This document shows positions 1 through 64,000 of a stretch of 64,000 nucleotides of DNA, in pieces; the stretch's first letter is position 1, and every line of letters starts with the position of its first letter. The DNA is taken from positions 3,578,501 through 3,642,500 of the forward strand of contig NC_011891.1 in the NCBI RefSeq assembly GCF_000022145.1, given 5' to 3'. The notes under the pieces were generated by a model. The model had not been told where the DNA came from and did no database searches. It worked only from the letters and a program-made list of their open reading frames with translations. A program made the position numbers and the translations under genes. This DNA comes from Anaeromyxobacter dehalogenans 2CP-1 (lineage in GTDB: Bacteria > Myxococcota > Myxococcia > Myxococcales > Anaeromyxobacteraceae).

Positions 1-72
1 GTACACGCGCCCGGGCACGGGCGTGTCCGCGGTCGCGTACCGCTTGCCGCACCGGTCGCAGGAGAATTTCAC
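1..72 (-). CDS. MJ0042-type zinc-ribbon protein, N-terminus only
   Basis: Twenty-four codons from a GTG at 72 run off the left edge. The peptide begins VKFSCDRCGKRYATAD, the first half of an MJ0042-type zinc ribbon (one CxxC pair visible; the second pair would lie outside the window). In deltaproteobacteria this ribbon often sits at the N-terminus of larger regulatory or membrane proteins, so the rest of the protein cannot be inferred. There is no Shine-Dalgarno sequence; a TAGGAT box lies 6 bases before the GTG, suggesting a leaderless transcript. Confidence 0.6.
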   Translation of the reverse strand, partial: MKFSCDRCGKRYATADTPVPGRVY

Positions 73-78
73 GCGGGG

Positions 79-84
79 ATCCTA
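79..84 (-). promoter_or_regulatory. -10-like TAGGAT box before zinc-ribbon gene
   Basis: TAGGAT lies 6 bases upstream of the GTG at 72 with no ribosome-binding site between; one of the recurrent start-proximal boxes in this window. Confidence 0.4.
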
Positions 85-149
85 CCGGCGCGATCGCGCG
101 CGGCGCAAGCAACGGTCCCTGTCGCATGCCCGCGGGACCGCTCCGCCCC

Positions 150-411
150 GGGCTACCCCGCCCTCCTGCCGCACCATGACGGCCTCACCGAGCACCTCGC
201 CGGCGCACGGGGACGGCGAACCCGGTCGCCTGGAACCGCAGCGTGGCGCGGGGCTCGCCGTGAGTCGAGCTGCGGGCCAGCGCGGCGACCGGCGGCAGCG
301 CGAGCGCTCCAGCGCCTCGGCCACGGCCTCGGAGCACGCCGCGGCCGCGAGCGCGACGGTCACCTCCTGCAGGCCGTCCAGCCGCTCCGGCCGGAGCTGG
401 TCGTGACCCAC
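150..411 (-). pseudogene. possible frameshifted small gene
   Basis: A GTG at 411 is preceded by a purine-rich GGGAGGGG ribosome-binding site. The frame reads VGHDQLRPERLDGLQEVTVA and continues to about ERS with almost every third base G or C. Coding character then moves to another frame (ALPPVAALARSSTHGEPR to FAVPV, near 300-205) and returns to the first frame (AGEVLGEAVMVRQEGG, near 203-157). This is what one lost and one gained base would produce in a protein of about 85 residues. No family recognised. It could be a decayed gene, two sequence errors, or chance in G+C-rich DNA. Confidence 0.3.
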
Positions 412-544
412 CGTGAATCCCCTCCCGCCGGGCCCCACCCTCGGCCGGCTCGCCCGGGGTGGATCGGGTTCCTTTCGGGCGCGCGCAGAGGGGGCGTCCG
501 GGCCTGGCGCTGCCCCGCGGGCCGTGCGGCGTTATCGGCTCGGG

Positions 545-2224
545 ATGACCGCCTTCCATCAGGATCCCCCGATCCTGCCGCACGCCTTCGACGCCGACCC
601 GCTCCTGCAGGAGTATCTCGCGAGGACGCTGCCGCCCGAGGTCCTGTCCGAGATCTCGCCGGAGCTGCGCGAGCTTGGCGCGCTCGCATCGGGCCCGCTC
701 GCGGCGCAGCAGCTCGCCGAGCGGCTGGTGGAGCCCACCCTGGTGCAGTGGGATCCCTGGGGGCGCCGCGTGGACCGCATCGAGCCCACGCCGCTCTGGC
801 GCGAGGCGGCCCGGCTCGCCGCACGCCACGGGCTCGTGGCCGCGGCCTACGAGCGGCGCCACGGCATCCTCTCGCGCGTGCACCAGATGGCCATGGTGTA
901 CCTGCTCGAGCCCTCGATGGACGTGTACGCGTGCCCGCTCGCCATGACGGACGGCGCGGCGCGCACGCTGCTCGACCTCGCCCCGCGCGCGCTGGTGGAG
1001 CGGGCCGTCCCGCGGCTCACCTCCCGCGATCCGGCGCGCACGTGGACGAGCGGCCAGTGGATGACCGAGCGCGCCGGCGGCTCCGACGTGTCCGGGACCG
1101 AGACGGTGGCCCGCCCCGACGGCGAGGCGTTCCGGCTCTGGGGCACGAAGTGGTTCAGCTCCGCCACGACCGCGGAGATGGCGCTCGCCCTGGCGCGCCC
1201 CGAGGGCAACCCGCCCGGCTCGGCGGGCCTGGCCCTGTTCTACCTGGAGACGCGCTTGCCGGACGGCGCGTCCAACGGGATCCTGGTGAACCGGCTGAAG
1301 GACAAGCTCGGCACGCGCAAGCTCCCCACGGCCGAGCTGACGCTGGACGGGGCGCTGGCGCTCCCGGTGGTGGGGCTCTCCGGCGGCGTGCGCGCGATCA
1401 GCCCCATGCTGAACGTGACCCGCACCTGGAACGCGCTCGTCGCGGCCGCGTACATGGCGCGCGCGGTGGCGCTGGCGCGCGACTACGCCGGGCGGCGGCG
1501 CGCCTTCGGGACGCCGCTGCGGGCGCGCCCGCTCCACGCCGACACCCTGGCGGCGCTCGAGGCCGAGCGCGAGGCCGGGTTCCTGCTCGCGTTCCGCGCG
1601 GTGGAGCTGCTCGGGCGCGCCGAGGCGGGCGAGGCCGATGCGGGCGCGCGCGCGCTGCTCCGCGCGGTGACGCCGCTCGCGAAGCTCACCACCGGGAAGC
1701 AGGCGGTGGCGGTCGCCTCGGACGCGATCGAGGCGTTCGGCGGCGCCGGCTACGTGGAGGACACCGGCCTGCCGCGCCTGCTCCGCGACGCGCAGGTGCT
1801 GCCGATCTGGGAGGGGACCACGAACGTCCTCGCGCTCGAGGCGCAGCGCGCGCTCGCCGCCGAGGGCGCGGCCGAGGCGCTCGCGGCGGAGATCCAGGAG
1901 CGGCTCTCGCAGGCGCGCGACCCGGCGCTCCGCCCGGCGGTGCAGGCCGCCACCGGCGCGCTCGCCCGGGCGCGGGCCGCGCTCGCGGCGGGCGACGCGC
2001 CGGAGGTGCGGGAGGCGGGAGCGCGCCGGCTGGCGCTCACGCTGGGACGGACGCTGGCGCTCGCCCACCTCGCCGCGCACGCGCAGTGGGCCCTCGACGC
2101 CGGGCGCGGGCGCCGGGCGACGGCCGCGGCGCGGCGGTTCGCCCGCAACGGCGTGGACCTGCTCGGCCCCGCCGGCGAGGACCTGGAGGACTCGGCGCTG
2201 CTCGTCGCCGCGCCCGACGCCTGA
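545..2224 (+). CDS. acyl-CoA dehydrogenase, AidB-like
   Basis: Predicted 559-residue FAD-dependent acyl-CoA dehydrogenase of the AidB branch. Visible landmarks: the flavin-binding segment QWMTERAGGSDV (171-182) and TKWFSSAT (201-208), RRRAFG near 317, EAFGGAGYVED (396-406) and PIWEGTTNVLALE (420-432), the last two typical of the C-terminal helical domain. The N-terminal ~100 residues and the length match AidB-type proteins (about 540-600) rather than ordinary 380-residue dehydrogenases. E. coli AidB belongs to the alkylation response and binds DNA; whether this protein oxidises an acyl-CoA or acts in damage response cannot be told. The ATG at 545 was chosen over an in-frame ATG at 413 because homology-like sequence begins there. 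It converges with the aldehyde dehydrogenase, 3 bp apart. Confidence 0.88.
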   Translation: MTAFHQDPPILPHAFDADPLLQEYLARTLPPEVLSEISPELRELGALASGPLAAQQLAERLVEPTLVQWDPWGRRVDRIEPTPLWREAARLAARHGLVAAAYERRHGILSRVHQMAMVYLLEPSMDVYACPLAMTDGAARTLLDLAPRALVERAVPRLTSRDPARTWTSGQWMTERAGGSDVSGTETVARPDGEAFRLWGTKWFSSATTAEMALALARPEGNPPGSAGLALFYLETRLPDGASNGILVNRLKDKLGTRKLPTAELTLDGALALPVVGLSGGVRAISPMLNVTRTWNALVAAAYMARAVALARDYAGRRRAFGTPLRARPLHADTLAALEAEREAGFLLAFRAVELLGRAEAGEADAGARALLRAVTPLAKLTTGKQAVAVASDAIEAFGGAGYVEDTGLPRLLRDAQVLPIWEGTTNVLALEAQRALAAEGAAEALAAEIQERLSQARDPALRPAVQAATGALARARAALAAGDAPEVREAGARRLALTLGRTLALAHLAAHAQWALDAGRGRRATAAARRFARNGVDLLGPAGEDLEDSALLVAAPDA

Positions 2225-2227
2225 CGG

Positions 2228-3637
2228 CTACTCCATGGCCGCGCCGGGCTGCCCCGCCGCCGCGGCGGCGTCCTGCAGCACGACCGTCTTCAGGTTCACG
2301 AACTCGCGGATGCCCTCGCGCGCCAGCTCGCGGCCGTACCCCGAGCGCTTCACCCCGCCGAACGGGAGCCGCGGATCCGAGGCGACCATCGCGTTCACGA
2401 ACGTCGCGCCGGCCTCCAGCTCGTCCACGAAGCGGTCGCGCTCGGCCGGCTCGCGCGTCCAGACGCTCGACCCGAGGCCGAACGGCACGTCGTTGGCGAT
2501 GGAGATGGCCTGGTCGACGTTGCGCGCGCGGAACAGCAGCGCCACCGGGCCGAAGATCTCCTCGCGGTAGGACGGCGAGGTCGGCGGCACGTCGGCGATC
2601 ACGGTGGGCGGGTAGTAGAACCCCCGTCCGCCCGACGGCGCCCCGCCGAGCAGGAGCCGCCCTCCCGCCTTCACCGCCGCGTCCACCTGCTCCGAGAGCT
2701 TCCGGAGCTCCGCCTCGCTCACCACCGGCCCGACGTCGGTGCCGGCGTCGAGCGGATCGCCCACCTTCAGCGCGGCCATGCGCTTCACGAAAGCCTGCTC
2801 GAAGCGCTCGGAGATCGCCTCGTGGACGATGAAGCGCTTGGCCGCGATGCAGGACTGGCCGTTGTTGATGGTGCGCGCGGTGACCGCGGTGGCCACCGCC
2901 GCGTCCAGGTCGGCGGACGGCATCACCACGAACGCGTCGCTGCCGCCCAGCTCCAGCACGGTCTTCTTGATGACGCGGCCGGCCGCGGAGGCCACCGCGC
3001 TGCCGGCGCCCTCGCTGCCGGTGAGGGTGGCCGCCGCGATGCGCGGGTCCTCCACGATGCGCTGCACCCGCGACGAGCCGACCAGCAGCGTCTGGAAGCA
3101 GCCCTCCGGGAAGCCGGCCTCGCGGAACACCGCCTCGATGGCGAGCGCCGACTGCGGGACGTTGGACGCGTGCTTCAGCACGCCGACGTTGCCGGCCATG
3201 AGCGCCGGCGCGGCGAAGCGGAACACCTGCCAGAAGGGGAAGTTCCAGGGCATCACCGCCAGCACCGGCCCGATGGGCAGGCACCGGGTGTACGACCGCG
3301 CCGCGCTCGACGGGAGCACCTCGTCGGAGAGGAACCGCTCCGCGTGCTCGGCGTAGAAGCGGCAGACCCAGGCGCACTTCTCGGCCTCGGCCACCGCCGA
3401 GCGGAGCGTCTTGCCCATCTCGAGCGTCATGGTCCGGCCGAGCGCGTCCTTGCGCGCCTCCAGGACCTCCGCCGCGCGCCGCATGCGCCCGGCGCGCTCC
3501 GCGAGCGGGACGCGGCGCCAGGACCGGAACGTCGCCGCGGCGAGCGCGAGCCGCCGCTCCAGCTCGGCGTCGGCGATCTCGTCGAAGCGGGCGAGCACCT
3601 CACCGGTGGCGGGGTTCACCGACGACATGGCGGCCAT
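2228..3637 (-). CDS. NAD(P)-dependent aldehyde dehydrogenase, succinate-semialdehyde type
   Basis: Predicted 469-residue cytosolic aldehyde dehydrogenase. It has MPWNFPFWQ (129-137, oxyanion-hole Asn), the general-base Glu229 in VLELGG, and the nucleophilic Cys263 in NNGQSCIAAKRF. The overall pattern (KTLRSAVAEAEKCAW, HAERFLSDE) matches the short Sad/YneI-like NAD(P)-dependent succinate-semialdehyde dehydrogenases, which oxidise semialdehydes to acids. The substrate is inferred from family only. Start at 3637 is supported by GGAAGGGACGCC just upstream; another ATG lies three codons on. It is divergent from the CPBP protease, with the two starts 53 bases apart. Confidence 0.88.
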   Translation of the reverse strand: MAAMSSVNPATGEVLARFDEIADAELERRLALAAATFRSWRRVPLAERAGRMRRAAEVLEARKDALGRTMTLEMGKTLRSAVAEAEKCAWVCRFYAEHAERFLSDEVLPSSAARSYTRCLPIGPVLAVMPWNFPFWQVFRFAAPALMAGNVGVLKHASNVPQSALAIEAVFREAGFPEGCFQTLLVGSSRVQRIVEDPRIAAATLTGSEGAGSAVASAAGRVIKKTVLELGGSDAFVVMPSADLDAAVATAVTARTINNGQSCIAAKRFIVHEAISERFEQAFVKRMAALKVGDPLDAGTDVGPVVSEAELRKLSEQVDAAVKAGGRLLLGGAPSGGRGFYYPPTVIADVPPTSPSYREEIFGPVALLFRARNVDQAISIANDVPFGLGSSVWTREPAERDRFVDELEAGATFVNAMVASDPRLPFGGVKRSGYGRELAREGIREFVNLKTVVLQDAAAAAGQPGAAME

Positions 3638-3676
3638 GGGCGTCCCTTCCTTTCGTGGAGCGTGCGGCGCGGATGG

Positions 3677-3682
3677 TAATGT
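3677..3682 (+). promoter_or_regulatory. -10-like TAATGT box before CPBP gene
   Basis: TAATGT sits 7 bases before the ATG at 3690, leaving no room for a ribosome-binding site; predicted leaderless start. Confidence 0.45.
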
Positions 3683-3689
3683 GGCGCGG

Positions 3690-4367
3690 ATGCCCACAGA
3701 TACCACGCCCGCGGGCCGCCGGCCGCCCGGCGAGGCGTCCTGTGGGCGGTGCGCCGGCGAACGCGCCTGGACGACTGCGGCGGTGCTCGCGGCCGTGGGC
3801 TGGGCGCTCCTGGTGGCGGCGAGCCCGCCCCGGTTCTTCGCCTGGGCCACGCCGCTCGCGCTCGCCTGGATGGCCCTGTCCCTCGCCGGCGCGCCGCCCG
3901 GGCTGCGGGCCAGGCTGCGTCCGCGCGGCTCCGACGTGCTGCTGGGCCTCGCCGTGGCGGGCGTGCTCTACGCCGGGGCGCGCGCGTTCCTGTGGGCGGG
4001 CTGCGGCGGGGCCACCGACGCGCTGTGCGCGCCCACCGCCGCCATCTTCGAGCGGTTCCGCACCCGCGCGCTCGGGCCCGGGCTGGCGCTCGCGCTCGCC
4101 ATCGCGCCGGCCGAGGAGGTGTTCTGGCGTGGGCTGGTGCAGGCGCGCCTCGCCCGGCGGCTCGGTCCGGCGCGGGCCGTGGCTGCCGCGGCGGCGCTCG
4201 CCGCCGCGCTCGCGCTCGCGACCGGCGAGGGGTTGCTGGCGCTCGCCGCGGTGCCCACCTACGCAGCGTGGGGCGCGCTGGCGGCCTGGCGGGGCAGCCT
4301 GGTGCCGGCGCTCGTGTCCCACGCGGTCTGGAGCGTGCTCATCGCGACCGTGGCTCCCCCGGGCTGA
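3690..4367 (+). CDS. CPBP-family intramembrane metalloprotease
   Basis: A 225-residue polytopic membrane protein with about six hydrophobic segments. The CPBP/Abi (type II CAAX protease-like) signature is present: AEEVFWRGL with the Glu pair at 142-143 and Arg147, then a C-terminal SHAVWSVL with His211. In characterised relatives these residues form the membrane-embedded metal site. Bacterial members process membrane peptides or act in immunity or signalling; the substrate is unknown. The N-terminus has CGRCAGE at 18-24, not a full zinc finger. The last 29 bp overlap the 3' end of the convergent reductase-like gene. Confidence 0.82.
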   Translation: MPTDTTPAGRRPPGEASCGRCAGERAWTTAAVLAAVGWALLVAASPPRFFAWATPLALAWMALSLAGAPPGLRARLRPRGSDVLLGLAVAGVLYAGARAFLWAGCGGATDALCAPTAAIFERFRTRALGPGLALALAIAPAEEVFWRGLVQARLARRLGPARAVAAAAALAAALALATGEGLLALAAVPTYAAWGALAAWRGSLVPALVSHAVWSVLIATVAPPG

Positions 4368-5346
4368 CCGGCCCGAGCCGCGGCGCACAGCGATCCACCA
4401 GCGCCTCCTCGAGCGCCGCCATCGCGCCGCGCAGCCCCTCGCCGGCGGGCTCGCCGGCCAGCGCGCGGCGCGCGGCCTCGTCGAACGGCAACGGCGCGGG
4501 CAGCCCGGCGAGCTGCCAGAAGCGGGCCTCGCGCGGAAGGAGGTCGGTCGCCAGCCCCTGCACCAGCTCGCGCACCACCCGCCAGTCCGCGCCGGAGATC
4601 AGCTTCAGCCAGAGCATGGAGACGCGCGGCACCGGCAGCGGCACGCGGGCGGCGGGCAGGCGCCGCCCGCGGAGCGCCGCCACCCGCTCCAGGATCTCCC
4701 GCACCTCCAGCACGTCCGGGCCGGGCAGGTCGTGAACCGCGCTCGCCGGCAGCGGCAGGTCGATCCCGGCCACCAGCGCGCCCACCACGTCGCCGATCCA
4801 GACCGGGCAGGTGCGCGAACGGGCCCACGCCGGCAGCAGCATCACCGGCAGGCGCATCGCCAGGTCGCGCACCACCTGCCACGAGGCGCTGCCCGCGCCC
4901 ACGATCATCGACGCGCGCAGCTCCAGGGCGGGCACGCGACCGGCGCGCAGCACCTCCCCGACCGCGAGGCGGCTGGCGAGGTGCCGGGAGGGCGTTCCCT
5001 GCGGCGCGACGCCGCCCAGGTACACGATGCGCCCCGTCCCGGCCCGCTCCGCCGCCCGCACGAAGCCGGCGGCGGTGCGGCGCTCCTCCTCGACGTAGTC
5101 TCCCCGGCCCGCGGCCATCCCGTGCACCAGGAAGTACGCCGCGTCCACGCCGTCCAGCGCGCGCTCGAGGTCGTCCGGCCGCCGGACGTCCACCGCCATC
5201 CAGTCCACCGTCCCGCCCGGCCCGGCGCGGCGGCGGCGACTCGTGGCGCGGACCCGGTGCCCGGCCGCGGCGAGCGCCGGCACCAGCGCGCTCCCCACGA
5301 AGCCGGTCGCCCCGGTCACCAGCACGGTGCGTTGGACTGGGTGCAT
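4339..5346 (-). CDS. NAD(P)-binding epimerase/reductase, YbjT-like
   Basis: A 335-residue extended-SDR-like protein. The N-terminal Rossmann motif is TGATGFVG near 11-18; no classical YxxxK catalytic pair is evident, placing it with atypical NmrA/YbjT-type proteins. FLVHGMA and RIVYLGGVAPQ are characteristic of the YbjT branch. The substrate is unknown; homologues are proposed to bind NAD(P)H and modify quinones or act as redox sensors. The ATG at 5346 has a GGAAGGATG-like ribosome-binding site upstream. It is third in a minus-strand run after the DUF523/DUF1722 and photolyase genes, 65 bp downstream of the latter, and overlaps the convergent CPBP gene by 29 bp. Confidence 0.8.
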   Translation of the reverse strand: MHPVQRTVLVTGATGFVGSALVPALAAAGHRVRATSRRRRAGPGGTVDWMAVDVRRPDDLERALDGVDAAYFLVHGMAAGRGDYVEEERRTAAGFVRAAERAGTGRIVYLGGVAPQGTPSRHLASRLAVGEVLRAGRVPALELRASMIVGAGSASWQVVRDLAMRLPVMLLPAWARSRTCPVWIGDVVGALVAGIDLPLPASAVHDLPGPDVLEVREILERVAALRGRRLPAARVPLPVPRVSMLWLKLISGADWRVVRELVQGLATDLLPREARFWQLAGLPAPLPFDEAARRALAGEPAGEGLRGAMAALEEALVDRCAPRLGPVSPGEPRSR

Positions 5347-5411
5347 CCGAGCATCCTTCCGCCCCGCGACCGGCCCGCGCCACTCCCGTCGGGAGGGGTG
5401 CCGCGCGGCGT

Positions 5412-6872
5412 TCACGGTCCGTGGCGCTCCAGGTACCGGCGCACCGGCCACTTCCGGGCGGTGTTCGCGGAGGACATGTATCGGACGGTGCCGAACACCG
5501 GCCGCTCCGGCCCCCAGGGCCGGTCGTAGCGGCCGAGGCACCAGGCGATGCCCGCGACCGAGTTCGGGTCGCGGCCGTCCAGCGCGTGGCGGTCGTTCAG
5601 CTCGAGCAGGGTCGCGTGCGCCTCCTCCGGCGTCGCGCTCCACTCCAGGATCTTCTTCCCCCAGAGCATCCGGAGATACCCGTGCACCACGCCCTCTCGC
5701 AGGAGCTGGCGCTGCGCCGCGTTCCAGAGCGGGTCGTGCGTCTCGGCGGCCTCCAGCGCCGCCCGCGCGTAGACCGCCGGCCGCGGGTCGGCGGCGTGCC
5801 GGGCCAGGGTGGCGCGCGCCCAGGCCGGGAGCGACGCGTACGCGCGGTGCTCCGGGACGTGCGCGCAGGTGACGAAGGCCAGCTCGCGCCAGGTGAGGAG
5901 CTGATCGAGGAAGGCCTCGGCGGAGGGGGACAGCGCCCACCAGCCGGCGCGGGCGCCCCTGGGCGGCGTGGCGACCGCGGGCGGGGTCCAGCCCTCCCGG
6001 CGCAGCACCGCCCGCAGGACCTCGAAGCTGCTGACGTGCCCGAAGTGGAGCCAGGGCGAGAGCCCGCTCGATCCCCGCGGCTCGTCCGGCGCGTTGCGGC
6101 GCTCGGCGTAGCCGTCGAGCCCCTCGCGCAGGAACGCCGCGAGCCGGCGCCGGGCCGCCACGCTCCCGCCGCGGCCGGCCGGCGGGACCCCGTGATCGAT
6201 CGGCAGCCCCGCGGCGAGCGCGGCCGGGCGGTCCAGCTCCGCGCCGCGGGCGGCCGGCCAGCGCCGCCGGATCTCCACCGGCACCGACGCACCCCAGGGC
6301 GGCGGCGCGCGCGCCAGCGGGTCCTCCGCCGGCAGGCGATCCAGCCACGTCGGCAGCGTGCGCTGGAGGTGCCGCCGGTAGGCGTGCGCGGTGGGGAAGT
6401 CCTTGCCAGCCAGGCGGAACGGCACCACGCAGCTCGCGTCCACCGCCTCCAGGCGCACGTCGAGGCGCGCCGCCGCGGCGTGGATCGCCTGCGCGGGGAA
6501 GCCGGTGGGGAAGTCGTCCGCGATCACGGCGCACGCCCTCGCCGCGAGCGCCTCGAGCAGCCCGTCCCCCTCCCCGGCGCGCCGCTCCACCCACGGGTGG
6601 TACAGCGCCCGTCCGGCGAGCGCCGCGGCGTTGTCGCGCATGCCCTCCAGCAGGAACGCGTGGAGCCGGTCGCTCGCGTGCGGGTACCCGCACCGCAGCG
6701 GCTCCACCACCAGCACCGGCCGGCCCAGCTCCCGGCCCAGCTCCGCGGCCCGCTCGAGCGCGGGGTTCGAGCGGGTCCGCCGCGCGCTCGTCATCCAGTG
6801 GAGCACCACCGCCCGCTCCGGGCGGAGCGGCGCGGCGTTCAGGGCGCGGATCCGCTCGGCGGGGACGGGCAT
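5412..6872 (-). CDS. phr: class II CPD photolyase
   Basis: A 486-residue deoxyribodipyrimidine photolyase, which uses FAD and blue light to split cyclobutane pyrimidine dimers. The class II identity comes from VLHWMTSARRTRSNPAL near the N-terminus, LSPWLHFGHVSSFEVLR in the middle, LTWRELAFV, and the C-terminal FAD-domain run RYDRPWGPERPVFG followed by VRYMSSANTARK. Class II enzymes occur in plants, animals and scattered bacteria and archaea, including myxobacteria. The ATG at 6872 lies 5 bases after the stop of the DUF523/DUF1722 gene and has no clear ribosome-binding site, so translation is probably coupled. Confidence 0.92.
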   Translation of the reverse strand: MPVPAERIRALNAAPLRPERAVVLHWMTSARRTRSNPALERAAELGRELGRPVLVVEPLRCGYPHASDRLHAFLLEGMRDNAAALAGRALYHPWVERRAGEGDGLLEALAARACAVIADDFPTGFPAQAIHAAAARLDVRLEAVDASCVVPFRLAGKDFPTAHAYRRHLQRTLPTWLDRLPAEDPLARAPPPWGASVPVEIRRRWPAARGAELDRPAALAAGLPIDHGVPPAGRGGSVAARRRLAAFLREGLDGYAERRNAPDEPRGSSGLSPWLHFGHVSSFEVLRAVLRREGWTPPAVATPPRGARAGWWALSPSAEAFLDQLLTWRELAFVTCAHVPEHRAYASLPAWARATLARHAADPRPAVYARAALEAAETHDPLWNAAQRQLLREGVVHGYLRMLWGKKILEWSATPEEAHATLLELNDRHALDGRDPNSVAGIAWCLGRYDRPWGPERPVFGTVRYMSSANTARKWPVRRYLERHGP

Positions 6873-6877
6873 GCGGC

Positions 6878-7834
6878 TCACGCGTGGTTGCGGAGCATGA
6901 GCTCCTTGGGATCGGGATCCAGGTACACCTGGCCGGCGAGGTACTCGAGGCCCTGGGCGCGCACGTGGTGGCGGAGCAGCGTGAGCGGCACGATGCGCGG
7001 CACCAGCCCGCGGCCGAAGTCGGCGATGCTCTCCTCCAGCTCCTTGCGGTCGGCCGCAGGGAGCCGGTCGCGGAGGTAGCCGGCCGCGTGCTGCAGCACG
7101 TTCACGTGGCGGCCGCGGGTGGCGGGCACCTTCAGCGCCGCCATCAGGCCGGCCCCGTACGCCTCGACGTCGGCGCGGATGGCGCCCCTGCGCAGCCCGC
7201 CCACGCGCGCTCCCAGCGCCCGGTACGCCGCGGGGCTGTGCGCGAGGAGCGTCAGCTTGTGCGCGGTGTGGAACGCCACCAGCGCCCCGCGGGTCATCCC
7301 CGCGGCGACGGCCTCCTTCCAGCGCGCGTAGGCGAACACCCGCTCCACGAAGCCCTCGCGCAGCGCCGGATCGTGCAGCCGGCCCTCCTCCTCCACCGGG
7401 AGGAGCGGGAACGCCTCGATCAGCACGCGCGCGAACGCGCCCACCCCGTCGCGCCGCGGCGGCCCGCCCTTCGCCGGGTGGACGCGCACGCGCTCCATCC
7501 CGCACGACGGCGAGTCCTTCTTGGTCACGTAGCCGGAGAGGTCCTCGCGCGCGAGCTCGCCCACGCGCCGCTCCGCGAAGGCCCGCATGGCTTCGGTGTG
7601 ATCGAGCCCGCTCCGCTCCGCTACGAGCGACGGTGCCGCGGACCGGCCCACCAGCCGGATCGGCTCCCGCGGCACCCCCAGGCCCAGCTCCAGCTCCGGG
7701 CACACCGGCACCCATTGCACGAACGGGCCCAGCACCTCGGTCAGGAAGTCGTCGCGCTTGTGCTGCCCGTCGTAGCGGACCTCCTGGCCGAGCAGGCAGG
7801 ACGAGACGCCGAGGCGGAGCTTCGGGCGGGCCAT
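6878..7834 (-). CDS. DUF523-DUF1722 (YbgA-like) protein
   Basis: A 318-residue two-domain protein. Residues about 1-150 form a DUF523 domain (LGVSSCLLGQEVRYDGQHK, conserved cysteines, VTKKDSPSCG) and about 185-310 a DUF1722/YbgA domain (ALVAFHTAHKLTLLAHSP, HVNVLQHAAGYL). Neither domain has an established biochemical function. In E. coli the DUF1722 protein YbgA is encoded directly upstream of the photolyase gene, and the same adjacency is seen here, supporting a link to photorepair. There is no Shine-Dalgarno sequence; TACGCT lies 6 bases before the ATG. First gene of the photolyase cluster. Confidence 0.88.
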   Translation of the reverse strand: MARPKLRLGVSSCLLGQEVRYDGQHKRDDFLTEVLGPFVQWVPVCPELELGLGVPREPIRLVGRSAAPSLVAERSGLDHTEAMRAFAERRVGELAREDLSGYVTKKDSPSCGMERVRVHPAKGGPPRRDGVGAFARVLIEAFPLLPVEEEGRLHDPALREGFVERVFAYARWKEAVAAGMTRGALVAFHTAHKLTLLAHSPAAYRALGARVGGLRRGAIRADVEAYGAGLMAALKVPATRGRHVNVLQHAAGYLRDRLPAADRKELEESIADFGRGLVPRIVPLTLLRHHVRAQGLEYLAGQVYLDPDPKELMLRNHA

Positions 7835-7840
7835 GCGGCC

Positions 7841-7846
7841 AGCGTA
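7841..7846 (-). promoter_or_regulatory. -10-like TACGCT box of photolyase operon
   Basis: TACGCT is 6 bases upstream of the ATG at 7834, matching the TANNNT-plus-start arrangement seen elsewhere in the window. Confidence 0.4.
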
Positions 7847-7913
7847 GACGAACGCGGCCGCCGCCGCACCGCCGCGGGGCGCGTCCGCCGCCCGGGGGAG
7901 CGCGCGGCCGGCG

Positions 7914-8279
7914 CTACCAGAGCCAGGTGGCCGGGTTCGGGACCGGCTGGCGCTGATCCAGCCACCTCAGCCCCTTGACGCAGCGGATCACCAGCCAGAC
8001 CGCCACGAACAGCAGGAGGAGCGCGCCGATCCCCACGATCGTGAGCAGGCCGCCGACCACCGCGTAGAGCAGGCCGATCCAGAACGTCCGGATCTGGAAC
8101 CGGTAGTGCGTCCGCAGGCCCTCGGGCGCGTCGCCCTCGTTCACGTACGCCATCACCACGCCGATGAGCGTGGTGATGCCGGCCGCGAAGGACAGGAGAT
8201 AGAGGACGTAGACGATCTTGGCGGTCGACTCGGTGTTGCGCGTGGCGGCGGGCGTCGGGAAGGGCGCGGTCGGTTCCAT
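7914..8279 (-). CDS. DUF4870-like small membrane protein
   Basis: A 121-residue protein with three hydrophobic segments (about 22-46, 66-86, 88-100) separated by a polar loop containing GLRTHYRFQIRTFWIG. This matches the DUF4870/Tic20-like family of small bacterial membrane proteins, of unknown function. The N-terminal 20 residues are Pro/Ala/Thr-rich and cytoplasmic-like. A TAGAAT hexamer lies about 40 bases upstream of the ATG and could be the -10 element of a short-leader transcript. It sits alone between the photolyase cluster and the YihY gene. Confidence 0.72.
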   Translation of the reverse strand: MEPTAPFPTPAATRNTESTAKIVYVLYLLSFAAGITTLIGVVMAYVNEGDAPEGLRTHYRFQIRTFWIGLLYAVVGGLLTIVGIGALLLLFVAVWLVIRCVKGLRWLDQRQPVPNPATWLW

Positions 8280-8368
8280 GGCGTGGGGCCCGGGCCGGAG
8301 GGCGCGGGGGGCGGGATTCTAGCCCGGTTCCTGGCGCCCGGGGGGCGCCGGGCGGGCGTGGCCTGCGG

Positions 8369-9385
8369 TCACGCCTCCCTGCGGCCGATCAGGATCCCGG
8401 CGGCGAGGCCGGCGACGAGCGCGGTGAGGCCCCCGATCCGCCGGCGGCGAGGCGGCGCACGCAGGGGCGCCGGGGCTGCCCGGGCCGGCTCGTCCGGCGC
8501 GGACGCCCGCGCCACCGGCCCCATCCCCGTGTCCTGCATGGACTTCGCCCCCTCGCGCTTGCCCTCCGGCGAGCGGTGCTCGATGAGCGCGTTGATCTCC
8601 GCCCCCACCAGCAGGACCAGGGCGGAGAGCCACATCCAGAAGAGCAGCACGATGACGCCGGCGATGGAGCCGTAGGTCTTGTCGTAGTGGCCGAAGTTCG
8701 CGACGTACTTGCCGAACCCCCACGACGCCAGCACCCAGAGCACGACCCCGAACACCGAGCCGGGGGTGATGAACTTGAAGCGCTGCTCCACGTCGGGCAG
8801 CACGTAGTAGAGCAGCGCCCACAGGAACATCATCACCAGCGCCGCGACCGGGAGCCGCAGCCACAGGATGGCCGCGCCGGCGCGCCCGCCGATCGCGTTC
8901 GCCAGCGGCTCGGTCGCGACCGCCGCCAGCGCGCCCACCAGCGCGAGCACCCCGGCCACCACCGTCATGAGCAGGGCGATGGCCCGGACCTTCCAGAACG
9001 GCCGCGACTCGCCCACGTCGTACGCGGTGTTCAGGGACCGCATGAGCGCGAGCGTGGCGCCCGACGCAGCCCAGAGCGCGCCCAGCGCGCCGAAGCCGAG
9101 CAGCGTCACGTTCTGCTGGGCGCCCAGCTGCTGGATGCGGTCGCCCACGATCTTCGTCACCTCGCCCGGCGCGACCTGCGCGAGCTGGTGCACCAGCTGC
9201 TGCGCCTGGGCCGGCGTGATGACCACGCTCGCGAGCGCCACCAGGAACAGCAGGAACGGGAACAGCGCCAGCACGCCGTAGTAGGTGACCGTGGCGGCCA
9301 GGTCGGTGACGTTGTCGTGGTCGAGCTCGTGGTAGAGCCCCTTGCCGAACTCCCTCCAGCTCATGCCGTCGCCGGGCAGCCGCAT
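8369..9385 (-). CDS. yihY: YihY/BrkB-family inner-membrane protein
   Basis: A 338-residue integral membrane protein of the YihY (UPF0761, formerly annotated 'RNase BN' or BrkB) family. The order of landmarks is typical: DLAATVTYYGVLALFPFLLF (first membrane segment), LGALWAASGATLALMRSLNTAYDV, FWKVRAIALLMTVV, LWALLYYVLPDV, FKFITPGSVFGVVLWVLAS and AGVIVLLFWMWLSALVLLVG with E-I-N-A-L-I-E. About six membrane spans; the C-terminal 60 residues are Pro/Ala/Arg-rich and probably cytoplasmic. Transporter-like roles are suggested for the family; RNase activity is not supported. GGGGGATCGGC precedes the ATG at 9385; an ATG seven codons later (MSWREF) is the alternative start. Confidence 0.85.
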   Translation of the reverse strand: MRLPGDGMSWREFGKGLYHELDHDNVTDLAATVTYYGVLALFPFLLFLVALASVVITPAQAQQLVHQLAQVAPGEVTKIVGDRIQQLGAQQNVTLLGFGALGALWAASGATLALMRSLNTAYDVGESRPFWKVRAIALLMTVVAGVLALVGALAAVATEPLANAIGGRAGAAILWLRLPVAALVMMFLWALLYYVLPDVEQRFKFITPGSVFGVVLWVLASWGFGKYVANFGHYDKTYGSIAGVIVLLFWMWLSALVLLVGAEINALIEHRSPEGKREGAKSMQDTGMGPVARASAPDEPARAAPAPLRAPPRRRRIGGLTALVAGLAAGILIGRREA

Positions 9386-9518
9386 GCCGATCCCCCGTGC
9401 CGCTGAAGATGGTCACGCGGGTGGAGGCGGCGCGGGCCGGACCCGCGCCCACCGGCCGAGGGAGCGGGCGCGCGCGGCGCCGGCGGGCGGAAGGGCCGCG
9501 CGTGCTCCGGCGCGCGCC

Positions 9519-9662
9519 TCACCGCCGGCGGGCGCGCGCGGTCTCCACCAGGAACCAGACGCCGAGCACGATGAGCATCGGCAGGATCAGCCGCGGCCTG
9601 CGCGCCACGACCGCGATCACCACCGCGAGCAGGAGCGCGAGCGGCCAGCTGAGGCGAACCAT
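9519..9662 (-). CDS. small two-segment membrane protein
   Basis: A 47-residue hydrophobic protein (MVRLSWPLALLLAVVIAVVA, then a second segment LILPMLIVLGVWFLVE and a basic tail). No family recognised. It follows the large Hsp70-like gene by 71 bases on the same strand. A TAGGAT box lies 7 bases upstream of the ATG, so it may have its own leaderless promoter. An in-frame ATG three codons upstream is inside that box and is less likely. Confidence 0.55.
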   Translation of the reverse strand: MVRLSWPLALLLAVVIAVVARRPRLILPMLIVLGVWFLVETARARRR

Positions 9663-9669
9663 GGGGCGC

Positions 9670-9675
9670 ATCCTA
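9670..9675 (-). promoter_or_regulatory. -10-like TAGGAT box before small membrane gene
   Basis: TAGGAT with a 7-base gap to the ATG at 9662; no ribosome-binding site. Confidence 0.45.
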
Positions 9676-9733
9676 CCCCGCCGGCCGGCGCGACGGCGCG
9701 CCGTTCGCCCCGGCGGGCGCGCTTCACTGCTCG

Positions 9734-12523
9734 TCACGTGGGCGGGGCGGCGGGGTCCTCCTCCCCCGCGACCAGCCGGAGCCCGGCCGGGAGGCTCTCG
9801 CCGAAGATCCGCTGCTCGGCCTCCGCGCTCGCCTCGACCACCTCGCGCACCGGCCGTGCCTGCTCCTCCGGGACGCCGGCGGCCGCGAGCGCGGCCAGCG
9901 CCCGCGCGCGCGCGGCCTCGCCCACGTCGCGGACCCGATCGCCGCTCCGGCGGGCGAGCTGCCCCAGCGCGAACGCCACCTCCCGCGGCGGCGCGGCCGC
10001 GAGCAGCCGGTCGATCCAGGCCTCCGCGACCGCGGGCGGGACCACCTGGTGCACGCTGGCGTGGAACGGGACGCGCGCGCCCAGGCGGCCGATCGCCCAG
10101 AGCAGGTGCGCCGCAGGGCCCTCCGCCTCGGCGCGCGCGAGCAGCCACCCGCCGAGCTCCTCCTTCTCGGCCGCGTCGATCCGCTCGAGGCTCCCGGCGA
10201 GCCGGACCATCTCGTCCTCCGCCATCGGCCGGACCCCGGCCACCTTCGGCGGCGGGCGGCGCGGATCGCGCGGCTGGAGGAACGGCCGCACCGTCTCGAG
10301 CAGCCGCCGCTGCGCGGCGGCCTCGAGCCCGCCGGCGATGCGCCGCCAGGTGACCCACCAGGCCGCCCAGGCGCGCGCGTCGCCCTGGTACTGCAGCCCC
10401 TCGCCGAACGCCTTCCAGGTCTCCCCGGCCCGCCAGGCGTCGAGCGGGGCGCCGAAGCCGGGGCGCAGGCAGAAGCCGGTGAGCTGGAGCCAGGTGCGCT
10501 CGTGGTCGGCGGTGCGCCGCCGCCGCCCCCGGCCCGCGTGCAGCGCCGCCCACAGGTCCCGCACCACCGGCGTGGACCAGGCGTCGCGCGGCCCGAGGAC
10601 CTTCTCGAGCGCCCGGAACAGCCCCTTCACCTCCTTGCGCTCGACCGCCCCCTTCCTGCCGTAGAACAGGTCCACCAGCGCGTGCGCCTCCTCCAGCCCG
10701 CGCGGCACCGCCGCCGTCTCCGCGGGACGTCCCGGCGCCCCTGCGTCGGCGGCGCCCGCCCGCAGCGAGAACTCGAGCCGCCAGCGCGCGTCGCGATCGG
10801 TGGCGGCGCACCACAGCTCGAGCGTCCCGATCTCGGTGAGCACCGCCTCGAGGCGCACCGGCACCTCGGCGTCGCCCTGCCCCGGTGCCGAGAGCACCGT
10901 CTCCACCGGCGGCAGCGGGACCAGGTCGTCGCCCGGCTCGACGACGTCGCCCGGCCCCTCCAGCCGCGGCGCGGACGACGCGAGCAGCGCGAAGCGGACC
11001 GGCCGCCCCAGCGCCAGCCGGAACGTTCGCGGCACCGCGACCCGCGTCCCCTCCTCGGCGTGGCGCGGCACCACGCAGAGCGCCCGCTCGCCCTCCGGCG
11101 CGGCGATGCCCACGTAGAACGCCCGCGGGGTGCCGCCGCCGATGCGCAGGCCCACGCCGCGCCGGGCCAGCGCCGAGAGCGCCGCGCCGCGCGCCACCGC
11201 GAGGTCGAGCGCGGGGCTGGCGAGCGCGCGCACCGGCGGCGCGCCCGGGAACAGCGCGGACACGGCCTCGGCGAGGCGCGCACGCACCTCCGGCGCGGCG
11301 AAGGTGCCGCCGTTGAGGAGCACCGCGTCCGGCCGGGCCGGCCCGCCCCCCACGGCGCCCGCCTCGGCCGCGTGCAGCGCGAGGAACGCGGCCACGTGGC
11401 GGGTGACCGCCGGGTCCGGCTCGTAGGGCAACCCCAGCTCCGCCAGCCCGGCGGTGCGCGGCGCGCGGCGGGGGCGGTCCTCCGGACCGACCCGAGGGAA
11501 GAAGCCGTCCAGCACCAGCGCGCGCACCTCGTCGCGCGTCAGCTCCGCCGAGACCGCGCCGGCGACGATGCGGCTCCCCGCGCCGGCCACGGCCACCGGG
11601 ACGCGCTCCGGGCCGCCCGCGGCCAGCAGCCGCTCCTTCGCGAGCCGGCACGCCTGCACCAGCGCGCCGAAGCGCGCCGGGTCGAGCCGTCCGCCCAGCC
11701 TCCCCTCCACCGCCCGCGCCAGCGCCAGGTCCACGTTGTCGCCGCCGAGCAGCAGGTGATCGCCGACGGCGAGGCGGGTGAGCGACGGCCGCCCGTCGTG
11801 CACCTCGGCGCGGACCAGCGTGAGGTCGGTGGTGCCGCCGCCCACGTCGACCACCAGCACCTGCGCGGCGCCCTCGCCGCCGGGGAGGCCCAGCGCGGCG
11901 CCCAGGTCGGCGCGGTGGCGCGAGGCCCAGTCGTGGAACGCGGCCTGCGGCTCCTCGACCAGCGCCGCGCGCGGCAGCCCCGCTTGGCGCGCCGCCGCGA
12001 GGGTCAGCTCGCGCGCGGCGGCGTCGAACGACGCGGGCACCGCCAGCGTCAGCTCCTGCTCGACGAGCGGTGCGCCGGGGTGGGCGGCCTCCCAGGCATC
12101 GCGGAGGTGGCCCAGGACCAGCGCCGAGGCGGCCACCGGCGAGATGCGCGGCACGCCCTCGGGCGCCCCCCAGGGAAGGATCGGCGCGGTCCGGTCGGCC
12201 CGGGGGTTCGCGAGCCAGCTCTTCGCCGAGGCCACCAACCGGCCGGGCACGCGGGCGCCCTGCTCGCGCGCCAGCTCGCCGACCACGATGGCGCGCTCGC
12301 CCCAGGGCAGCCGGGTGGCGGCCGGCGGCAGCTCCGGGCCGGGCAGGTAGGCCGAGGACGGCAGCAGGCGCCGCGGCTCCACCTCGCCCGGCCGGACCAG
12401 CTGCGGGACCGGCAGCGCCTCGACCGCCTCGGCGAGGTCGCCCGCGCGCGCGAGGTCCACCGAGGCGAGCGCGGAGTTGACCGTGCCGAGGTCGATGCCG
12501 ACGACGTAGCGCGGGCCGGACAT
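9734..12523 (-). CDS. Hsp70-family ATPase with large C-terminal extension (DUF3731-like)
   Basis: A 929-residue protein. The N-terminal ~370 residues are an actin-fold Hsp70 ATPase: phosphate-1 loop GIDLGTVNSAL (9-19), SSAKSWL-type segment, LTLAVPASFD, VEEPQAAFHDW, and phosphate-2 loop VLVVDVGGGTTDLTLV near 210-225. A beta region follows with AVLTEIGTLELWC, the usual end of an Hsp70 substrate domain. The last ~380 residues (VDLFYGRKGAVERKEVKGLF, helical, Trp/Arg-rich) match what is annotated as DUF3731. No EEVD-type tail and no DnaJ or GrpE gene nearby. The client is unknown. Start 12523 is 11 bases downstream of the upstream Hsp70 stop; CCGGAGCCAC supplies a weak ribosome-binding site. Confidence 0.85.
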   Translation of the reverse strand: MSGPRYVVGIDLGTVNSALASVDLARAGDLAEAVEALPVPQLVRPGEVEPRRLLPSSAYLPGPELPPAATRLPWGERAIVVGELAREQGARVPGRLVASAKSWLANPRADRTAPILPWGAPEGVPRISPVAASALVLGHLRDAWEAAHPGAPLVEQELTLAVPASFDAAARELTLAAARQAGLPRAALVEEPQAAFHDWASRHRADLGAALGLPGGEGAAQVLVVDVGGGTTDLTLVRAEVHDGRPSLTRLAVGDHLLLGGDNVDLALARAVEGRLGGRLDPARFGALVQACRLAKERLLAAGGPERVPVAVAGAGSRIVAGAVSAELTRDEVRALVLDGFFPRVGPEDRPRRAPRTAGLAELGLPYEPDPAVTRHVAAFLALHAAEAGAVGGGPARPDAVLLNGGTFAAPEVRARLAEAVSALFPGAPPVRALASPALDLAVARGAALSALARRGVGLRIGGGTPRAFYVGIAAPEGERALCVVPRHAEEGTRVAVPRTFRLALGRPVRFALLASSAPRLEGPGDVVEPGDDLVPLPPVETVLSAPGQGDAEVPVRLEAVLTEIGTLELWCAATDRDARWRLEFSLRAGAADAGAPGRPAETAAVPRGLEEAHALVDLFYGRKGAVERKEVKGLFRALEKVLGPRDAWSTPVVRDLWAALHAGRGRRRRTADHERTWLQLTGFCLRPGFGAPLDAWRAGETWKAFGEGLQYQGDARAWAAWWVTWRRIAGGLEAAAQRRLLETVRPFLQPRDPRRPPPKVAGVRPMAEDEMVRLAGSLERIDAAEKEELGGWLLARAEAEGPAAHLLWAIGRLGARVPFHASVHQVVPPAVAEAWIDRLLAAAPPREVAFALGQLARRSGDRVRDVGEAARARALAALAAAGVPEEQARPVREVVEASAEAEQRIFGESLPAGLRLVAGEEDPAAPPT

Positions 12524-12534
12524 GTGGCTCCGGA

Positions 12535-14418
12535 TCAGGCGGGCGGGGCCGCCGGCTCCGGCTCGCCGCCGGCGCCAGGCGGCTGGCGCAGGGTCCACTC
12601 CAGCGACCAGCGCTCGTCCGGACCGACGCAGTCCAGCTCCAGCGTCCCGATCTCGGTGACGTGCGCGCGCAGCCGCACCGGCACCACCTCGCCGGCCGGG
12701 CGCGTTCCGGCGGCGATGGTGGCGGTCACCGGCGGCCCCTCCTCGAGGGAGCCGGCGTCCTCCACCACGTCGCCGGGCCGGTCGTCGCGCCGGACCGAGG
12801 AGCTGAAGAGCCGGAAGTCCACCGGCTCCCCCACCACCAACCCGAGCGGCTCGCCCGGCAGCTCCGCGCGCGTACCCTCCTCCATGCCCATGGGCGCGAG
12901 GCACACCGCCCGGAGCGGCGGCGCGACGCCCGGCACCGCCGGCATCGACGCCTCCACGCCGACGTAGTACGCACGCGAGGTGCCGCCCCGGATCCGGATC
13001 CCGTGGCCGGCGCGGACGCGCCCGTACACCGCCGCGCCGCGCGCCACCGCCAGGTCGAGCTCGGCGGCCGGCAGCACGCGGGGCGGCGGCGCGCCCTCGG
13101 CGGCGAGCCAGCCCGCCAGCACCTCCACGACGCGCGCGGCGAGCGGCGGGGCCTTCATGACGCCGCCGTTGAACAGCACGGCCGTCGGGTGGAGGAACGC
13201 GCCGCCCGCGAGCGGGACCTCCGCGTGCCCGCCCGAGCCGAGCGCGGCGCGGTGGCGGGCGAGGAACGCGGCGAGGTGGCGGGTGATGCCCGGGTCCGAG
13301 GCGTACGGCAGGCCGAGCGTGGTGAGCGCGACACGGCGCGGCGCCTGCGGCCTCGCGTCCGCGTCCACGCGCGGGAAGAAGCCGTCGGTGAGCACCGCCT
13401 CCAGCTCGGCGCGGGCCAGCGCGGTGCGCAGCGCGCCGCCGACCAGCGACGAGCCGCGGCCGGGGATGGCGACCGGCAGCTCGTCCAGGGACGGATCCGC
13501 GAACAGCGCCTCCTTGGCGCGCCGGGCGGAGTGCCCCAGCGCGAGGAGCTGCCAGCGGTCCAGCGTGCGCCCGTCGCGCTCCAGCCGGCCGGCGAGCGCG
13601 TGCGCCAGCGCGAGGTCCATGTTGTCGCCGCCGAGCAGGATGTGGTCGCCCACCGCCACGCGCTCGAGACCGAGGTCGCCGCCGCGATCCACCACCGCGA
13701 CCAGCGAGAGGTCGGTGGTGCCGCCGCCCACGTCCACCACCAGCACCAGGTCGCCGGGCCGGACCGCCTTGCGCCAGCCCTCGCCCATCGCCTCCACCCA
13801 CGCGTAGAGCGCGGCCTGCGGCTCCTCCAGCAGCACCACCTGCGGCAGCCCGGCGAGCCGCGCCGCCTCCACCGTCAGCTCGCGCGCCACGGCGTCGAAG
13901 GACGCGGGGACGGTCAGCGTCACCCGCTGGACCGCCAGCGCGCGGGCGGGATCCCCGGCGGCCACCTCGCGGTCCCACGCCGCGCGCAGGTGCGCGAGGT
14001 AGCGGGCGGAGGCCTCCACCGGGGAGCGGCGAGGAACCTCGGCCGGCGCGCCCGCCGGGAGCGTCGCGGCGCGCCGGTCGAGCGTGGGGTGCGAGAGCCA
14101 GCTCTTGGCGGAGGAGACGAGGCGGATGGGCGTCTGCGCGCCCAGGTCGCGCGCCAGCTCGCCCACGAGCTCCCCCGCGGCGTCCGGCGCCCACGGCAGG
14201 GCGGTCGCCCCCGGCGGCAGCTCCGCCGGGTGCGGCAGGTACAGGAACGACGGGAGCAGCGGGCGCGGCTCCACCTCGCCCGGGCGCACGAGCTGCGGGA
14301 TCGCGAGCGCCTCGGCGCGCGCGCCGTCCGGCGCCGGGCCGGCCTCCAGCGCGCGCCAGGCGATGGCGCAGTTGGTGGTGCCGAGGTCGATGCCGACCGC
14401 CAGCGGGGCGTCCGCCAT
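12535..14418 (-). CDS. Hsp70-family ATPase, short form
   Basis: A 627-residue paralogue of the gene downstream. ATPase landmarks: GIDLGTTNCAIAW (9-21), SSAKSWL (102-108), LTVPASF (168-174), EEPQAALY (198-205), VLVVDVGGGTTDLSLV (225-240) and VLFNGGVMKAPPLA in the adenosine region. The beta substrate-binding domain ends with HVTEIGTLELDC and the protein stops about 35 residues later, so the helical lid of DnaK is missing. GAGGGACGGCTG precedes the ATG. It lies between the DUF2760 gene (10-base gap) and the second Hsp70-like gene (11-base gap), so the three are almost certainly one operon. The two ATPases may form a heteromeric or sequential pair; this is inference. Confidence 0.87.
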   Translation of the reverse strand: MADAPLAVGIDLGTTNCAIAWRALEAGPAPDGARAEALAIPQLVRPGEVEPRPLLPSFLYLPHPAELPPGATALPWAPDAAGELVGELARDLGAQTPIRLVSSAKSWLSHPTLDRRAATLPAGAPAEVPRRSPVEASARYLAHLRAAWDREVAAGDPARALAVQRVTLTVPASFDAVARELTVEAARLAGLPQVVLLEEPQAALYAWVEAMGEGWRKAVRPGDLVLVVDVGGGTTDLSLVAVVDRGGDLGLERVAVGDHILLGGDNMDLALAHALAGRLERDGRTLDRWQLLALGHSARRAKEALFADPSLDELPVAIPGRGSSLVGGALRTALARAELEAVLTDGFFPRVDADARPQAPRRVALTTLGLPYASDPGITRHLAAFLARHRAALGSGGHAEVPLAGGAFLHPTAVLFNGGVMKAPPLAARVVEVLAGWLAAEGAPPPRVLPAAELDLAVARGAAVYGRVRAGHGIRIRGGTSRAYYVGVEASMPAVPGVAPPLRAVCLAPMGMEEGTRAELPGEPLGLVVGEPVDFRLFSSSVRRDDRPGDVVEDAGSLEEGPPVTATIAAGTRPAGEVVPVRLRAHVTEIGTLELDCVGPDERWSLEWTLRQPPGAGGEPEPAAPPA

Positions 14419-14428
14419 CAGCCGTCCC

Positions 14429-15244
14429 TCACAGCTCGATCTCGGCCGGCGCCACGACGGTCAGGTCCTTGCCGTCGGGCGGCGGCGGCAGCTTCACCTC
14501 GCGGGCGCGCCAGCCGTGGTGGCGCAGGGCACCCTGGAACGGCGGCTGGCCGACCACGTTGCCGCTCAGCCGGATCGCGCCGGCGTCGAAGCCGGCCGCG
14601 ACGGTGACGCGCGCGCCCTCCGCCTCGCGGAACACCGGCTCGAGCTGGAACATCGCCTCGATGGCGCGCTTGCACCCCGCGTGAACGGTCCGCGCGGCGG
14701 CGCCGATCGACGCGTCCGGGAAGCCGGTGAGGTCCTCCTCGAGGAAGTCCACCAGCCGCCCCTCGCGCTGCAGCGCCGCCAGGAGCTGGAGCGCCGCGGC
14801 ACGCGGGTCGGCGCGCGGAGGCTCCGGGGCGCGGACGGCGGCCGCCGCGGGCCTCTCGGGCTGCACCTTCTCGGCCGCGGCGGGCTTCGCGGGAGGGGCT
14901 GCGGCGGCCGGCGGCGGGATGGGGCCGACGGCCCCGGGCTTCGCCGGCTCGGGCGCGGGCGTACGCGTGGAGGACGGCGCCGCGACCGTGGGCGGCGGCG
15001 CAGCGACCCGCTCCGGTGGCGTCGGCATCGGGGCGGGCGGCGCCACCGGCGGCGTCGCGACCGGCGGAGGCGCTGCGTGCCAGGGCTCCGGCGCCGCGGG
15101 CCGGGGCGGCAACCCCTGCGCACCTTGCGTCACGCGGAGCATGTGGACGGCGCGGGCCACGTCGGGCCGGAAGAGGACGGCGAAGAGCGCCCAGAACGCG
15201 AGGACCAGGCGCTGGACGGGCGTGAGCTCGAGGGGATCGGACAT
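14429..15244 (-). CDS. DUF2760 protein, first gene of Hsp70-like operon
   Basis: A 271-residue protein. Residues 1-40 include a hydrophobic segment (VQRLVLAFWALFAVLF) and LRVTQG; residues 45-145 are a Pro/Ala-rich linker; the C-terminal ~125 residues (ALQLLAALQREGRLVDFLEE to KDLTVVAPAEIEL) form the compact DUF2760 domain. This family repeatedly neighbours Hsp70-like genes of the kind seen downstream, hence a likely partner or membrane anchor for them. Function is unknown. The start lacks a Shine-Dalgarno sequence but has TACGGT 7 bases upstream. Confidence 0.78.
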   Translation of the reverse strand: MSDPLELTPVQRLVLAFWALFAVLFRPDVARAVHMLRVTQGAQGLPPRPAAPEPWHAAPPPVATPPVAPPAPMPTPPERVAAPPPTVAAPSSTRTPAPEPAKPGAVGPIPPPAAAAPPAKPAAAEKVQPERPAAAAVRAPEPPRADPRAAALQLLAALQREGRLVDFLEEDLTGFPDASIGAAARTVHAGCKRAIEAMFQLEPVFREAEGARVTVAAGFDAGAIRLSGNVVGQPPFQGALRHHGWRAREVKLPPPPDGKDLTVVAPAEIEL

Positions 15245-15251
15245 GGAGGAC

Positions 15252-15257
15252 ACCGTA
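15252..15257 (-). promoter_or_regulatory. -10-like TACGGT box of the Hsp70-like operon
   Basis: TACGGT is 7 bases upstream of the ATG at 15244; predicted leaderless transcript for the three-gene operon. Confidence 0.4.
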
Positions 15258-15466
15258 CGGCGGGCTGACCCGCGATGGAGCGTCCGGCCGGGTTCCCTCA
15301 CATGCGGGGAACCCGCCCGAACCCTGGGTGGGCGGAAGACGCTCGAATGTGCACCCGAGCGGCGCGTCGAGCGAGCCCTGACGGCGGGCGTACAGGCGGG
15401 CGCTCGCCGGCCGCTGCGCCCCGAGCCGGACGGGCGCTCCACGCGGTGCGTGCGCAGATCCGACGC

Positions 15467-16201
15467 GTGCGCCTCCTCACCGGCACGAGCGGCTGGAGCT
15501 ACCCGGCCTGGCGCGGGACGTTCTACCCGGCGGGCCTCCCCTCCGCGCAGATGCTCCCCGCCTACGCGGCGCGGCTCGGGACGGTGGAGGTGAACAACAC
15601 CTTCTACCGGATGCCCGGCCCCGAGCTCCTGGCCGGCTGGCGCGCGGCGGTGCCGCCCGGCTTCACGTTCGCGCTGAAGGCGCCGCAGCGGATCACCCAT
15701 CGCCTCAAGCTGGCGGGCGCGGAGACCGCGCTCGCCTGGTTCCTGCGCTCCGCGGCGGAGCTCGGCCCGGCGCTGGGCCCGATCCTGTTCCAGCTCCCGC
15801 CCTCGATCCGGCTCGACGTGGCGCTCCTGCGGGCGTTCCTGTCGCTGCTGCCGCGGGGCGGCCGGTTCGCGTTCGAGCTCCGCCACCCGAGCTGGCACGC
15901 GGACGCGGTCCGGACCGCGCTCGCGGACGCCGGGGCGGCGCTGTGCATCACCGACGCCGACGAGGGCTCGACGCCGCTCGCCGCCACCGCCGGCTTCGGC
16001 TACCTGCGGCTCCGGCGCACCGAGTACGGCGACGCCGCGCTGCGGTCGGCGCTGCACGCCATCGCGGCGCAGCCCTGGTCGGAGGCGTACGCGTACTTCA
16101 AGCACGAGGACGAGGCGCGCGGGCCGGCGCTGGCGACGCGCCTGGCCGAGCTGGCCGCGGAGATGGGCCTCGGGGCCGGCGCGGAGGCTCCCGCGCCGTG
16201 A
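15467..16201 (+). CDS. DUF72 family protein
   Basis: A 244-residue TIM-barrel-like DUF72 (YecE) protein. Typical markers: LTGTSGWSYPAWRGTFYP at the N-terminus, NNTFYRMP, FALKAPQRITH, PILFQLPPS, FELRHPSWH and AYAYFKHED at the end. DUF72 proteins are widespread and lack a proven activity; the barrel is related to endonuclease-IV-like folds. The GTG at 15467 was chosen because the family motif starts within a few codons; the open frame extends to 15275 without homology-like sequence. Convergent with the aldo/keto reductase, 10 bases apart. Confidence 0.85.
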   Translation: MRLLTGTSGWSYPAWRGTFYPAGLPSAQMLPAYAARLGTVEVNNTFYRMPGPELLAGWRAAVPPGFTFALKAPQRITHRLKLAGAETALAWFLRSAAELGPALGPILFQLPPSIRLDVALLRAFLSLLPRGGRFAFELRHPSWHADAVRTALADAGAALCITDADEGSTPLAATAGFGYLRLRRTEYGDAALRSALHAIAAQPWSEAYAYFKHEDEARGPALATRLAELAAEMGLGAGAEAPAP

Positions 16202-16211
16202 CCGGGCGCGG

Positions 16212-17198
<987 letters not shown>

Positions 17199-17268
17199 GT
17201 GATCGCCTCCGGCGCGCCGGAGGGCGCGGCGGGGCGACTCATAACCGCCCGCGCCGCGCTCCGCCGCG

Positions 17269-18612
17269 TCATCCCTGCGCGATCGCGCGGACGCCCGGCG
17301 CGCCCCCGTGCGTTCGCGCGTACACCTCGAGGATCTCGGCCGGCGTGAGGTCCGTCCCGCGCGCTTCCGCCATGCCCTGGATCACCGCCGCGAAGCGGAC
17401 CAGCTCCTCGCGCCCGAGCGTGATGCCGCCGTGCTCCTCGAGCACCCAGCCCACCCCGCCCTTCCCGGACTGGCTGTTCACCCGGATGACCGCCTGGTAC
17501 GTGCGGCCCACGTCCGCCGGGTCCATGGGCAGGTAGGGCATCTCCCAGCGATCGCCGCTCGTGCGGCGGAGCGCGGCGAAGCCCTTCTTGATCGCGTCCT
17601 GGTGCGAGCCGGAGAACGCGGTGTAGACGAGCGCCCCGGCGTAGGGGTGGCGCGGGTGCACCGGCATCCGCGTGGCCCGCTCCGCCACCTCGACCAGCGC
17701 GTCGAGGTCGGCGAGGTCCAGGCCGGGATCGACGCCCTGCGTGTGCAGGTTGAGCGCGAGCGTCACCAGGTCCACGTTGCCGGTGCGCTCGCCGTTCCCG
17801 AACAGCGTGCCCTCCACCCGGTCGGCGCCCGCCATCACCGCCAGCTCCGCCGCCGCCACCGCGGTGCCGCGGTCGTTGTGCGGGTGCACCGAGAGCACGT
17901 AGCGCTCCCGCCCCTGCACGTGGCGCGCGAACCACTCGACCTGGTCCGCGTACACGTTCGGCGTGGACATCTCCACCGTGGCCGGCAGGTTGAGGATCAC
18001 CGGCCGCTCCGCCGAGGCGCCCCACGCGTCCATCACCGCCTCGCAGACGTCGGCGGCGAAGTCGAGCTCGGTGCCGGTGAAGCTCTCCGCCGTGTACTCG
18101 AGGATCACCTCGGTCTCCGGCAGCTCCTCCGCCAGCCGGCGCGCGAGCCGCGTACCGTCCACCGCGATCTGCCGGATCCCGGCCCGGTCCTTGCCGAACA
18201 CGACGCGCCGCTGCAGCTCGGAGGTCGAGTTGTACAGGTGCACGACCGCACGCGGCGCGCCGCGGATCGCATCGAAGGTCGCGCGGACGAGGTGCTCGCG
18301 CGCCTGCGTGAGCACCTGGAGCGTCACGTCCTCCGGGATGCCGCGTTCGACGAGCTCGCGGACGAACTCCCGCTCGGGCCGGGAGGCGGACGGAAAGCCC
18401 ACCTCGATCTCCCGGAACCCCGCGCGCACCAGGGCGTCGAACAGCAGCCGCTTGCGCTCCGGGCCCATCGGATCCTCGAGCGCCTGGTTCCCGTCCCGGA
18501 GATCCACCGAGCACCAGCGGGGCGCGCGCTCGATGCGGCGCGACGGCCAGCGCCGGTCGGCGAGCGCGACCTGCGGGAACGGGCGGTACTTGTGGGCGGG
18601 CATCCTCGGCAT
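17269..18612 (-). CDS. leuA: 2-isopropylmalate synthase lacking the C-terminal regulatory domain
   Basis: A 447-residue acyltransferase condensing acetyl-CoA with 2-ketoisovalerate, the first committed step of leucine synthesis. It follows the proteobacterial/actinobacterial type (PALP-less, KYRPFP start). Metal and substrate residues: DLRDGNQ (37-43), HPHND (243-247) and [10 protein letters not shown] (272-281). Sequence stays family-like through [13 protein letters not shown] and AEILEVYAR, then stops. Relatives are about 550-620 residues because of a ~110-residue leucine-binding LeuA dimer domain, which is absent here. That predicts loss of leucine feedback, or a dedicated role. GGAGGAATCACGTC is a clear ribosome-binding site. 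A 175-base leader with competing stem-loops precedes it. Confidence 0.88.
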
Positions 18613-18672
18613 GACGTGATTCCTCCGGCGGGTGGGGGCCGGGAGGTCTCTGTTCGTCTTGCTGGGAGCGGT

Positions 18673-18739
18673 GACCTCTCCGGCCGTGGGACGGCGAGAG
18701 AGGTCGCGCGGTCAGTCGAGCCGGGCGAGCTCTCTCGCC
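18673..18739 (-). promoter_or_regulatory. leuA leader with mutually exclusive stem-loops
   Basis: Read along the transcript, GGCGAGAGAG (18739-18730) can pair perfectly with CTCTCTCGCC (18702-18693). The latter overlaps GACCTCTC (18705-18698), which can instead pair with GAGAGGTC (18680-18673). The first arm can also fold locally (GGCGAG/CTCGCC, 18739-18724). This is the geometry of an attenuator or riboswitch expression platform. No T-box motif, leucine-rich leader peptide or U-run is visible, so the sensing mechanism is unknown. Confidence 0.45.
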
Positions 18740-18862
18740 TGGCGAAGAAGTCGACCGGTCGCGCGCTGCGAATGCATCGTCCTCCATGGTTATCCGACCG
18801 GGCGCCCGGCCGTCAAGCCGCGAGGCCGCCGTGGCCGTCCCACCCTCGCCCCGCGCCGCGTG

Positions 18863-18868
18863 TAGAAT
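18863..18868 (+). promoter_or_regulatory. -10-like TAGAAT box
   Basis: TAGAAT with a 7-base gap (GCGGCCC) to the GTG at 18876; the best match in the window to a bacterial -10 element placed for leaderless initiation. Confidence 0.5.
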
Positions 18869-18875
18869 GCGGCCC

Positions 18876-19052
18876 GTGAGGCGCAAGCTCTTCCGCGGAA
18901 AGAAGAACCCGTTCGCCATCGACGCGCCGCTGCCCCCCGCGGGCGCGGCCCGGTGGGCCACCATCGCCGGGCTGGTGATCGGCGGCCTGGTGGCGCTGTC
19001 GGTCCCGATCTTCTTCGCCCTGATGCTGTTCGAGACGCTCCGCGGCGAGTGA
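18876..19052 (+). CDS. small single-span membrane protein
   Basis: A 58-residue protein with a basic N-terminus (VRRKLFRGKKNPFAI) and one membrane segment (WATIAGLVIGGLVALSVPIF). No family recognised. The GTG at 18876 was preferred over the ATG at 18867 because that ATG overlaps a TAGAAT -10 element exactly 7 bases before the GTG, so a transcript would begin at the GTG. Divergent from leuA. Confidence 0.55.
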   Translation: MRRKLFRGKKNPFAIDAPLPPAGAARWATIAGLVIGGLVALSVPIFFALMLFETLRGE

Positions 19053-19180
19053 TCTCCCGGGGGTGGCGCGTCCGACGCTCGGGGACCGACCCGGGCGACG
19101 GGCGGTCGTGCGCCCACCGGCAGCCGGGCGTGCGCCTCGCCCCGCCTGCCCCCATCCTTTCGCGAAGGGGGACCGAAGGC

Positions 19181-19864
19181 ATGTACGTGAGAGGAATCGC
19201 GATCGCGGCGGCGCTGCTGCTCGCCGCCGCCGGTTGCAAGACCGGGACGAGCACCAAGACCCGCACGGCCAGCAGGTCGGGTGACGACAAGGCCACCACC
19301 GAGATGAGCGGCCGGGAGCGGACCGCGCAGGCCGCGCCGCAGGAGGGGCAGAGCGAGCGAGACGTCGCCGAGGCGCAGGCGGCCGAGGCTGCGCCGAGCG
19401 CGCGCGCGCAGCAAGGCGTGGGCGGGAAGGATCCGCATCCGCTCCCGACCGAGGGCGCGGACGCGACCCCGCGGTACTCGGGCGATCCGGGCGCCGGCGC
19501 GGCGGGCCAGCAGGGCCGCGTGCCGGAGACGATGGAGCCGGGCGCGACCGGCAGCGTGGCCGGCACCGGCACGCCGGGCGCCGCCACCAGCGGAACGGGC
19601 GCCGGGACGACGGCGAGTGGCCCGAGCGAGCTCACCGGGCGCGTCGCGCTCGTCGATCGCGAGCAGCACGAGATCGCCATCGACTCGGGCGACGCCACCA
19701 CGCAGGTGAAGGTCGCCGACCGCGCGCGCATCACCGTGGACGGCCGCTCCGCCACGCTGGCCGACATCCGGCAGGGCGCCTCGGTCCGAGCGCGCCTCGA
19801 CCGCAGCGGCGACACGCCGCAGGCGGTGCAGATCGACGTGATGCCCTCGAAGGCGAAGCCGTAG
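19181..19864 (+). CDS. lipoprotein with C-terminal OB-like domain
   Basis: A 227-residue predicted lipoprotein. The signal ends in the lipobox LAAAGC (Cys19). Residues 20-150 are low-complexity, rich in Gly, Ala, Thr and Gln, likely disordered; residues about 150-225 (ELTGRVALVDREQHEIAID to VQIDVMPSKAKP) look like a small beta-rich domain of the DUF5666/OB type seen in envelope proteins. GAAGGGGGACCGAAGGC gives a ribosome-binding site. Function unknown. A G+C-rich hairpin follows the stop. Confidence 0.72.
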   Translation: MYVRGIAIAAALLLAAAGCKTGTSTKTRTASRSGDDKATTEMSGRERTAQAAPQEGQSERDVAEAQAAEAAPSARAQQGVGGKDPHPLPTEGADATPRYSGDPGAGAAGQQGRVPETMEPGATGSVAGTGTPGAATSGTGAGTTASGPSELTGRVALVDREQHEIAIDSGDATTQVKVADRARITVDGRSATLADIRQGASVRARLDRSGDTPQAVQIDVMPSKAKP

Positions 19865-19884
19865 CGGGCGGGCAGGTGGACGCG

Positions 19885-19917
19885 GGGCCCCGGTGCGCCC
19901 GACGCGCGCCGGGGCCC
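19885..19917 (+). terminator. terminator-like hairpin after the lipoprotein gene
   Basis: GGGCCCCGG (19885-19893) pairs with CCGGGGCCC (19909-19917), a 9-bp stem with a 15-base loop, 20 bases after the stop. No T-run follows, so efficiency is uncertain. Confidence 0.4.
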
Positions 19918-19923
19918 TGGCGT

Positions 19924-19929
19924 TAGGAT
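19924..19929 (+). promoter_or_regulatory. -10-like TAGGAT box before aldo/keto reductase-like gene
   Basis: TAGGAT with a 6-base gap to the ATG at 19936. Confidence 0.45.
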
Positions 19930-19935
19930 GCGGTC

Positions 19936-20877
19936 ATGACCGCGCTCCCCCGCTTCCAGCCGCGCCGGCCGCTCGGCCGCACCGGCGTCCCCGTCACCCG
20001 CATCGGCGCCGGCGACCTCGCCGATCGCAGCGTCCCGAAGGAGCGCTGCGTGGCCACGCTCCGCCGCGCCCTCGACGCCGGCGTGAACGTGGTGGACACC
20101 GCGCCGATGTACGAGGACGGCTACTCCGAGGAGATCGTCGGCGAGGCGCTCCGCGGCCGCCGCGAGGGCGTGTTCGTGGTGGACAAGATCGATCACCTCG
20201 ACCGCCCGGTGGCGCCGCAGCTCGACGGGAGCCTGGGCCGGCTCGGGCTCCGCGCGGTGGACCTGCTCGTCTTCCACTCCGTGTCCGAGCCGGCCGCGTG
20301 GGGGCGCCTCGCCGCGCCGGGCGGCGGCATGCAGGAGCTCGGCGACGAGCTCCGTCGCGGGCGGGCGCGCTTCCGCGGGATCTCCAGCCATCACCCCGAC
20401 GTCCTCGCCGCGGCCCTCGACTCCGGCCTGTGCGACGTCGTCATGTTCCCGGTGGGGCCGTACGTGCACCCCCGGTACGTGCAGGAGATCCTGCCGCGCG
20501 CACGCGCGCTCGGGGTCGGCACGATCTGCTTCAAGACGTTCGGCGGCGGCAAGCTGCTCGGCGACACCGAGGGCTACGGCCGGGCGCTGTCCGAGCGCCC
20601 GCGCGGGAAGCTCTCGTCCGGCGGGGAGGACGCGGCCGCCCCGGCGCTGCCGCGGCTCCCGGTCGAGGCGTGCGTCCGGTACACGCTCACCTGCGATCCC
20701 GACGTGGCACTGCTCGGCCTCTCGTTCCCGAACGAGCAGGACGCGGCCTTCGCCGCCGCGGCCGCGTTCCGGCCGATGGACGAGGCGGAGCTGGCCGACA
20801 CGCGCCGGCGTGCGGCCGAGGCGGTGCAGGGCAAGGGAGCCGTCTGGTGGAACCCACCGGAGCGACCCGGCGCCTGA
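19936..20877 (+). CDS. aldo/keto reductase-like protein
   Basis: A 313-residue TIM-barrel oxidoreductase-like protein. RPLGRTGVPVTRIGAGDLAD opens it; the catalytic Asp/Tyr segment is VVDTAPMYEDGYSEEIVGEA and the Lys is in FVVDKIDH. The catalytic His position reads LLVFHSVSEP. The C-terminal half (VGTICFKTFGGGKLLGD, CVRYTLTCDPDVALLGLSFP) is like the group of aldo/keto reductases that often carry a ferredoxin-like tail, which is missing here. Substrate unknown. A TAGGAT box 6 bases before the ATG replaces a ribosome-binding site. Confidence 0.82.
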   Translation: MTALPRFQPRRPLGRTGVPVTRIGAGDLADRSVPKERCVATLRRALDAGVNVVDTAPMYEDGYSEEIVGEALRGRREGVFVVDKIDHLDRPVAPQLDGSLGRLGLRAVDLLVFHSVSEPAAWGRLAAPGGGMQELGDELRRGRARFRGISSHHPDVLAAALDSGLCDVVMFPVGPYVHPRYVQEILPRARALGVGTICFKTFGGGKLLGDTEGYGRALSERPRGKLSSGGEDAAAPALPRLPVEACVRYTLTCDPDVALLGLSFPNEQDAAFAAAAAFRPMDEAELADTRRRAAEAVQGKGAVWWNPPERPGA

Positions 20878-20942
20878 CGAATTTCCGCGCCGTCGCCTTG
20901 TGCGGCGCGCGGCCTGTGCCGAACCTCCACTCGGAGGAACCC

Positions 20943-21509
20943 ATGGCACGCATCGCATTCATCGCGGACGATCTGTTCGAGGACTCGGAGCTCCGCGTCC
21001 CGTGGGACCGCCTGCGGCAGGCCGGGCACGAGACCGTGCTGGTGGGCCTCGAGAAGGGGAAGCAGATCCGCGGCAAGAAGCAGCGGGAGACGTTCACCAC
21101 GGACGTGGCGGCGCGGGACGTCACCGCCGAGGACTTCGACGCGCTGGTGGTGCCCGGCGGCTACTCCCCCGATCACCTCCGCACCGACATGGACATGGTC
21201 CGGCTGGTCCGGACCACGTTCACCGCGGGGAAGCCCGTCGCCGCGGTCTGCCACGGACCGTGGATGCTGGTGGAGGCGGACGCGATCGACGGCAAGACCG
21301 TCACCTCCTGGCCCTCGCTCAAGACCGACCTCATCAACGCCGGCGCCCGCTGGGTTGACCGCGAGGTGGTCGAGGACGAGAACGTCATCACGAGCCGCAA
21401 GCCGGACGACCTCGAGGCCTTCTCCGAAGCCATCCTGCGCCACCTGGGCGAGGAGCCGCGGGCGCGGACCGGCGACTCGGCGGGCGCGGAGCAGGGCGCG
21501 GGGATCTGA
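20943..21509 (+). CDS. DJ-1/PfpI-family protein
   Basis: A 188-residue class I glutamine-amidotransferase-like protein of the PfpI/YhbO group. The nucleophile elbow is AAVCHGPW with Cys103 and His104, and the conserved acidic residue is Glu13 in DLFEDSE. VVPGGYSPDHLR is the usual oxyanion region. Family members act as glyoxalases, deglycases or stress-protective proteins (YajL, YhbO); peptidase activity is found only in some. A clear GGAGGAACCC ribosome-binding site precedes the ATG. The preceding gene ends 65 bases upstream. Confidence 0.9.
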   Translation: MARIAFIADDLFEDSELRVPWDRLRQAGHETVLVGLEKGKQIRGKKQRETFTTDVAARDVTAEDFDALVVPGGYSPDHLRTDMDMVRLVRTTFTAGKPVAAVCHGPWMLVEADAIDGKTVTSWPSLKTDLINAGARWVDREVVEDENVITSRKPDDLEAFSEAILRHLGEEPRARTGDSAGAEQGAGI

Positions 21510-21538
21510 CCGCGGCGTCCGGCCCGTCGATCCCTCCA

Positions 21539-21564
21539 CTCGGGGTCGGCTCGCTCACCCCGAG
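21539..21564 (+). terminator. terminator-like hairpin after the PfpI gene
   Basis: CTCGGGGT (21539-21546) pairs with ACCCCGAG (21557-21564) around a 10-base loop, 30 bases after the stop codon; only a weak pyrimidine run follows. Confidence 0.45.
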
Positions 21565-21643
21565 CGGTTCTCGACCTCCGCTCGCGCCGACCGCCGTCGA
21601 AGGGCGAGCGGCGGGCGAGCCGTGGGAGTGCTAGACCTCTTCC

Positions 21644-22411
21644 ATGGCCGCCGCGTTCAAGGACCACTTCACCCCGGTGGCGGACGCGTACCGCGCGTTC
21701 CGCCCCCGCTACCCGCGCGCGCTGTTCCGCTGGCTGGCCGAGGTGGCGCCCGCCCGAGGCGACGCGCTGGACTGCGGGTGCGGAAACGGGCAGGCGTCGC
21801 TCGGGCTCGCCGAGGTGTTCGAGCGCGTGCACGCCGTCGATCCCGGCGAGGCGCAGATCCGCCAGGCGCTTCGCCATCCCCGCGTGACCTACGCGGTGGC
21901 GCCGGCCGAGGACACCGGCCTGCCGCCCGCGTCGGTGGACCTCGCCATCGCGGCCCAGGCCATGCACTGGTTCGACCTCGACCGGTTCCACGCCGAGCTG
22001 AGGCGGGTGGCGCGGCCCGGCGCGGTGTTCGCCGCGGTGACGTACGGGCTCACCCGCGTGGACCCCGAGGTGGACGCGGTGGTGGACCGCCTCTACCACG
22101 GGCTGCTCGCCGGCGACTGGCCGCCCGAGCGCGTGCACGTCGAGAGCGGCTACCGGACCCTGCCCTTCCCGTTCCCCGAGCTCGAGGCGCCGCCGCTCGA
22201 GATCGAGGAGCGCTGGCCGATGGACGTCTTCCTCGGGTACCTCGGCACCTGGTCGGCCGTGACCGCCCACCGCAAGCGCACCGGCGCCGACCCGCTCCTC
22301 GAGATCGGCCCCGCGCTGCGCGCCGCGTGGGGGACGCCGGAGCGGCCGCTCCGCGTCACCTGGCCGCTCGCGATCCGGGCCGGGCGGATCCTGCCGCACG
22401 CCGGTGGGTGA
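21644..22411 (+). CDS. class I SAM-dependent methyltransferase
   Basis: A 255-residue Methyltransf_11-type enzyme. SAM-binding motif I is LDCGCGNGQASLGLA, the acidic ribose-binding residue is in VHAVDPGEAQI, and the substrate face is AAQAMHWFDLDRF, a signature shared with UbiE/trans-aconitate-type methyltransferases. The N-terminal HFTPVADAYRAFRPRYP is typical of this group. Substrate unknown. The start has no ribosome-binding site; TAGACC lies 6 bases upstream of the ATG, a degenerate form of the start-proximal box. Confidence 0.88.
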   Translation: MAAAFKDHFTPVADAYRAFRPRYPRALFRWLAEVAPARGDALDCGCGNGQASLGLAEVFERVHAVDPGEAQIRQALRHPRVTYAVAPAEDTGLPPASVDLAIAAQAMHWFDLDRFHAELRRVARPGAVFAAVTYGLTRVDPEVDAVVDRLYHGLLAGDWPPERVHVESGYRTLPFPFPELEAPPLEIEERWPMDVFLGYLGTWSAVTAHRKRTGADPLLEIGPALRAAWGTPERPLRVTWPLAIRAGRILPHAGG

Positions 22412-22465
22412 GGCCGGCGCCGCCGCGTTCTTGTGCCGGGCGCGGGCCGAGGCGAGACTCCGCGC

Positions 22466-22903
22466 ATGCCGCCCGATCCCGCGATCGCCAACATCACCCG
22501 GGTCATCCAGCTCTCCGTCGCGCCGGTGTTCCTGCTGACCGCGGCCGGGACGCTGCTCGGCGTGTTCTCCACCCGGCTCGGCCGGATCGTGGACCGGTCG
22601 CGGCGCCTGCTGGAGCGCCTCCCGGCGCTGCCGCCGGAGCGGCAGGCCGGCGTGCGCGAGGAGCTCGCGCTGCAGTTCCGCCGCCGCCGCCTCGTCAACA
22701 CCTCCATCACGTTCGCGACCGCCGCCGCGCTCCTGGTGTGCGTGCTCATCGCGGTCGCCTTCATCGCCTCGCTCCTGCACTGGGACTTCTCGCACCCGGT
22801 GGCGGGCCTGTTCGTCGCGGCGATGGTGGCGTTCATCGGCGCGCTGCTGGCGTTCCTGGCCGAGGTGCTGCTCGCGGTCCGGAGCGTCCGGATCGACCAT
22901 TGA
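22466..22903 (+). CDS. DUF2721 membrane protein
   Basis: A 145-residue protein with three membrane segments: SVAPVFLLTAAGTLLGVFS, a central VNTSITFATAAALLVCVLIA, and VAGLFVAAMVAFIGALLAFL. The amphipathic basic stretch between the first two (RLGRIVDRSRRLLERLP) is typical of DUF2721. Function unknown. ATG at 22466 chosen over an upstream GTG because the conserved region begins there. Confidence 0.78.
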   Translation: MPPDPAIANITRVIQLSVAPVFLLTAAGTLLGVFSTRLGRIVDRSRRLLERLPALPPERQAGVREELALQFRRRRLVNTSITFATAAALLVCVLIAVAFIASLLHWDFSHPVAGLFVAAMVAFIGALLAFLAEVLLAVRSVRIDH

Positions 22904-22985
22904 GCGCGCGAGGCACGGGGCCCGCGCGGCAGCGTGGGGCGCAGCCCCGCATGATCCCCGCCGCGGAACCTGCTAGAACGCGCCC

Positions 22986-24683
22986 GTGACCTTCACCGAG
23001 CTCGGCGCCCACCCTGCCCTCGCCCGCGCGCTGGAGCGCCGCGGCTACACCGAGCCGACGACCGTGCAGGAGGCGGTGTTCACGCCCGCGCTCCGCGGCC
23101 GCGACCTGCTCGTCTCGTCCGCGACCGGCTCGGGCAAGACGGTCGCCTACGGCCTCGTGCTGGGCGGCTCGCTGCTCGGCGACGCCCCCGCGTTCGGCCC
23201 CGCCGGCGCCCCCGCCGGCCTGGTGGTCGCCCCCACCCGCGAGCTCGCCATGCAGGTGCAGCGCGAGCTGGCCTGGCTGCTCGCCGAGGCCGAGGGGCGG
23301 GTCGTGGCCTGCGTGGGCGGCATGGACGCGCGGCGCGAGGCGCGCGCGCTGTCGGACGGCGCCCACCTGGTGGTGGGGACGCCCGGCCGCCTGCTCGACC
23401 ACCACCGCCGCGGCGCGCTCGACCTGTCCGAGCTGCGCGCGCTGGTGCTGGACGAGGCGGACGAGATGCTGGACATGGGCTTCCGCGACGAGCTGGAGGC
23501 CATCCTCGCCGCCGCGCCCGAGGGGCGCCGCACCATCCTCTTCTCCGCCACGCTCCCGAAGCCCATCGTCGAGCTGGCCCGCCGCTACACCAGCGATCCG
23601 GCGCGCGTCGCCGCCACGCCCGCCGGCGAGGCGCACGCGGACATCACGTACCGCGCCCACGTGGTCGCGCCGAGCGAGCGCGAGCTGGCGGTGGTCAACG
23701 TGCTGCGCGCGCTGGAGCCGCCGCGGGCGCTGGTGTTCCGCGCCACCCGCGAGGCCGCCCACCACACCGCCTCCAGCCTGTCCGAGCGCGGCTTCGCGGC
23801 CGTCCCCATCTCCGGCGAGCTGACCCAGGCCGAGCGGAACCGCGCGCTCGTCGCCCTGCGCGACGGCCGCGCGCGCGTGCTGGTCGCGACCGACGTCGCC
23901 GCGCGCGGGCTCGACCTGCCCGGCCTCGACCTCGTGCTCCACGCCGACCTCCCCCGCGATCCGGCGGCGCTGCAGCACCGGAGCGGCCGCACCGGACGCG
24001 CCGGGCGCAAGGGCCTGGCCGTGCTGCTGGCGGCGCCGCCCGAGCGCTACAAGCTGGAGCGGATGCTCCGGGACGCCGGCGTGCGGGTCGAGTGGGCCCC
24101 CGTCCCCGCCGCCGAGGCCATCCGCGCGTCCGACGAGGCGCGCCTCGCCGGCGAGGTGGACGCGCTGTCGGAGGACGCGACCGACGACGAGCGCGCCGCC
24201 GCCGCCCGGCTGCTGTCGGGCCGCGATCCGGTGCTCGTCGCCGCCGCGCTGGTCCGCTCCACGCGCGCCCGGCTGCCCTCGCCCGAGGACCTTCCCGAGA
24301 CCGTCCACGCCGCCCGCCAGGCCCCCTCGCCCCGCGGCGAGCGCGCGCCGCGGCGCGGCCCGCCCGCCGAGGTGGCCTGGTTCCGGATCAACCTCGGGCG
24401 CGAGAAGAAGGCCGATCCGAAGTGGCTGCTGCCGCTCCTGTGCCGGCGAGGCGGCGTGACCCGCGACGAGATCGGCAAGATCGTGATCGGCGCCACCGAG
24501 ACGCGGTTCGAGGTGGCCCGCGCCGCCGCGGCGCGGTTCGGCGCGACGGCGCGGCGGCCGGATCCGCGCGCGCCCGGCGTCCGCATCGAGCCGGTGCGCG
24601 AGACGCGGTCCCCCGGCGAGCACCGCGCGCACGCGGGCGGCGAGCGCGCGCCGCGCGCGCGCCGGCCCGTCACTCGGACCTGA
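22986..24683 (+). CDS. DEAD-box RNA helicase with DbpA-like RNA-binding domain
   Basis: A 565-residue ATP-dependent RNA helicase. It has a Q motif with TFTELG, motif I ATGSGKT (46-52), Ia APTREL (82-87), motif II DEADEMLDMGF near 155, motif III SAT, then in the second RecA domain TDVAARGLD and HRSGRTGRAGR. Residues about 455-540 (FRINLGREKKADPKWLLPLL, IGKIVIGATETRFEVA) form a DbpA-type RNA-binding domain, which in E. coli and B. subtilis targets 23S rRNA helix 92. A role in 50S assembly or cold adaptation is likely. GTG start; TAGAAC lies 6 bases upstream and no ribosome-binding site is present. The 3' end overlaps the convergent gene by 14 bp. Confidence 0.92.
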   Translation: MTFTELGAHPALARALERRGYTEPTTVQEAVFTPALRGRDLLVSSATGSGKTVAYGLVLGGSLLGDAPAFGPAGAPAGLVVAPTRELAMQVQRELAWLLAEAEGRVVACVGGMDARREARALSDGAHLVVGTPGRLLDHHRRGALDLSELRALVLDEADEMLDMGFRDELEAILAAAPEGRRTILFSATLPKPIVELARRYTSDPARVAATPAGEAHADITYRAHVVAPSERELAVVNVLRALEPPRALVFRATREAAHHTASSLSERGFAAVPISGELTQAERNRALVALRDGRARVLVATDVAARGLDLPGLDLVLHADLPRDPAALQHRSGRTGRAGRKGLAVLLAAPPERYKLERMLRDAGVRVEWAPVPAAEAIRASDEARLAGEVDALSEDATDDERAAAARLLSGRDPVLVAAALVRSTRARLPSPEDLPETVHAARQAPSPRGERAPRRGPPAEVAWFRINLGREKKADPKWLLPLLCRRGGVTRDEIGKIVIGATETRFEVARAAAARFGATARRPDPRAPGVRIEPVRETRSPGEHRAHAGGERAPRARRPVTRT

Positions 24684-25026
24684 ACGTCCGGACCCCGAAG
24701 ATCGCCGACACCACCCAGGACAGGAACGTGAGGGCGAGCGCGAGGAGCAGCGAGCGCCAGAAGCCGAGCCCGTAGCTCGCCGCGATCACGCTCAGCCACA
24801 CCAGCACGTACACCAGCCAGGGCAGGACCAGGAACCAGAGGAACTTCGCGAGCGTGATGTAGTAGGCGATCGACAGCACGATCGACACGATCACCGCGCG
24901 ACCGAACGTGTTGTAGGGGTTCCCGGGCGAGACCCACGCCACCGCCAGCCAGAGCACGCCCGCCGACACGACCAGGCGGAGGACGAACGCGAGCAGGTGG
25001 TTGGGCGGGTTCGGCGAGGCGTGCAT
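24670..25026 (-). CDS. four-span hypothetical membrane protein
   Basis: A 118-residue protein with about four hydrophobic segments (LAFVLRLVVSAGVLWLAVAW, AVIVSIVLSIAYYITLAKF, LWFLVLPWLVYVLVWLSVIA, SLLLALALTFLSWVVSAIFG). No characterised family recognised. The ATG at 25026 was chosen because GGGAGCACGCC gives a ribosome-binding site; the frame stays open to 25071. Convergent with, and overlapping, the helicase 3' end. Confidence 0.7.
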   Translation of the reverse strand: MHASPNPPNHLLAFVLRLVVSAGVLWLAVAWVSPGNPYNTFGRAVIVSIVLSIAYYITLAKFLWFLVLPWLVYVLVWLSVIAASYGLGFWRSLLLALALTFLSWVVSAIFGVRTFRSE

Positions 25027-25206
25027 GGCGTGCTCCCGGTCGCGGACGCCGTCCAGCATGGATCGGCGCACGCCCGCGCAGCCTATCCCGGATGGGCGCG
25101 CGGCCTTAAGGACAACTTAGGATTCCGCTAGCGAACTTTGAGCACGCGCCCGCGCCGCGCTCCGCCAGATTCGTGCCGGACCCACACCGACCTGGAGGAA
25201 GCACGC

Positions 25207-25875
25207 ATGTCGCGCATCGATCTGTTCGGCCCCGTCCACAAGGGCATCCGCACGCTGCTGTTCGACGCCGGGACCCGCCTCGGGCACACCGACTTCGCCG
25301 ACGAGGCCGGCGCCGGCGCCGCGGCCGAGCTGGTCCACCGGCTGATCGGGATGCTCGAGGAGCACGCCGCGCACGAGGACCGCTGGTTCATGCCCGAGCT
25401 GGCGCGGCTCGCGCCGGAGCTGCACGCGGCGCTCGCCGCCGACCACGCGCGCACCGAGGGGCTGGCGCGCGAGGCCGGGCAGCTCGCGGCCCGGCTCGCC
25501 GGGGCCTCCGCCGCCGAGCGCACGGCGCTCGGGCGGCGGCTGCACGACCGGATCTGGGGGCTCGCGGCCGAGCACCTGCGGCACATGGAGCGCGAGGAGG
25601 TCGAGGGCATGCGCGTGCTCCACGCGAACTTCGACGACGCCGCGCTGGGCGCCATCCACCGGGCCCTGCTGGAGAGCATCCCGCCGTCGCGGCGGGGCGA
25701 GTGGACCGCCGTCATCGTGCGGTCGCTCAACCTGCCGGAGCGCGCCGGCCTGCTCCGCGGCATGGCCGGGGAGATCCCCCCCGCCGCGTTCGCCCAGGCC
25801 ACCGCGCCGATCCGGGCGGCGCTCGGCGCCGAGGCGTGGGCCGCCGCCGCCGCGGCCGCCGGGATCGCCGCGTAG
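25207..25875 (+). CDS. hemerythrin-like domain protein
   Basis: A 222-residue cytosolic protein. A four-helix hemerythrin-like bundle occupies about residues 8-150, with candidate iron ligands His12 in VHKGIR, HAAHED near 56-62, DHARTEG near 84, and EHLRHMEREE near 125-135. The C-terminal ~70 residues (PSRRGEWTAVIVRSLNLPER) are helical, as in many bacterial hemerythrin-HHE proteins. Roles in O2 or NO sensing or iron storage are possible. CTGGAGGAAGCACGC is a very strong ribosome-binding site, in contrast to many neighbours. Confidence 0.8.
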   Translation: MSRIDLFGPVHKGIRTLLFDAGTRLGHTDFADEAGAGAAAELVHRLIGMLEEHAAHEDRWFMPELARLAPELHAALAADHARTEGLAREAGQLAARLAGASAAERTALGRRLHDRIWGLAAEHLRHMEREEVEGMRVLHANFDDAALGAIHRALLESIPPSRRGEWTAVIVRSLNLPERAGLLRGMAGEIPPAAFAQATAPIRAALGAEAWAAAAAAAGIAA

Positions 25876-26009
25876 CGCGCCGGGCGCCCCGCGGGGAGGC
25901 CGCACGCAGCGTGCGCCTCGGCGCGCGCTGCCCCGCGCGCGTGGGACGCACTTCCTGGTCGTCCCGACAGGGCGCGCCGCCCGGCGTGCGGCGCGGTGGC
26001 GCGCGCCCT

Positions 26010-26015
26010 TAGAAT
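26010..26015 (+). promoter_or_regulatory. -10-like TAGAAT box of PNPOx operon
   Basis: TAGAAT lies 11 bases before the GTG at 26027, giving a leader of only a few bases. Confidence 0.4.
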
Positions 26016-26026
26016 CGGCGCCCAGC

Positions 26027-26512
26027 GTGATCTCCCACGACCTCTCCGCGTTCCTCGAGTCCGGCGTCTCCATCCTGCTGGCGAGCCGCGACGCCCGGCT
26101 CGTGCCCGACTGCGTCCGGGCGGTGGGGGCGCGGGTGGAGGCGGGGGGAACCGAGCTGACCGTGCTCGTCCCCGAGGCGAGCGCGGGCCGCTGCCCCGCC
26201 GCGCTCCGGGAGAGCGGGCGCGTCGCGGTGATGTTCTCCCGGCCCACCGACCACCACACCATCCAGGTCAAGGGACAGGTGGCGGCGCTCGCGCCGGCCG
26301 CCGAGGGCGAGCGGCCGCTCGTGGAGCGGTACACCTGCGCGCTGGCGCGGGAGCTCGCGCTCGTCGGCGTCCCGCCGCGGCTCACGCTGCGGGTGGACCG
26401 CTGGCCCTGCCTGGCGGTGCGGCTGCGGGTGGATGGCCTGTTCGTGCAGACGCCCGGCCCCGGCGCCGGCGCGCCGCTCGCGACCGCCGCCCCGCCGGAG
26501 CGCGCGCCGTGA
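26027..26512 (+). CDS. PNPOx-fold flavin/heme-binding protein
   Basis: A 161-residue protein of the pyridoxamine 5'-phosphate oxidase-like split-barrel superfamily: SVSILLASRDARLVPDCVRAVG, then VAVMFSRPTDHHTIQVKGQV, a pattern typical of flavin- or F420-binding PNPOx proteins. The cofactor is not evident. The GTG start is preceded by TAGAAT 11 bases upstream. Its TGA overlaps the GTG of the next gene (GTGA), so the two are translationally coupled and the second protein also starts with a PNPOx domain. Confidence 0.75.
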   Translation: MISHDLSAFLESGVSILLASRDARLVPDCVRAVGARVEAGGTELTVLVPEASAGRCPAALRESGRVAVMFSRPTDHHTIQVKGQVAALAPAAEGERPLVERYTCALARELALVGVPPRLTLRVDRWPCLAVRLRVDGLFVQTPGPGAGAPLATAAPPERAP

Positions 26513-27909
26513 CCGCCCCGGCGTCGCTCGCCGGCCTGCCGGCCACCTGCTTCCAGGGCATCGTGCCCGCCGCCATCGCGACCTGCTCGCGCGCCGGCGA
26601 GCCCAACGTCACCTACCTGTCGCACGTGCACCAGGTGGACGATCGACGCGTGGCGCTGTCCTGCCAGTTCTTCAACAAGACCAAGCGCAACGTGCTCGAG
26701 CACCCGCACGCCACCGTGCTGCTCCTCGACCCGCTCACGCTCGACAGCTGGCGGCTGCGGCTCCGGTACGATCACGCCGAGACCGACGGGCCGCTGTTCG
26801 ACCGGATGGCGCTCCGCATCCAGGCGATCGCCTCGCACACCGGCATGGCCGGGGTGTTCCGGCTCCTCTCCGCCGACGTGTACGAGGTGCTCGGGGTCGA
26901 GCGGCTGGATGGCTTCCTGATGCCGCCCGATCCGATGCTCGACGCGGAGCGCGCCCCGCCGATCGCGTCCGGGCCGCTCACCGAGCTGCGCGGGCTGCAG
27001 GCGGTGTCGGAGCGGATCAACCGCGCCACGGACCTCGAGGCGCTGCTCTCCGGCGCCATGGCCGCGCTCGACGAGCTCCTCGGCTTCCAGCACGCCATGG
27101 TGCTCGTGCCCTGCGAGGCCGGTCACCTCGTCGCGCTCGCCAGCCGCGGCTACGGGCCCGGCGGCATCGGCGCCGAGGTGGCGCTCGGGGCCGGCATCAT
27201 CGGCACCGTGGCCGAGCGCCGGCGCATGATCCGCGTGGCCGGGGTCGGCGGGGAGCTGCGCTACGGGCGCGCCATCCGCGGCCGGGTGGCAGAGGCCGGC
27301 GACGCGGCCGGGCTCGCGCCCGAGATCCCCCTGCCCGGCCTCCCCGACGCGCAGGCGCAGCTCGCGCTGCCGCTGCTCGTGGGCGACCGGCTGGTCGGCG
27401 TGCTCGCGGTGGAGAGCCGGGACCCGCTCCAGTTCGACGAGTGGGACGAGGCGTTCCTCCAGATCGTGGCGAACCAGATCGCCATGGGCATGGACCGGAT
27501 GGCGGCGCTGGAGGAGGACGCCGCGCCCGCCGCCACGCCGGCCCCGCTGCCGCCGCCGGCCCGCGCCACCCAGGCGGCCCGCCGGCGCACGCTCGTCTAC
27601 TACCGGAACGACGACTGCGTGTTCGTGGACGGCGAGTACCTGATCCGGAACGTGCCCGGGAAGATCCTGTGGAAGGTGCTCGGGCTGCACCGCGCCGAGG
27701 GGCGGATCGAGTTCACCAACCGTGAGCTGCGCCTGGACCCCGGCCTCGGGCTCCCGCCTGTGAAGGACAACCTGGAGAGCCGCCTCATCCTGCTGCGGCG
27801 GCGGCTGGCGGAGAAGTGCCCGGACGTCCGGCTGGTCCCGGTGCGCCGCGGGCGCTTCGCGCTGGAGCTCGACTGCGCGCTGGACCTGGTGGAGAAGGAG
27901 TGCGCGTGA
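26509..27909 (+). CDS. PNPOx-GAF-winged-helix fusion protein
   Basis: A 466-residue three-part protein. Residues 1-150 are a PNPOx-type split barrel (IATCSRAGEPNVTYLSHVHQ, ALSCQFFNKTKRNVLEHP). Residues about 160-320 are a GAF domain (LEALLSGAMAALDELLGF, ALPLLVGDRLVGVLAVES, FLQIVANQIAMGMDRM). After a Pro/Ala linker, residues about 365-460 (RRTLVYYRNDDCVFVDGEYL, VPGKILWKVLGLHRAEGRIE, LESRLILLRRRL) look like a C-terminal winged helix of the OmpR/SARP kind. A flavin- or small-molecule-sensing regulator is plausible. Start GTG overlaps the previous stop. Confidence 0.75.
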   Translation: MTAPASLAGLPATCFQGIVPAAIATCSRAGEPNVTYLSHVHQVDDRRVALSCQFFNKTKRNVLEHPHATVLLLDPLTLDSWRLRLRYDHAETDGPLFDRMALRIQAIASHTGMAGVFRLLSADVYEVLGVERLDGFLMPPDPMLDAERAPPIASGPLTELRGLQAVSERINRATDLEALLSGAMAALDELLGFQHAMVLVPCEAGHLVALASRGYGPGGIGAEVALGAGIIGTVAERRRMIRVAGVGGELRYGRAIRGRVAEAGDAAGLAPEIPLPGLPDAQAQLALPLLVGDRLVGVLAVESRDPLQFDEWDEAFLQIVANQIAMGMDRMAALEEDAAPAATPAPLPPPARATQAARRRTLVYYRNDDCVFVDGEYLIRNVPGKILWKVLGLHRAEGRIEFTNRELRLDPGLGLPPVKDNLESRLILLRRRLAEKCPDVRLVPVRRGRFALELDCALDLVEKECA

Positions 27910-27935
27910 GGCGTCCCGTCGCGCCGCCCGTGCGG

Positions 27936-27941
27936 TATCCT
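27936..27941 (+). promoter_or_regulatory. -10-like TATCCT box before ybaK
   Basis: TATCCT with an 8-base gap to the ATG at 27950. Confidence 0.4.
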
Positions 27942-27949
27942 CCGCGCGC

Positions 27950-28432
27950 ATGAGCAAGCTCCCCTCGACGCCCGCCACGCGCCTCCTCCGCGAGCAGGGC
28001 GTGGCCTACACCGAGCACCCGTACCGCTACGAGGAGCACGGCGGGACGCGCGTCTCCGCCCGCGAGCTCGGCGTCGAGGAGCACGCCACCATCAAGACGC
28101 TCGTGATGGAGGACGAGGACCGCGAGCCGCTGGTGGTCCTGATGCACGGCGACCGGGAGGTCTCCACCAAGGCGCTCGCGCGCACCATCGGCAAGAAGAC
28201 CGTGCAGCCCTGCAAGCCGGAGGTCGCGAACCGGCACTCCGGCTACCAGGTCGGCGGGACCAGCCCGTTCGGCACCCGCAAGAAGATGCCGGTGTACCTG
28301 GAGCGGTCGATCCTCGAGCTCGAGAAGGTCTACATCAACGGCGGCTCGCGGGGCTTCCTGGTCGGGCTCGCGCCGTCCGAGCTCGTGCGGGTGCTCGCGC
28401 CGGTGCTGGTGGACGTGGGGATCGAGAAGTAG
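27950..28432 (+). CDS. ybaK: Cys-tRNA(Pro) deacylase YbaK/EbsC
   Basis: A 160-residue trans-editing enzyme that hydrolyses Cys-tRNA(Pro) mischarged by prolyl-tRNA synthetase. It has the INS-superfamily signature: catalytic Lys49 in HATIKTLVME, ALARTIGKKTVQPC, the GGTSPFGTRKKMPVY loop and YINGGSRGFLVGLAPSEL. Length matches E. coli YbaK (159). No ribosome-binding site; TATCCT lies 8 bases upstream of the ATG. It converges with the minus-strand glycosyltransferase 8 bases beyond its stop. Confidence 0.93.
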   Translation: MSKLPSTPATRLLREQGVAYTEHPYRYEEHGGTRVSARELGVEEHATIKTLVMEDEDREPLVVLMHGDREVSTKALARTIGKKTVQPCKPEVANRHSGYQVGGTSPFGTRKKMPVYLERSILELEKVYINGGSRGFLVGLAPSELVRVLAPVLVDVGIEK

Positions 28433-28440
28433 GGCCGAGG

Positions 28441-29226
28441 TCATCGCCGGCGCAGCGCCGCGGCGACGTCCAGCGCCTGGTACACGGCGACCTGCGCCGC
28501 GTAGCGCGCCAGGTGTCCAGGGAGCGCCAGGCGCTCCACCCCGCGTGCGCGGCGGCAGGCGATGCGGAACGCCTCCCACGCGCCGGTGCGGTACCGGGCG
28601 CCGGTCTTGGAGGAGGCGTGCCAGCGGAACGCCGCCAGTGGACGCGGCACGAACACCGGCCGCGCCACCCGCGCGAAGCGCAGCCACAGATCGTAGTCCA
28701 TGGCGAAGTGCAGCGCCTCGTCGAGCGGGCCCACCTCGGCCACGAGATCGCGCCGGAAGAACGTCGCGGGCTGCGAGATGAAGTTGCGCCCGAGCAGGCG
28801 CGCCAGCCCGTAGCGGCGCGCCTGCGCGTTCTTGTAGGCGGTGACGCCGCGGCGGATCTCCCGGTCGTGCTCGTCCACGATCCGGCACTCGCCGAAGCAC
28901 CAGCGCGCGCCTCCCCGGAGCGCCTCGACGGCGGCCTGGACGGCCCCCGGCTCGTAGGTGTCGTCGGAGTTGAGCCAGGTCACGACCTCGCCCGAGGTCA
29001 TCCGCAGGCCCTTGTTGATCGCGTCGCACTGCCCGCCGTCCGGCTCGGAGATCCAGCGGAGCCGCCCCTCGTACCGTCGCAACACCGAGAGCGTCGCGTC
29101 GGTGGAGCCTCCGTCCACGACCAGGTATTCGAGGTCGAAGTCGCCGCGCTGGGACAGCACGCTCTCGACGGTGCGCTCGATGAAGCCGCCCTGGTTGAAC
29201 GACGGGGTAATGATGGAGACTCGCAA
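28441..29226 (-). CDS. family 2 glycosyltransferase
   Basis: A 261-residue GT-A-fold glycosyltransferase. RVSIITPSFNQGGFIERTVE binds the nucleotide sugar, VVDGGSTDATL and WLNSDDTY supply the acidic residues including the DxD-like metal site, and ISQPATFFRRDL is a typical acceptor-side segment. The donor and acceptor are unknown. The start is a TTG at 29226 preceded by GGAGGGCGG. It is divergent from the plus-strand polysaccharide operon with a 76-base spacer, and its closest relative in the window is the GT2 at 30439. Confidence 0.87.
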   Translation of the reverse strand: MRVSIITPSFNQGGFIERTVESVLSQRGDFDLEYLVVDGGSTDATLSVLRRYEGRLRWISEPDGGQCDAINKGLRMTSGEVVTWLNSDDTYEPGAVQAAVEALRGGARWCFGECRIVDEHDREIRRGVTAYKNAQARRYGLARLLGRNFISQPATFFRRDLVAEVGPLDEALHFAMDYDLWLRFARVARPVFVPRPLAAFRWHASSKTGARYRTGAWEAFRIACRRARGVERLALPGHLARYAAQVAVYQALDVAAALRRR

Positions 29227-29282
29227 CCGCCCTCCGAGGCAGCGTTCGGTCCGGACCTGCGCGCTTTTCCCGGTCCCGCGCG

Positions 29283-29288
29283 TATGCT
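29283..29288 (+). promoter_or_regulatory. -10-like TATGCT box of polysaccharide operon
   Basis: TATGCT lies 14 bases upstream of the proposed TTG start at 29303, in the 76-base spacer between divergent glycosyltransferase genes. Confidence 0.35.
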
Positions 29289-29302
29289 ACGTCATTCCTG
29301 CC

Positions 29303-30040
29303 TTGACGCACGCACTCGTCGCCGAGACGCCGCACGCCCACCCGGCCCGTCTGCTGGTGGTGATGCCCGCTTTCAACGAGGCTCGGGGTATCCGGCGGGT
29401 GGTCGAGGCGGTGCGCGACCAGGTGGCGGGCGACGTCCTCGTCGTCGACGACGGCTCCACCGACGAGACCGCCGCCGAGGCGCGCGCCGGAGGCGCCCGC
29501 GTGGCGGTCCACCCCGTGAACCTCGGCTACGGCGCGGCCCTCCAGACCGGCTACCGGTACGCGTTGCGCCACGGGTACGACGCCGTCCTCCAGCTCGACG
29601 CCGACGGCCAGCACGACCCCGCGTCCATCCCGCGGCTGCTCACGGCGCTCCAGGGGGCCGACGTCGTCGTCGGCTCGCGCTTCCTCGACTCGGGGTCGTA
29701 CCGGCCGCCGCTGGCGCGGCGGATAGGGATGTGGCTGTTCGGGCGGGTGGCGAGCGCGCTGTCCGGCCAGCGGATCACCGACCCCACCAGCGGGTTCCAG
29801 GCCATCTCACGCGAGGCGCTGCGCTTCTACGCGCACGAGCGATACCCGGTGGACTACCCCGACGCCGACGTCCTCGCGATGGTCGCGCGCGCGGGGCTGC
29901 GCCTGGCCGAGGTGCCGGTCCGGATGCTCCCCCCGCCCGACGGCAAGAGCATGCACGGCGGCATCGTCAAGCCGTTCTACTACGTGTTCCGGATGTCGCT
30001 GGCGCTGTTCCTGGTTCCGCTCCGGAGGGAGACGCGATGA
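29303..30040 (+). CDS. DPM1-like family 2 glycosyltransferase
   Basis: A 245-residue polyprenyl-phosphate sugar transferase-like GT2. LLVVMPAFNEARGIRRVVEA, VLVVDDGSTDET, VNLGYGAALQTGYRYAL, LQLDADGQHDP and DPTSGFQAISREALRF are classic for the dolichyl-phosphate mannose synthase/ArnC-like branch. There are no C-terminal membrane spans. These enzymes charge a lipid carrier with one sugar for use on the far side of the membrane. The start is uncertain: the TTG at 29303 gives a plausible N-terminus; the first ATG falls within the catalytic motif. Its stop overlaps the next ATG (ATGA). Confidence 0.85.
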   Translation: MTHALVAETPHAHPARLLVVMPAFNEARGIRRVVEAVRDQVAGDVLVVDDGSTDETAAEARAGGARVAVHPVNLGYGAALQTGYRYALRHGYDAVLQLDADGQHDPASIPRLLTALQGADVVVGSRFLDSGSYRPPLARRIGMWLFGRVASALSGQRITDPTSGFQAISREALRFYAHERYPVDYPDADVLAMVARAGLRLAEVPVRMLPPPDGKSMHGGIVKPFYYVFRMSLALFLVPLRRETR

Positions 30041-30420
30041 CGCCCACCCAGCGCGTATTCGCGATCACGGCCAGCCTGATCACGTTCGGCGTGATCCTGG
30101 AGCTGGTCCGGCGCCGCAAGCTGAAGGAGGAGTACTCGTTCCTCTGGATCGTCACCGGCATCGCCATGCTGGTGCTGGCCTCGTGGTATGGGCTGGTCGA
30201 GCGGGTGACCGCCCTCATCGGCGCGGTGACCGTCACCACGACGCTCTTCCTGTTCGGGTTGCTGTTCCTGGTCCTCATCAGCGTGCACTTCTCGACCGTG
30301 CTCTCCCGACTCACGCAGCAGGTTCGTCAGCTCACCCAGGAGCTGGCCATCCTGTCCGCGGAGCGAGACGAGGCGGCCCGGAAGCCGTCGGCCCAGGATG
30401 CGCCGCCGCATCGCGGCTGA
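30037..30420 (+). CDS. DUF2304 membrane protein
   Basis: A 127-residue protein with three membrane segments (QRVFAITASLITFGVILELV, YSFLWIVTGIAMLVLASWYG, VTVTTTLFLFGLLFLVLIS) and a C-terminal coiled-coil (LSRLTQQVRQLTQELAILSA). It is a DUF2304 protein. The family is commonly encoded next to DPM1-like glycosyltransferases, exactly as here with a 4-base overlap, suggesting that it anchors or supports the partner at the membrane. Confidence 0.83.
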   Translation: MTPTQRVFAITASLITFGVILELVRRRKLKEEYSFLWIVTGIAMLVLASWYGLVERVTALIGAVTVTTTLFLFGLLFLVLISVHFSTVLSRLTQQVRQLTQELAILSAERDEAARKPSAQDAPPHRG

Positions 30421-30438
30421 TCGCCGGCCCGCGAAGCG

Positions 30439-31371
30439 ATGCCATTCCGCGCCTGCCCTAGCGTCGAGGAGCTGCCGTCACCGCCGCGCGACGCGCGCGG
30501 GTGGCCCTGGACCACCGGCCCCGCGGCGCCGCCCGCGGCGGGGCCGTTGCCCACCGTCACGCTGGTCACCCCGTCGTTCAACCAGGCGAGGTTTCTCGAG
30601 GCGACGATCCGCTCGGTGCTCCTCCAGGGCTACCCTTCGCTCGAGTACGTGATCATGGACGGCGGATCGACGGACGGCTCCGTCGAGATCATCCGCAAGT
30701 ACGAGCCGTGGTTGGCAGCGTGGGTCTCGCGGAGGGACCGCGGCCAGAGCGACGCGCTGAACCAGGGGCTCGCGCGCGCCGAGGGTGAGGTTGTGAACTG
30801 GCTGTGCAGCGACGACCGGCTCGTCCCCGGCGCGCTCCACGCGCTCGCGCGGTTCCGGGCCGCGAACCCCGACGCGATCGCCTGGGCCGGCGCCTGTCGA
30901 ACCGTCACGATCGAGGGGCGGTCGTACTACACCAACGCGCCCAGGGGTGCGACGCGCGAGGAGCTCGCCGACTGGGGCCGCTCCGGCAGGATCTCCCAGC
31001 CTGCCTGCTTCTTCCGGCGGGACGCATGGGAGCGGCTGCGCGGCGTGGAGGAGTCCTACCACTATGCGATGGACTTCGACCTCTGGCTCCGGATGTCGGC
31101 GCTCGGCCGCTTCGCCCTCACCGAGGAGGTCTGGGCCGAGGAGACGATGCACGACGCCACCAAGAGCTTCGGCCAGCGCGGCCGCTCGCTGGCGGAGGTG
31201 CACCTCATCCAGATTCGCCACGGCTTCGAACGCGTCGCGCTCGAGCGGATGGGAGAGGCCCTCCAGCAGCGCGAGGACATGCTCGCCCGGCATCCGGCCA
31301 TCCGCCTGAAGACGCAGCTCAACCTGTGGGTGCGGCCATTCCTGGACGCGCTCCGCAAGCCGTCGAGATGA
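30439..31371 (+). CDS. family 2 glycosyltransferase
   Basis: A 310-residue GT2 with a ~35-residue Pro-rich N-terminal extension before [66 protein letters not shown] and [13 protein letters not shown] complete the GT-A pattern. It is a close relative of the divergent GT2 at 28441. Likely adds one sugar of a cell-surface polysaccharide. Its stop overlaps the start of the next gene by ATGA. Confidence 0.87.
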
Positions 31372-32285
31372 GCGCCCCGTCCTTCTCGGTGATCCTCGCC
31401 ACCGTGCACCGCCCGGAGCTCGCGACGGCTGCGGCCCGCTCGGTGCTGGGCGGAACCTGGAGCGACCTCGAGCTGCTGGTGGTCGATCAGAGCCGGGACG
31501 GCCGCACCCGCGAGGCCATGTCGGCGCTCCGTGACCCGCGCCTCGTGTACCTCCACTCCGACGTGATGGGGCTGAGCCACGCCCGCAACCTCGGCGCCGC
31601 GCACGCGCGCGGCGCACTGCTCGCGTTCCTGGACGATGACGCGGTGGCGGAGCCCGGCTGGCTGCAGGGGTACTCGTCCGCGTTCGAGACCGAGCCTCGC
31701 CCGGGCATCGTCGGCGGCCGCCTCCGTCCGCTCTGGGACGCGCCGCGGCCCGCCTGGTTTCCGTCCGCTCACGCCTTCCTGCTCGGGCTCTACGACATCG
31801 GCGAACGGCGCCGGGACTTCCCCTCTCGCGATCTCCCCATCGGCGCGAACTTCGCGATCCCGGCGGATGTGCTGCGGCGGCTCGGCGGCTTCGACGAGGC
31901 GCTGGGCTTCGACGCGAGCCGCGCGGGGTCGCTCGTCGCCGGGGAGGACACCGCGCTCGGCCTCCGCGTCCGCGCCGCCGGGCTTCGCGTGGTGTACGAG
32001 CCGCGCGCGGCAGCGCTGCACCACGTCGCGCCCGGGAAGCTCACGCCGAGCTACTTCCTGTCCCGGCTCTACTGGGCAGGGCGGAGCCACATCCGAACGT
32101 ACCGGGTCGTCGGTGCGGTGCCGGCGCCCGCCGGCGACGCCGCCGCTGCGCCGAACCGGGCGCTGCCACCGGGGGGCGCGGCCCAGCGCCTCGCTCAGCT
32201 CGCCGGACGGGCTGCCGTGCTCGCGGGCGCGACGGTGGAGCTGCTCGCGCCGGGCGGGCGCCGGGCCGGGGACGCCGCGCGGTGA
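31368..32285 (+). CDS. family 2 glycosyltransferase
   Basis: A 305-residue GT2. [49 protein letters not shown] (metal-binding acidic run), [20 protein letters not shown] and [14 protein letters not shown] (catalytic ED motif) are clear. The C-terminus may be membrane-associated. Start and stop both overlap neighbouring genes by four bases, so it is an internal gene of the polysaccharide operon. Confidence 0.87.
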
Positions 32286-33469
32286 GGGTGCTGCACGTCA
32301 GCGGCTGCTACGCGCCCGCGACCGAGTGGGGCGGCGTCGTCACCGCCGTCCGCGGCATGCTCCATGCGCTGTCCTCGGCCGGCGTGGAGGTGGAACTGCT
32401 CACCACCACCCAGCGCTCCCGGGCGGAGCTCCCGGCCATCCCGAGCGGAAGGCGCGACGTGGACGGGGTACCCGTCTCCTACTTCCGATCGGTGCACCGG
32501 CTGGGCCGCGCGTTCTGGGCGCCCGGCCTCGGGCGCGCGCTCCGGGCGCGCGCCCCCAGCTTCGACCTCGTCCACCTGCACATGCTCTGGACCGCTGCCG
32601 GCATCGTCGCGGCGCGACACTGCCGCGCGCGTGGCATCCCATACGTGGTCACGCTGCACGGCGCCCTGAACCCGTGGGCGCTGCGGCAACGCGCCTTCGA
32701 GAAGCGGGTGTTCCTCGCCGCCGCCGAGCGGCGCAACCTGCGGGGCGCCGCGCGCCTGCACTTCACCACCGAAGCGGAGCGCGACGAGGCGCCGCCCTGG
32801 GTGCGGACCCTGCCGGCCGTGGTGGTGCCGGACGTGGTCGACGCGGAGCGATTCGTCGGGCTGGGGAACGCGGACGAGCGGGCGCACAGCTTCGAGGTGC
32901 TGCTCCTCTCGCGCATCCACGCCGTGAAGGGCTTCGATTTGCTCGTGCCGGCGATGCGCCGGGTTCGGGCGCTCGAGCCCCGTGCCCGCCTGGTGGTCGC
33001 CGGTCCGGACGAGGGGGGGCACCGCGCCGTCGTCGAGCGACAGGTCGCGGCGGCGGGCCTGCGGGAGGCGGTCACCTTCACCGGCCTGCTGGACGAGACG
33101 GGCCGCGCGCGGGCCCTCGCGCGCGCCGCCCTCCTGGTCGCGCCTTCCCACCAGGAGAACTTCGGGATGTCGGTGGCCGAAGCCATGTCGGCCGGGCTGC
33201 CCGTGATCGTCTCCGACCGCGTGAACCTCGCTGGCGACGTGCAACGCGCCGGCGCGGGCGAGGTCGTCCCGCTCGACGAGGGTGCGCTCGCCGACGCCAT
33301 CCTCCGCGTGCTCCGCGACCCTGCGCGGCGCAGCGACATGGGCGCCGCCGGGCGCCGGCTCGTGACCGAGCGCTTCTCCTCCCGGGCAGTCGGCGGTGCG
33401 CTGCGCGCCGCGTACGCGTCGGTGCTGTCGGACCGATCGCGGCGGTCCGGGCCTCGGGGGGAAGCGTGA
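32282..33469 (+). CDS. family 4 glycosyltransferase
   Basis: A 395-residue GT-B-fold retaining glycosyltransferase. The N-terminal domain has VSGCYAPATEWGGVVTAVRG and LVHLHMLWTAAGIVAARHCR; the donor domain has LLLSRIHAVKGFDLLVPAMR, LVVAGPDEGG, FTGLLDE and APSHQENFGMSVAEAMSAG, the ExxxxxxxE motif of GT4. Starts at a GTG overlapping the previous TGA. Sugar specificity is unknown. Confidence 0.88.
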   Translation: MRVLHVSGCYAPATEWGGVVTAVRGMLHALSSAGVEVELLTTTQRSRAELPAIPSGRRDVDGVPVSYFRSVHRLGRAFWAPGLGRALRARAPSFDLVHLHMLWTAAGIVAARHCRARGIPYVVTLHGALNPWALRQRAFEKRVFLAAAERRNLRGAARLHFTTEAERDEAPPWVRTLPAVVVPDVVDAERFVGLGNADERAHSFEVLLLSRIHAVKGFDLLVPAMRRVRALEPRARLVVAGPDEGGHRAVVERQVAAAGLREAVTFTGLLDETGRARALARAALLVAPSHQENFGMSVAEAMSAGLPVIVSDRVNLAGDVQRAGAGEVVPLDEGALADAILRVLRDPARRSDMGAAGRRLVTERFSSRAVGGALRAAYASVLSDRSRRSGPRGEA

Positions 33470-34329
33470 AGCCCGTCCGCGTCGACTTCGTGGACTTCTG
33501 GCCCGGCTTCGATCGGCGCCGCAACGTGCTGCTCGACGTGCTGCGCGCCCGGTTCCGGGTGGAGGTCGTGGACGATCCCGACTTCCTGTTCTTCGCGAAC
33601 TTCGGCCGGCGCCACCGGCGCTACCGGTGCACGCGCGTCTTCTTCACCGGCGAGAACGTTCGCCCCGACTTCCGCCGCTGCGACTTCGCCCTCACGTTCG
33701 ACCATCTCCCGGAAGAGCCACGCCACCTCCGCTGGCCCCTGTACAATCTTTACCTCGACGACCCCCGCTTCCTCCTCGAGCGGCGGCGGGACGTCGACGC
33801 GCTCGTGGCGGAGAAGACCCGGTTCTGCAATCTGGTGTGCTCCAATCCCGCCGCCACCGAGCGGCTGCGCTTCTTCGAGAAGCTGTCCCGGTACAAGCCG
33901 GTGGACTCCGGCGGGAGGGTTCTGAACAACGTGGGGGGGCCGGTCCCGGACAAGCTCGCGTTCATCCGCCAGCACCGGTTCACGATCGCCTTCGAGAACG
34001 CCTCGTACCCCGGCTACACGACCGAGAAGATCGTCGAGCCCATGCGCGTGGGGTCGATCCCGATCTACTGGGGGAATCCGCTCGTTCACCTCGACTTCGA
34101 CCTGCGCAGCATCGTGAGCTGGCACGAACACGGAAACGACGAGGCGACCATCGAGCGCGTCATCCAGATCGACCGCGACGAGGAGCTGTACCGCCACATG
34201 CTCCTCCAGCCCTTCCTGCCCGACGGCCGGCCGACGCCATACTCGGATCCCGGCGTGCTCCTCAACTGGCTCGAGCGCGTCTTCTCGACGCCGCGGCGCG
34301 ATGCGAGGCCGCCGCGCCGGTGGTGGTGA
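33466..34329 (+). CDS. family 10 glycosyltransferase (alpha-1,3-fucosyltransferase-like)
   Basis: A 287-residue GT10 enzyme. The diagnostic donor-binding block is FTIAFENASYPGYTTEKIVE followed by PMRVGSIPIYWG, matching bacterial GDP-fucose alpha-1,3/1,4-fucosyltransferases such as those of Helicobacter. The N-terminal half carries FFTGENVRPDF and ALTFDHLP. No GDP-fucose synthesis genes are in the window, so the donor would come from elsewhere or differ. Starts at a GTG overlapping the preceding TGA. Confidence 0.87.
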   Translation: MKPVRVDFVDFWPGFDRRRNVLLDVLRARFRVEVVDDPDFLFFANFGRRHRRYRCTRVFFTGENVRPDFRRCDFALTFDHLPEEPRHLRWPLYNLYLDDPRFLLERRRDVDALVAEKTRFCNLVCSNPAATERLRFFEKLSRYKPVDSGGRVLNNVGGPVPDKLAFIRQHRFTIAFENASYPGYTTEKIVEPMRVGSIPIYWGNPLVHLDFDLRSIVSWHEHGNDEATIERVIQIDRDEELYRHMLLQPFLPDGRPTPYSDPGVLLNWLERVFSTPRRDARPPRRWW

Positions 34330-34339
34330 TCGGAGGAGC

Positions 34340-34730
34340 ATGCTGCGCATCTGCATCGACGCCCGGCTGCGGGCAGGTGAGCAGGGCGGCGTGCAGCAGG
34401 CGCTCATCGGCCTCGCTTCCGGCCTCGCGGCGCTCCGGGACGGGGACGAGGAGTATCTCTTCCTCGTCAACGACGACTCGGCCGATTGGCTGGCGCCGCA
34501 CGTCGCTGGTGCCTGCTGCCGCATGCGTGCATTGCCGCGCCCGCCCAGGAGCGTCGCCGGAAGCGCGCTGCTCTCCCCGGCAGCCTACGACCGGCTCGCT
34601 CGCGCCGTGGTGCGGTGGATGCCGGTCCGCGTCCCGCCGTCCGACGGTTTGGTCGAGTCGCTCCGCGCGGACGTGGTGCACTTCGCGCTGCAGCACGGGT
34701 TCCGCACCTCCGTGCCCTCGATCTACGTGC
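34340..34730 (+). pseudogene. glycosyltransferase truncated at island boundary
   Basis: An ATG at 34340 with a GGAGGAGC ribosome-binding site opens a GT4-like N-terminal domain: RICIDARLRAGEQGGVQQA, DEEYLFLVNDDSADWL, then LRADVVHFALQHGFRTSVPS. In relatives the next segment is IYVPHDLQH and a second Rossmann domain. Here sequence after SIYVP becomes meaningless, right where a perfect hairpin (34731-34751) begins, and the opposing lipoprotein gene ends at 34826. About two-thirds of the gene is missing. The frame has no stop until 39106 because it continues antisense through the repeat gene, so any product would be non-native. Confidence 0.7.
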
Positions 34731-34751
34731 CGGGGCCGGCCCACGGCCCCG
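34731..34751 (-). terminator. hairpin at the end of the repeat-lipoprotein gene and at the glycosyltransferase break
   Basis: CGGGGCCG (34731-34738) and CGGCCCCG (34744-34751) form a perfect 8-bp stem with a 5-base loop, 75 bases beyond the minus-strand stop at 34826. No T-run follows. It also marks the point where the plus-strand glycosyltransferase loses homology. Confidence 0.45.
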
Positions 34752-34825
34752 CATGTGCCGTCCATCGGTGGCGTCGCGTCCGCTCCGGTCCCGCCGGCAC
34801 GGGCGGCGACCGCTCGATCGCGATC

Positions 34826-37800
34826 TCAGGGAGAGGTGACGGTGATGGAGACGGTGCCCGTCGCCGACTGGCCGTCGGTGTCGGTGACCTGGTACGTGAA
34901 CGCATCGGCGCCGGCATACGCGGCGTTGGGCGTGTAGGTGATGGTCCCGTCGGCGTTGGCGACCGCGGTCCCGTTCGCCGGCGCGCCCGGGATGACGGAG
35001 GCGACCCCGTCGACGACGGTGTCGTTCGCGAGGACGGCGATGATCGTCGGGGTGTCCACCGGCACCGGCGCCGCGTCGTCCACCGGCACGGGTGGGCCGT
35101 CGTCGACCGGCGAAACGGTGACCGACACCGCGGCGGACGCGACCTGCCCGTCCAGGTCGAACACCTGATAGGTGAACGCGTCGTCGCCGAACCAGTTCGC
35201 GGCCGGGGTGTAGAGGATGCTGCCGTCCGCCTGCACCGTGGCCGCTCCATGTGCGGGCGCGCCCAGGAGGCTCACCGTGGCGGGCGGGTCCGCCACGGTG
35301 TCGTTCGCGAGGACCGTCACCGCGGCCGGCGTGTCCTCCGCGGTCGTCGCCACATCCGCCACCGCTGCCGGCGCGCCGCTGTCCGCCGGCGTCACCGTCA
35401 CCGTCACGTCCGCCTGGGCGGCCTGCCCGTCGAGATCGGCCACCTGGTACGTGAACACGTCGGTGCCGTTCCAGCCCGCCGCGGGCGTGTAGGTCACGGT
35501 GCCGTCCGCGTTCGCCACCGCCGTGCCATGGACGGGCGCCGACGCGATCGTGACGGAGGGCGGGAGATCCAGGACGACGTCGTTCGCGAGCACCGGCACG
35601 ATGGCCGGGCTCCCCTCCGCCGTGCTCGCGGTGTCGGCGAGCGCGACGGGGGCGCCGCTGTCCACCGGCGTCACCGCCACGGTCACGTTCGCCGTGGCGG
35701 TCTGCCCGTCGAGGTCGGCGACCTGGTAGGTGAACGCGTCCGCGCCGTTCCAGCCCGAGGCCGGCGTGTACGTGATCGTCCCGTCGGCGTTCGCGATGGC
35801 GGTCCCGTACGTCGGAGGCGTCAGCACGGTCACGGTCGCGGGAAGATCGGCGATGGTGTCGTTCGCGAGCACCGCGACGAGGGTTGCGACGCCCTCCCCA
35901 GTGGTGATCGCGTCCGCCACCGCCACGGGCGCGCCGCTGTCCACCGGCGCGACCGTCACGTTCACCGTGGCCGAGGCGGTCTGACCGTCGAGGTCGGCCA
36001 CCTGGTAGGTGAACGCGTCGGAGCCGTTCCAGGTCGGCGCCGGCGTGTAGGTCACGGTTCCATCCGCGTTCGCCACCGCGGTCCCGTGCGCGGGCGCCGA
36101 CAGCACCGTCACCGTGGCCGGGAGGTCCTGCACGGTGTCGTTCGCCAGCACCGCGACCACCGCGGCGGTGCCCTCGGCCGTGGAGGCCGCGTCCGCCACC
36201 GCCACGGGCGCGCCGCTGTCCACGGCGGTGACCGTGATGGTCACGGTCGCGCTGGCGGTCTGCCCGTCGAGGTCGCCCACCTGGTACGTGAACGCGTCCG
36301 AACCGTTCCACCCCGGGGTCGGCGTGTACGTCACCGTGCCGTCGGCGTTCGCCACCGCGGTCCCGTGCGCCGGCGACGAGAGCACGGTGACCGTGGCCGG
36401 CGGATCCTGGACCGTGTCGTTCGCCAGCACGGCGACGGTGGTGGCGGTCCCCTCCAGCGTCGTCGCCGCATCCGCCACCGCCGCGGGCGCGCCGCTGTCC
36501 ACGGGCGCCACGGTGACGCTCACCGATGCGGACGAGGCCTGTCCGTCCGCGTCGGCCACCTGGTAGGTGAACGCGTCGGCGCCGTTCCACCCCGCAGCTG
36601 GCGTGTACGTCACCGTGCCGTCCACGTTCGCGACGGCGCTCCCGTGCGCCGGCGCAGCGATCACCGTCACGGTGGCCGGCCGGTCGAGCACGGTGTCGTT
36701 CGCGAGCACCGGCACCACCACGGCGGAGCCTTCCGGCGTCGACGCCGAGTCCGCCACGGCGACCGGCGCGCCGCTGTCGACGGCCGTGACCGTGATGCTC
36801 ACCGTCGCGCTGGCGGTCTGGCCGTCACCGTCGGTCACCTGGTAGGTGAAGGCGTCCGCGCCGTTGAACGCCGGGGCTGGCGTGTACGTGATGGTGTGGT
36901 CGGCGTTCACGACCGCCGTGCCGCCGGCCGGCCCGGCGGTCACCACGAGCGCGGAGACCCCGTCCACCACCGTGTCGTTGGCGAGGACGCCGATGACGAC
37001 CACGCCGCCCTCGGCGAGCGTCACCGCCTCGTCCACCGCCACCGGCGGCCCATCATCGACCGCGGTCACCGTGACCGAGGCCGTCGCGGTCGCGACCTGC
37101 CCGTCGTAGTCGCTCACCTGGTAGCTGAACGCGTCCGCGCCGAAGGCATTGGCGGACGGCGTGTACGTGATCGTCCCGTCGGCGTTCACCGTGGCGGTGC
37201 CCTTCCCCGGCGCGGTCGCGATGGCGACCGTGGCGGGCGGGTCCTGCACCGTGTCGTTGGCGAGCACGTTCACGGTGGTCGCGGTGTCCTCGAGCGTCGT
37301 CACCGCGTCGTCCACCGCCACCGGCGAGCCGCTGTCCACGGCCGTCACCGTCACCGACACGGTCGCCGAGCCGGTCTGGCCGTCGGAGTCGGTCACCTGG
37401 TACGTGAACGTGTCCGGGCCGAAGTAGCCAGGCGTAGGGGTGTAGGTGACGGTCCGGTCCGGGTTCAGCACGGCGGTGCCGTTCGCCGGGCCGGCGAGGA
37501 TCGTCAGGCCTGCCACGCCATCGGCCACGGTGTCGTTCGCGAGGACGTTCACCACCACGAACGAGCCCTCGGACACCGTCACCGAGTCGTCCATCGCCAC
37601 CGGGACGCGCATCGCGGCGGTGGTCAGGTCCCAGGTCAGCTGGACCGCCCCGGCCGTGGAGCAGTCCAGCGTGTACTGGCCCTGCAGGCGATCCTGCGAG
37701 ATCACCGAGCCGGCGGCGAGCGTCCGCTTGCAGGTCGGGTGGTAGATGCCGAGCGTGTCGAACTGGAGCGAGAGCAGCTCGTCGTACGCCGCGCCACCGG

Positions 37801-38632
37801 CGTAGCTGCACGAGAGCGGCCAGCGCGCGGTGATGCCGAAGCGGAACGCGCGCGATCCGAGCACCTCGGCGATGGTCGCGTCGAGCTCGAAGGCCGGGTC
37901 CGCCGCGGTGCAGGCGACGTCGGGGGCCGTCACGGTCGTGGAGTCGAGCGCGAGCGTCCCCCACTGCAGGAAGTAGGCGCCGCCCGCGTCCTCGGCCGCG
38001 TAGTTCAGCGCGAGGTTGCCGGTCGCGGTGTACGTCTTGCCGAGGGTCGAGTCGACGGTGACGACGCCGTCGAGGTCGCGCGTGGAGCTCCCGACGAGGC
38101 TCCAGTCGCTGAAGTGCAGCGAGGCGACCGTCACCGTGCCGGCGGCCAGATCACGGGCGACGTCGCGGTCGCGGTACCGCAGCCAGAAGCCCTGCCGCTC
38201 CTGGTACGCGACGGCGATGCCGTCGAGCGGCGCGCCCGGCGCCGCGGCCACGAACGTGAGGCTCACCGGGGCCGAGAAGGTCGTCCCCTCCGGGCCGAGG
38301 CGGTAGGCCTTGGCCGGATCGAGCGCGCCGGGGGCGGTGTTGGTGATCTCGTCGACGGTGAAGGCCACCGGCGACGCCACCGCGCCCGCGGGGATCGCGA
38401 TCGTGAGCAGGCCGTCCGGCGAGACGAGGGTCCCGCCCTGGGCGCCGATGGTCGCGGCGGAGGAGAGGCCGAGCACCCGCCCCTTGGGCGACGGCTGCGG
38501 GTAGCCCTTCCCGGAGGAGCTCGAGCCGCCGCCGCCGCCGCAGGCGAGGAGCAGCACCAGCGCGGCGGCGCCCGCCACCGGCGCGCCCGCGCGCCGAAGC
38601 CACGTCCCCGCTCGTCTCGCCGGCGCGCTCAT
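34826..38632 (-). CDS. lipoprotein with ten tandem Ig/cadherin-like repeats
   Basis: A 1268-residue predicted surface lipoprotein. The signal ends LVLLLACGGGGG (lipobox LLAC), followed by a Gly/Ser linker. Residues about 45-345 form an N-terminal region containing a ZU5-like stretch (GGTLVSPDGLLTIAIPAGAV). Residues about 347-1268 are ten repeats of 93 residues, each with xDxxxTxEGT, VLANDTV, GTAVANADGTVTYTP, GADAFTYQVADLDGQ and a VDSGAPVAV linker: the Big_9/cadherin-like fold used as extended stalks. No sorting signal or autotransporter domain is present. It is the last gene of the cytochrome operon, 13 bases after the OmcS-like gene, and may be a surface adhesin or spacer for the electron-transfer apparatus. 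Confidence 0.85.
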   Translation of the reverse strand: MSAPARRAGTWLRRAGAPVAGAAALVLLLACGGGGGSSSSGKGYPQPSPKGRVLGLSSAATIGAQGGTLVSPDGLLTIAIPAGAVASPVAFTVDEITNTAPGALDPAKAYRLGPEGTTFSAPVSLTFVAAAPGAPLDGIAVAYQERQGFWLRYRDRDVARDLAAGTVTVASLHFSDWSLVGSSTRDLDGVVTVDSTLGKTYTATGNLALNYAAEDAGGAYFLQWGTLALDSTTVTAPDVACTAADPAFELDATIAEVLGSRAFRFGITARWPLSCSYAGGAAYDELLSLQFDTLGIYHPTCKRTLAAGSVISQDRLQGQYTLDCSTAGAVQLTWDLTTAAMRVPVAMDDSVTVSEGSFVVVNVLANDTVADGVAGLTILAGPANGTAVLNPDRTVTYTPTPGYFGPDTFTYQVTDSDGQTGSATVSVTVTAVDSGSPVAVDDAVTTLEDTATTVNVLANDTVQDPPATVAIATAPGKGTATVNADGTITYTPSANAFGADAFSYQVSDYDGQVATATASVTVTAVDDGPPVAVDEAVTLAEGGVVVIGVLANDTVVDGVSALVVTAGPAGGTAVVNADHTITYTPAPAFNGADAFTYQVTDGDGQTASATVSITVTAVDSGAPVAVADSASTPEGSAVVVPVLANDTVLDRPATVTVIAAPAHGSAVANVDGTVTYTPAAGWNGADAFTYQVADADGQASSASVSVTVAPVDSGAPAAVADAATTLEGTATTVAVLANDTVQDPPATVTVLSSPAHGTAVANADGTVTYTPTPGWNGSDAFTYQVGDLDGQTASATVTITVTAVDSGAPVAVADAASTAEGTAAVVAVLANDTVQDLPATVTVLSAPAHGTAVANADGTVTYTPAPTWNGSDAFTYQVADLDGQTASATVNVTVAPVDSGAPVAVADAITTGEGVATLVAVLANDTIADLPATVTVLTPPTYGTAIANADGTITYTPASGWNGADAFTYQVADLDGQTATANVTVAVTPVDSGAPVALADTASTAEGSPAIVPVLANDVVLDLPPSVTIASAPVHGTAVANADGTVTYTPAAGWNGTDVFTYQVADLDGQAAQADVTVTVTPADSGAPAAVADVATTAEDTPAAVTVLANDTVADPPATVSLLGAPAHGAATVQADGSILYTPAANWFGDDAFTYQVFDLDGQVASAAVSVTVSPVDDGPPVPVDDAAPVPVDTPTIIAVLANDTVVDGVASVIPGAPANGTAVANADGTITYTPNAAYAGADAFTYQVTDTDGQSATGTVSITVTSP
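34829..37594 (-). repeat. ten tandem 279-bp coding repeats
   Basis: Ten consecutive 93-codon units encode the Ig/cadherin-like domains. Units 4 to 8 are the most alike (shared TVTVLSAPAHGTAVANADGT-type runs), suggesting recent duplication in the middle of the array; the outer units (1-3 and 9-10) are more diverged. Confidence 0.9.
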
Positions 38633-38645
38633 GCGATCCCCGCAC

Positions 38646-39929
38646 TCACTTTGCGTGACACTTGTTGCAGAGGCTGGTCTGGAAGCTGGCGAACGCGGTC
38701 GGCTCACGGTCGTACATCGCCCCGCGCGTCTCCGCCCGCGTGCGTCCCTGGGCCACCGCCGCCCGCCCGGCCTCCCCGATGGCGTCGATCCCCGGCCACT
38801 GCCCCCCAGCCACGACGTACTCGCTCTTCACGTTCCAGCGAAGCGACCCGTCCCACCCCGAGGCGTGCGCTCGATGGCAGGAGAGGCACATCACGTTCTC
38901 CTGCCCGCGCACCGGCCCCGTCCGCACCATGCCGTCGCTCGACGTGCTCGCCGCGAGCGTCGCCCGGTCGGCCGTCCCCTCCTCGTACGGCACCAGCGAC
39001 GTGTACGCGAGCGCGTAGCTCCCGCCGAGGTCACCGGTCTTCACGTAGGCGTTGTACACGTTGGCGAGCATCCCGAGCTTGGCGCTGCTGCCCGACGGGT
39101 GCATGAACTCCCCGGGACGCGTCGGGTTGGCGGGCGTGTGGATCGCGCCGTGGCAGTTGCCGCACCACTCGGACATGCCGCTGCCGTACGCCACCCGGAC
39201 GTCCGCGATCCGCTCCCCCTGGTTGTACGCCCCGGGTGCGAGCGCCACCGGCGGATCCGCCGAGAATGCGTTCACGCCGCCGAGCGTCCGCGGCTGGTAG
39301 CCGACGCCCGCCAGCATGCGATAGGTGCCGATGGCGGTGGTCTGGCTCGGCGTCGCGAACGCGGTGCGGTCGCCATACGAGCCGGATGCGACGATGGGCG
39401 CGCCGCCGGTGGCCACGACGCCGCCTTCCCGGACGCGGTACTTCCCGTGCGGATCGTGGCAGCTGATGCACGAGAGCTGGTTCGACGGATAGCTGCCCCC
39501 GGGCGCCGTGGGGTGCCTGGGATCGGCGAAGCGGCCGTAGTCGGCCGCGACCACGTTGTGGCCGTGGGCGTCGCCCGGGCTCGTCTCGAGCCCCGCCGTC
39601 CCGGCCCAGGACCACGACTTCGTGAGCCACGCGAAGTCGCCGCCCGGCGTCATGTTGAGCGGCGCGGCGCCGGGCTGGACCGAGAGCGAGAGGACGGAGT
39701 GCGGCGCGGAGGACACGCCCGCGTGGCAGAGGAGGCACGTGGAGCTCGCGTCGGCACCCTGGACCAGGGCCGAGCCCGAGGTCTTGGTCGCGCTGCCGTG
39801 CATCGTGTGGCAGCCCTCGCAGCGGGCGGCGCCGCCGGAATGGAACGCCAGGGCCGGCGCTGCCGCGAGCAGCGCGACCGCTGCGGCCGCGAGTCGACGA
39901 ACCCCTGGCACTCGCCTCGACGCTGACAC
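38646..39929 (-). CDS. omcS: OmcS-like hexaheme c-type cytochrome
   Basis: A 427-residue secreted cytochrome with a signal peptide ending near APALA and a mature start FHSGGAARCEGCHTMHG. Six CXXCH sites: CEGCH, CLLCH, CISCH, CGNCH, CLSCH, CNKCH. Spacing and surrounding blocks (MTPGGDFAW, GGSYPSNQLSCISCHDPHGK, GVGYQPRTLGG, YGSGMSEWCGNCHGAIH, YNAYVKTGDL, CLSCHRAHASGWD, terminal LCNKCHAK) follow Geobacter OmcS, the hexaheme protein that polymerises into extracellular heme filaments. Start is a GTG at 39929 after GAGGGATC. Encoded after the two NHL propellers. A second OmcS-like gene lies at 52648-53970. Confidence 0.9.
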   Translation of the reverse strand: MSASRRVPGVRRLAAAAVALLAAAPALAFHSGGAARCEGCHTMHGSATKTSGSALVQGADASSTCLLCHAGVSSAPHSVLSLSVQPGAAPLNMTPGGDFAWLTKSWSWAGTAGLETSPGDAHGHNVVAADYGRFADPRHPTAPGGSYPSNQLSCISCHDPHGKYRVREGGVVATGGAPIVASGSYGDRTAFATPSQTTAIGTYRMLAGVGYQPRTLGGVNAFSADPPVALAPGAYNQGERIADVRVAYGSGMSEWCGNCHGAIHTPANPTRPGEFMHPSGSSAKLGMLANVYNAYVKTGDLGGSYALAYTSLVPYEEGTADRATLAASTSSDGMVRTGPVRGQENVMCLSCHRAHASGWDGSLRWNVKSEYVVAGGQWPGIDAIGEAGRAAVAQGRTRAETRGAMYDREPTAFASFQTSLCNKCHAK

Positions 39930-40030
39930 GATCCCTCTGCCGCCGTCCTGCGGCTTCCTGTCCGACCATCGTTCGCCTGCGCCCCGCGACCGCGTGACGT
40001 CGCAGCGTTCCGCACCCATCGTCGCCGCGC

Positions 40031-40984
40031 TCAGCGGCCATGAACCAGGAACGCGCTGACGCCCCGGTTTCCTCCCTGCGATACGAAGAGCACGCCGTTG
40101 CCGACCGCCATCTCGCTCGGGATGACCAGCCCTGCCTCGCCGCCGCCGGACTCGCCGACGAACTCGAGATCGGGCCCGAACACCATCACCACGCGCCGGA
40201 GCTGGTCCGCCACGAAGACGGTGCCCTGTTCGTCCGCCACGATCGGCCCCACCACGTTGAACATGCCGGGGCGGCTTCCGCGCCGGCCGAAGACCCGGAG
40301 CGTCCCATCGGGCGCGAGGATGTACGCGTGGAACTCGGTGGGGATGGTGAACAGGACGTTGCCGCGCGGGTCCACGCTGAACCCGTGCATCTGGTTGCCG
40401 TCGGGCGCCGCGCCCCCCAGCGCCAGAGGCGCGAGGTCCACCGCGCGCACCGTGGCGCCCTTGAGATCGGTCACGAGCAGCTTGAGCCTGGACGTGTCGG
40501 CCAGATACACGAGCCCGTCCCGGTACGCGAGCCTGCTGGGCGCGAAGTCCCCCAGCGTCTTCGGCACCTCGAGCCGCAGCTCCCCGGTCTGCCTGCCCCG
40601 GAAGTCGGTCCGTAGCACGCGCGTGCCGTCGCGCTCGGACAGCAGCAGCAGGTCGCCGCTCTCGATCACCGCGACGCCCCGCACCCAGCCGAGCTGGCCC
40701 TCGTCGCCGAACCGGTAGACCTCGACGCCCGTCCGGTTGAAGACGCGCACCCCCTCGCCCGGGGCGATGACGTAGAGCTCGCGCCGCGCGGCGTCGTAGC
40801 CGAGCGTCGCCCAGCTCATGGCGATGGGCCCGTCCAGCGCCGCCACGTCGTAGAGGTACGCCAGCGACACGGGGCGCCGGGCGTCTCCCTCGCCGTGTGC
40901 GGCCTCCCCGGGCCGGGCCGCCCCGGGGAGCGCCAGCGCCAGCACTGCGACGATGACGGCGGTGCGGCCCACGCGCCTCCTCAC
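40031..40984 (-). CDS. secreted NHL beta-propeller protein
   Basis: A 317-residue exported protein: signal peptide RRRVGRTAVIVAVLALALPG to about residue 28, then six-bladed-type NHL repeats (GYDAARRELYVIAPGEGVRV, WVRGVAVIESGDLLLLSERD, LVYLADTSRLKLLVTDLKG, VFGRRGSRPGMFNVVGPIVA, MAVGNGVLFVSQGGNRGVS). No heme motif. The GTG start overlaps the previous stop (GTGA), so it is coupled to the upstream propeller. NHL propellers accompany surface cytochromes in Geobacter-type clusters and may cap or scaffold them. Confidence 0.83.
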   Translation of the reverse strand: MRRRVGRTAVIVAVLALALPGAARPGEAAHGEGDARRPVSLAYLYDVAALDGPIAMSWATLGYDAARRELYVIAPGEGVRVFNRTGVEVYRFGDEGQLGWVRGVAVIESGDLLLLSERDGTRVLRTDFRGRQTGELRLEVPKTLGDFAPSRLAYRDGLVYLADTSRLKLLVTDLKGATVRAVDLAPLALGGAAPDGNQMHGFSVDPRGNVLFTIPTEFHAYILAPDGTLRVFGRRGSRPGMFNVVGPIVADEQGTVFVADQLRRVVMVFGPDLEFVGESGGGEAGLVIPSEMAVGNGVLFVSQGGNRGVSAFLVHGR

Positions 40985-41883
40985 CGGCTGGTGTCGAACA
41001 CCTGGATGCGGTCGTTGCCGCGGTCGGCCACGAACACGGCCCCGTCCGGCGCGAAGCAGATCTGGGCCGGGTAGTAGACCAGGCCAGGGCTCCAGCCGAG
41101 CGCGAGCTGACGCCCCTGGAACGAGCCGTCCGCGGCGAGGATGGCGATCCCGCTGCCGTGCTGGTCCACCACGTACAGCTTGCCCTGGTGGAATGCCAGG
41201 TAGGTGGGGAAGCTCATCACGTCCTTGCGCGACTCGGTCAGGCGCTTGAACGCGGTGGCGCCCTTGTCGGCGCTCCAGATCGCGGCGCCTACCGCGTCCA
41301 CGGCGAAGATCGTGCCGGCTCCGTCCACCGCCACGTCGGTGAACTGCGCGCCGTCCCGGGGCAGCTCCAGCTGCCGCGTCACCTTGCCGGAGGGATCTGC
41401 CACGAGCACCCGGGGACCCAGGACGTCCAGCACGTACAGGTTGCCCGCGCCGTCCACCTTGAAGCTGCCCGGCAGCGCACCCGCCGGCGCGCCCTCCAGC
41501 CCGACGTTGCCGAGGAAGGCGCCCTTGGCGTCGAGCCGCACGATCTTGCGCAGCTTCTCGTCGAGGACCAGCACCTCGCCCTTGGGGTCGAGCTGCACGC
41601 GGTACGGGTACGGGACCTGGGCGAGCTTCACCTGCGTGCCGCCGGTCAGCGCACCGTCACGGTAGGTGTACAGCAGCAGCCGGGCGTTGCCGGTGTCGGC
41701 GACCACGACGGCACCGCTCGCGCCACAGGCCACGCCTTCTGGCCGGCGGAGCTGGGCTTCCTTCGGATCCGAGTAGACGGTGGACTGGTGGCGAAACGCC
41801 TGGGCGGCCGCGACGGCCGGCCCGAACGCCATCGCGAGCCCCAACACCGACTGGAACACGATCGCTCTCGACACGGGCGTCAC
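40981..41883 (-). CDS. secreted NHL beta-propeller protein
   Basis: A 300-residue exported protein with a signal peptide (SRAIVFQSVLGLAMAFGPAV to AQA) and NHL repeats: RRPEGVACGASGAVVVADTG, PYRVQLDPKGEVLVLDEKLR, FKVDGAGNLYVLDVLGPRVL, FTDVAVDGAGTIFAVD, PAQICFAPDGAVFVADRGND. No CXXCH. It is a paralogue of the next gene. The GTG at 41883 overlaps the 16-heme cytochrome stop (GTGA); a second GTG at 41874 is the alternative. Both starts indicate translation coupled to the cytochrome. Confidence 0.85.
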   Translation of the reverse strand: MTPVSRAIVFQSVLGLAMAFGPAVAAAQAFRHQSTVYSDPKEAQLRRPEGVACGASGAVVVADTGNARLLLYTYRDGALTGGTQVKLAQVPYPYRVQLDPKGEVLVLDEKLRKIVRLDAKGAFLGNVGLEGAPAGALPGSFKVDGAGNLYVLDVLGPRVLVADPSGKVTRQLELPRDGAQFTDVAVDGAGTIFAVDAVGAAIWSADKGATAFKRLTESRKDVMSFPTYLAFHQGKLYVVDQHGSGIAILAADGSFQGRQLALGWSPGLVYYPAQICFAPDGAVFVADRGNDRIQVFDTSR

Positions 41884-43190
41884 CTCTTGAACGACTCGTG
41901 GCACTTCGTGCACAGGTCGGTGGTCGTCGGGAACGGCAGCATCTGCGCGTACTCGGTCCCGTGAGCGCGGTGGCAGCTCAAGCAGTCCACCGTCCGGTTC
42001 GGGTTGCGCGGGTCCTTCACCTTCTCGCCGATCGGGTGGGACGAGTGGCGCTGCCAGTCGTGGCACTTGCCGCACATCTCGACCCGGTTGGCGCCGGTGA
42101 GCATGAGCGGCGAGTCGGACGAGTGGGGATCGTGGCACGCCCCGCACTCGCCGGCGCCCACCGGCTCGTGCTTCGCCGGCGAGAGCTTCTGCCGCTTGAT
42201 GGTGTCCGCGTGGCACTCGCCGCAGACCACCGTCAGGTTCGCGCGCGGCAGGCCCGCCTGCTTCGACGCGTGCGGCCCATGGCAGGTCAGGCAGGCGTCG
42301 CCCTCCAGCACCGGGCGGTGCACCCGCGCCTTGGCGGTGAACTCTCCGATCTTGGGGGTGTGGCAGAGCTTGCACAGCTCGACGCCCGCCTGCTTCGGCT
42401 TGAAGCGGTTGGGCGAGCCGGGCGGCTCGTGGCACTGCGAGCACTGCCCGCGCGCGACCGGCGGGTGGACGTGATCGTAGAGCATGCCCGGCTTGCTCGA
42501 GCCGTGCGGATCGTGGCAGGTCGTGCAGCGCGCCTTTCCCACCGGGTAGTTCATGTGCTTCTTGAGGAAGATGGCGCCGTCCGGGCGGTGACACCCGACG
42601 CAGAGGTCCGGCGCGTCCTTCTTGAGCAGGCTCGGCGAGGTCGCGGAGCCGTGGACGTCGTGGCAGGTGGCGCAGTCGTTCTCGACCGGCTTGTGCTTCA
42701 CCTTGGCCGCGACGATGCCGTCCACCAGCTTCTTGTGGCAGCCGGCGCAGAGCTCCGCGCCGCCCTTCAGCAGGTTGTTCTTGAAGTTGGAGGCGTGCGC
42801 GGCGTGGCAGCTCGCGCACTTGCCCTCGCTCACCGGCGCGTGGAGGCTCTTCGCCGAGGCGGGGACCATGCCGCCGTGGCAGCGGGCGCAGATCTGGCCG
42901 CCGGTGTCCGCGAGCAGCTTGCCGTGGTCCGAGGCGTGCGGGTTGTGGCAGCCGACGCAGTCGCGCGTCCGGACGGGCGTGTGCACCGACTTCTGCGCGA
43001 GCTTCTGCTCGAAGTCGGCGTGGCAGTCGAGGCAGAGCTTGCCCTCGGCGCCGGTCTTCAGGCGGTACGGGTTGCCCTGCTTCGGCGCGGCCGCGGCGGG
43101 CTGCGCCTTCGCCGGCGGCGCCTTGGGCGCGGCCAGCGCCGGGCCGGCCGCGGCGAGGAACACGAGGAGGAGAGCGGTTCGCGAGCGCAT
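41880..43190 (-). CDS. 16-heme doubled-CXXCH c-type cytochrome
   Basis: A 436-residue exported cytochrome (signal RSRTALLLVFLAAAGPALA) with 16 CXXCH motifs, spaced about every 25 residues in the doubled-CXXCH pattern CxxCHxPHxS...LCxxCH. Lys-rich linkers with conserved His (HKPV, HAPV, HRPV) supply distal ligands. After the signal a short Pro/Ala/Lys segment may act as spacer. No lipobox. Probably a periplasmic or surface electron carrier. It begins 8 bases after the 26-heme gene and its stop overlaps the NHL propeller start. Confidence 0.92.
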   Translation of the reverse strand: MRSRTALLLVFLAAAGPALAAPKAPPAKAQPAAAAPKQGNPYRLKTGAEGKLCLDCHADFEQKLAQKSVHTPVRTRDCVGCHNPHASDHGKLLADTGGQICARCHGGMVPASAKSLHAPVSEGKCASCHAAHASNFKNNLLKGGAELCAGCHKKLVDGIVAAKVKHKPVENDCATCHDVHGSATSPSLLKKDAPDLCVGCHRPDGAIFLKKHMNYPVGKARCTTCHDPHGSSKPGMLYDHVHPPVARGQCSQCHEPPGSPNRFKPKQAGVELCKLCHTPKIGEFTAKARVHRPVLEGDACLTCHGPHASKQAGLPRANLTVVCGECHADTIKRQKLSPAKHEPVGAGECGACHDPHSSDSPLMLTGANRVEMCGKCHDWQRHSSHPIGEKVKDPRNPNRTVDCLSCHRAHGTEYAQMLPFPTTTDLCTKCHESFKR

Positions 43191-43198
43191 GGGTCCTC

Positions 43199-45169
43199 TC
43201 ACTTGCCGCCCACCGGCAGGTGGCAGCTGTCGCACTGGCGCGCAGCGAAGGGCGGGTGGACCGCCGTCTTGAGGAACTTCGGGTCCTTGGACGAGTGCGG
43301 GTCGTGGCAGGCGACGCAGTGCATGACCTTCGCGTCGATGCCGGCGTGGCGGGTCGAGAACTGCGGCGCCTTCACGTCGTGACACTGCTCGCAGAGCGCC
43401 AGCACCGGCTCGCTGGTGAGCTTCGGCTGCGCCGACTGGTGGGGCGAGTGGCAGGAGAGGCAGTCGTCCGCGGGCGCGTGCCTCGTCTCCCCGGCCATCT
43501 TCTCCTTCTGCTTCGTGTGGCAGGAGAAGCAGAGGTCCGGGCCGGAGGCGTTGAGCAGGCCCTTCAGCTTGGCGCCGTGCGGGTTGTGGCACTTGGTGCA
43601 CTCCCCCGACGCGAACGCGGCGTGGACGCTCTTGGCCGAGTCGGAGCTCGCAGCCACCTTGGCGTGGCAGGAGAGGCAGAGCGCCTTCTGGTCCTTCACG
43701 ATCATCCCGCCGGCGTTCGCGCCGTGCGGATCGTGGCAGGTGAGGCAGGCGCCCTCCGCGAACGGCTTGTGGACCACGCCCGCGGAGGCGAGCTTCATGA
43801 GCTCGCCGTGGCATCCCTGACAGAGCTTGGCGCCGTCGGTCTTCAGCAGCTTGGGCCGGTCGGTCGAGTGGCCGGCGTGGCAGGCGCTGCACTTGCCCTC
43901 GAGCACCGGCTTGTGGGTGTGTGCCTTCACGAACCGGGTCTCGGCGTCGGCGTGGCACCCGAAGCACAGCTTGTCCTGGCGCGACGCCATCATGCCCGGG
44001 AAGTCCGAACCGTGCGGGTCGTGACAGGTGGCGCAGTCACCGTCCTTGAACGGCACGTGGACGACCTTGCGCTTGCCCTCCTCGGCGACCTTCGGGTGGC
44101 ACGTGGCACAGCCCTTCGAGACCTCCGTCGCGAGGAGTCCCTTCACCGGCGCCGAGTGCGGCTGGTGGCAGCCGAGGCAGGCCTTCGGCCCCGACATCGG
44201 TTTGTGCGCGACCAGCTTCTTGGCGTCCTTGCCTGCGTGGCACCCGGTGCAGAGCGCGGCGCCGGCAGCCCGGGTCATGGCGGGGCTGTTCGAGGCGTGC
44301 GGGTCGTGGCAGGCGCCGCACTCCTCCTTGCGCACCGGCGCGTGGACCACCTTCTGGCCCTTGGTGACGTCCTTCGCGTCGTGGCAGTTGGCGCACAGCT
44401 TGCCACCCGCCGCCTGCACGGCGAACGGCTTCGGGCTGCTCGGCGCCGCGTGGCACTGGTCGCAGCCGCCGGACAGCGCCGAGTGGACCGACGCCTTCAT
44501 GAGCTTCGGCTGGTCGGAGGAGTGCGGCTCGTGGCAGGCGCTGCAGCGCTTTCCAGCGACCGGATACCCGCCGTGCGCCTTGGCGAACCCGCCGGAGGTG
44601 GGCGCGTGGCACTTCACGCAGAGCTGCCCCTCCTCGGCCTTGAGGAGCGCCTTCTGCGCCGAGGCGTGCGTGGCGTGGCAGGCGCCGCAGCCCTCCTTGG
44701 CGAGCACCGGGTGCACGTTCTTGCGCTCGAAGGCCTTGCGATCGTGGCACTCCCAGCAGACGGCGCTCCCCTCCGCCTTCAGCATGTGGGGGGCGTTGGA
44801 GCCGTGGACGGCGTGACACTGCGTGCACGACCCGGTCTTCAGGACCGCGTGCACGTTCGGCTGGTCCATCCCGATGGACGCCGGCTTGTGGCACGAGTAG
44901 CAGAGCCTGTTGCCGCTCTCCTTCAGCAGGAGCTTCGGGACGATGCCGTGGCGCTGGTGGCAGGCCTCGCACTCGCCCTTCTTCACCGCCTCGTGGCTGT
45001 ACCGGAAGGCGGAGAACTTCTTCGCCTCCTCGGTGTGACAGTCGAGGCACTCCTTCCGCTTGAACTTTCGCTCGGCGGCGCCGCCGTCCGCAGGCGCCAG
45101 GAGCACGCCGGCGGTGAACGCCGCCAGCGCGAGGATCCGCCAGAGTCTCGTCGTGCGCGTCACGGCCAT
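43199..45169 (-). CDS. 26-heme doubled-CXXCH c-type cytochrome
   Basis: A 656-residue exported cytochrome (signal RLWRILALAAFTAGVLLAP to GGAA) with 26 CXXCH motifs in a regular array. Each repeat has the form CxxCHxPHxSxxPxLL...LCxxCH...HxPV..GxC. The protein ends CDSCHLPVGGK. Length per heme is about 25 residues, so it is almost all heme-binding fold, suiting a long-distance electron wire. No lipobox or membrane span apart from the signal. ATG at 45169 follows GAGGGA closely; the PPIase gene ends 22 bases upstream. Contains the same motif type as the 16-heme protein and may have arisen by repeat expansion. Confidence 0.92.
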   Translation of the reverse strand: MAVTRTTRLWRILALAAFTAGVLLAPADGGAAERKFKRKECLDCHTEEAKKFSAFRYSHEAVKKGECEACHQRHGIVPKLLLKESGNRLCYSCHKPASIGMDQPNVHAVLKTGSCTQCHAVHGSNAPHMLKAEGSAVCWECHDRKAFERKNVHPVLAKEGCGACHATHASAQKALLKAEEGQLCVKCHAPTSGGFAKAHGGYPVAGKRCSACHEPHSSDQPKLMKASVHSALSGGCDQCHAAPSSPKPFAVQAAGGKLCANCHDAKDVTKGQKVVHAPVRKEECGACHDPHASNSPAMTRAAGAALCTGCHAGKDAKKLVAHKPMSGPKACLGCHQPHSAPVKGLLATEVSKGCATCHPKVAEEGKRKVVHVPFKDGDCATCHDPHGSDFPGMMASRQDKLCFGCHADAETRFVKAHTHKPVLEGKCSACHAGHSTDRPKLLKTDGAKLCQGCHGELMKLASAGVVHKPFAEGACLTCHDPHGANAGGMIVKDQKALCLSCHAKVAASSDSAKSVHAAFASGECTKCHNPHGAKLKGLLNASGPDLCFSCHTKQKEKMAGETRHAPADDCLSCHSPHQSAQPKLTSEPVLALCEQCHDVKAPQFSTRHAGIDAKVMHCVACHDPHSSKDPKFLKTAVHPPFAARQCDSCHLPVGGK

Positions 45170-45191
45170 TCCCTCGGTGGAGGACCCCGCC

Positions 45192-46955
45192 TCAGTTGCC
45201 GATGCGGGTGATGAACGTCTCGATCTCGTGCGCGGCACGCAGCTTCGCGGCCCAGTCGGTCACCGCGCGGTTCAGCGCCTGTCCGAACAGCTTCTTCTGG
45301 ATGTCGGGCCTGGCTTCTGCGTAGGGCTGGACCTGCGGCTCGGTGCGCGACACGACCAGCACCACGTAGCCCTGTCCCCTCGGCCCTTGGTGCAGGCGGT
45401 AGTCGCCGACCTGCGCCGACCCGAGCGCCCCCGCGAGATCCTCCGGGAGCCCCTTGGCGGAGAGGAGCTGTCCCTCGAAGTCGAGCGCGCGCTGCGCCGG
45501 CGGGAGCTGCCCCTCGGCGTTCGCCTTGAGCCACTTGAAGTCGGTGCCGCGGGCGAGCCGCTCGGCCGCCCGCTGGGCGCCCTTCATGTCGGCGAAGGCG
45601 ACCTGCTCGAGGCGGTACAGCGGCGCCGAGGTGAACTCGTCGCGGTGGCCGTCGTAGTACGCCCGGAGATCCTCGTCCTTGAGGGAGACGTCCGGGACCA
45701 GCACGCGCTGCACGAACGTGCCGAACACCATCGAGTTCTCCTGGTCCTCGACAGCCCGCAGGTACTCCTCGGACTGATCGAGCTTCCGGACCCGCGCCTC
45801 CTTCGTGAACACGCGCTTGTAGATGAGCCCGTCCAGGCGCGGCCGCTTGAGCTTGTCCACCCGCTTCTCCTGCTGCGGCTTCTCCACGCCATGGAAGAAC
45901 TTCTCGCCGACCGCGTTGGCGAGGTCCCCCACCGTGATGGGCGCCTCGCCGGCAATCCGGACGATGGGCCGCTTGTCCTTCACGAGCACGGCGAACCCCG
46001 GCTTCGGCGCGTCGAAGTCGATCTTCCGGAGCAGGGCCTCGTCGATCTTCACGTACTTGCGATCCAGCTCCTTGCGGAATGCCGTGAGAAGCTGGCCGCT
46101 CTGCCGATCGACGGACGCCTTCTCCGCCTCGGCGCGCTTCGCCGGATCGCTCGGATAGACGATGTCCTCCACGTACAGGACCGCGAAGCCGTTCTGCAGC
46201 TTGAGCGGCGTCGTGGCCTCGCCCTTCTGCAGCGGCTTGAGCGCCGCCGCGACGGCCGGCAGCGTCTGATCCGGGGGCAGGACCTCCGGCTCCCCGGTGC
46301 CCTCGGCCTTCTTCTCCGCGATGAGCTGCTTCGCCAGCTCGGCGAAGCCCTTGCCGCCGGCAAGCGCCGGCTTCACCGCGGCGGCGTCCTCCTCCTGCCG
46401 GAAGAGGAGCGAGCGCACCTTCCAGCGCCGCACCGACTCCTTGTAGACGCGCTCGACCTCGAGCGCGTCCGGCTTGACGTCCTTCGTCAATTGCTGCTGG
46501 AGCGTCTCGCGCAGCGTCACGTCCTTGAAGACCGCCAGCTGCTCCTTCAGCTCGGGCAGCTCGTCCAGCCCCATCTCGCGCGCTTCCATGATCAGGAGCC
46601 GCGAGTCGATGAGCCGCTGGAGCACGGCCTTGAAGTCCGGCGACGTCGCGGCGCCCGCCTTCCGCTCATCGTGCGTCGCGGCCAGCGCCTCCTGGAGCTC
46701 CGCCAGGCGCACGACCTGATCGTCGATGCGCGCCACCGGCGTCTGCGCGAACAGCGGCGAGAACAGGGGAGCCTCGATGCGCGCCGCCATGGGCTCGGGC
46801 GCGGTGGTTGCCGGCTTCGAGGCAGGCGAGGGATCGGCCGCCTTGGGCGCGGCGTCAGGCTTCGCCGGCTCCGCCGCCGAGGCGACCTGGGGCGCGGCAA
46901 ACGCGACGAGGACGGCGAGCAACAGGGAGCGGGGCATGTCGTGCGGGATGGTCAT
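45192..46955 (-). CDS. SurA-like periplasmic peptidyl-prolyl isomerase
   Basis: A 587-residue exported foldase. Signal peptide RSLLLAVLVAFAAPQVASA, then a Pro/Ala spacer, a SurA-N-like helical region (ARIDDQVVRLAELQEALAAT to LPELKEQL), and two parvulin-type regions near 190-330 and 430-570. Weak parvulin signatures (GKGFAELAKQL, GEATTPLKLQNGFAVLYVED, KGLPEDLAGALGS) are visible. It heads the cytochrome operon and probably assists folding or export of its cytochromes. The ATG at 46955 would give a leader of about 8 bases from the predicted sigma-54 start; the ATG at 46937, directly before the signal peptide, is the alternative. Confidence 0.8.
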   Translation of the reverse strand: MTIPHDMPRSLLLAVLVAFAAPQVASAAEPAKPDAAPKAADPSPASKPATTAPEPMAARIEAPLFSPLFAQTPVARIDDQVVRLAELQEALAATHDERKAGAATSPDFKAVLQRLIDSRLLIMEAREMGLDELPELKEQLAVFKDVTLRETLQQQLTKDVKPDALEVERVYKESVRRWKVRSLLFRQEEDAAAVKPALAGGKGFAELAKQLIAEKKAEGTGEPEVLPPDQTLPAVAAALKPLQKGEATTPLKLQNGFAVLYVEDIVYPSDPAKRAEAEKASVDRQSGQLLTAFRKELDRKYVKIDEALLRKIDFDAPKPGFAVLVKDKRPIVRIAGEAPITVGDLANAVGEKFFHGVEKPQQEKRVDKLKRPRLDGLIYKRVFTKEARVRKLDQSEEYLRAVEDQENSMVFGTFVQRVLVPDVSLKDEDLRAYYDGHRDEFTSAPLYRLEQVAFADMKGAQRAAERLARGTDFKWLKANAEGQLPPAQRALDFEGQLLSAKGLPEDLAGALGSAQVGDYRLHQGPRGQGYVVLVVSRTEPQVQPYAEARPDIQKKLFGQALNRAVTDWAAKLRAAHEIETFITRIGN

Positions 46956-46973
46956 GTGGGCGGCCGACCTCGG

Positions 46974-46989
46974 TGCAACGGTTGTGCCT
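46974..46989 (-). promoter_or_regulatory. sigma-54 promoter of the cytochrome operon
   Basis: AGGCACAACCGTTGCA has the invariant GG-N10-GC core and matches the consensus TGGCAC-N5-TTGCW at all but the first position. The -12 C is at 46975, giving a start near 46963, just before the PPIase gene. Sigma-54 promoters need an enhancer-binding activator; an inverted repeat lies about 90-100 bases upstream. Confidence 0.75.
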
Positions 46990-47049
46990 CGTGAGCTCGA
47001 TGTAAGACATGGAAATTCGGTTGTGTTTTCCGAACCATTGAAACGCCTC

Positions 47050-47066
47050 GGCGCAACCATTGCGCC
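47050..47066. promoter_or_regulatory. perfect palindrome, candidate activator site of the cytochrome operon
   Basis: GGCGCAA-CCA-TTGCGCC is a 7-bp perfect inverted repeat around CCA, at roughly -87 to -103 from the predicted sigma-54 start. A related half site GAACCATTG (47032-47040) lies 22 bp away centre to centre, two helical turns. A similar palindrome precedes the other OmcS-like gene. Confidence 0.5.
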
Positions 47067-47113
47067 GCGCCACGGATTCCCGCAGCGACTGTCGGCGAAC
47101 GCGTCTTCGACCG

Positions 47114-48307
47114 TCATGGCGCCCCGTGGACGCGCCGCAGCGAACCGGTGAGCCGGCTGCGCTGGGGAGTGGCGTCGGCGCCGCCGGAGCCGCGCGCGAC
47201 CTCCAGGTCCATGCGGTCGACGACCGACGCTGCCACGCGGCACAGGAGGTCGGCGGAGTTCTGGACCCTGCCGAGATCGAACCACCACACGCCGCTGCCG
47301 CCGTCCCCCTGTGACACGGAGCTCCACGCGACGACCTCGTGCGCGCGGTCGAGCACCTGGACCGCGAGCTCCACGCGCGCGGCGTCCGAAGACGCGCCGC
47401 CGCCGTCCTCGTACCGCCGCACGATGCCGGCGACGACCAGGTCCGCGTCCAGCTTGTCGAGTACGGTGCTCGCCACGTCCAGCGAGACGCCGCCTGGCAT
47501 GATCAGGCGGTTCTCGAGCAGCACCGACCGGACCACTCCCGGCTCGACCACCTCGACCGCCGGCGAGGCCGAGAGCTGTCGGACCAGCTCGAGCGCCGCC
47601 GCGTCGCCCGCGCTCCGCCGCCGAGTCTCGTTCACGAACGGCAGGACCGCCACCTTGAACGGCCCCTCGCCCAACCGGGGCGAGCGAAACACCAGCCGCG
47701 GACCGAAACGGCGCTCGGGCTCGCAGGTCCCGGCCCGCGCGCCGCCGCGCAGGTACGCGCGGAGCGAGCGGCCGAGCCGGTCGAGCACGATGCGCTGGAC
47801 GCGCGCGGGATCGCGGATGACGCCGAGGCCGAGCAGCCCCGGCTGCTCGTCGCCGGCGCGCACCGCCCCGTCGATCCAGAGGATCCGGGGCGGCTCCCCG
47901 GTGGACACGAGGCGGAGCGTGACGGCGAGCCGCGGCGGTGCCTGCGGCTGGTAGGCGCCCACCGAGACGAGCACCACCGCGTCGACCCCCAGCTCCTCGC
48001 GCGCCGCGCGCGCGGTCTCCGCGTCCACGCCGGCCGTGTTCCGGACGCGGTGGCGGGCGAGGAAGTCCTCGAGCACGGGGCGCGGCACCACCTCGAGCCC
48101 TGCGCCCGCGACGATGCCCTCGACGCCGCGATCGAGCTCCTCGCCCGGCGCCGGTCCACCGCCGACGTTCACCGTGGGGAATACCGCCACGCGCGCGGGC
48201 GCGGGCGCGGTGGCCACGGGCACCCGCGGATTGCCGCACCCGGCGGCGGCCACCGCGAGCGCGAGGAGCCGCGCCGCGCTAGTGGAAGAGCTGCGACAGG
48301 AGCTCAT
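47114..48307 (-). CDS. lipoprotein with two CsgG-like domains
   Basis: A 397-residue predicted lipoprotein (lipobox AAAGC near Cys24). Two alpha/beta units resemble CsgG/DUF799-type folds: residues about 40-180 (RVAVFPTVNVGGGPAPGEEL, LGVDAVVLVSVGAYQPQ) and 210-390 (FKVAVLPFVNETRRRSAGDA, LDADLVVAGIVRRYED, VVAWSSVSQGDG). CsgG-like proteins form export channels or bind the outer membrane from the periplasm. The ATG at 48307 lies inside the previous gene, overlapping by 29 bases. The last gene before the sigma-54 promoter. Confidence 0.72.
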   Translation of the reverse strand: MSSCRSSSTSAARLLALAVAAAGCGNPRVPVATAPAPARVAVFPTVNVGGGPAPGEELDRGVEGIVAGAGLEVVPRPVLEDFLARHRVRNTAGVDAETARAAREELGVDAVVLVSVGAYQPQAPPRLAVTLRLVSTGEPPRILWIDGAVRAGDEQPGLLGLGVIRDPARVQRIVLDRLGRSLRAYLRGGARAGTCEPERRFGPRLVFRSPRLGEGPFKVAVLPFVNETRRRSAGDAAALELVRQLSASPAVEVVEPGVVRSVLLENRLIMPGGVSLDVASTVLDKLDADLVVAGIVRRYEDGGGASSDAARVELAVQVLDRAHEVVAWSSVSQGDGGSGVWWFDLGRVQNSADLLCRVAASVVDRMDLEVARGSGGADATPQRSRLTGSLRRVHGAP

Positions 48308-48848
48308 CGACGGCTTCCTCGGTGATGCGATTGACCGGCTCCCCCCCGCTCCCGAGGAGCCGATCACTGAGCGTCACCCCGCCCTTGGTCGACTGACCGG
48401 ACCAGACCACCTTGCCGGTCGAGGTCTCGAGCAGCTGCGCGCTGATGGAGACCACGTTCGAGGCCGTCGTCCCGGAGCGGACCTCCCCGTACTCCTTGAC
48501 GACCCCGACGACCACCGCATCCGCCTTGAGGACCGAGCCGAGCTTGACCACCTCCTCGACGGAGGGGCTGGTGGGCAGCGCCACGCCCGCGCGCGCGATC
48601 CCGCGGGCGACCTCGCCCGGGGGCAGCACGTAGATGCCGCCGGTCGCCAGGAGCGCGCTCGAGAACACCTCGCGCACGCGGTCGGCAGCGGCCGCCTCGC
48701 GGGTCAGGTTGGAGAAGGGCATCACCGCGACGGTCCGGATCGAGCCGAAGTCCATGTCGGTGTCGTGGTACACGCGGCCGGAGGAGCGGCAGGCGGCCAG
48801 CAGCAGCATCGTCGCCAGGCAGATCGAGATCGGGGTTCGGGTCGTCAT
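48279..48848 (-). CDS. DUF799/GNA1162-like lipoprotein
   Basis: A 189-residue lipoprotein (lipobox LLLAAC, Cys20). VRTVAVMPFSN-type opening (SIRTVAVMPFSNLTREAA), VLKADAVVVGVVKEYGEV and GKVVWSGQSTKGG match the DUF799/CsgG-like putative outer-membrane lipoprotein family. It is a shorter relative of the following gene. Encoded 24 bases after the outer-membrane barrel gene, so it likely works with it. Confidence 0.8.
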   Translation of the reverse strand: MTTRTPISICLATMLLLAACRSSGRVYHDTDMDFGSIRTVAVMPFSNLTREAAAADRVREVFSSALLATGGIYVLPPGEVARGIARAGVALPTSPSVEEVVKLGSVLKADAVVVGVVKEYGEVRSGTTASNVVSISAQLLETSTGKVVWSGQSTKGGVTLSDRLLGSGGEPVNRITEEAVDELLSQLFH

Positions 48849-48872
48849 GGCATGCTCGCGCTTGCGTCGCGC

Positions 48873-51083
48873 TCAGGAGAGCGTGAGGAAGAGGTGCAGC
48901 ATCAGGGAGTCCGCTCTCGTCCTGCTCTGGGGGGAACGGTTGTCGATGTTCGAGTAGTTGAGGTCCAGGTACGCGTTCGGCCGGACGTTCCATCGAAGGC
49001 TGGCACTCGTGGACTTGGTGGTCGTGTCGGCCACGTCATCCGAGGTCTCCTGATGCTGCCCCGTCAATACCAGGTCTCCTCCGCGCAACGGTGCATACGA
49101 GAGGAGATAGTTCCAGAGCAGGCGGGGGCTCGTGCCCGACTGCGTGGAGCGCGTCGCGCCGGCGGTGGCGAGCAGCGCGGGGAACGGCGTGATGCTGGCG
49201 AGCCCGGTCAGCTGCTGTGCCTCGACCTCGCGCACCCGATCCCCGGTCTCGCTGTGCGATCGGTTGTAGCCGTAGGTTCCCGACAGGTTCAGCACGCGGT
49301 TCGGGACGATCGACGTGGTCGCGGAGGCGAACGTGGTGCGCGTGGACGTGGCCGCTCCCGAGGTGTAGGAGCGGCCCGCGTTTCCGGTGACGCTCAATCC
49401 TCGATACAGATCTGCCCGCGCGAAGACGCTGGCCGCGTTCCGGAGCTGGTCGCCCTCCGGGAGTTGCGCCCAGTTCCCTGCATAGGTGGCGCCGGCGGTC
49501 GCAGCGGGGACCGGATTCACGCCCAGGGACGTGCCCCAGTCGAGCTGCCCGGTGTGCCGGCCCATCGAGCTGCTGTCCGTCCGCGCAACGCGGGCGGTGA
49601 GCGTGGTGACGGGATTCAGGAGCTGCCGGAGCCCGAGGCCGTTCGCGACCACCCAGGCGCCGGACTGCCCGCCCGTCTTGGCCCACCGGAAGCTGAGATC
49701 GTGCGTCAGCGCCGGTGAGTCCAGCAGGCGCGTGGTGACGGTCCCGTTCACCGCGTTGGTCACGGTCGTCGTCCGACCCGCAACCGACTCGGCGGAGACC
49801 TCCTCGAAGAGGACCACCTCGGTGACCAGGATGGCGCCGAGCGTCGCGTCGGTCGTGACCGTGGCGGCGAGCGGGCGGGTCACCAGCTTCAGGTACTTCG
49901 AGCGGGTCCGCTGGATGGGGATCTCGAACCGGTTCTGGAACGGGCCGAACGTCACCGCGCCGTCCAGCGGCACCGGCACCCAGTTGACGTTGTCGTCGCT
50001 TCGCCAGGCGGACCACTCGATCGCGCGCCAGACCGCGTCCGGGAGCAGGCGATCCACCCAGACCTGGACGAGGTTCACCGGCTGGAGCGGCTCCCCCATC
50101 TGCACGCCGACATCGCGCGGTGCCGTGTCGCCCGCCAGCGTGCGCTGGAAGCCGAGGTCGAGCCCTGCGCTGCCCTGAAGGTTGCCGTCCACCAGCGCCG
50201 GGTTCGCCTGGAGCGTGTCGGTGGACGGGACGTCGGGGAACGCCTCCACCAGCGAGAGGCCGGCGAGCGACGGCCGCTGCGTCCGGACCGTGCCGAGCGC
50301 GGAGGTGGCCTGGGTCTCGGAGAGCGAGCTCTGCAGCCCGTACGCGAGGTACGCCTGGGAGCGATCGCCGAAGAAGCGCCGGCGGTAGGTCGCGGTCGCG
50401 ACCTGCCCGAGCGTCCAGGTGCTGGTGTCGTCCACCCGGTCGTCGGTCGTGTTGTACGTCGTCGCGTAGGTGAGCCCCAGCTCGTCCGTCGGCGAGTAGA
50501 TCGCGGTGACGCCGGCGGTCGTGGTGGCCGTGTCGAACTCGGCGCGGGTCTCGTCGAACTGGTTGGCCCGGCTCAGCCGGAGGTTCACGACGGGCAGGTC
50601 CACCGGGTCCCAGCGGGCGGACGCGCCGTAGGTCTCGCTGACCAGCGTCGGCACGCGCGTCCGCTGCCGGCCGCCGGCCGCCGCGTCGACGCTGGACTTC
50701 GCGTCCACGGTGTCCCGGTCGTAGGTGAAGCTGCCGCCCAGCACCGGCCCACCCCAGCCCAGCCCGGTGGAGAGCGTCCACTCCTGGCGCGTGCCGTCGG
50801 TCGACGTGCCGCCGGTCTCGGACCAGAGCTGGTCGCGGAGCAGCGTGCCGTTGGCGCGCCATCGCAGGGCCTCGGTGAAGGACTTGTCGAGCCCGAGGCG
50901 GTACTGCTGCGAGAGCAGCTGCGAGTCTGTGGTGGTGGTGGTTCCCGTCGCATCGGTGAGCCGGAGCCGCGTGACGGTGTACATCGGCTCGGCCGCGGCG
51001 GTCAGGCCATCGGCGCGGGCCGCGCGCGGTCCGAGCCCAGCGGCAACGAGCAGCAGCGCCATCGCTCGCAGCGCTCCCCTCAA
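48873..51083 (-). CDS. outer-membrane beta-barrel protein with discoidin-like insertion
   Basis: A 736-residue exported barrel. Alternating amphipathic strands, many Tyr/Trp/Thr residues (GLGWGGPVLGGSFTYDRDTV, GLTYATTYNTTDDRVDD, ATYRRRFFGDRSQAYLAYGL, GTYGYNRSHSETGDR) and a C-terminal strand SLMLHLFLTLS indicate an outer-membrane barrel. Residues near 320-440 (DAVWRAIEWSAWRSDDNVNW, FEIPIQRTRSKYLKLVTRPL) look like an F5/8-type discoidin domain inserted into the barrel. No CXXCH. It could be the porin-like conduit for the island cytochromes. The TTG at 51083 overlaps the upstream TGA and adds basic residues before the signal core; the ATG at 51062 is the alternative. Confidence 0.8.
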   Translation of the reverse strand: MRGALRAMALLLVAAGLGPRAARADGLTAAAEPMYTVTRLRLTDATGTTTTTDSQLLSQQYRLGLDKSFTEALRWRANGTLLRDQLWSETGGTSTDGTRQEWTLSTGLGWGGPVLGGSFTYDRDTVDAKSSVDAAAGGRQRTRVPTLVSETYGASARWDPVDLPVVNLRLSRANQFDETRAEFDTATTTAGVTAIYSPTDELGLTYATTYNTTDDRVDDTSTWTLGQVATATYRRRFFGDRSQAYLAYGLQSSLSETQATSALGTVRTQRPSLAGLSLVEAFPDVPSTDTLQANPALVDGNLQGSAGLDLGFQRTLAGDTAPRDVGVQMGEPLQPVNLVQVWVDRLLPDAVWRAIEWSAWRSDDNVNWVPVPLDGAVTFGPFQNRFEIPIQRTRSKYLKLVTRPLAATVTTDATLGAILVTEVVLFEEVSAESVAGRTTTVTNAVNGTVTTRLLDSPALTHDLSFRWAKTGGQSGAWVVANGLGLRQLLNPVTTLTARVARTDSSSMGRHTGQLDWGTSLGVNPVPAATAGATYAGNWAQLPEGDQLRNAASVFARADLYRGLSVTGNAGRSYTSGAATSTRTTFASATTSIVPNRVLNLSGTYGYNRSHSETGDRVREVEAQQLTGLASITPFPALLATAGATRSTQSGTSPRLLWNYLLSYAPLRGGDLVLTGQHQETSDDVADTTTKSTSASLRWNVRPNAYLDLNYSNIDNRSPQSRTRADSLMLHLFLTLS

Positions 51084-52501
51084 CGCCGCTCCCCCACGAT
51101 CGCGAGGTCGTACGGCTCGCCCCCGACCTCGAACAGCCCGACCTGCCGCTGGGCGGTGAGATCGATCACCGAGACGGCCCGCCGCTCCGGCAGGAGCGCG
51201 AAGACCAGGTTCTGCATCGCGTCGAAGGCAAGGAACGACGCCCCACCTCCCACGTCCACGCCGCCGAGCGGCACCAGCGAGAACGGGTCGTAGATCGCGA
51301 GCACGGGGCTGCCGGACTGGGCGACGTAGAGCAGGTCCGTCCGCGGATCGACCAGGATCGCCGATGCGCCCAATCCGACGAACAGCCGGCCCGCGGGCGT
51401 GAGCTCCGGGAGCGTGTAGATGGACAGGTAGGCAGAGCCGGCGTGGACCACGAACAGGCGGGAGCCGCTCCGGTCGAGGTCGCCGCGGAGCGGCTCGGGC
51501 TCCGTCGTCGCCGAGCCGACGGCGGCGCGGCGCGTGACATCGAGCGTCGTCACCGTGTTCGACCGCCGTCCGAACACGTAGGCGCGATGGCGCGGTGGGT
51601 CGAGCCGAAGCGACCAGGGCTCCTCCCCCACCGCGACGCGGCCGATTTCCACGCGGGCGCTGGTGTCCAGGAAGGACACCGTGCTCGAGCGCCGGTTCAC
51701 GGTCAGCAGCGTCCGACCGCCGTCGACCAGGGCGACGTCGTACGGACCGTCGCCGGGACGCAGCCGGATCGGCTCGCGGACCTGGCCGTTGGTGAGATCG
51801 AGGACCTCGATCCGGTCCTCGAGGGAGAGCGCCACGTACGCGAGGTTCGCGCTCTCGTCCATGGCGACCCCCGCCGGCCCCATGCCCGTGGCGATCGCCG
51901 CCGTCACCTGGCGCTCGTATCGATCGAAGGCGATGAGTGCGTTGTCCGCAGCGCTCGCGCAGTAGCCGAGCCGCTGCGGGTGGGTGGCCTCCGGTGCCAC
52001 CAGCGAGAAGCGCGGCGCGAACGCGACCTCGTCGCCGGGGGGCTGCGCCTCCCGCATGATCAGCCACAGCACCTGGGCGCGCCCCGGCAGCACCGTGAAC
52101 GATCCGGTCACCTGGACCGCCTCGGAGCGGACCAGCAGGTCCGACGGGCCGTCCGGCGTCTCGATGCGCGCTCGGCCGACGTGGAGACGGAACCCGGAGT
52201 AGGTCCCAGCCGCGAGCCGGCCCTGTGCGAGGAGCCGCTGCCGGCCATGGCCTTCCCTGTCGACCTCCGAAAGCACCGCCCGGATCGGCTGGACACCATC
52301 CTCCCCCGGTCCGAGGGCGTCGACCCCTGCCAGACCGAAGGTGACGTTCTCGACCTCGCGCGCGAGCGGCTGCAGGTACACGTACAGCTCGCCGTCAGCC
52401 CCGAGCGGTCCCGGGTTCGTGGAGCGCGCGCGCACCGCCGAGCACCCCGAGCCGCCGACAGCCAGCAGCAGCGCGAGCGCGGCGCGTCGATGTCGGATCA
52501 T
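51080..52501 (-). CDS. YVTN beta-propeller lipoprotein
   Basis: A 473-residue lipoprotein (signal AALALLLAVGGSGC, lipobox GSGC). Residues about 35-170 form a beta-sandwich-like domain (GELYVYLQPLAREVENVTFG, TYSGFRLHVGRARIETPDG). Residues about 190-470 are YVTN propeller repeats (LGYCASAADNALIAFDRYER, MDESANLAYVALSLEDRIEV, PYDVALVDGGRTLLTVNRRS, PRTDLLYVAQSGSPVLAIYD, QNLVFALLPERRAVSVIDLT). No heme motif. First of the four-gene operon; its stop overlaps the barrel gene start. Possibly an extracellular cap on the barrel. Confidence 0.83.
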   Translation of the reverse strand: MIRHRRAALALLLAVGGSGCSAVRARSTNPGPLGADGELYVYLQPLAREVENVTFGLAGVDALGPGEDGVQPIRAVLSEVDREGHGRQRLLAQGRLAAGTYSGFRLHVGRARIETPDGPSDLLVRSEAVQVTGSFTVLPGRAQVLWLIMREAQPPGDEVAFAPRFSLVAPEATHPQRLGYCASAADNALIAFDRYERQVTAAIATGMGPAGVAMDESANLAYVALSLEDRIEVLDLTNGQVREPIRLRPGDGPYDVALVDGGRTLLTVNRRSSTVSFLDTSARVEIGRVAVGEEPWSLRLDPPRHRAYVFGRRSNTVTTLDVTRRAAVGSATTEPEPLRGDLDRSGSRLFVVHAGSAYLSIYTLPELTPAGRLFVGLGASAILVDPRTDLLYVAQSGSPVLAIYDPFSLVPLGGVDVGGGASFLAFDAMQNLVFALLPERRAVSVIDLTAQRQVGLFEVGGEPYDLAIVGERR

Positions 52502-52580
52502 GGCGACCCCCGCGCCCACTTTGCCATGAGTCGCGGGGCCGTTCCATCGGGCCCGCGCGTCCCGGGGCGTTCCGGCGGAC

Positions 52581-52621
52581 AAAAAAGAAAGGAGGGAGCC
52601 GCTGGCTGCGCGGCTCCCTCC
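52581..52621 (-). terminator. intrinsic terminator of the OmcS-like gene
   Basis: GGAGGGAGCCG (52591-52601) and CGGCTCCCTCC (52611-52621) form an 11-bp perfect stem with a 9-base loop, followed in the minus direction by TTTCTTTTTT (52590-52581). The clearest intrinsic terminator in the window, 27 bases after the stop at 52648; it separates the OmcS-like gene from the YVTN operon. Confidence 0.92.
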
Positions 52622-52647
52622 GGTCGAGCTACGTCAGCAACCGACCA

Positions 52648-53970
52648 CTAGTCCTTCGCGTGGCACTTGTTGCAGAGCGACTTCTGGAACGTGGCGTACG
52701 CGGTCGCCGGGCGGTTCTGGTGACCCGCCTGGATGATCGCGGAGGTGCGCCACTCGCCGCGGGCAGCAGCCTCGCGGCCGTAGTACTCGCCGTTCTCGAT
52801 GATGAACTCGGCGTCGGCCCAGCGCAGCGCGAACTCGTACGGCGACGCGTGCGCGCGGTGGCAGGAGAGGCACATCACGCCGCTGGTGCCCGCGGCGGCG
52901 GCGATGTCCGGCGTGCCGGCCGTGCCCACGGCCTTCGTCGCCAGGGTGGCGCGGTCGACGTGCTGCTCGAAGGGAGCGATGGCGTCGTACGCGTTCGTGC
53001 CGGTCAGGTCACCCGACTTCACGTAGCTGTTGTAGTTGCCGGCCACGGTGGCGCTCATGGTCGCGAGGTCGCCGGCCGGGTGCTTGAAGATGCTGCCCGA
53101 GATGTTGTCGTTGCTGTGCATGCCGGGGTGGCAGGTGCCGCACCACTCGGACATGCCGTTGCCGTACGCGACCACGACCTGGCCAGCGCGGGTCGCGGAA
53201 TCGAAGCCCGTCTCGGCCACGTTGTAGGTCGACGGCGCGACGGCGACCGGCGGGTTCACGGCGAACGCAGGCTGCGTGGGCGAGGACTTCGGCTGGTAAC
53301 CGACGCCGGCGAGGAGGCGGTACGCGCCCATCGCGGTGCCAGCGGGCAGCGCCGCGGCCAGCGGGTAAGAGCCGGACTCGGCGATCGGGAGGCCGGTGTT
53401 GATGATCGCGCCGGTCTCGTCCATGCGCGCCTTGCTGTGCGGATCGTGGCAGGAGATGCAGGAGAAGGCCGCGCCGTCGTACACGCCCGCGACGTTACCC
53501 GCCGGAGCGTTCGGGCGGGAGTCCGCCGTCATGCCGGCGTACGCCGCCGCGATGACCGAGTGACCGAAGCGCTTCGTGGCGACCGCGGCGCCGGCGGTGG
53601 TCGTGAACCCGGCGTTCGCCTGCCAGGCGAAGTCGCCGCCCGGGGTGAAGTTCACCATCGTGGGGACGAAGGTCGCGACGGTGGCCGTCGCGAGGGACGG
53701 CTCGTAGACGTGGTAGCTGCTCACGCCCGCGCGGCCGTGGCAGATGAGGCAGGTCGAGCTCGGGTCCTGCCCCTGGAGCAGGTACTTGCTGGCCAGACCG
53801 ACGGTCGGGTTGTTGCCGAGCACGGTCGACGCGGTGCCGGTACCGGTCGTCGTCGAGTTGTGCATCGTGTGGCAGCCCTCGCACTTGGCGACGCCGCCGG
53901 CGTGGAACGCATACGCCCGGCCCGAGACGAGCGCGAACGCTGCAACGATTGCGATACGCGTGAACTTCAT
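52648..53970 (-). CDS. omcS: OmcS-like hexaheme c-type cytochrome, monocistronic
   Basis: A 440-residue secreted cytochrome, signal KFTRIAIVAAFALVSGRAYA, mature start FHAGGVAKCEGCHTMHNS. Six CXXCH sites: CEGCH, CLICH, CISCH, CGTCH, CLSCH, CNKCH. Blocks shared with Geobacter OmcS include FTPGGDFAWQ, AFSCISCHDPHSK, GVGYQPKS, VAVAPSTYN, YGNGMSEWCGTCHPGMH, YNSYVKSGDLTG, CLSCHRAHAS and the terminal LCNKCHAKD. It is closer to OmcS in wording than the paralogue at 38646. A GAGGGGACACG ribosome-binding site and a strong terminator bracket it, and a long upstream gap suggests separate, strong regulation. The best candidate here for an extracellular heme filament subunit. Confidence 0.92.
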   Translation of the reverse strand: MKFTRIAIVAAFALVSGRAYAFHAGGVAKCEGCHTMHNSTTTGTGTASTVLGNNPTVGLASKYLLQGQDPSSTCLICHGRAGVSSYHVYEPSLATATVATFVPTMVNFTPGGDFAWQANAGFTTTAGAAVATKRFGHSVIAAAYAGMTADSRPNAPAGNVAGVYDGAAFSCISCHDPHSKARMDETGAIINTGLPIAESGSYPLAAALPAGTAMGAYRLLAGVGYQPKSSPTQPAFAVNPPVAVAPSTYNVAETGFDSATRAGQVVVAYGNGMSEWCGTCHPGMHSNDNISGSIFKHPAGDLATMSATVAGNYNSYVKSGDLTGTNAYDAIAPFEQHVDRATLATKAVGTAGTPDIAAAAGTSGVMCLSCHRAHASPYEFALRWADAEFIIENGEYYGREAAARGEWRTSAIIQAGHQNRPATAYATFQKSLCNKCHAKD

Positions 53971-54674
53971 CGTGTCCCCTCTGCTCCGTTCAATGGGACC
54001 GCCAACCATTGGCGTTCCCGGCTGAGCTGCTCCGCTGCGAAAACTTCTTCTGTCCAGCTGCCCCGGCGTCGGGTCATCCCGCCCCGCGGCGATTGCTTCG
54101 TCCCCGTCACTACGTCGCGGCGGCTCTGTGCATGCGCAGTGCCGTCCCGGTCGCGGGCCGGATCGCCCGAAATCGCCGAGATCCGTGGCATGCCCGAGCG
54201 CGCTCGCGGTGCGAGCTGGGGGATTTCACCCAGACCGGGGGAAGGCACCCACACCGGAACCCCCAACTGCTCCAATCGCAGTGGTGAGCGTCTGTTTGCG
54301 CGCGAGGGCATCGCACTGTCCGAGCGTCTCGCGCAGCGCAACGGCTGCGCGACGGCGGCGCATGCGTTGCGTTGACGGGCGACGGAAGACCGACTCCTGC
54401 GACCGACTCCTGCCGTCCCTGCGCCAGCGGCCACGCGAACGCTTCGAGCCGTCCGGTCGACCGGCTCCGGGACGCCCGGGACGGCGCCGTGCGCTGGCGC
54501 GGCGCGTTCCCCCCAGCATCCGGCACCGCTCACCACCGTGCGTTCACGGCGCGGTAGCCCGGGGGGCGCGAGCCCGTCACACGAACGTTCAGCGGGCGCG
54601 CGATGGTGGGATGCCGAATGGCGCGCGCCGCGTACGGAGCCGACCGCCGCGCGCTCGTCCCCGATCCGCGGCGC
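53971..54674 (-). other. 700-bp intergenic regulatory region upstream of the OmcS-like gene
   Basis: No convincing gene. It contains the palindrome at 54000-54014, a hairpin GCTCGC-GGT-GCGAGC (54202-54216) next to a TGGGTGAAATCCCCCA-type stem (54216-54231 in reverse), and several other G+C-rich stems. Codon-position bias is weak in all frames. It could hold a long 5' leader or a structured RNA. Confidence 0.5.
54000..54014. promoter_or_regulatory. palindrome upstream of the OmcS-like gene
   Basis: CGCCAA-CCA-TTGGCG, a perfect 6-bp inverted repeat with a CCA centre, 30 bases before the ATG at 53970. Same architecture as the palindrome at 47050-47066 upstream of the cytochrome operon; a partial CCATTGAA copy lies at 53989-53996 on the minus strand. 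Confidence 0.5.
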
Positions 54675-57600
54675 TCACCAGTCGGTGTGGCAGTCGGTGC
54701 AGGCCAGCGCCTCGACCACCCCGTTCACGTGCCGCTCCTTGTTCACGGCCTCGTAGCCGGCCTGCGTCTGGTACCCGGCCCCGTGGCATTCGCTGCAGGC
54801 CTTGGTCCCGTGGTAGCGCCGGAACGTCGAGGTGCCGTGCGCCCGCCCGGTGGTCGGCGGCAGCCCGTGGCACGAGCCGCACTCCGCCTGGCCCGGGCCG
54901 CCGGTCCAGGACGGGATGGCACTGCCGCCCACGGCGGCCCCGTGACACGCGACGGTGGCGCACCCGTTCCCGTCCCAGGCCGGCGCGAGCACGCCTCCGC
55001 CGGTCGCGAGCACGCCGAAGGACACCTGCGCGGCGCCGTCGGTGTGCAGCATGTCGGTCGGCACCACGTGGCACTCGGTGCACGCGAAGCCGTTGGACCA
55101 GCGGCTGCCGGCGAGGTGGGCCTGGTGGGCGCCCACCGCGCGGGTGGACGGGTCGGTCTCGCCCGCGGTGCCGATGGGCGGCGCCGCGGCGTTCGTCGTC
55201 CGCGCGGCGTCGCCGTGGCAGGAGGTGCAGGTGAGGCCGCCCACGTCCAGCCGGCCATCCACGTGCGTGGCCACGTTCACCGTGGTGGAGGTGTAGCCGG
55301 TGTGGCAGGCGCCGCAGTCCGGGTTCGCGGGGTGCGGCGGAGGCGGCGGCGTCCCGTGACAGCTCCCGCAGGCGGCCTGCGTCCCGTCCACCTGCGTCCA
55401 GGCGGGCTCGACGTTGCTCCCGCCGGCGCGAAGCGTGCCGCCGTGGCAGTACGTCGCCGCGCAGGTGGTGCCGCTCCAGATCGGCGAGACGTTCCCGTTC
55501 GCGGAGGCCAGCGCGCCCCACACGATGGCGGGGTTCCCGTCGATGTGCGCGAGGCCGGTCGGCTTCAGGTGGCACTCGTCGCAGTCGAACGGCCGCGCGA
55601 TCGCGCTGCCCTGCACGTGCGCCTGGTGCGCGCCCACGGCGCGATCCGTGGTCGCGGTCTCCCCGCGCGTGCCGGCGGGCGGTGCGGCGGCGCCGACGGG
55701 GCGCGAGGCGTCGCCGTGGCACAGCGCGCAGCCGGCCGCGTTCACGTCCACCTTCCCGTCCACGTGGACGTCGCGGGCGGGCGCGCCGTCGGCGGCGCCC
55801 GGGTGGCAGGTGCCGCAATCGCCGCGCGCGGGGTGCGGATAGACCGGCGGCGCGCCGTGGCAGGTGCCGCAGGCGGCCTGGGTCCCGTCCACCACCGTCC
55901 ACGCCGGCCGGACGTTGCTGCCCCCGCCGGCCAGCGTGGCGCCGTGGCAGTACGTGGAGGCGCAGGTGGCGCCGTCCCACTGCGGCGACCCGCCGCCGCT
56001 GGCCAGCGCGCTCCACACGAGGGCGGGCGTGCCGTCGATGTGGCCGAGGCCGGTGGGGTTCAGGTGGCACTCGTCGCAGTCGAACGGCCGCGCGATGGCG
56101 CTGCCCTGCACGTGCGCCTGGTGCGCGCCCACCGCGCGATCGGTGGTGGCGGTCTCGCCGCGCGTGCCGGTGGGCGGTGCGGCGGCACCGATGGCGCGCG
56201 ACGCGTCGCCGTGGCACGAGGTACACGCCATGGCGTTCACGTCGAGCGCACCGTTCACGTGCGTGGCCACGTTCACCGAGGTGGCGGTGTAGCCGTCGTG
56301 GCACTGACCGCAGTCTGCGTTCGCGACGTGCGGCGAAGGCGGCGGCGCGCCGTGGCAGGCGCCGCACGCGGCCTGGGTGCCGTCCACCACCGTCCAGGCG
56401 GGCGCGAGGTTCGCGCCGCCGGCCGCGAGCGTGGCGCCGTGGCAGTAGGTCCCGGCGCAGGTGGCGCCGTTCCAGGAGGGCGTGGCCGAGCCGGCGCGCG
56501 CGAGCGCGCCCCAGGCCACGGCGGGCGATCCGTCCACGTGCGAGAGGTCGGTGGGCTGGACGTGGCACTCCGCGCAGCCGAGCGGGCGCGCCAGCGGGCC
56601 GCCGAGGACGTGAACCTCGTGCGCGCCCACCGCGCGGTCGGTGGTGAGCGCCTGGCCGCGCGTCCCGACCGGCGGCGCGGCTGGATTCACCCTGCGAGAC
56701 GGGTCGCCGTGGCAGAAGGTGCAGTTCGACTGCCACCCCGCGCCGTGGCAGGCGCTGCACGACACGCCGCTGGTGCCACCCTCGAGATCGGGCCCGTGGC
56801 AGGTGCGGCAGGACGCGAGCCCGGCGTTCGCCGCGTACCCGTGCTGCGCCGGATCGTTCCAGCCCAGCGGGTGCGTCTCGGAGCGCTCCAGCTGGCCGTT
56901 CATGTGCTTGCCGCCGTCCAGCCTCAGGCTCCCTGCCGCATCCACCGTGGCCGGGTGGCACGCCCCGCAGTTCGAGAGCTGCGCGTGGGGAGGCGGCGGC
57001 GGGAGGCCGTGGCAGGTGCCGCAGGCGGCCTGCGTGCCGTCCACGGTGGTCCAGCTCGGCGCGTGGTTCGTGCCGCCCGCGGCGAGCGTCGCCCCGTGGC
57101 AGTAGGTCGATGCGCACGCGCCGCCCTGGTACGTGGGCGTGGCGCCGCCGGTCATCGCGAGCGGCCCCCAGGCCAGCTCGACCGCGCCGGTGACGTGCGT
57201 GAGATCGGTCGGCACGGTGTGGCACTCGGAGCAGGCCACCGGGCCGCGGAGCGTCCCCGCCTGGACGTGCGCCAGGTGCGCCCCGACGCCCGGAGCGTCC
57301 GTGCCCAGCTCGCCCTGCGTGCCCGCCGGCGGCGCCGGCTGGTTGACGGCCCGGTTCGCGTCGCCGTGGCAGAACGTGCAGTTCGACTGCCAGCCCGCGC
57401 CGTGGCACGTGGCGCAGGAGATGCCGGTGCCGCCGCCGGCCAGGTCCTCGCCGTGGCAGGTCCGGCAGCTCGCCAGGTCGCGGTTGGCCGCGTAGCCGTG
57501 CGCGGTGGGCTCGATCCAGGTCACCGGATGGTACTGGTTCACCTGCACCGTTCCGTCCACGTGCATGCCGCCGGTCACGTTCACGGTCCCGTCGCCGTTC

Positions 57601-58664
57601 ACCGTGCCCGGGTGGCAGATCGCACAGCCGGTGCCGCGGGGATGCGGCGGCGGCGGCGGCGCGCCGTGGCAGGTGCCGCACGCCGCCTCGCTCGCCCCGC
57701 CCGTCCAGCGCGGGGACGTGCGGGTGCCACCCGCGGACAGCGTCGCGCCGTGACAGTACGTCGAGGTGCAGGTGGGGCCGCTCTCGCCCCAGGCCGGCCG
57801 CGTCCCGCGCGCCGCGAGCGGGCCGAACGTGACGCGGGCGGTGCCGTCGAGGTGCTCGAGGCCGGTGGGGACGACGTGGCACTCGGTGCACGCGAACGGC
57901 CCGGCCACGGGACCGGCCTGGAGGTGCGCCTGGTGCGCGCCGACCGCGACGGACGCCGGATCGGTCTCGCCATGCGTGCCGCGGGGCGGCGCGGCCGGGT
58001 TGCGCGGACGCGTGGCATCGCCATGGCAGTCCGCGCAGCCGGTGGAGAAGTCCACGGTGCCGTTCAGGTGGCGTCCGCCGGCGACGTCGATCGTGCGGAG
58101 CGTGCCGGCGAGGATGGTGGCCGGGTGGCAGATCCCGCAGTCGGCGGACTGGGGGTGCGGCGCGGGCGGCGGATCGCCGTGACAGGCACCGCAGGCGGCC
58201 TGCGTGCCGTCCACGCGCGTCCACGTCGGCCGCGTGGCGGCACCGCCGGCGAGGGAGACGCCGTGGCAGTACGCGAAGCAGGTCGCGTCCGCCGGGCTCC
58301 ACGAGGCCGCCGTGCCGTTCGCCTTGGCGGCCACCCCTAGGACGACGCGCGGGACCCCGTCCACGTGCGCGAGCAGGTGCGCCGGATCCGGGACGGCGTG
58401 GCAGGCCTCGCAGCCGAGCGGCGCGGCGATGCCGTGCGAGCCGGACACGTGCGCCGTGTGCGCGCCCACCGAGATGCGCGTGGTGTCGCTCTCGCCGTGC
58501 GCATCGCGCGGCGGGGCACCGCTCCCGTTGTCCGCGCCGCCGTGACAGCGGGTGCACGCCGCGCCCTCGGCGCGCTCCTCCGAGGCGGCGTTCCGCGCGG
58601 AGTTGCAGCCCGCGAGCGCGAGCGCGAGGACGACGGCCGGCAGACCGGCGGTGCGTCGGGACAT
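54675..58664 (-). CDS. giant multiheme lipoprotein with CXXCH, CX4CH and CX3CH sites
   Basis: A 1329-residue predicted surface lipoprotein cytochrome (lipobox LALAGC, Cys20). By count it has 33 CXXCH, six CX4CH (for example CASTYCH, CAGTYCH) and one CX3CH (CFAYCH), 40 candidate heme sites. It belongs to the Geobacter-type CxxxxCH/CxxCH family. Units of about 160-200 residues repeat: GETxTTDRAVGAHQAHVQG, PFDCDECHLxPTGLxHIDG, CASTYCHGATLAGGGSN, VVDGTQAACGTCHGAPP, DCGxCHxG. It ends VEALACTDCHTDW. GGGAGGCTCCACCC is the ribosome-binding site. Encoded upstream of the OmcS-like gene on the same strand; likely an outer-surface electron-transfer protein. Confidence 0.88.
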   Translation of the reverse strand: MSRRTAGLPAVVLALALAGCNSARNAASEERAEGAACTRCHGGADNGSGAPPRDAHGESDTTRISVGAHTAHVSGSHGIAAPLGCEACHAVPDPAHLLAHVDGVPRVVLGVAAKANGTAASWSPADATCFAYCHGVSLAGGAATRPTWTRVDGTQAACGACHGDPPPAPHPQSADCGICHPATILAGTLRTIDVAGGRHLNGTVDFSTGCADCHGDATRPRNPAAPPRGTHGETDPASVAVGAHQAHLQAGPVAGPFACTECHVVPTGLEHLDGTARVTFGPLAARGTRPAWGESGPTCTSTYCHGATLSAGGTRTSPRWTGGASEAACGTCHGAPPPPPHPRGTGCAICHPGTVNGDGTVNVTGGMHVDGTVQVNQYHPVTWIEPTAHGYAANRDLASCRTCHGEDLAGGGTGISCATCHGAGWQSNCTFCHGDANRAVNQPAPPAGTQGELGTDAPGVGAHLAHVQAGTLRGPVACSECHTVPTDLTHVTGAVELAWGPLAMTGGATPTYQGGACASTYCHGATLAAGGTNHAPSWTTVDGTQAACGTCHGLPPPPPHAQLSNCGACHPATVDAAGSLRLDGGKHMNGQLERSETHPLGWNDPAQHGYAANAGLASCRTCHGPDLEGGTSGVSCSACHGAGWQSNCTFCHGDPSRRVNPAAPPVGTRGQALTTDRAVGAHEVHVLGGPLARPLGCAECHVQPTDLSHVDGSPAVAWGALARAGSATPSWNGATCAGTYCHGATLAAGGANLAPAWTVVDGTQAACGACHGAPPPSPHVANADCGQCHDGYTATSVNVATHVNGALDVNAMACTSCHGDASRAIGAAAPPTGTRGETATTDRAVGAHQAHVQGSAIARPFDCDECHLNPTGLGHIDGTPALVWSALASGGGSPQWDGATCASTYCHGATLAGGGSNVRPAWTVVDGTQAACGTCHGAPPVYPHPARGDCGTCHPGAADGAPARDVHVDGKVDVNAAGCALCHGDASRPVGAAAPPAGTRGETATTDRAVGAHQAHVQGSAIARPFDCDECHLKPTGLAHIDGNPAIVWGALASANGNVSPIWSGTTCAATYCHGGTLRAGGSNVEPAWTQVDGTQAACGSCHGTPPPPPHPANPDCGACHTGYTSTTVNVATHVDGRLDVGGLTCTSCHGDAARTTNAAAPPIGTAGETDPSTRAVGAHQAHLAGSRWSNGFACTECHVVPTDMLHTDGAAQVSFGVLATGGGVLAPAWDGNGCATVACHGAAVGGSAIPSWTGGPGQAECGSCHGLPPTTGRAHGTSTFRRYHGTKACSECHGAGYQTQAGYEAVNKERHVNGVVEALACTDCHTDW
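55500..56700 (-). repeat. diverged direct repeats inside the giant cytochrome gene
   Basis: Near-identical coding blocks recur about 490 bp apart (for example around 55570-55700 and 56060-56190, both encoding GAHQAHVQGSAIARPFDCDE), with more diverged copies on either side. Evidence of growth by in-frame duplication of heme modules. Confidence 0.7.
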
Positions 58665-58872
58665 GGGTGGAGCCTCCCCCGGCTGTGAGATCCGGGGCAT
58701 CCGGTATCAGCCCGAGGCCCTTCGCTTCCTTGCCGCGCGTCAAATCGGTGACCCGTCCGTGTTGACGCGCTGGACGCAGTCCGCCGGCGACCCCTCTCGG
58801 GGGAGCGGCGCATCGCTCCCCGCGGATCGAGCTTGGTCGATTGCCGTGCCCGCTTCGCGCACGGGGGTGACC

Positions 58873-59106
58873 ATGACCGGCCTCGCGCTCCCGCTCACGA
58901 TCGTCGTCTCCATGGTGATCTCGCTCGTCGCCGCGCTCCTCGCCGCGCGCCGCCGCCGGGCGCGATCTGCGCTCGCGCCGCTCCCGGCGGGTATCCGAGC
59001 GCTCGCTTCGAACGTCCGGGCGATCAGCGGGCTCGGCGCGGACCTCGCGCTGCCTCCGGCGCGCGGATCGCTCCGCCCGACGGTCACGCTGACGGCGCTG
59101 CGATAG
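58873..59106 (+). CDS. small single-span membrane protein
   Basis: A 77-residue protein with one N-terminal membrane segment (LALPLTIVVSMVISLVAALL) and a basic stretch ARRRRAR. Function unknown and no family recognised. GGGGGTGACC precedes the ATG. Lies between the giant cytochrome (divergent) and another small membrane protein, which it resembles in layout. Confidence 0.45.
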   Translation: MTGLALPLTIVVSMVISLVAALLAARRRRARSALAPLPAGIRALASNVRAISGLGADLALPPARGSLRPTVTLTALR

Positions 59107-59264
59107 CGCCCCGCATCTCCGCGGCAGGCGTCCCGCGGCCTCGCGACACGCCGTGGAGCGGCTGCGGCCGGCGGGCGCAGCCGCGCCCGTGCTCGCCCGT
59201 TGTGGTGTTCCACTCGATGCGCAGGCCGTGGCCTGCTGCACCTTCCTGCTCGGGGGGAGCAGCC

Positions 59265-59486
59265 ATGCTCGACGATCTCGTCCTCATCCTGACGCTGGTC
59301 GGGACCGCCTACGGCGTCACGCTGCTCGTGCAGCGGCGGGTGCACCGGCTGCGAGGCGCGCCGGCGCGGATCGCGGTGGGCCACCGCCTCTACGCCTCGC
59401 CGCTCGTGTCGAGCCCGGGCAGCCTGGTGCTGCCGCGCACCCGCGTGCGCGGCCTCCGCGGCGCGATCGGCAGGCTGCTCGGCTGA
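59265..59486 (+). CDS. small membrane protein
   Basis: A 73-residue protein, one membrane segment (VLILTLVGTAYGVTLLV) followed by a basic tail (QRRVHRLRG). Unrecognised. GGGGGGAGCAGCC is a strong ribosome-binding site, supporting a real gene. It stops 15 bases before the convergent GT-C gene end. Confidence 0.5.
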   Translation: MLDDLVLILTLVGTAYGVTLLVQRRVHRLRGAPARIAVGHRLYASPLVSSPGSLVLPRTRVRGLRGAIGRLLG

Positions 59487-59501
59487 CGGATCCGCGCTCG
59501 T

Positions 59502-61460
59502 TCAGTGCGCACCGGCGGCCCCTCGGACCCAGACGTCGACGTTCGTGTTCTGCGCCAGGACCGACCACCCGCGCGCGGCGAGCCTCGCCCGGAGAGGCGC
59601 AAGCTCCACCGGAGGACACGCGCCGGGCGGCGACGGCGCCGGCAGCGCCGATCCCGTGGCGACGCGATCGCGCCCCAGGTGAACGAGCGCCACCGCGCTG
59701 CATCCTCCGCGCTCGCCGGGGGGAAGCATGGTGGCCGTGCCCACGGGACAGGTCAGGTACCGGAGCGCGAACGGCCGCGCGGGCCCGGCCAGCAGCACCT
59801 CGTTGGCCCCACCGCCCACCACGCACAGCGGTTCGCCGTGAAGGACCGCGGCGAGCCGCGGGCGCTCCCCGGCGCCGAGGTAGTGGAACACCTGTCCGAA
59901 CCGCTCACGACGCGCGTCGAAAAAGGCGAGATAGGAGGTCGTCGCGACGAGTCCGGCCACGCACGTGGCCGCGACGCCGATCGGGATCCAGCGTCCTCGC
60001 GCGCGCGCGAGGACGGGCGGCGCAACCCAGAGCAGGGCGAACCACGCGAGCAGCGGGATGGTGAAGCGTCCGGACCAGGGCTGGGGATAGATCGGCGCCG
60101 TGACGCCGAGGAACATCGCCGCCCCGACCGCCGCAACGGGCCCTCGGGCGCCGCGCGGCAGGAGAGCGACGAGCACCGGAAGGGCCAGCACCGAGGCGAA
60201 CGCGGTTCGACCCGAGTCCGGCGAGGGCAGCGGCTCCCACGCCCACCGCGCCACGCCGAAGCGCGGCTCGAGCACGCCGAGCCCCCCGTACACCCGCTCC
60301 ACCAGCCCCGGGAGCCAGCCCCGCAAGCCGGGCGGCGCGTAGCCGAGCGGCTCGAGGACCCAGTGCGCGAGCGCCGCCGATGACGAGCGCATCGCCTCGT
60401 CCACGCCGCGCACCCCGAGCCCCCGCCCCACTGCCCCGCCCGCGAAGTCGCCGAACGCCCGGTAGATCGGCCAGTACGAGGCGAGGATCGCCGCGCTCCC
60501 CGCCAGCGCGGCCGCGACCGCGGCGACGACGATCGCCGGCTCGCGCCGGCGGGCCCGCAGGCGGATCGCGGCGGCGGCGGCGCCCATCAGGACGATGAGG
60601 GCCAGCGTCGGCTTGCACGCGATGCTCATTGCAGCGAGCCCGACTGCCGCGGCGACGGCGGCCGGACCGCCGGCCGAGCCGTCTTCCCGCGTGCGCGGGA
60701 CCCGGAGCACGATCACCGCCGCGGCGAGGAGCGGGAACGCGGCGCAGACGTCGGTGTTCCAGGCCGCCACTCGGAACCCCACCGCTGGGAAGCTCGCGAA
60801 CAGCAGCGCGGCGAGCACTGCGCGCGAGCGTTCCAGCCCGAGTTCGAGCCCGATCGCGTACACCGCCCCGATAGCACCCAGCGTGATCCACGCACAGCCG
60901 AGCGCAGCGCCCGCCCAGCCGAGCCCAAGGAAGACGCGCGTGCCCAGGATGACGTCTCCTGCGACCGGGAGCCCGATCTGCTGCCACGTCGGTGTCGGCC
61001 AGGGAGTGAAGCCGCCCCGCCCTGCCCACGCGAGCACGCGCGGCACGTGGTAGATGAGCCCGTCGGAGTGACGCGTTCCGCGGAGCGCGTCCAGCCCGAG
61101 CTGAACGATCATCGCGATCGCGACCCCGCTCCCCAGGCCGAGGAGCGCGACGCCGCGGCGGGTCCGGAGGATCTGCCGAACGCGCAGCGGTCGGGACGGC
61201 GCCTCTCCCCGCCAGCCGCCGCGCACCGCCCCGACCCACGCCAGCGCCGCGAGTGCAATGGCATGGGCTGCCGCGGTCCACGCCGGCGTGAGGCGACCCA
61301 CGGTCCCCAGCCCGAGCCCGATCCCGACCAGGATCGCCTGGTACAGCGCGACGCCCATGACGAGCCGCCGCGCCGCCGCGCCGGGCCCGGAGGACGCCGG
61401 GACCGCCGCGACGCAGGCGAACGGCAGGACGACGTACAGGATCTCGAGCAGCGCGCGCAA
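59502..61460 (-). CDS. polytopic membrane glycosyltransferase-like protein (GT-C type)
   Basis: A 652-residue integral membrane protein with about 11-12 hydrophobic spans and a C-terminal soluble tail of ~110 residues. RHSDGLIYHVPRVLAWAGRG near 135 resembles the first extracytoplasmic loop of GT-C enzymes (DxxxY/H type), which transfer sugars from polyprenyl carriers. Donor and acceptor unknown; assignment to a GT family is tentative. The start is a TTG at 61460 with TATCGT 8 bases upstream and no ribosome-binding site. Lies 34 bases downstream of pgi. Confidence 0.65.
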   Translation of the reverse strand: MRALLEILYVVLPFACVAAVPASSGPGAAARRLVMGVALYQAILVGIGLGLGTVGRLTPAWTAAAHAIALAALAWVGAVRGGWRGEAPSRPLRVRQILRTRRGVALLGLGSGVAIAMIVQLGLDALRGTRHSDGLIYHVPRVLAWAGRGGFTPWPTPTWQQIGLPVAGDVILGTRVFLGLGWAGAALGCAWITLGAIGAVYAIGLELGLERSRAVLAALLFASFPAVGFRVAAWNTDVCAAFPLLAAAVIVLRVPRTREDGSAGGPAAVAAAVGLAAMSIACKPTLALIVLMGAAAAAIRLRARRREPAIVVAAVAAALAGSAAILASYWPIYRAFGDFAGGAVGRGLGVRGVDEAMRSSSAALAHWVLEPLGYAPPGLRGWLPGLVERVYGGLGVLEPRFGVARWAWEPLPSPDSGRTAFASVLALPVLVALLPRGARGPVAAVGAAMFLGVTAPIYPQPWSGRFTIPLLAWFALLWVAPPVLARARGRWIPIGVAATCVAGLVATTSYLAFFDARRERFGQVFHYLGAGERPRLAAVLHGEPLCVVGGGANEVLLAGPARPFALRYLTCPVGTATMLPPGERGGCSAVALVHLGRDRVATGSALPAPSPPGACPPVELAPLRARLAARGWSVLAQNTNVDVWVRGAAGAH

Positions 61461-61468
61461 ACCGCCGC

Positions 61469-61474
61469 ACGATA
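61469..61474 (-). promoter_or_regulatory. -10-like TATCGT box before the GT-C gene
   Basis: TATCGT with an 8-base gap to the TTG at 61460; supports the unusual start codon. Confidence 0.35.
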
Positions 61475-61494
61475 CCCGGGGGAGCGCGGGCCCG

Positions 61495-63135
61495 CTACCC
61501 GCCCCGCCTCGCGCGGTACCGCCGGATGAGCGCGTTCGTGGAGCCGTCGTGCGCCAGCGCCGGCTCCGCGGGCGACTCCAGCTCCTTCACGATCCGGTTC
61601 GCGAGGACCTTCCCCAGCTCGACGCCCCACTGGTCGAACGAGTCCACGTCCCAGATCACGCCCTGGGTGAACACGGCGTGCTCGTAGAGCGCGACGAGCG
61701 CGCCGAGCGTGCGCGGGGTGAGGCGGTCCGAGAGGATGGTGCTGGAGGGCCGGTTCCCGGGGAAGGTGCGGTGCGGCACGAGCGGCTCCGGCGTCCCCTC
61801 CGCGCGCGCCTCCTCCGCGGTCTTCCCGAACGCGAGCGCCTCGCCCTGCGCGAACAGGTTGGCCATGAGCAGGTCGTGGTGCCGGCCGAGCGCGTGGAGC
61901 GGCTGGCAGAAGCCGATGAAGTCGCAGGCGACGAGGTGCGTGCCCTGGTGGAGCAGCTGGTAGAACGAGTGCTGGCCGTTGGTGCCCGGCTCGCCCCAGT
62001 AGATCGCGCCCGTGCCGTGACCCTCCACCGGCGTGCCGGAGGCCGTCACGCGCTTCCCGTTCGACTCCATGGTGAGCTGCTGCAGGTACGCGGGGAAGCG
62101 GTCGAGGTACTGATCGTAGGGAAGGACCGCGACGGTCCCCGCGCCGAGCAGGTTCGCGTTCCACACGCCGATCAGGCCGATCAGCGCGGGCAGGTTCCGC
62201 TCGAGCGGCGCGTCCCGGAAGTGCTCGTCCATCTCGCGGAAGCCGGCGAGCAGCTCGCGGAAGCCCTCGGGGCCGACGGCGATCATGGTCGAGAGCCCGA
62301 TCGCCGAGTCCATCGAGTAGCGCCCGCCGACCCAGTCCCAGAACCCGAACATGTTGGCGGGATCGATGCCGAAGCGGCGCACCTCGGCCTCGTTCGTGGA
62401 GATGGCGACGAAGTGGCGCGCCACCGCGCGCGGATCGCCGAGCGCCGCGAGCAGCCAGGACCGGGCCGAGGCGGCGTTGGTCATGGTCTCGAGGGTGGTG
62501 AACGTCTTCGACGCCACCAGGAACAGCGTCTCGGCGGGATCGAGGTCGCGGACCGCCTCGGCGAGGTCGGTCCCGTCCACGTTGGAGACGAAGCGGAACG
62601 CGAGGTCCCGGATCGCGTACGCGCGCAGCGCCCGGTACGCCATGGCGGGGCCGAGATCCGAGCCGCCGATGCCGACGTTCACCACGGTGCGGATGCGCTT
62701 GCCGGTGAACCCGGTCCAGGCGCCGCTCCGCACCTGGTCCGCGAACGCCGCCATGCGGTCCAGCACGGCGTGGACCTCGGGCACCACGTCGTTCCCGTCC
62801 ACCAGGATCCGCTCGCCGCGCGGGGCGCGCAGCGCGACGTGCAGCACCGCCCTGCCCTCGGTGACGTTCACCTTCTCGCCGCGGAACATGGCCGCGCGCC
62901 GCTCGGGCAGGCCGCGCGCCTCGGCGAGCGCGACCAGCAACCGGACGGTCTCCTCGGTCACGCGCTGCTTCGAGTAGTCGAGGTGGAGCCCGGCGCCGTC
63001 CGCGACGAGCCGCTCGCCGCGGCCGGGATCGCGCGCGAACAGCTCGCGCAGGTGCAGCGGCTGGAGCTCGGCGAGGTGCGCCTCGAGCGCCCTCCAGGCA
63101 GGCGTTCGGAGGAGGGGTCCGGTCCGATCGGGCAT
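61495..63135 (-). CDS. pgi: glucose-6-phosphate isomerase
   Basis: A 546-residue cytosolic enzyme interconverting glucose 6-phosphate and fructose 6-phosphate. PGI landmarks: [46 protein letters not shown], catalytic Glu in [38 protein letters not shown]-like block with the catalytic His, and the Lys-containing [16 protein letters not shown] near the C-terminus. Length equals the long proteobacterial form (about 550). The start has a TAAGAG hexamer 7 bases upstream and no Shine-Dalgarno sequence. Confidence 0.96.
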
Positions 63136-63227
63136 GCGCAGGCTCTTACCGCGTTCGACCGCGCCTGGCACGCGCGGCGGAGGGGCTCGCTCCGGGCGGG
63201 CGGCGGGGGGCCTGCTTTCACGGTGCG

Positions 63228-63632
63228 TCACCGCGCCCCGCCGCCCCCCATCCGCTCCGCCGCCTCCCGCAGCCCCTCGCGCGCGCACGCCTCGGCCACG
63301 CGGCGCGGCAGCCCCTCGTCGCTGGCCCCGAGCTGCACCGCCTGCGCGACCACGTGCTCGGCCTCGGCGACGCTGCCGGACAGGCAGTGCAGCAACGCCA
63401 GGCGGATGGCCTCGCGCTCGGTGAACGGCTCGGCCAGGCCGGCCTCGGCGAGCGCGCTGACCTCCTCCCAGGCGCGGCGCCGGGCCGCCTCGAACGCGCG
63501 CCACCACCGCACCTCGCGCAGCAGCGCCTCCGGCGCGGCGGGCGCCTCCGCGAGCCGCAGCCAGGGCGCCGCCTCCTCGGCGGTGGGGCGCCAGGCGGGG
63601 TCGCGCGACAGGAGCTCGAGGGCGGGGTCCAC
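63228..63632 (-). CDS. small protein with kinase-tail-like start
   Basis: A 134-residue, mostly helical, Ala/Glu/Arg-rich protein starting at a GTG. Residues 3-25 ([20 protein letters not shown]) resemble the end of a Ser/Thr protein kinase domain (DPxxRPTAxEA). It may be the remnant of a kinase or an independent small helical protein; TAGGTT 7 bases before the GTG argues for a genuine start. No function assigned. Confidence 0.5.
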
Positions 63633-63639
63633 GAGGCAG

Positions 63640-63645
63640 AACCTA
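63640..63645 (-). promoter_or_regulatory. -10-like TAGGTT box
   Basis: TAGGTT with a 7-base gap to the GTG at 63632. Confidence 0.4.
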
Positions 63646-63710
63646 CCGCGCGACCCGCCCGGGCGCGAGCGCCGGCGGAGCGCCGCTCGACCGCGCGCCG
63701 TGGCCGCGGT

Positions 63711-63716
63711 TAGCAT
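63711..63716 (+). promoter_or_regulatory. -10-like TAGCAT box before GMC oxidoreductase
   Basis: TAGCAT with a 12-base gap to the ATG at 63729; no ribosome-binding site visible. Confidence 0.35.
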
Positions 63717-63728
63717 GAACGTTCGACC

Positions 63729-64000
63729 ATGCCCGGCCCCCAGCCCGACGCCCCCTTCGACTACGACTACCTGGTGATCGGCTCCGGCTTCGGCGGCTCG
63801 GTGTCCGCGCTGCGGCTGGCCGAGAAGGGCTGGCGCGTCGGCGTGCTCGAGATGGGCAAGCGCTGGCGGCCGGAGGACTTCCCGCGCACCAACTGGAACC
63901 TGCGCAAGTTCCTGTGGATACCGAGGCTGCGGCTGTTCGGGATCCAGCAGATCACGCTGCTGAAGGACGTCCTGGTGCTGCACGGCGCTGGCGTGGGCGG
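63729..64000 (+). CDS. GMC-type FAD-dependent oxidoreductase, N-terminus
   Basis: Ninety codons before the right edge. [20 protein letters not shown] is the FAD-binding Rossmann motif (GxGxxG) and [18 protein letters not shown] the acidic ribose-binding strand; the pattern with [10 protein letters not shown] is characteristic of cholesterol-oxidase-like GMC oxidoreductases. The substrate cannot be judged from this fragment. Divergent from the small kinase-tail-like gene. Confidence 0.85.

Follow-up and report, generated by a model that had tools for sequence, protein, structure and literature searches.

A single minus-strand gene at positions 54675..58664 of the window (by which we mean the whole 64,000-nucleotide stretch of DNA analyzed here, from the metal-respiring soil bacterium Anaeromyxobacter dehalogenans 2CP-1) encodes a 1329-aa lipoprotein multiheme cytochrome (MHC) in which 40 CXnCH sites are organized into repeated five-site modules, with a long-spacer motif always at the third site of the module. 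This positional rule extends to a broad set of modules from Myxococcota relatives, in which the third site takes a spacer of four or three residues, and never of two. Taking the evidence below together, we consider it probable that this protein is a lipid-anchored MHC of the GSU-type CxxxxCH/CxxCH family, built from tandem pentaheme modules and carrying ~40 bis-His hemes, and that it works outside the cell as an electron wire, a reductase or a store of charge, with the adjacent gene cassette as its source of electrons.

Gene Structure and Motif Content

The reading frame opens with an ATG at 58664, ~8 nt downstream of the purine-rich GGGGGAGG, and its stop codon lies within the coordinates given above; a second ATG in the same frame is found at 58700. 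The initial annotation had described a lipoprotein with 33 CXXCH, six CX4CH and one CX3CH site in 1329 residues, and both this tally and its coordinates prove to be exact, to which we add the assignment to the minus strand. The lipoprotein assignment is likewise borne out by the N-terminus, which comprises a signal peptide with lipobox MSRRTAGLPAVVLALALAGC (LALAGC, aa 15–20). The protein has 81 cysteines in total, of which 80 pair as the 40 CXnCH units, leaving none to spare except Cys20 of the lipobox. It also contains 45 histidines outside the motifs, as compared to 40 motifs, and its ratio of residues to heme sites is ~33 (1309/40), which, like the lipobox, fits published wire-type MHCs (PMC5566968).

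When the mature sequence was shuffled 2000 times, the chance expectation was ~0.31 per motif length, and six CX4CH motifs were attained in 0/2000 shuffles. By count alone, the lone CX3CH motif (CFAYCH, aa 129–134) would not be significant; it is its position in the module that makes it so.

Modular Architecture

The suggestion that the protein is built from repeated modules agrees with its layout of seven modules of five sites each, two two-site inserts and one terminal site (35 + 4 + 1 = 40), all encoded on the minus strand. Module 1 (58047..58565, aa 34–206) shows the spacer pattern 2-2-3-2-2, with the CX3CH site at 58263..58280, and modules 2–7 show the pattern 2-2-4-2-2. The core of module 2 (57537..58046, aa 207–376; CX4CH motif CTSTYCH at 57750–57770) is followed by the first two-site insert (57390..57536, aa 377–425), with the motifs CRTCH and CATCH and two extra histidines, and the core of module 3 (56880..57389, aa 426–595; CASTYCH at 57096–57116) by the second (56733..56879, aa 596–644), with CRTCH and CSACH and again two extra histidines. 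Next come module 4 (56235..56732, aa 645–810; CAGTYCH at 56439–56459), module 5 (55740..56234, aa 811–975; CASTYCH at 55944–55964) and module 6 (55239..55739, aa 976–1142; CAATYCH at 55443–55463), and finally module 7 together with the terminal site (54678..55238, aa 1143–1329; CATVACH at 54942–54962).

The long-spacer motif is thus the third site in 7/7 modules. It had been proposed that CX4CH recurs at a fixed position of the module as C-x-x-T-Y-C-H, and the position stands in every case, but the sequence only in 5/6 CX4CH sites, the exception being CATVACH in module 7. The placement of CFAYCH at the equivalent position of the first module is also correct, as this motif falls on site 3 when the modules are aligned, and is there one residue short of CxxTYCH. 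Modules 5 and 6 have long identical stretches in common and would thus appear to derive from a recent duplication, with heme number likely to scale with module number.

Conservation of the Long-Spacer Site

We find the same layout (33 CXXCH, one CX3CH and six CX4CH) in the orthologues from strains 2CP-C, which is 92% identical and likewise has 40 sites, and PSR-1. The 2CP-C protein differs at 106/1329 residues, including 0/120 motif residues and 1/45 other histidines, and the PSR-1 protein at 104 residues, including none in the motifs and one other histidine. The CX3CH motif is therefore conserved in both orthologues.

Profile searches confirm that the 40-site cytochrome belongs to the GSU-type CxxxxCH/CxxCH family TIGR01904 (NCBIfam), with a score of 206.8 bits (cutoff 27) and seven matches, one per module, in addition to a score of 63.2 bits for PF09698 (cutoff 21.7). 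Module 1, despite its CX3CH motif, still reaches 52.2 bits on its own against the TIGR01904 cutoff of 27, such that the link to GSU-type CxxxxCH proteins drawn in the initial annotation holds for this module as well. The order of CX4CH followed by CXXCH is present in modules 2–7, with CX3CH instead of CX4CH in module 1. We note that the curated TIGR01904 and PF09698 domain spans sites 3–4 only (73 positions), whereas the unit of the 40-site cytochrome comprises five sites, and that site 3 of the latter also occurs as CX3CH. A TIGR01904 domain scoring above the cutoff is found in 45 of the 146 Myxococcota genomes drawn.

To describe site 3 beyond this protein, we assembled 223 non-redundant modules (<80% identical to each other) from Myxococcota relatives. 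The two cysteines and the histidine of site 3 are retained in 223/223 modules, and the spacer is four residues in 188/223, three in 35/223 and two in 0/223. At sites 1, 2, 4 and 5 the motif is CXXCH, the exceptions being three CX3CH motifs, which fall on site 4, and a small number of gapped or lost sites. Counting spacers by anchor motif, with no HMM involved, gives the same picture, with the combination (2,4,2) occurring 223 times, (2,3,2) 45 times and (2,2,2) not once. Decay or chance as the origin of the odd motifs is ruled out by the retention in 223/223 modules, the zero count for (2,2,2) and the shuffles, in support of the earlier view of CX4CH as structural rather than decayed.

The CX3CH motif is found in many other proteins, with up to four per protein, which rules out that it is unique to the 40-site cytochrome. 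Since 35/223 modules have CX3CH at site 3, this motif is best described as a recurrent length variant of the site, which agrees with the earlier interpretation of a one-residue shortening. On a quick tree of the 223 short modules, the CX3/CX4 label changes at least 24 times, compared to ~33 times with shuffled labels; because the modules are short, this tree is weak, and we therefore read it as pointing to repeated switching of length, and not to any number of events.

A module position that takes CX4CH or CX3CH, but never CXXCH, constitutes a clean natural experiment, and makes the question of loop length for a c-type heme addressable by swaps inside one module. We tentatively raise the possibility that every pentaheme module includes, at site 3, one heme whose function differs from that of the others, that the longer loop may give this heme a special geometry or redox potential, recurring at regular spacing in wires of 40–94 hemes, and that the giant cytochromes are what a porin-cytochrome conduit of the Anaeromyxobacteraceae exposes at the surface.

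Heme Occupancy

The composition of the modules fits bis-His hemes at all 40 sites, the odd sites included, as the core modules hold five other histidines per five motifs. Specifically, modules 4, 5 and 6 each contain five motifs and five other histidines, and module 7 contains six of each. Across the 223 modules, the aligned histidine columns are occupied in 221 (H38), 219 (H41), 218 (H65), 177 (H135) and 208 (H158) cases; H135 is absent from about a fifth of the modules, so that five histidines at aligned columns are not present everywhere, which counts against the account favored here.

Long-spacer motifs are not matured by every heme-attachment system in all cases. Judging from its genes for heme attachment, this genome appears to use System II (ResB plus a CcsA-type protein), and maturation of CX4CH by System II is less documented in the literature searched. 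It could be argued on this basis that heme is attached to the 33 CXXCH sites only, with the cysteines of the CX3CH and CX4CH motifs either forming structural disulfides or standing empty. We consider this very unlikely, given that a histidine follows the second cysteine of site 3 in 223/223 modules and that a matching non-motif histidine exists, whereas a disulfide would need no histidine and could tolerate a spacer of two, yet such a spacer never occurs. There are, moreover, precedents for the occupancy of long-spacer sites: in MmcA from Methanosarcina acetivorans, heme was found by LC-MS/MS at all seven motifs, including CXXXCH and CXXXXCH (PMC11024163), and two sites of the CXXXXCH type occur in cytochrome c3 (PMC10454114). 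MmcA resembles the 40-site cytochrome in combining CXXCH, CXXXCH and CXXXXCH within one electron-transfer cytochrome, but differs from it in being an OTR-related heptaheme protein with an archaeal maturation system and without tandem modules (PMC11024163).

AlphaFold2 predictions for a two-module construct and for a single module gave pLDDT values of 43.8 and 45.0, respectively; models of such low confidence give no view of the ligand geometry, which is a further point against our account. A sequence search of solved structures returned weak matches, including 3oue (a 158-aa cytochrome c family chain, E 0.0011) and UndA (E 0.0011), plus chance-level matches; none of these weak matches bears on the CX4CH site.

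Neighboring Cassette and Proposed Function

A cassette encoded on the same (minus) strand follows the 40-site gene after a gap of 665 bp. Its first gene encodes a 440-aa cytochrome with six CXXCH motifs (52648..53970), followed by a YVTN β-propeller protein with a lipobox-like N-terminus (51080..52501), a 729-aa putative outer-membrane β-barrel (48873..51062), an LpoB/GNA1162-like lipoprotein (48279..48848), and a second lipoprotein-like (LpoB-like) protein of 417 aa (47114..48367). Further along are a PpiC-type peptidyl-prolyl isomerase (PPIase) with a signal peptide (45192..46937), a 656-aa cytochrome with 26 CXXCH motifs (43199..45169) that is a candidate trans-barrel or periplasmic wire, an NHL-repeat protein (40981..42819), a weak NHL-repeat protein (40031..40984; E 0.0013, just under the Pfam cutoff), and a second doubled-CXXCH cytochrome of the type of the six-site cytochrome (457 aa, 38646..40019). 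The 729-aa frame gave no Pfam or NCBIfam match, and its putative assignment as a barrel comes from context alone, which counts against our account. With this protein and the 26-CXXCH cytochrome nearby, the neighborhood of the 40-site gene may resemble that of a porin-cytochrome complex (PCC).

The order of the cassette, from the six-site-type cytochrome to the NHL-repeat gene, is conserved in four relatives, and in the same four genomes (G004, G005, G008 and G023) giant CX3/CX4CH cytochromes are encoded within ~20 kb of it, on varying sides and strands. Promoter or terminator evidence in the 665-bp gap speaks neither for nor against co-transcription with the cassette, which counts against our account, and this same gap could be taken to mean that the 40-site cytochrome is functionally unrelated to the cassette, being, for example, a periplasmic-facing lipoprotein electron store or part of a different respiratory chain. 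The placement of the giants in relatives on either side or strand, and the presence of further TIGR01904 proteins encoded far from the cassette, would be in line with such independence; it nevertheless seems unlikely to us in view of the co-location within ~20 kb in four further genomes, which persists although order and orientation have changed.

In the account that we favor, tandem repetition of the ~165-aa pentaheme module would yield one long chain, with five bis-His hemes per module, one of them at site 3 with its longer spacer (CX3CH in module 1, CX4CH in the others), and hence ~40 hemes per chain. This chain would be held by its lipid anchor and would probably be exposed at the outer surface. 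Electrons may enter from the porin-cytochrome-like cassette, comprising the 26-heme cytochrome, the predicted barrel, the PPIase and the propellers, and may be passed on outside the cell, with metal oxides or further extracellular compounds as acceptors. Charge storage is likely to be a side role. A role mainly as an electron capacitor, rather than as a conductive wire or reductase, has been suggested for large cytochromes of A. dehalogenans in the 2CP-C genome paper (Thomas et al. 2008, PMC2330069), and a tandem chain of ~40 hemes would indeed hold many electrons. We think it rather improbable that this is the main function here, as a lipoprotein beside a porin-cytochrome cassette better fits trans-envelope transfer, but note that the two roles are not exclusive.

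Relationship to Known Systems

The same 2CP-C genome paper, in the part covered here, reported a "40 heme" c-type cytochrome gene (PMC2330069), and since both site count and strain agree, the 2CP-C orthologue is very probably this published gene. We see no material difference between the two, and the module structure and the three motif types are not described in that part of the paper. The size and the motif mix of the 40-site cytochrome are thus not new, and the protein in the window is not in itself surprising, because 40 sites and mixed motifs have both been published. The site-3 positional rule and the conserved cassette are not described in the open-access literature searched, and are refinements within a known family.

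By description, the protein also resembles the PCC3 MHCs, which are very large and repeat-built, lie beside a porin and a second MHC, and have been counted with CX2CH, CX3CH and CX4CH motifs, reaching up to 85 sites (He et al. 2017, PMC5566968; PMC10734462). The 40-site locus likewise combines a giant repeat-built MHC with a nearby putative porin and second MHC, but differs in that a five-TM inner-membrane protein is conserved in PCC3 (PMC5566968; PMC10734462), its place being taken here by a PPIase, by propellers of the NHL/YVTN kinds and by lipoproteins that are LpoB-like. PCC3 is also marked by an inner-membrane protein of ~300 aa that is conserved and carries two HX13H motifs, and no such gene was recognized among the neighbors inspected. 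In gene composition, the cassette is also similar to the Uet undecaheme porin-cytochrome complex, whose single cluster unites a PPIase, NHL-repeat units and a porin with several MHCs; in the portion of the source considered, however, no giant lipoprotein MHC is described for Uet, and its MHC sizes differ from those of the cassette (PMC10734462). Shi et al. (2014) list 2CP-1 with a two-gene pcc cluster only, containing a 12–14-heme cytochrome (PMC4245776), and this cluster differs from the cassette beside the 40-site gene.

A record heme count can be rejected for the 40-site cytochrome, as 85 sites and, in the highest published count mentioned, 113 sites have been reported, and relatives reach 94. 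Several Anaeromyxobacter relatives have 58–61 sites, and the largest, from a genome of the same family, carries its 94 sites (77 CXXCH, two CX3CH and 15 CX4CH) in one 3902-aa frame, such that the range of 40–94 sites among relatives offers a series of wire lengths for the study of conduction distance.

Larger Relatives and Genomic Context of the Giant Cytochrome

The same module type that builds the 1329-residue giant cytochrome recurs in a 3902-residue, lipoprotein-like, minus-strand frame of another Anaeromyxobacteraceae genome (L118, G047:C28:30000-42200), which carries 94 CXnCH sites, divided into 77 CXXCH, 2 CX3CH and 15 CX4CH. Further frames hold 80 (L086), 66 (L090) and 65 (L087) such sites.

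The cassette beside the giant cytochrome (window 38646-53970, minus strand) comprises cytochromes, YVTN/NHL propellers, a putative barrel, LpoB-like lipoproteins and a PPIase, in a gene order kept in four relatives. The pcc cluster given for A. dehalogenans consists of two genes (PMC4245776) and is not this cassette.

Between the glucose-6-phosphate isomerase and giant cytochrome genes lies a multi-pass-like membrane protein of 652 residues (window 59502-61460), for which we obtained no Pfam match. We did not find it in the matching intervals of 2CP-C (L050) and PSR-1 (L006), and its gene is therefore a strain-level insertion or loss.

Several ResB/CcsA-type heme-attachment loci (L107-L117) are present, in the strain's own genome at ~973, 1960 and 2072 kb; none lies near the giant cytochrome gene. 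These loci are a possible source of a synthetase specialized for CX3CH/CX4CH.

We also note two adjacent paralogues of the giant cytochrome's family, with 14 and 18 sites, at genome positions 3320675-3324111 (L048), a pair also present in 2CP-C (L049).
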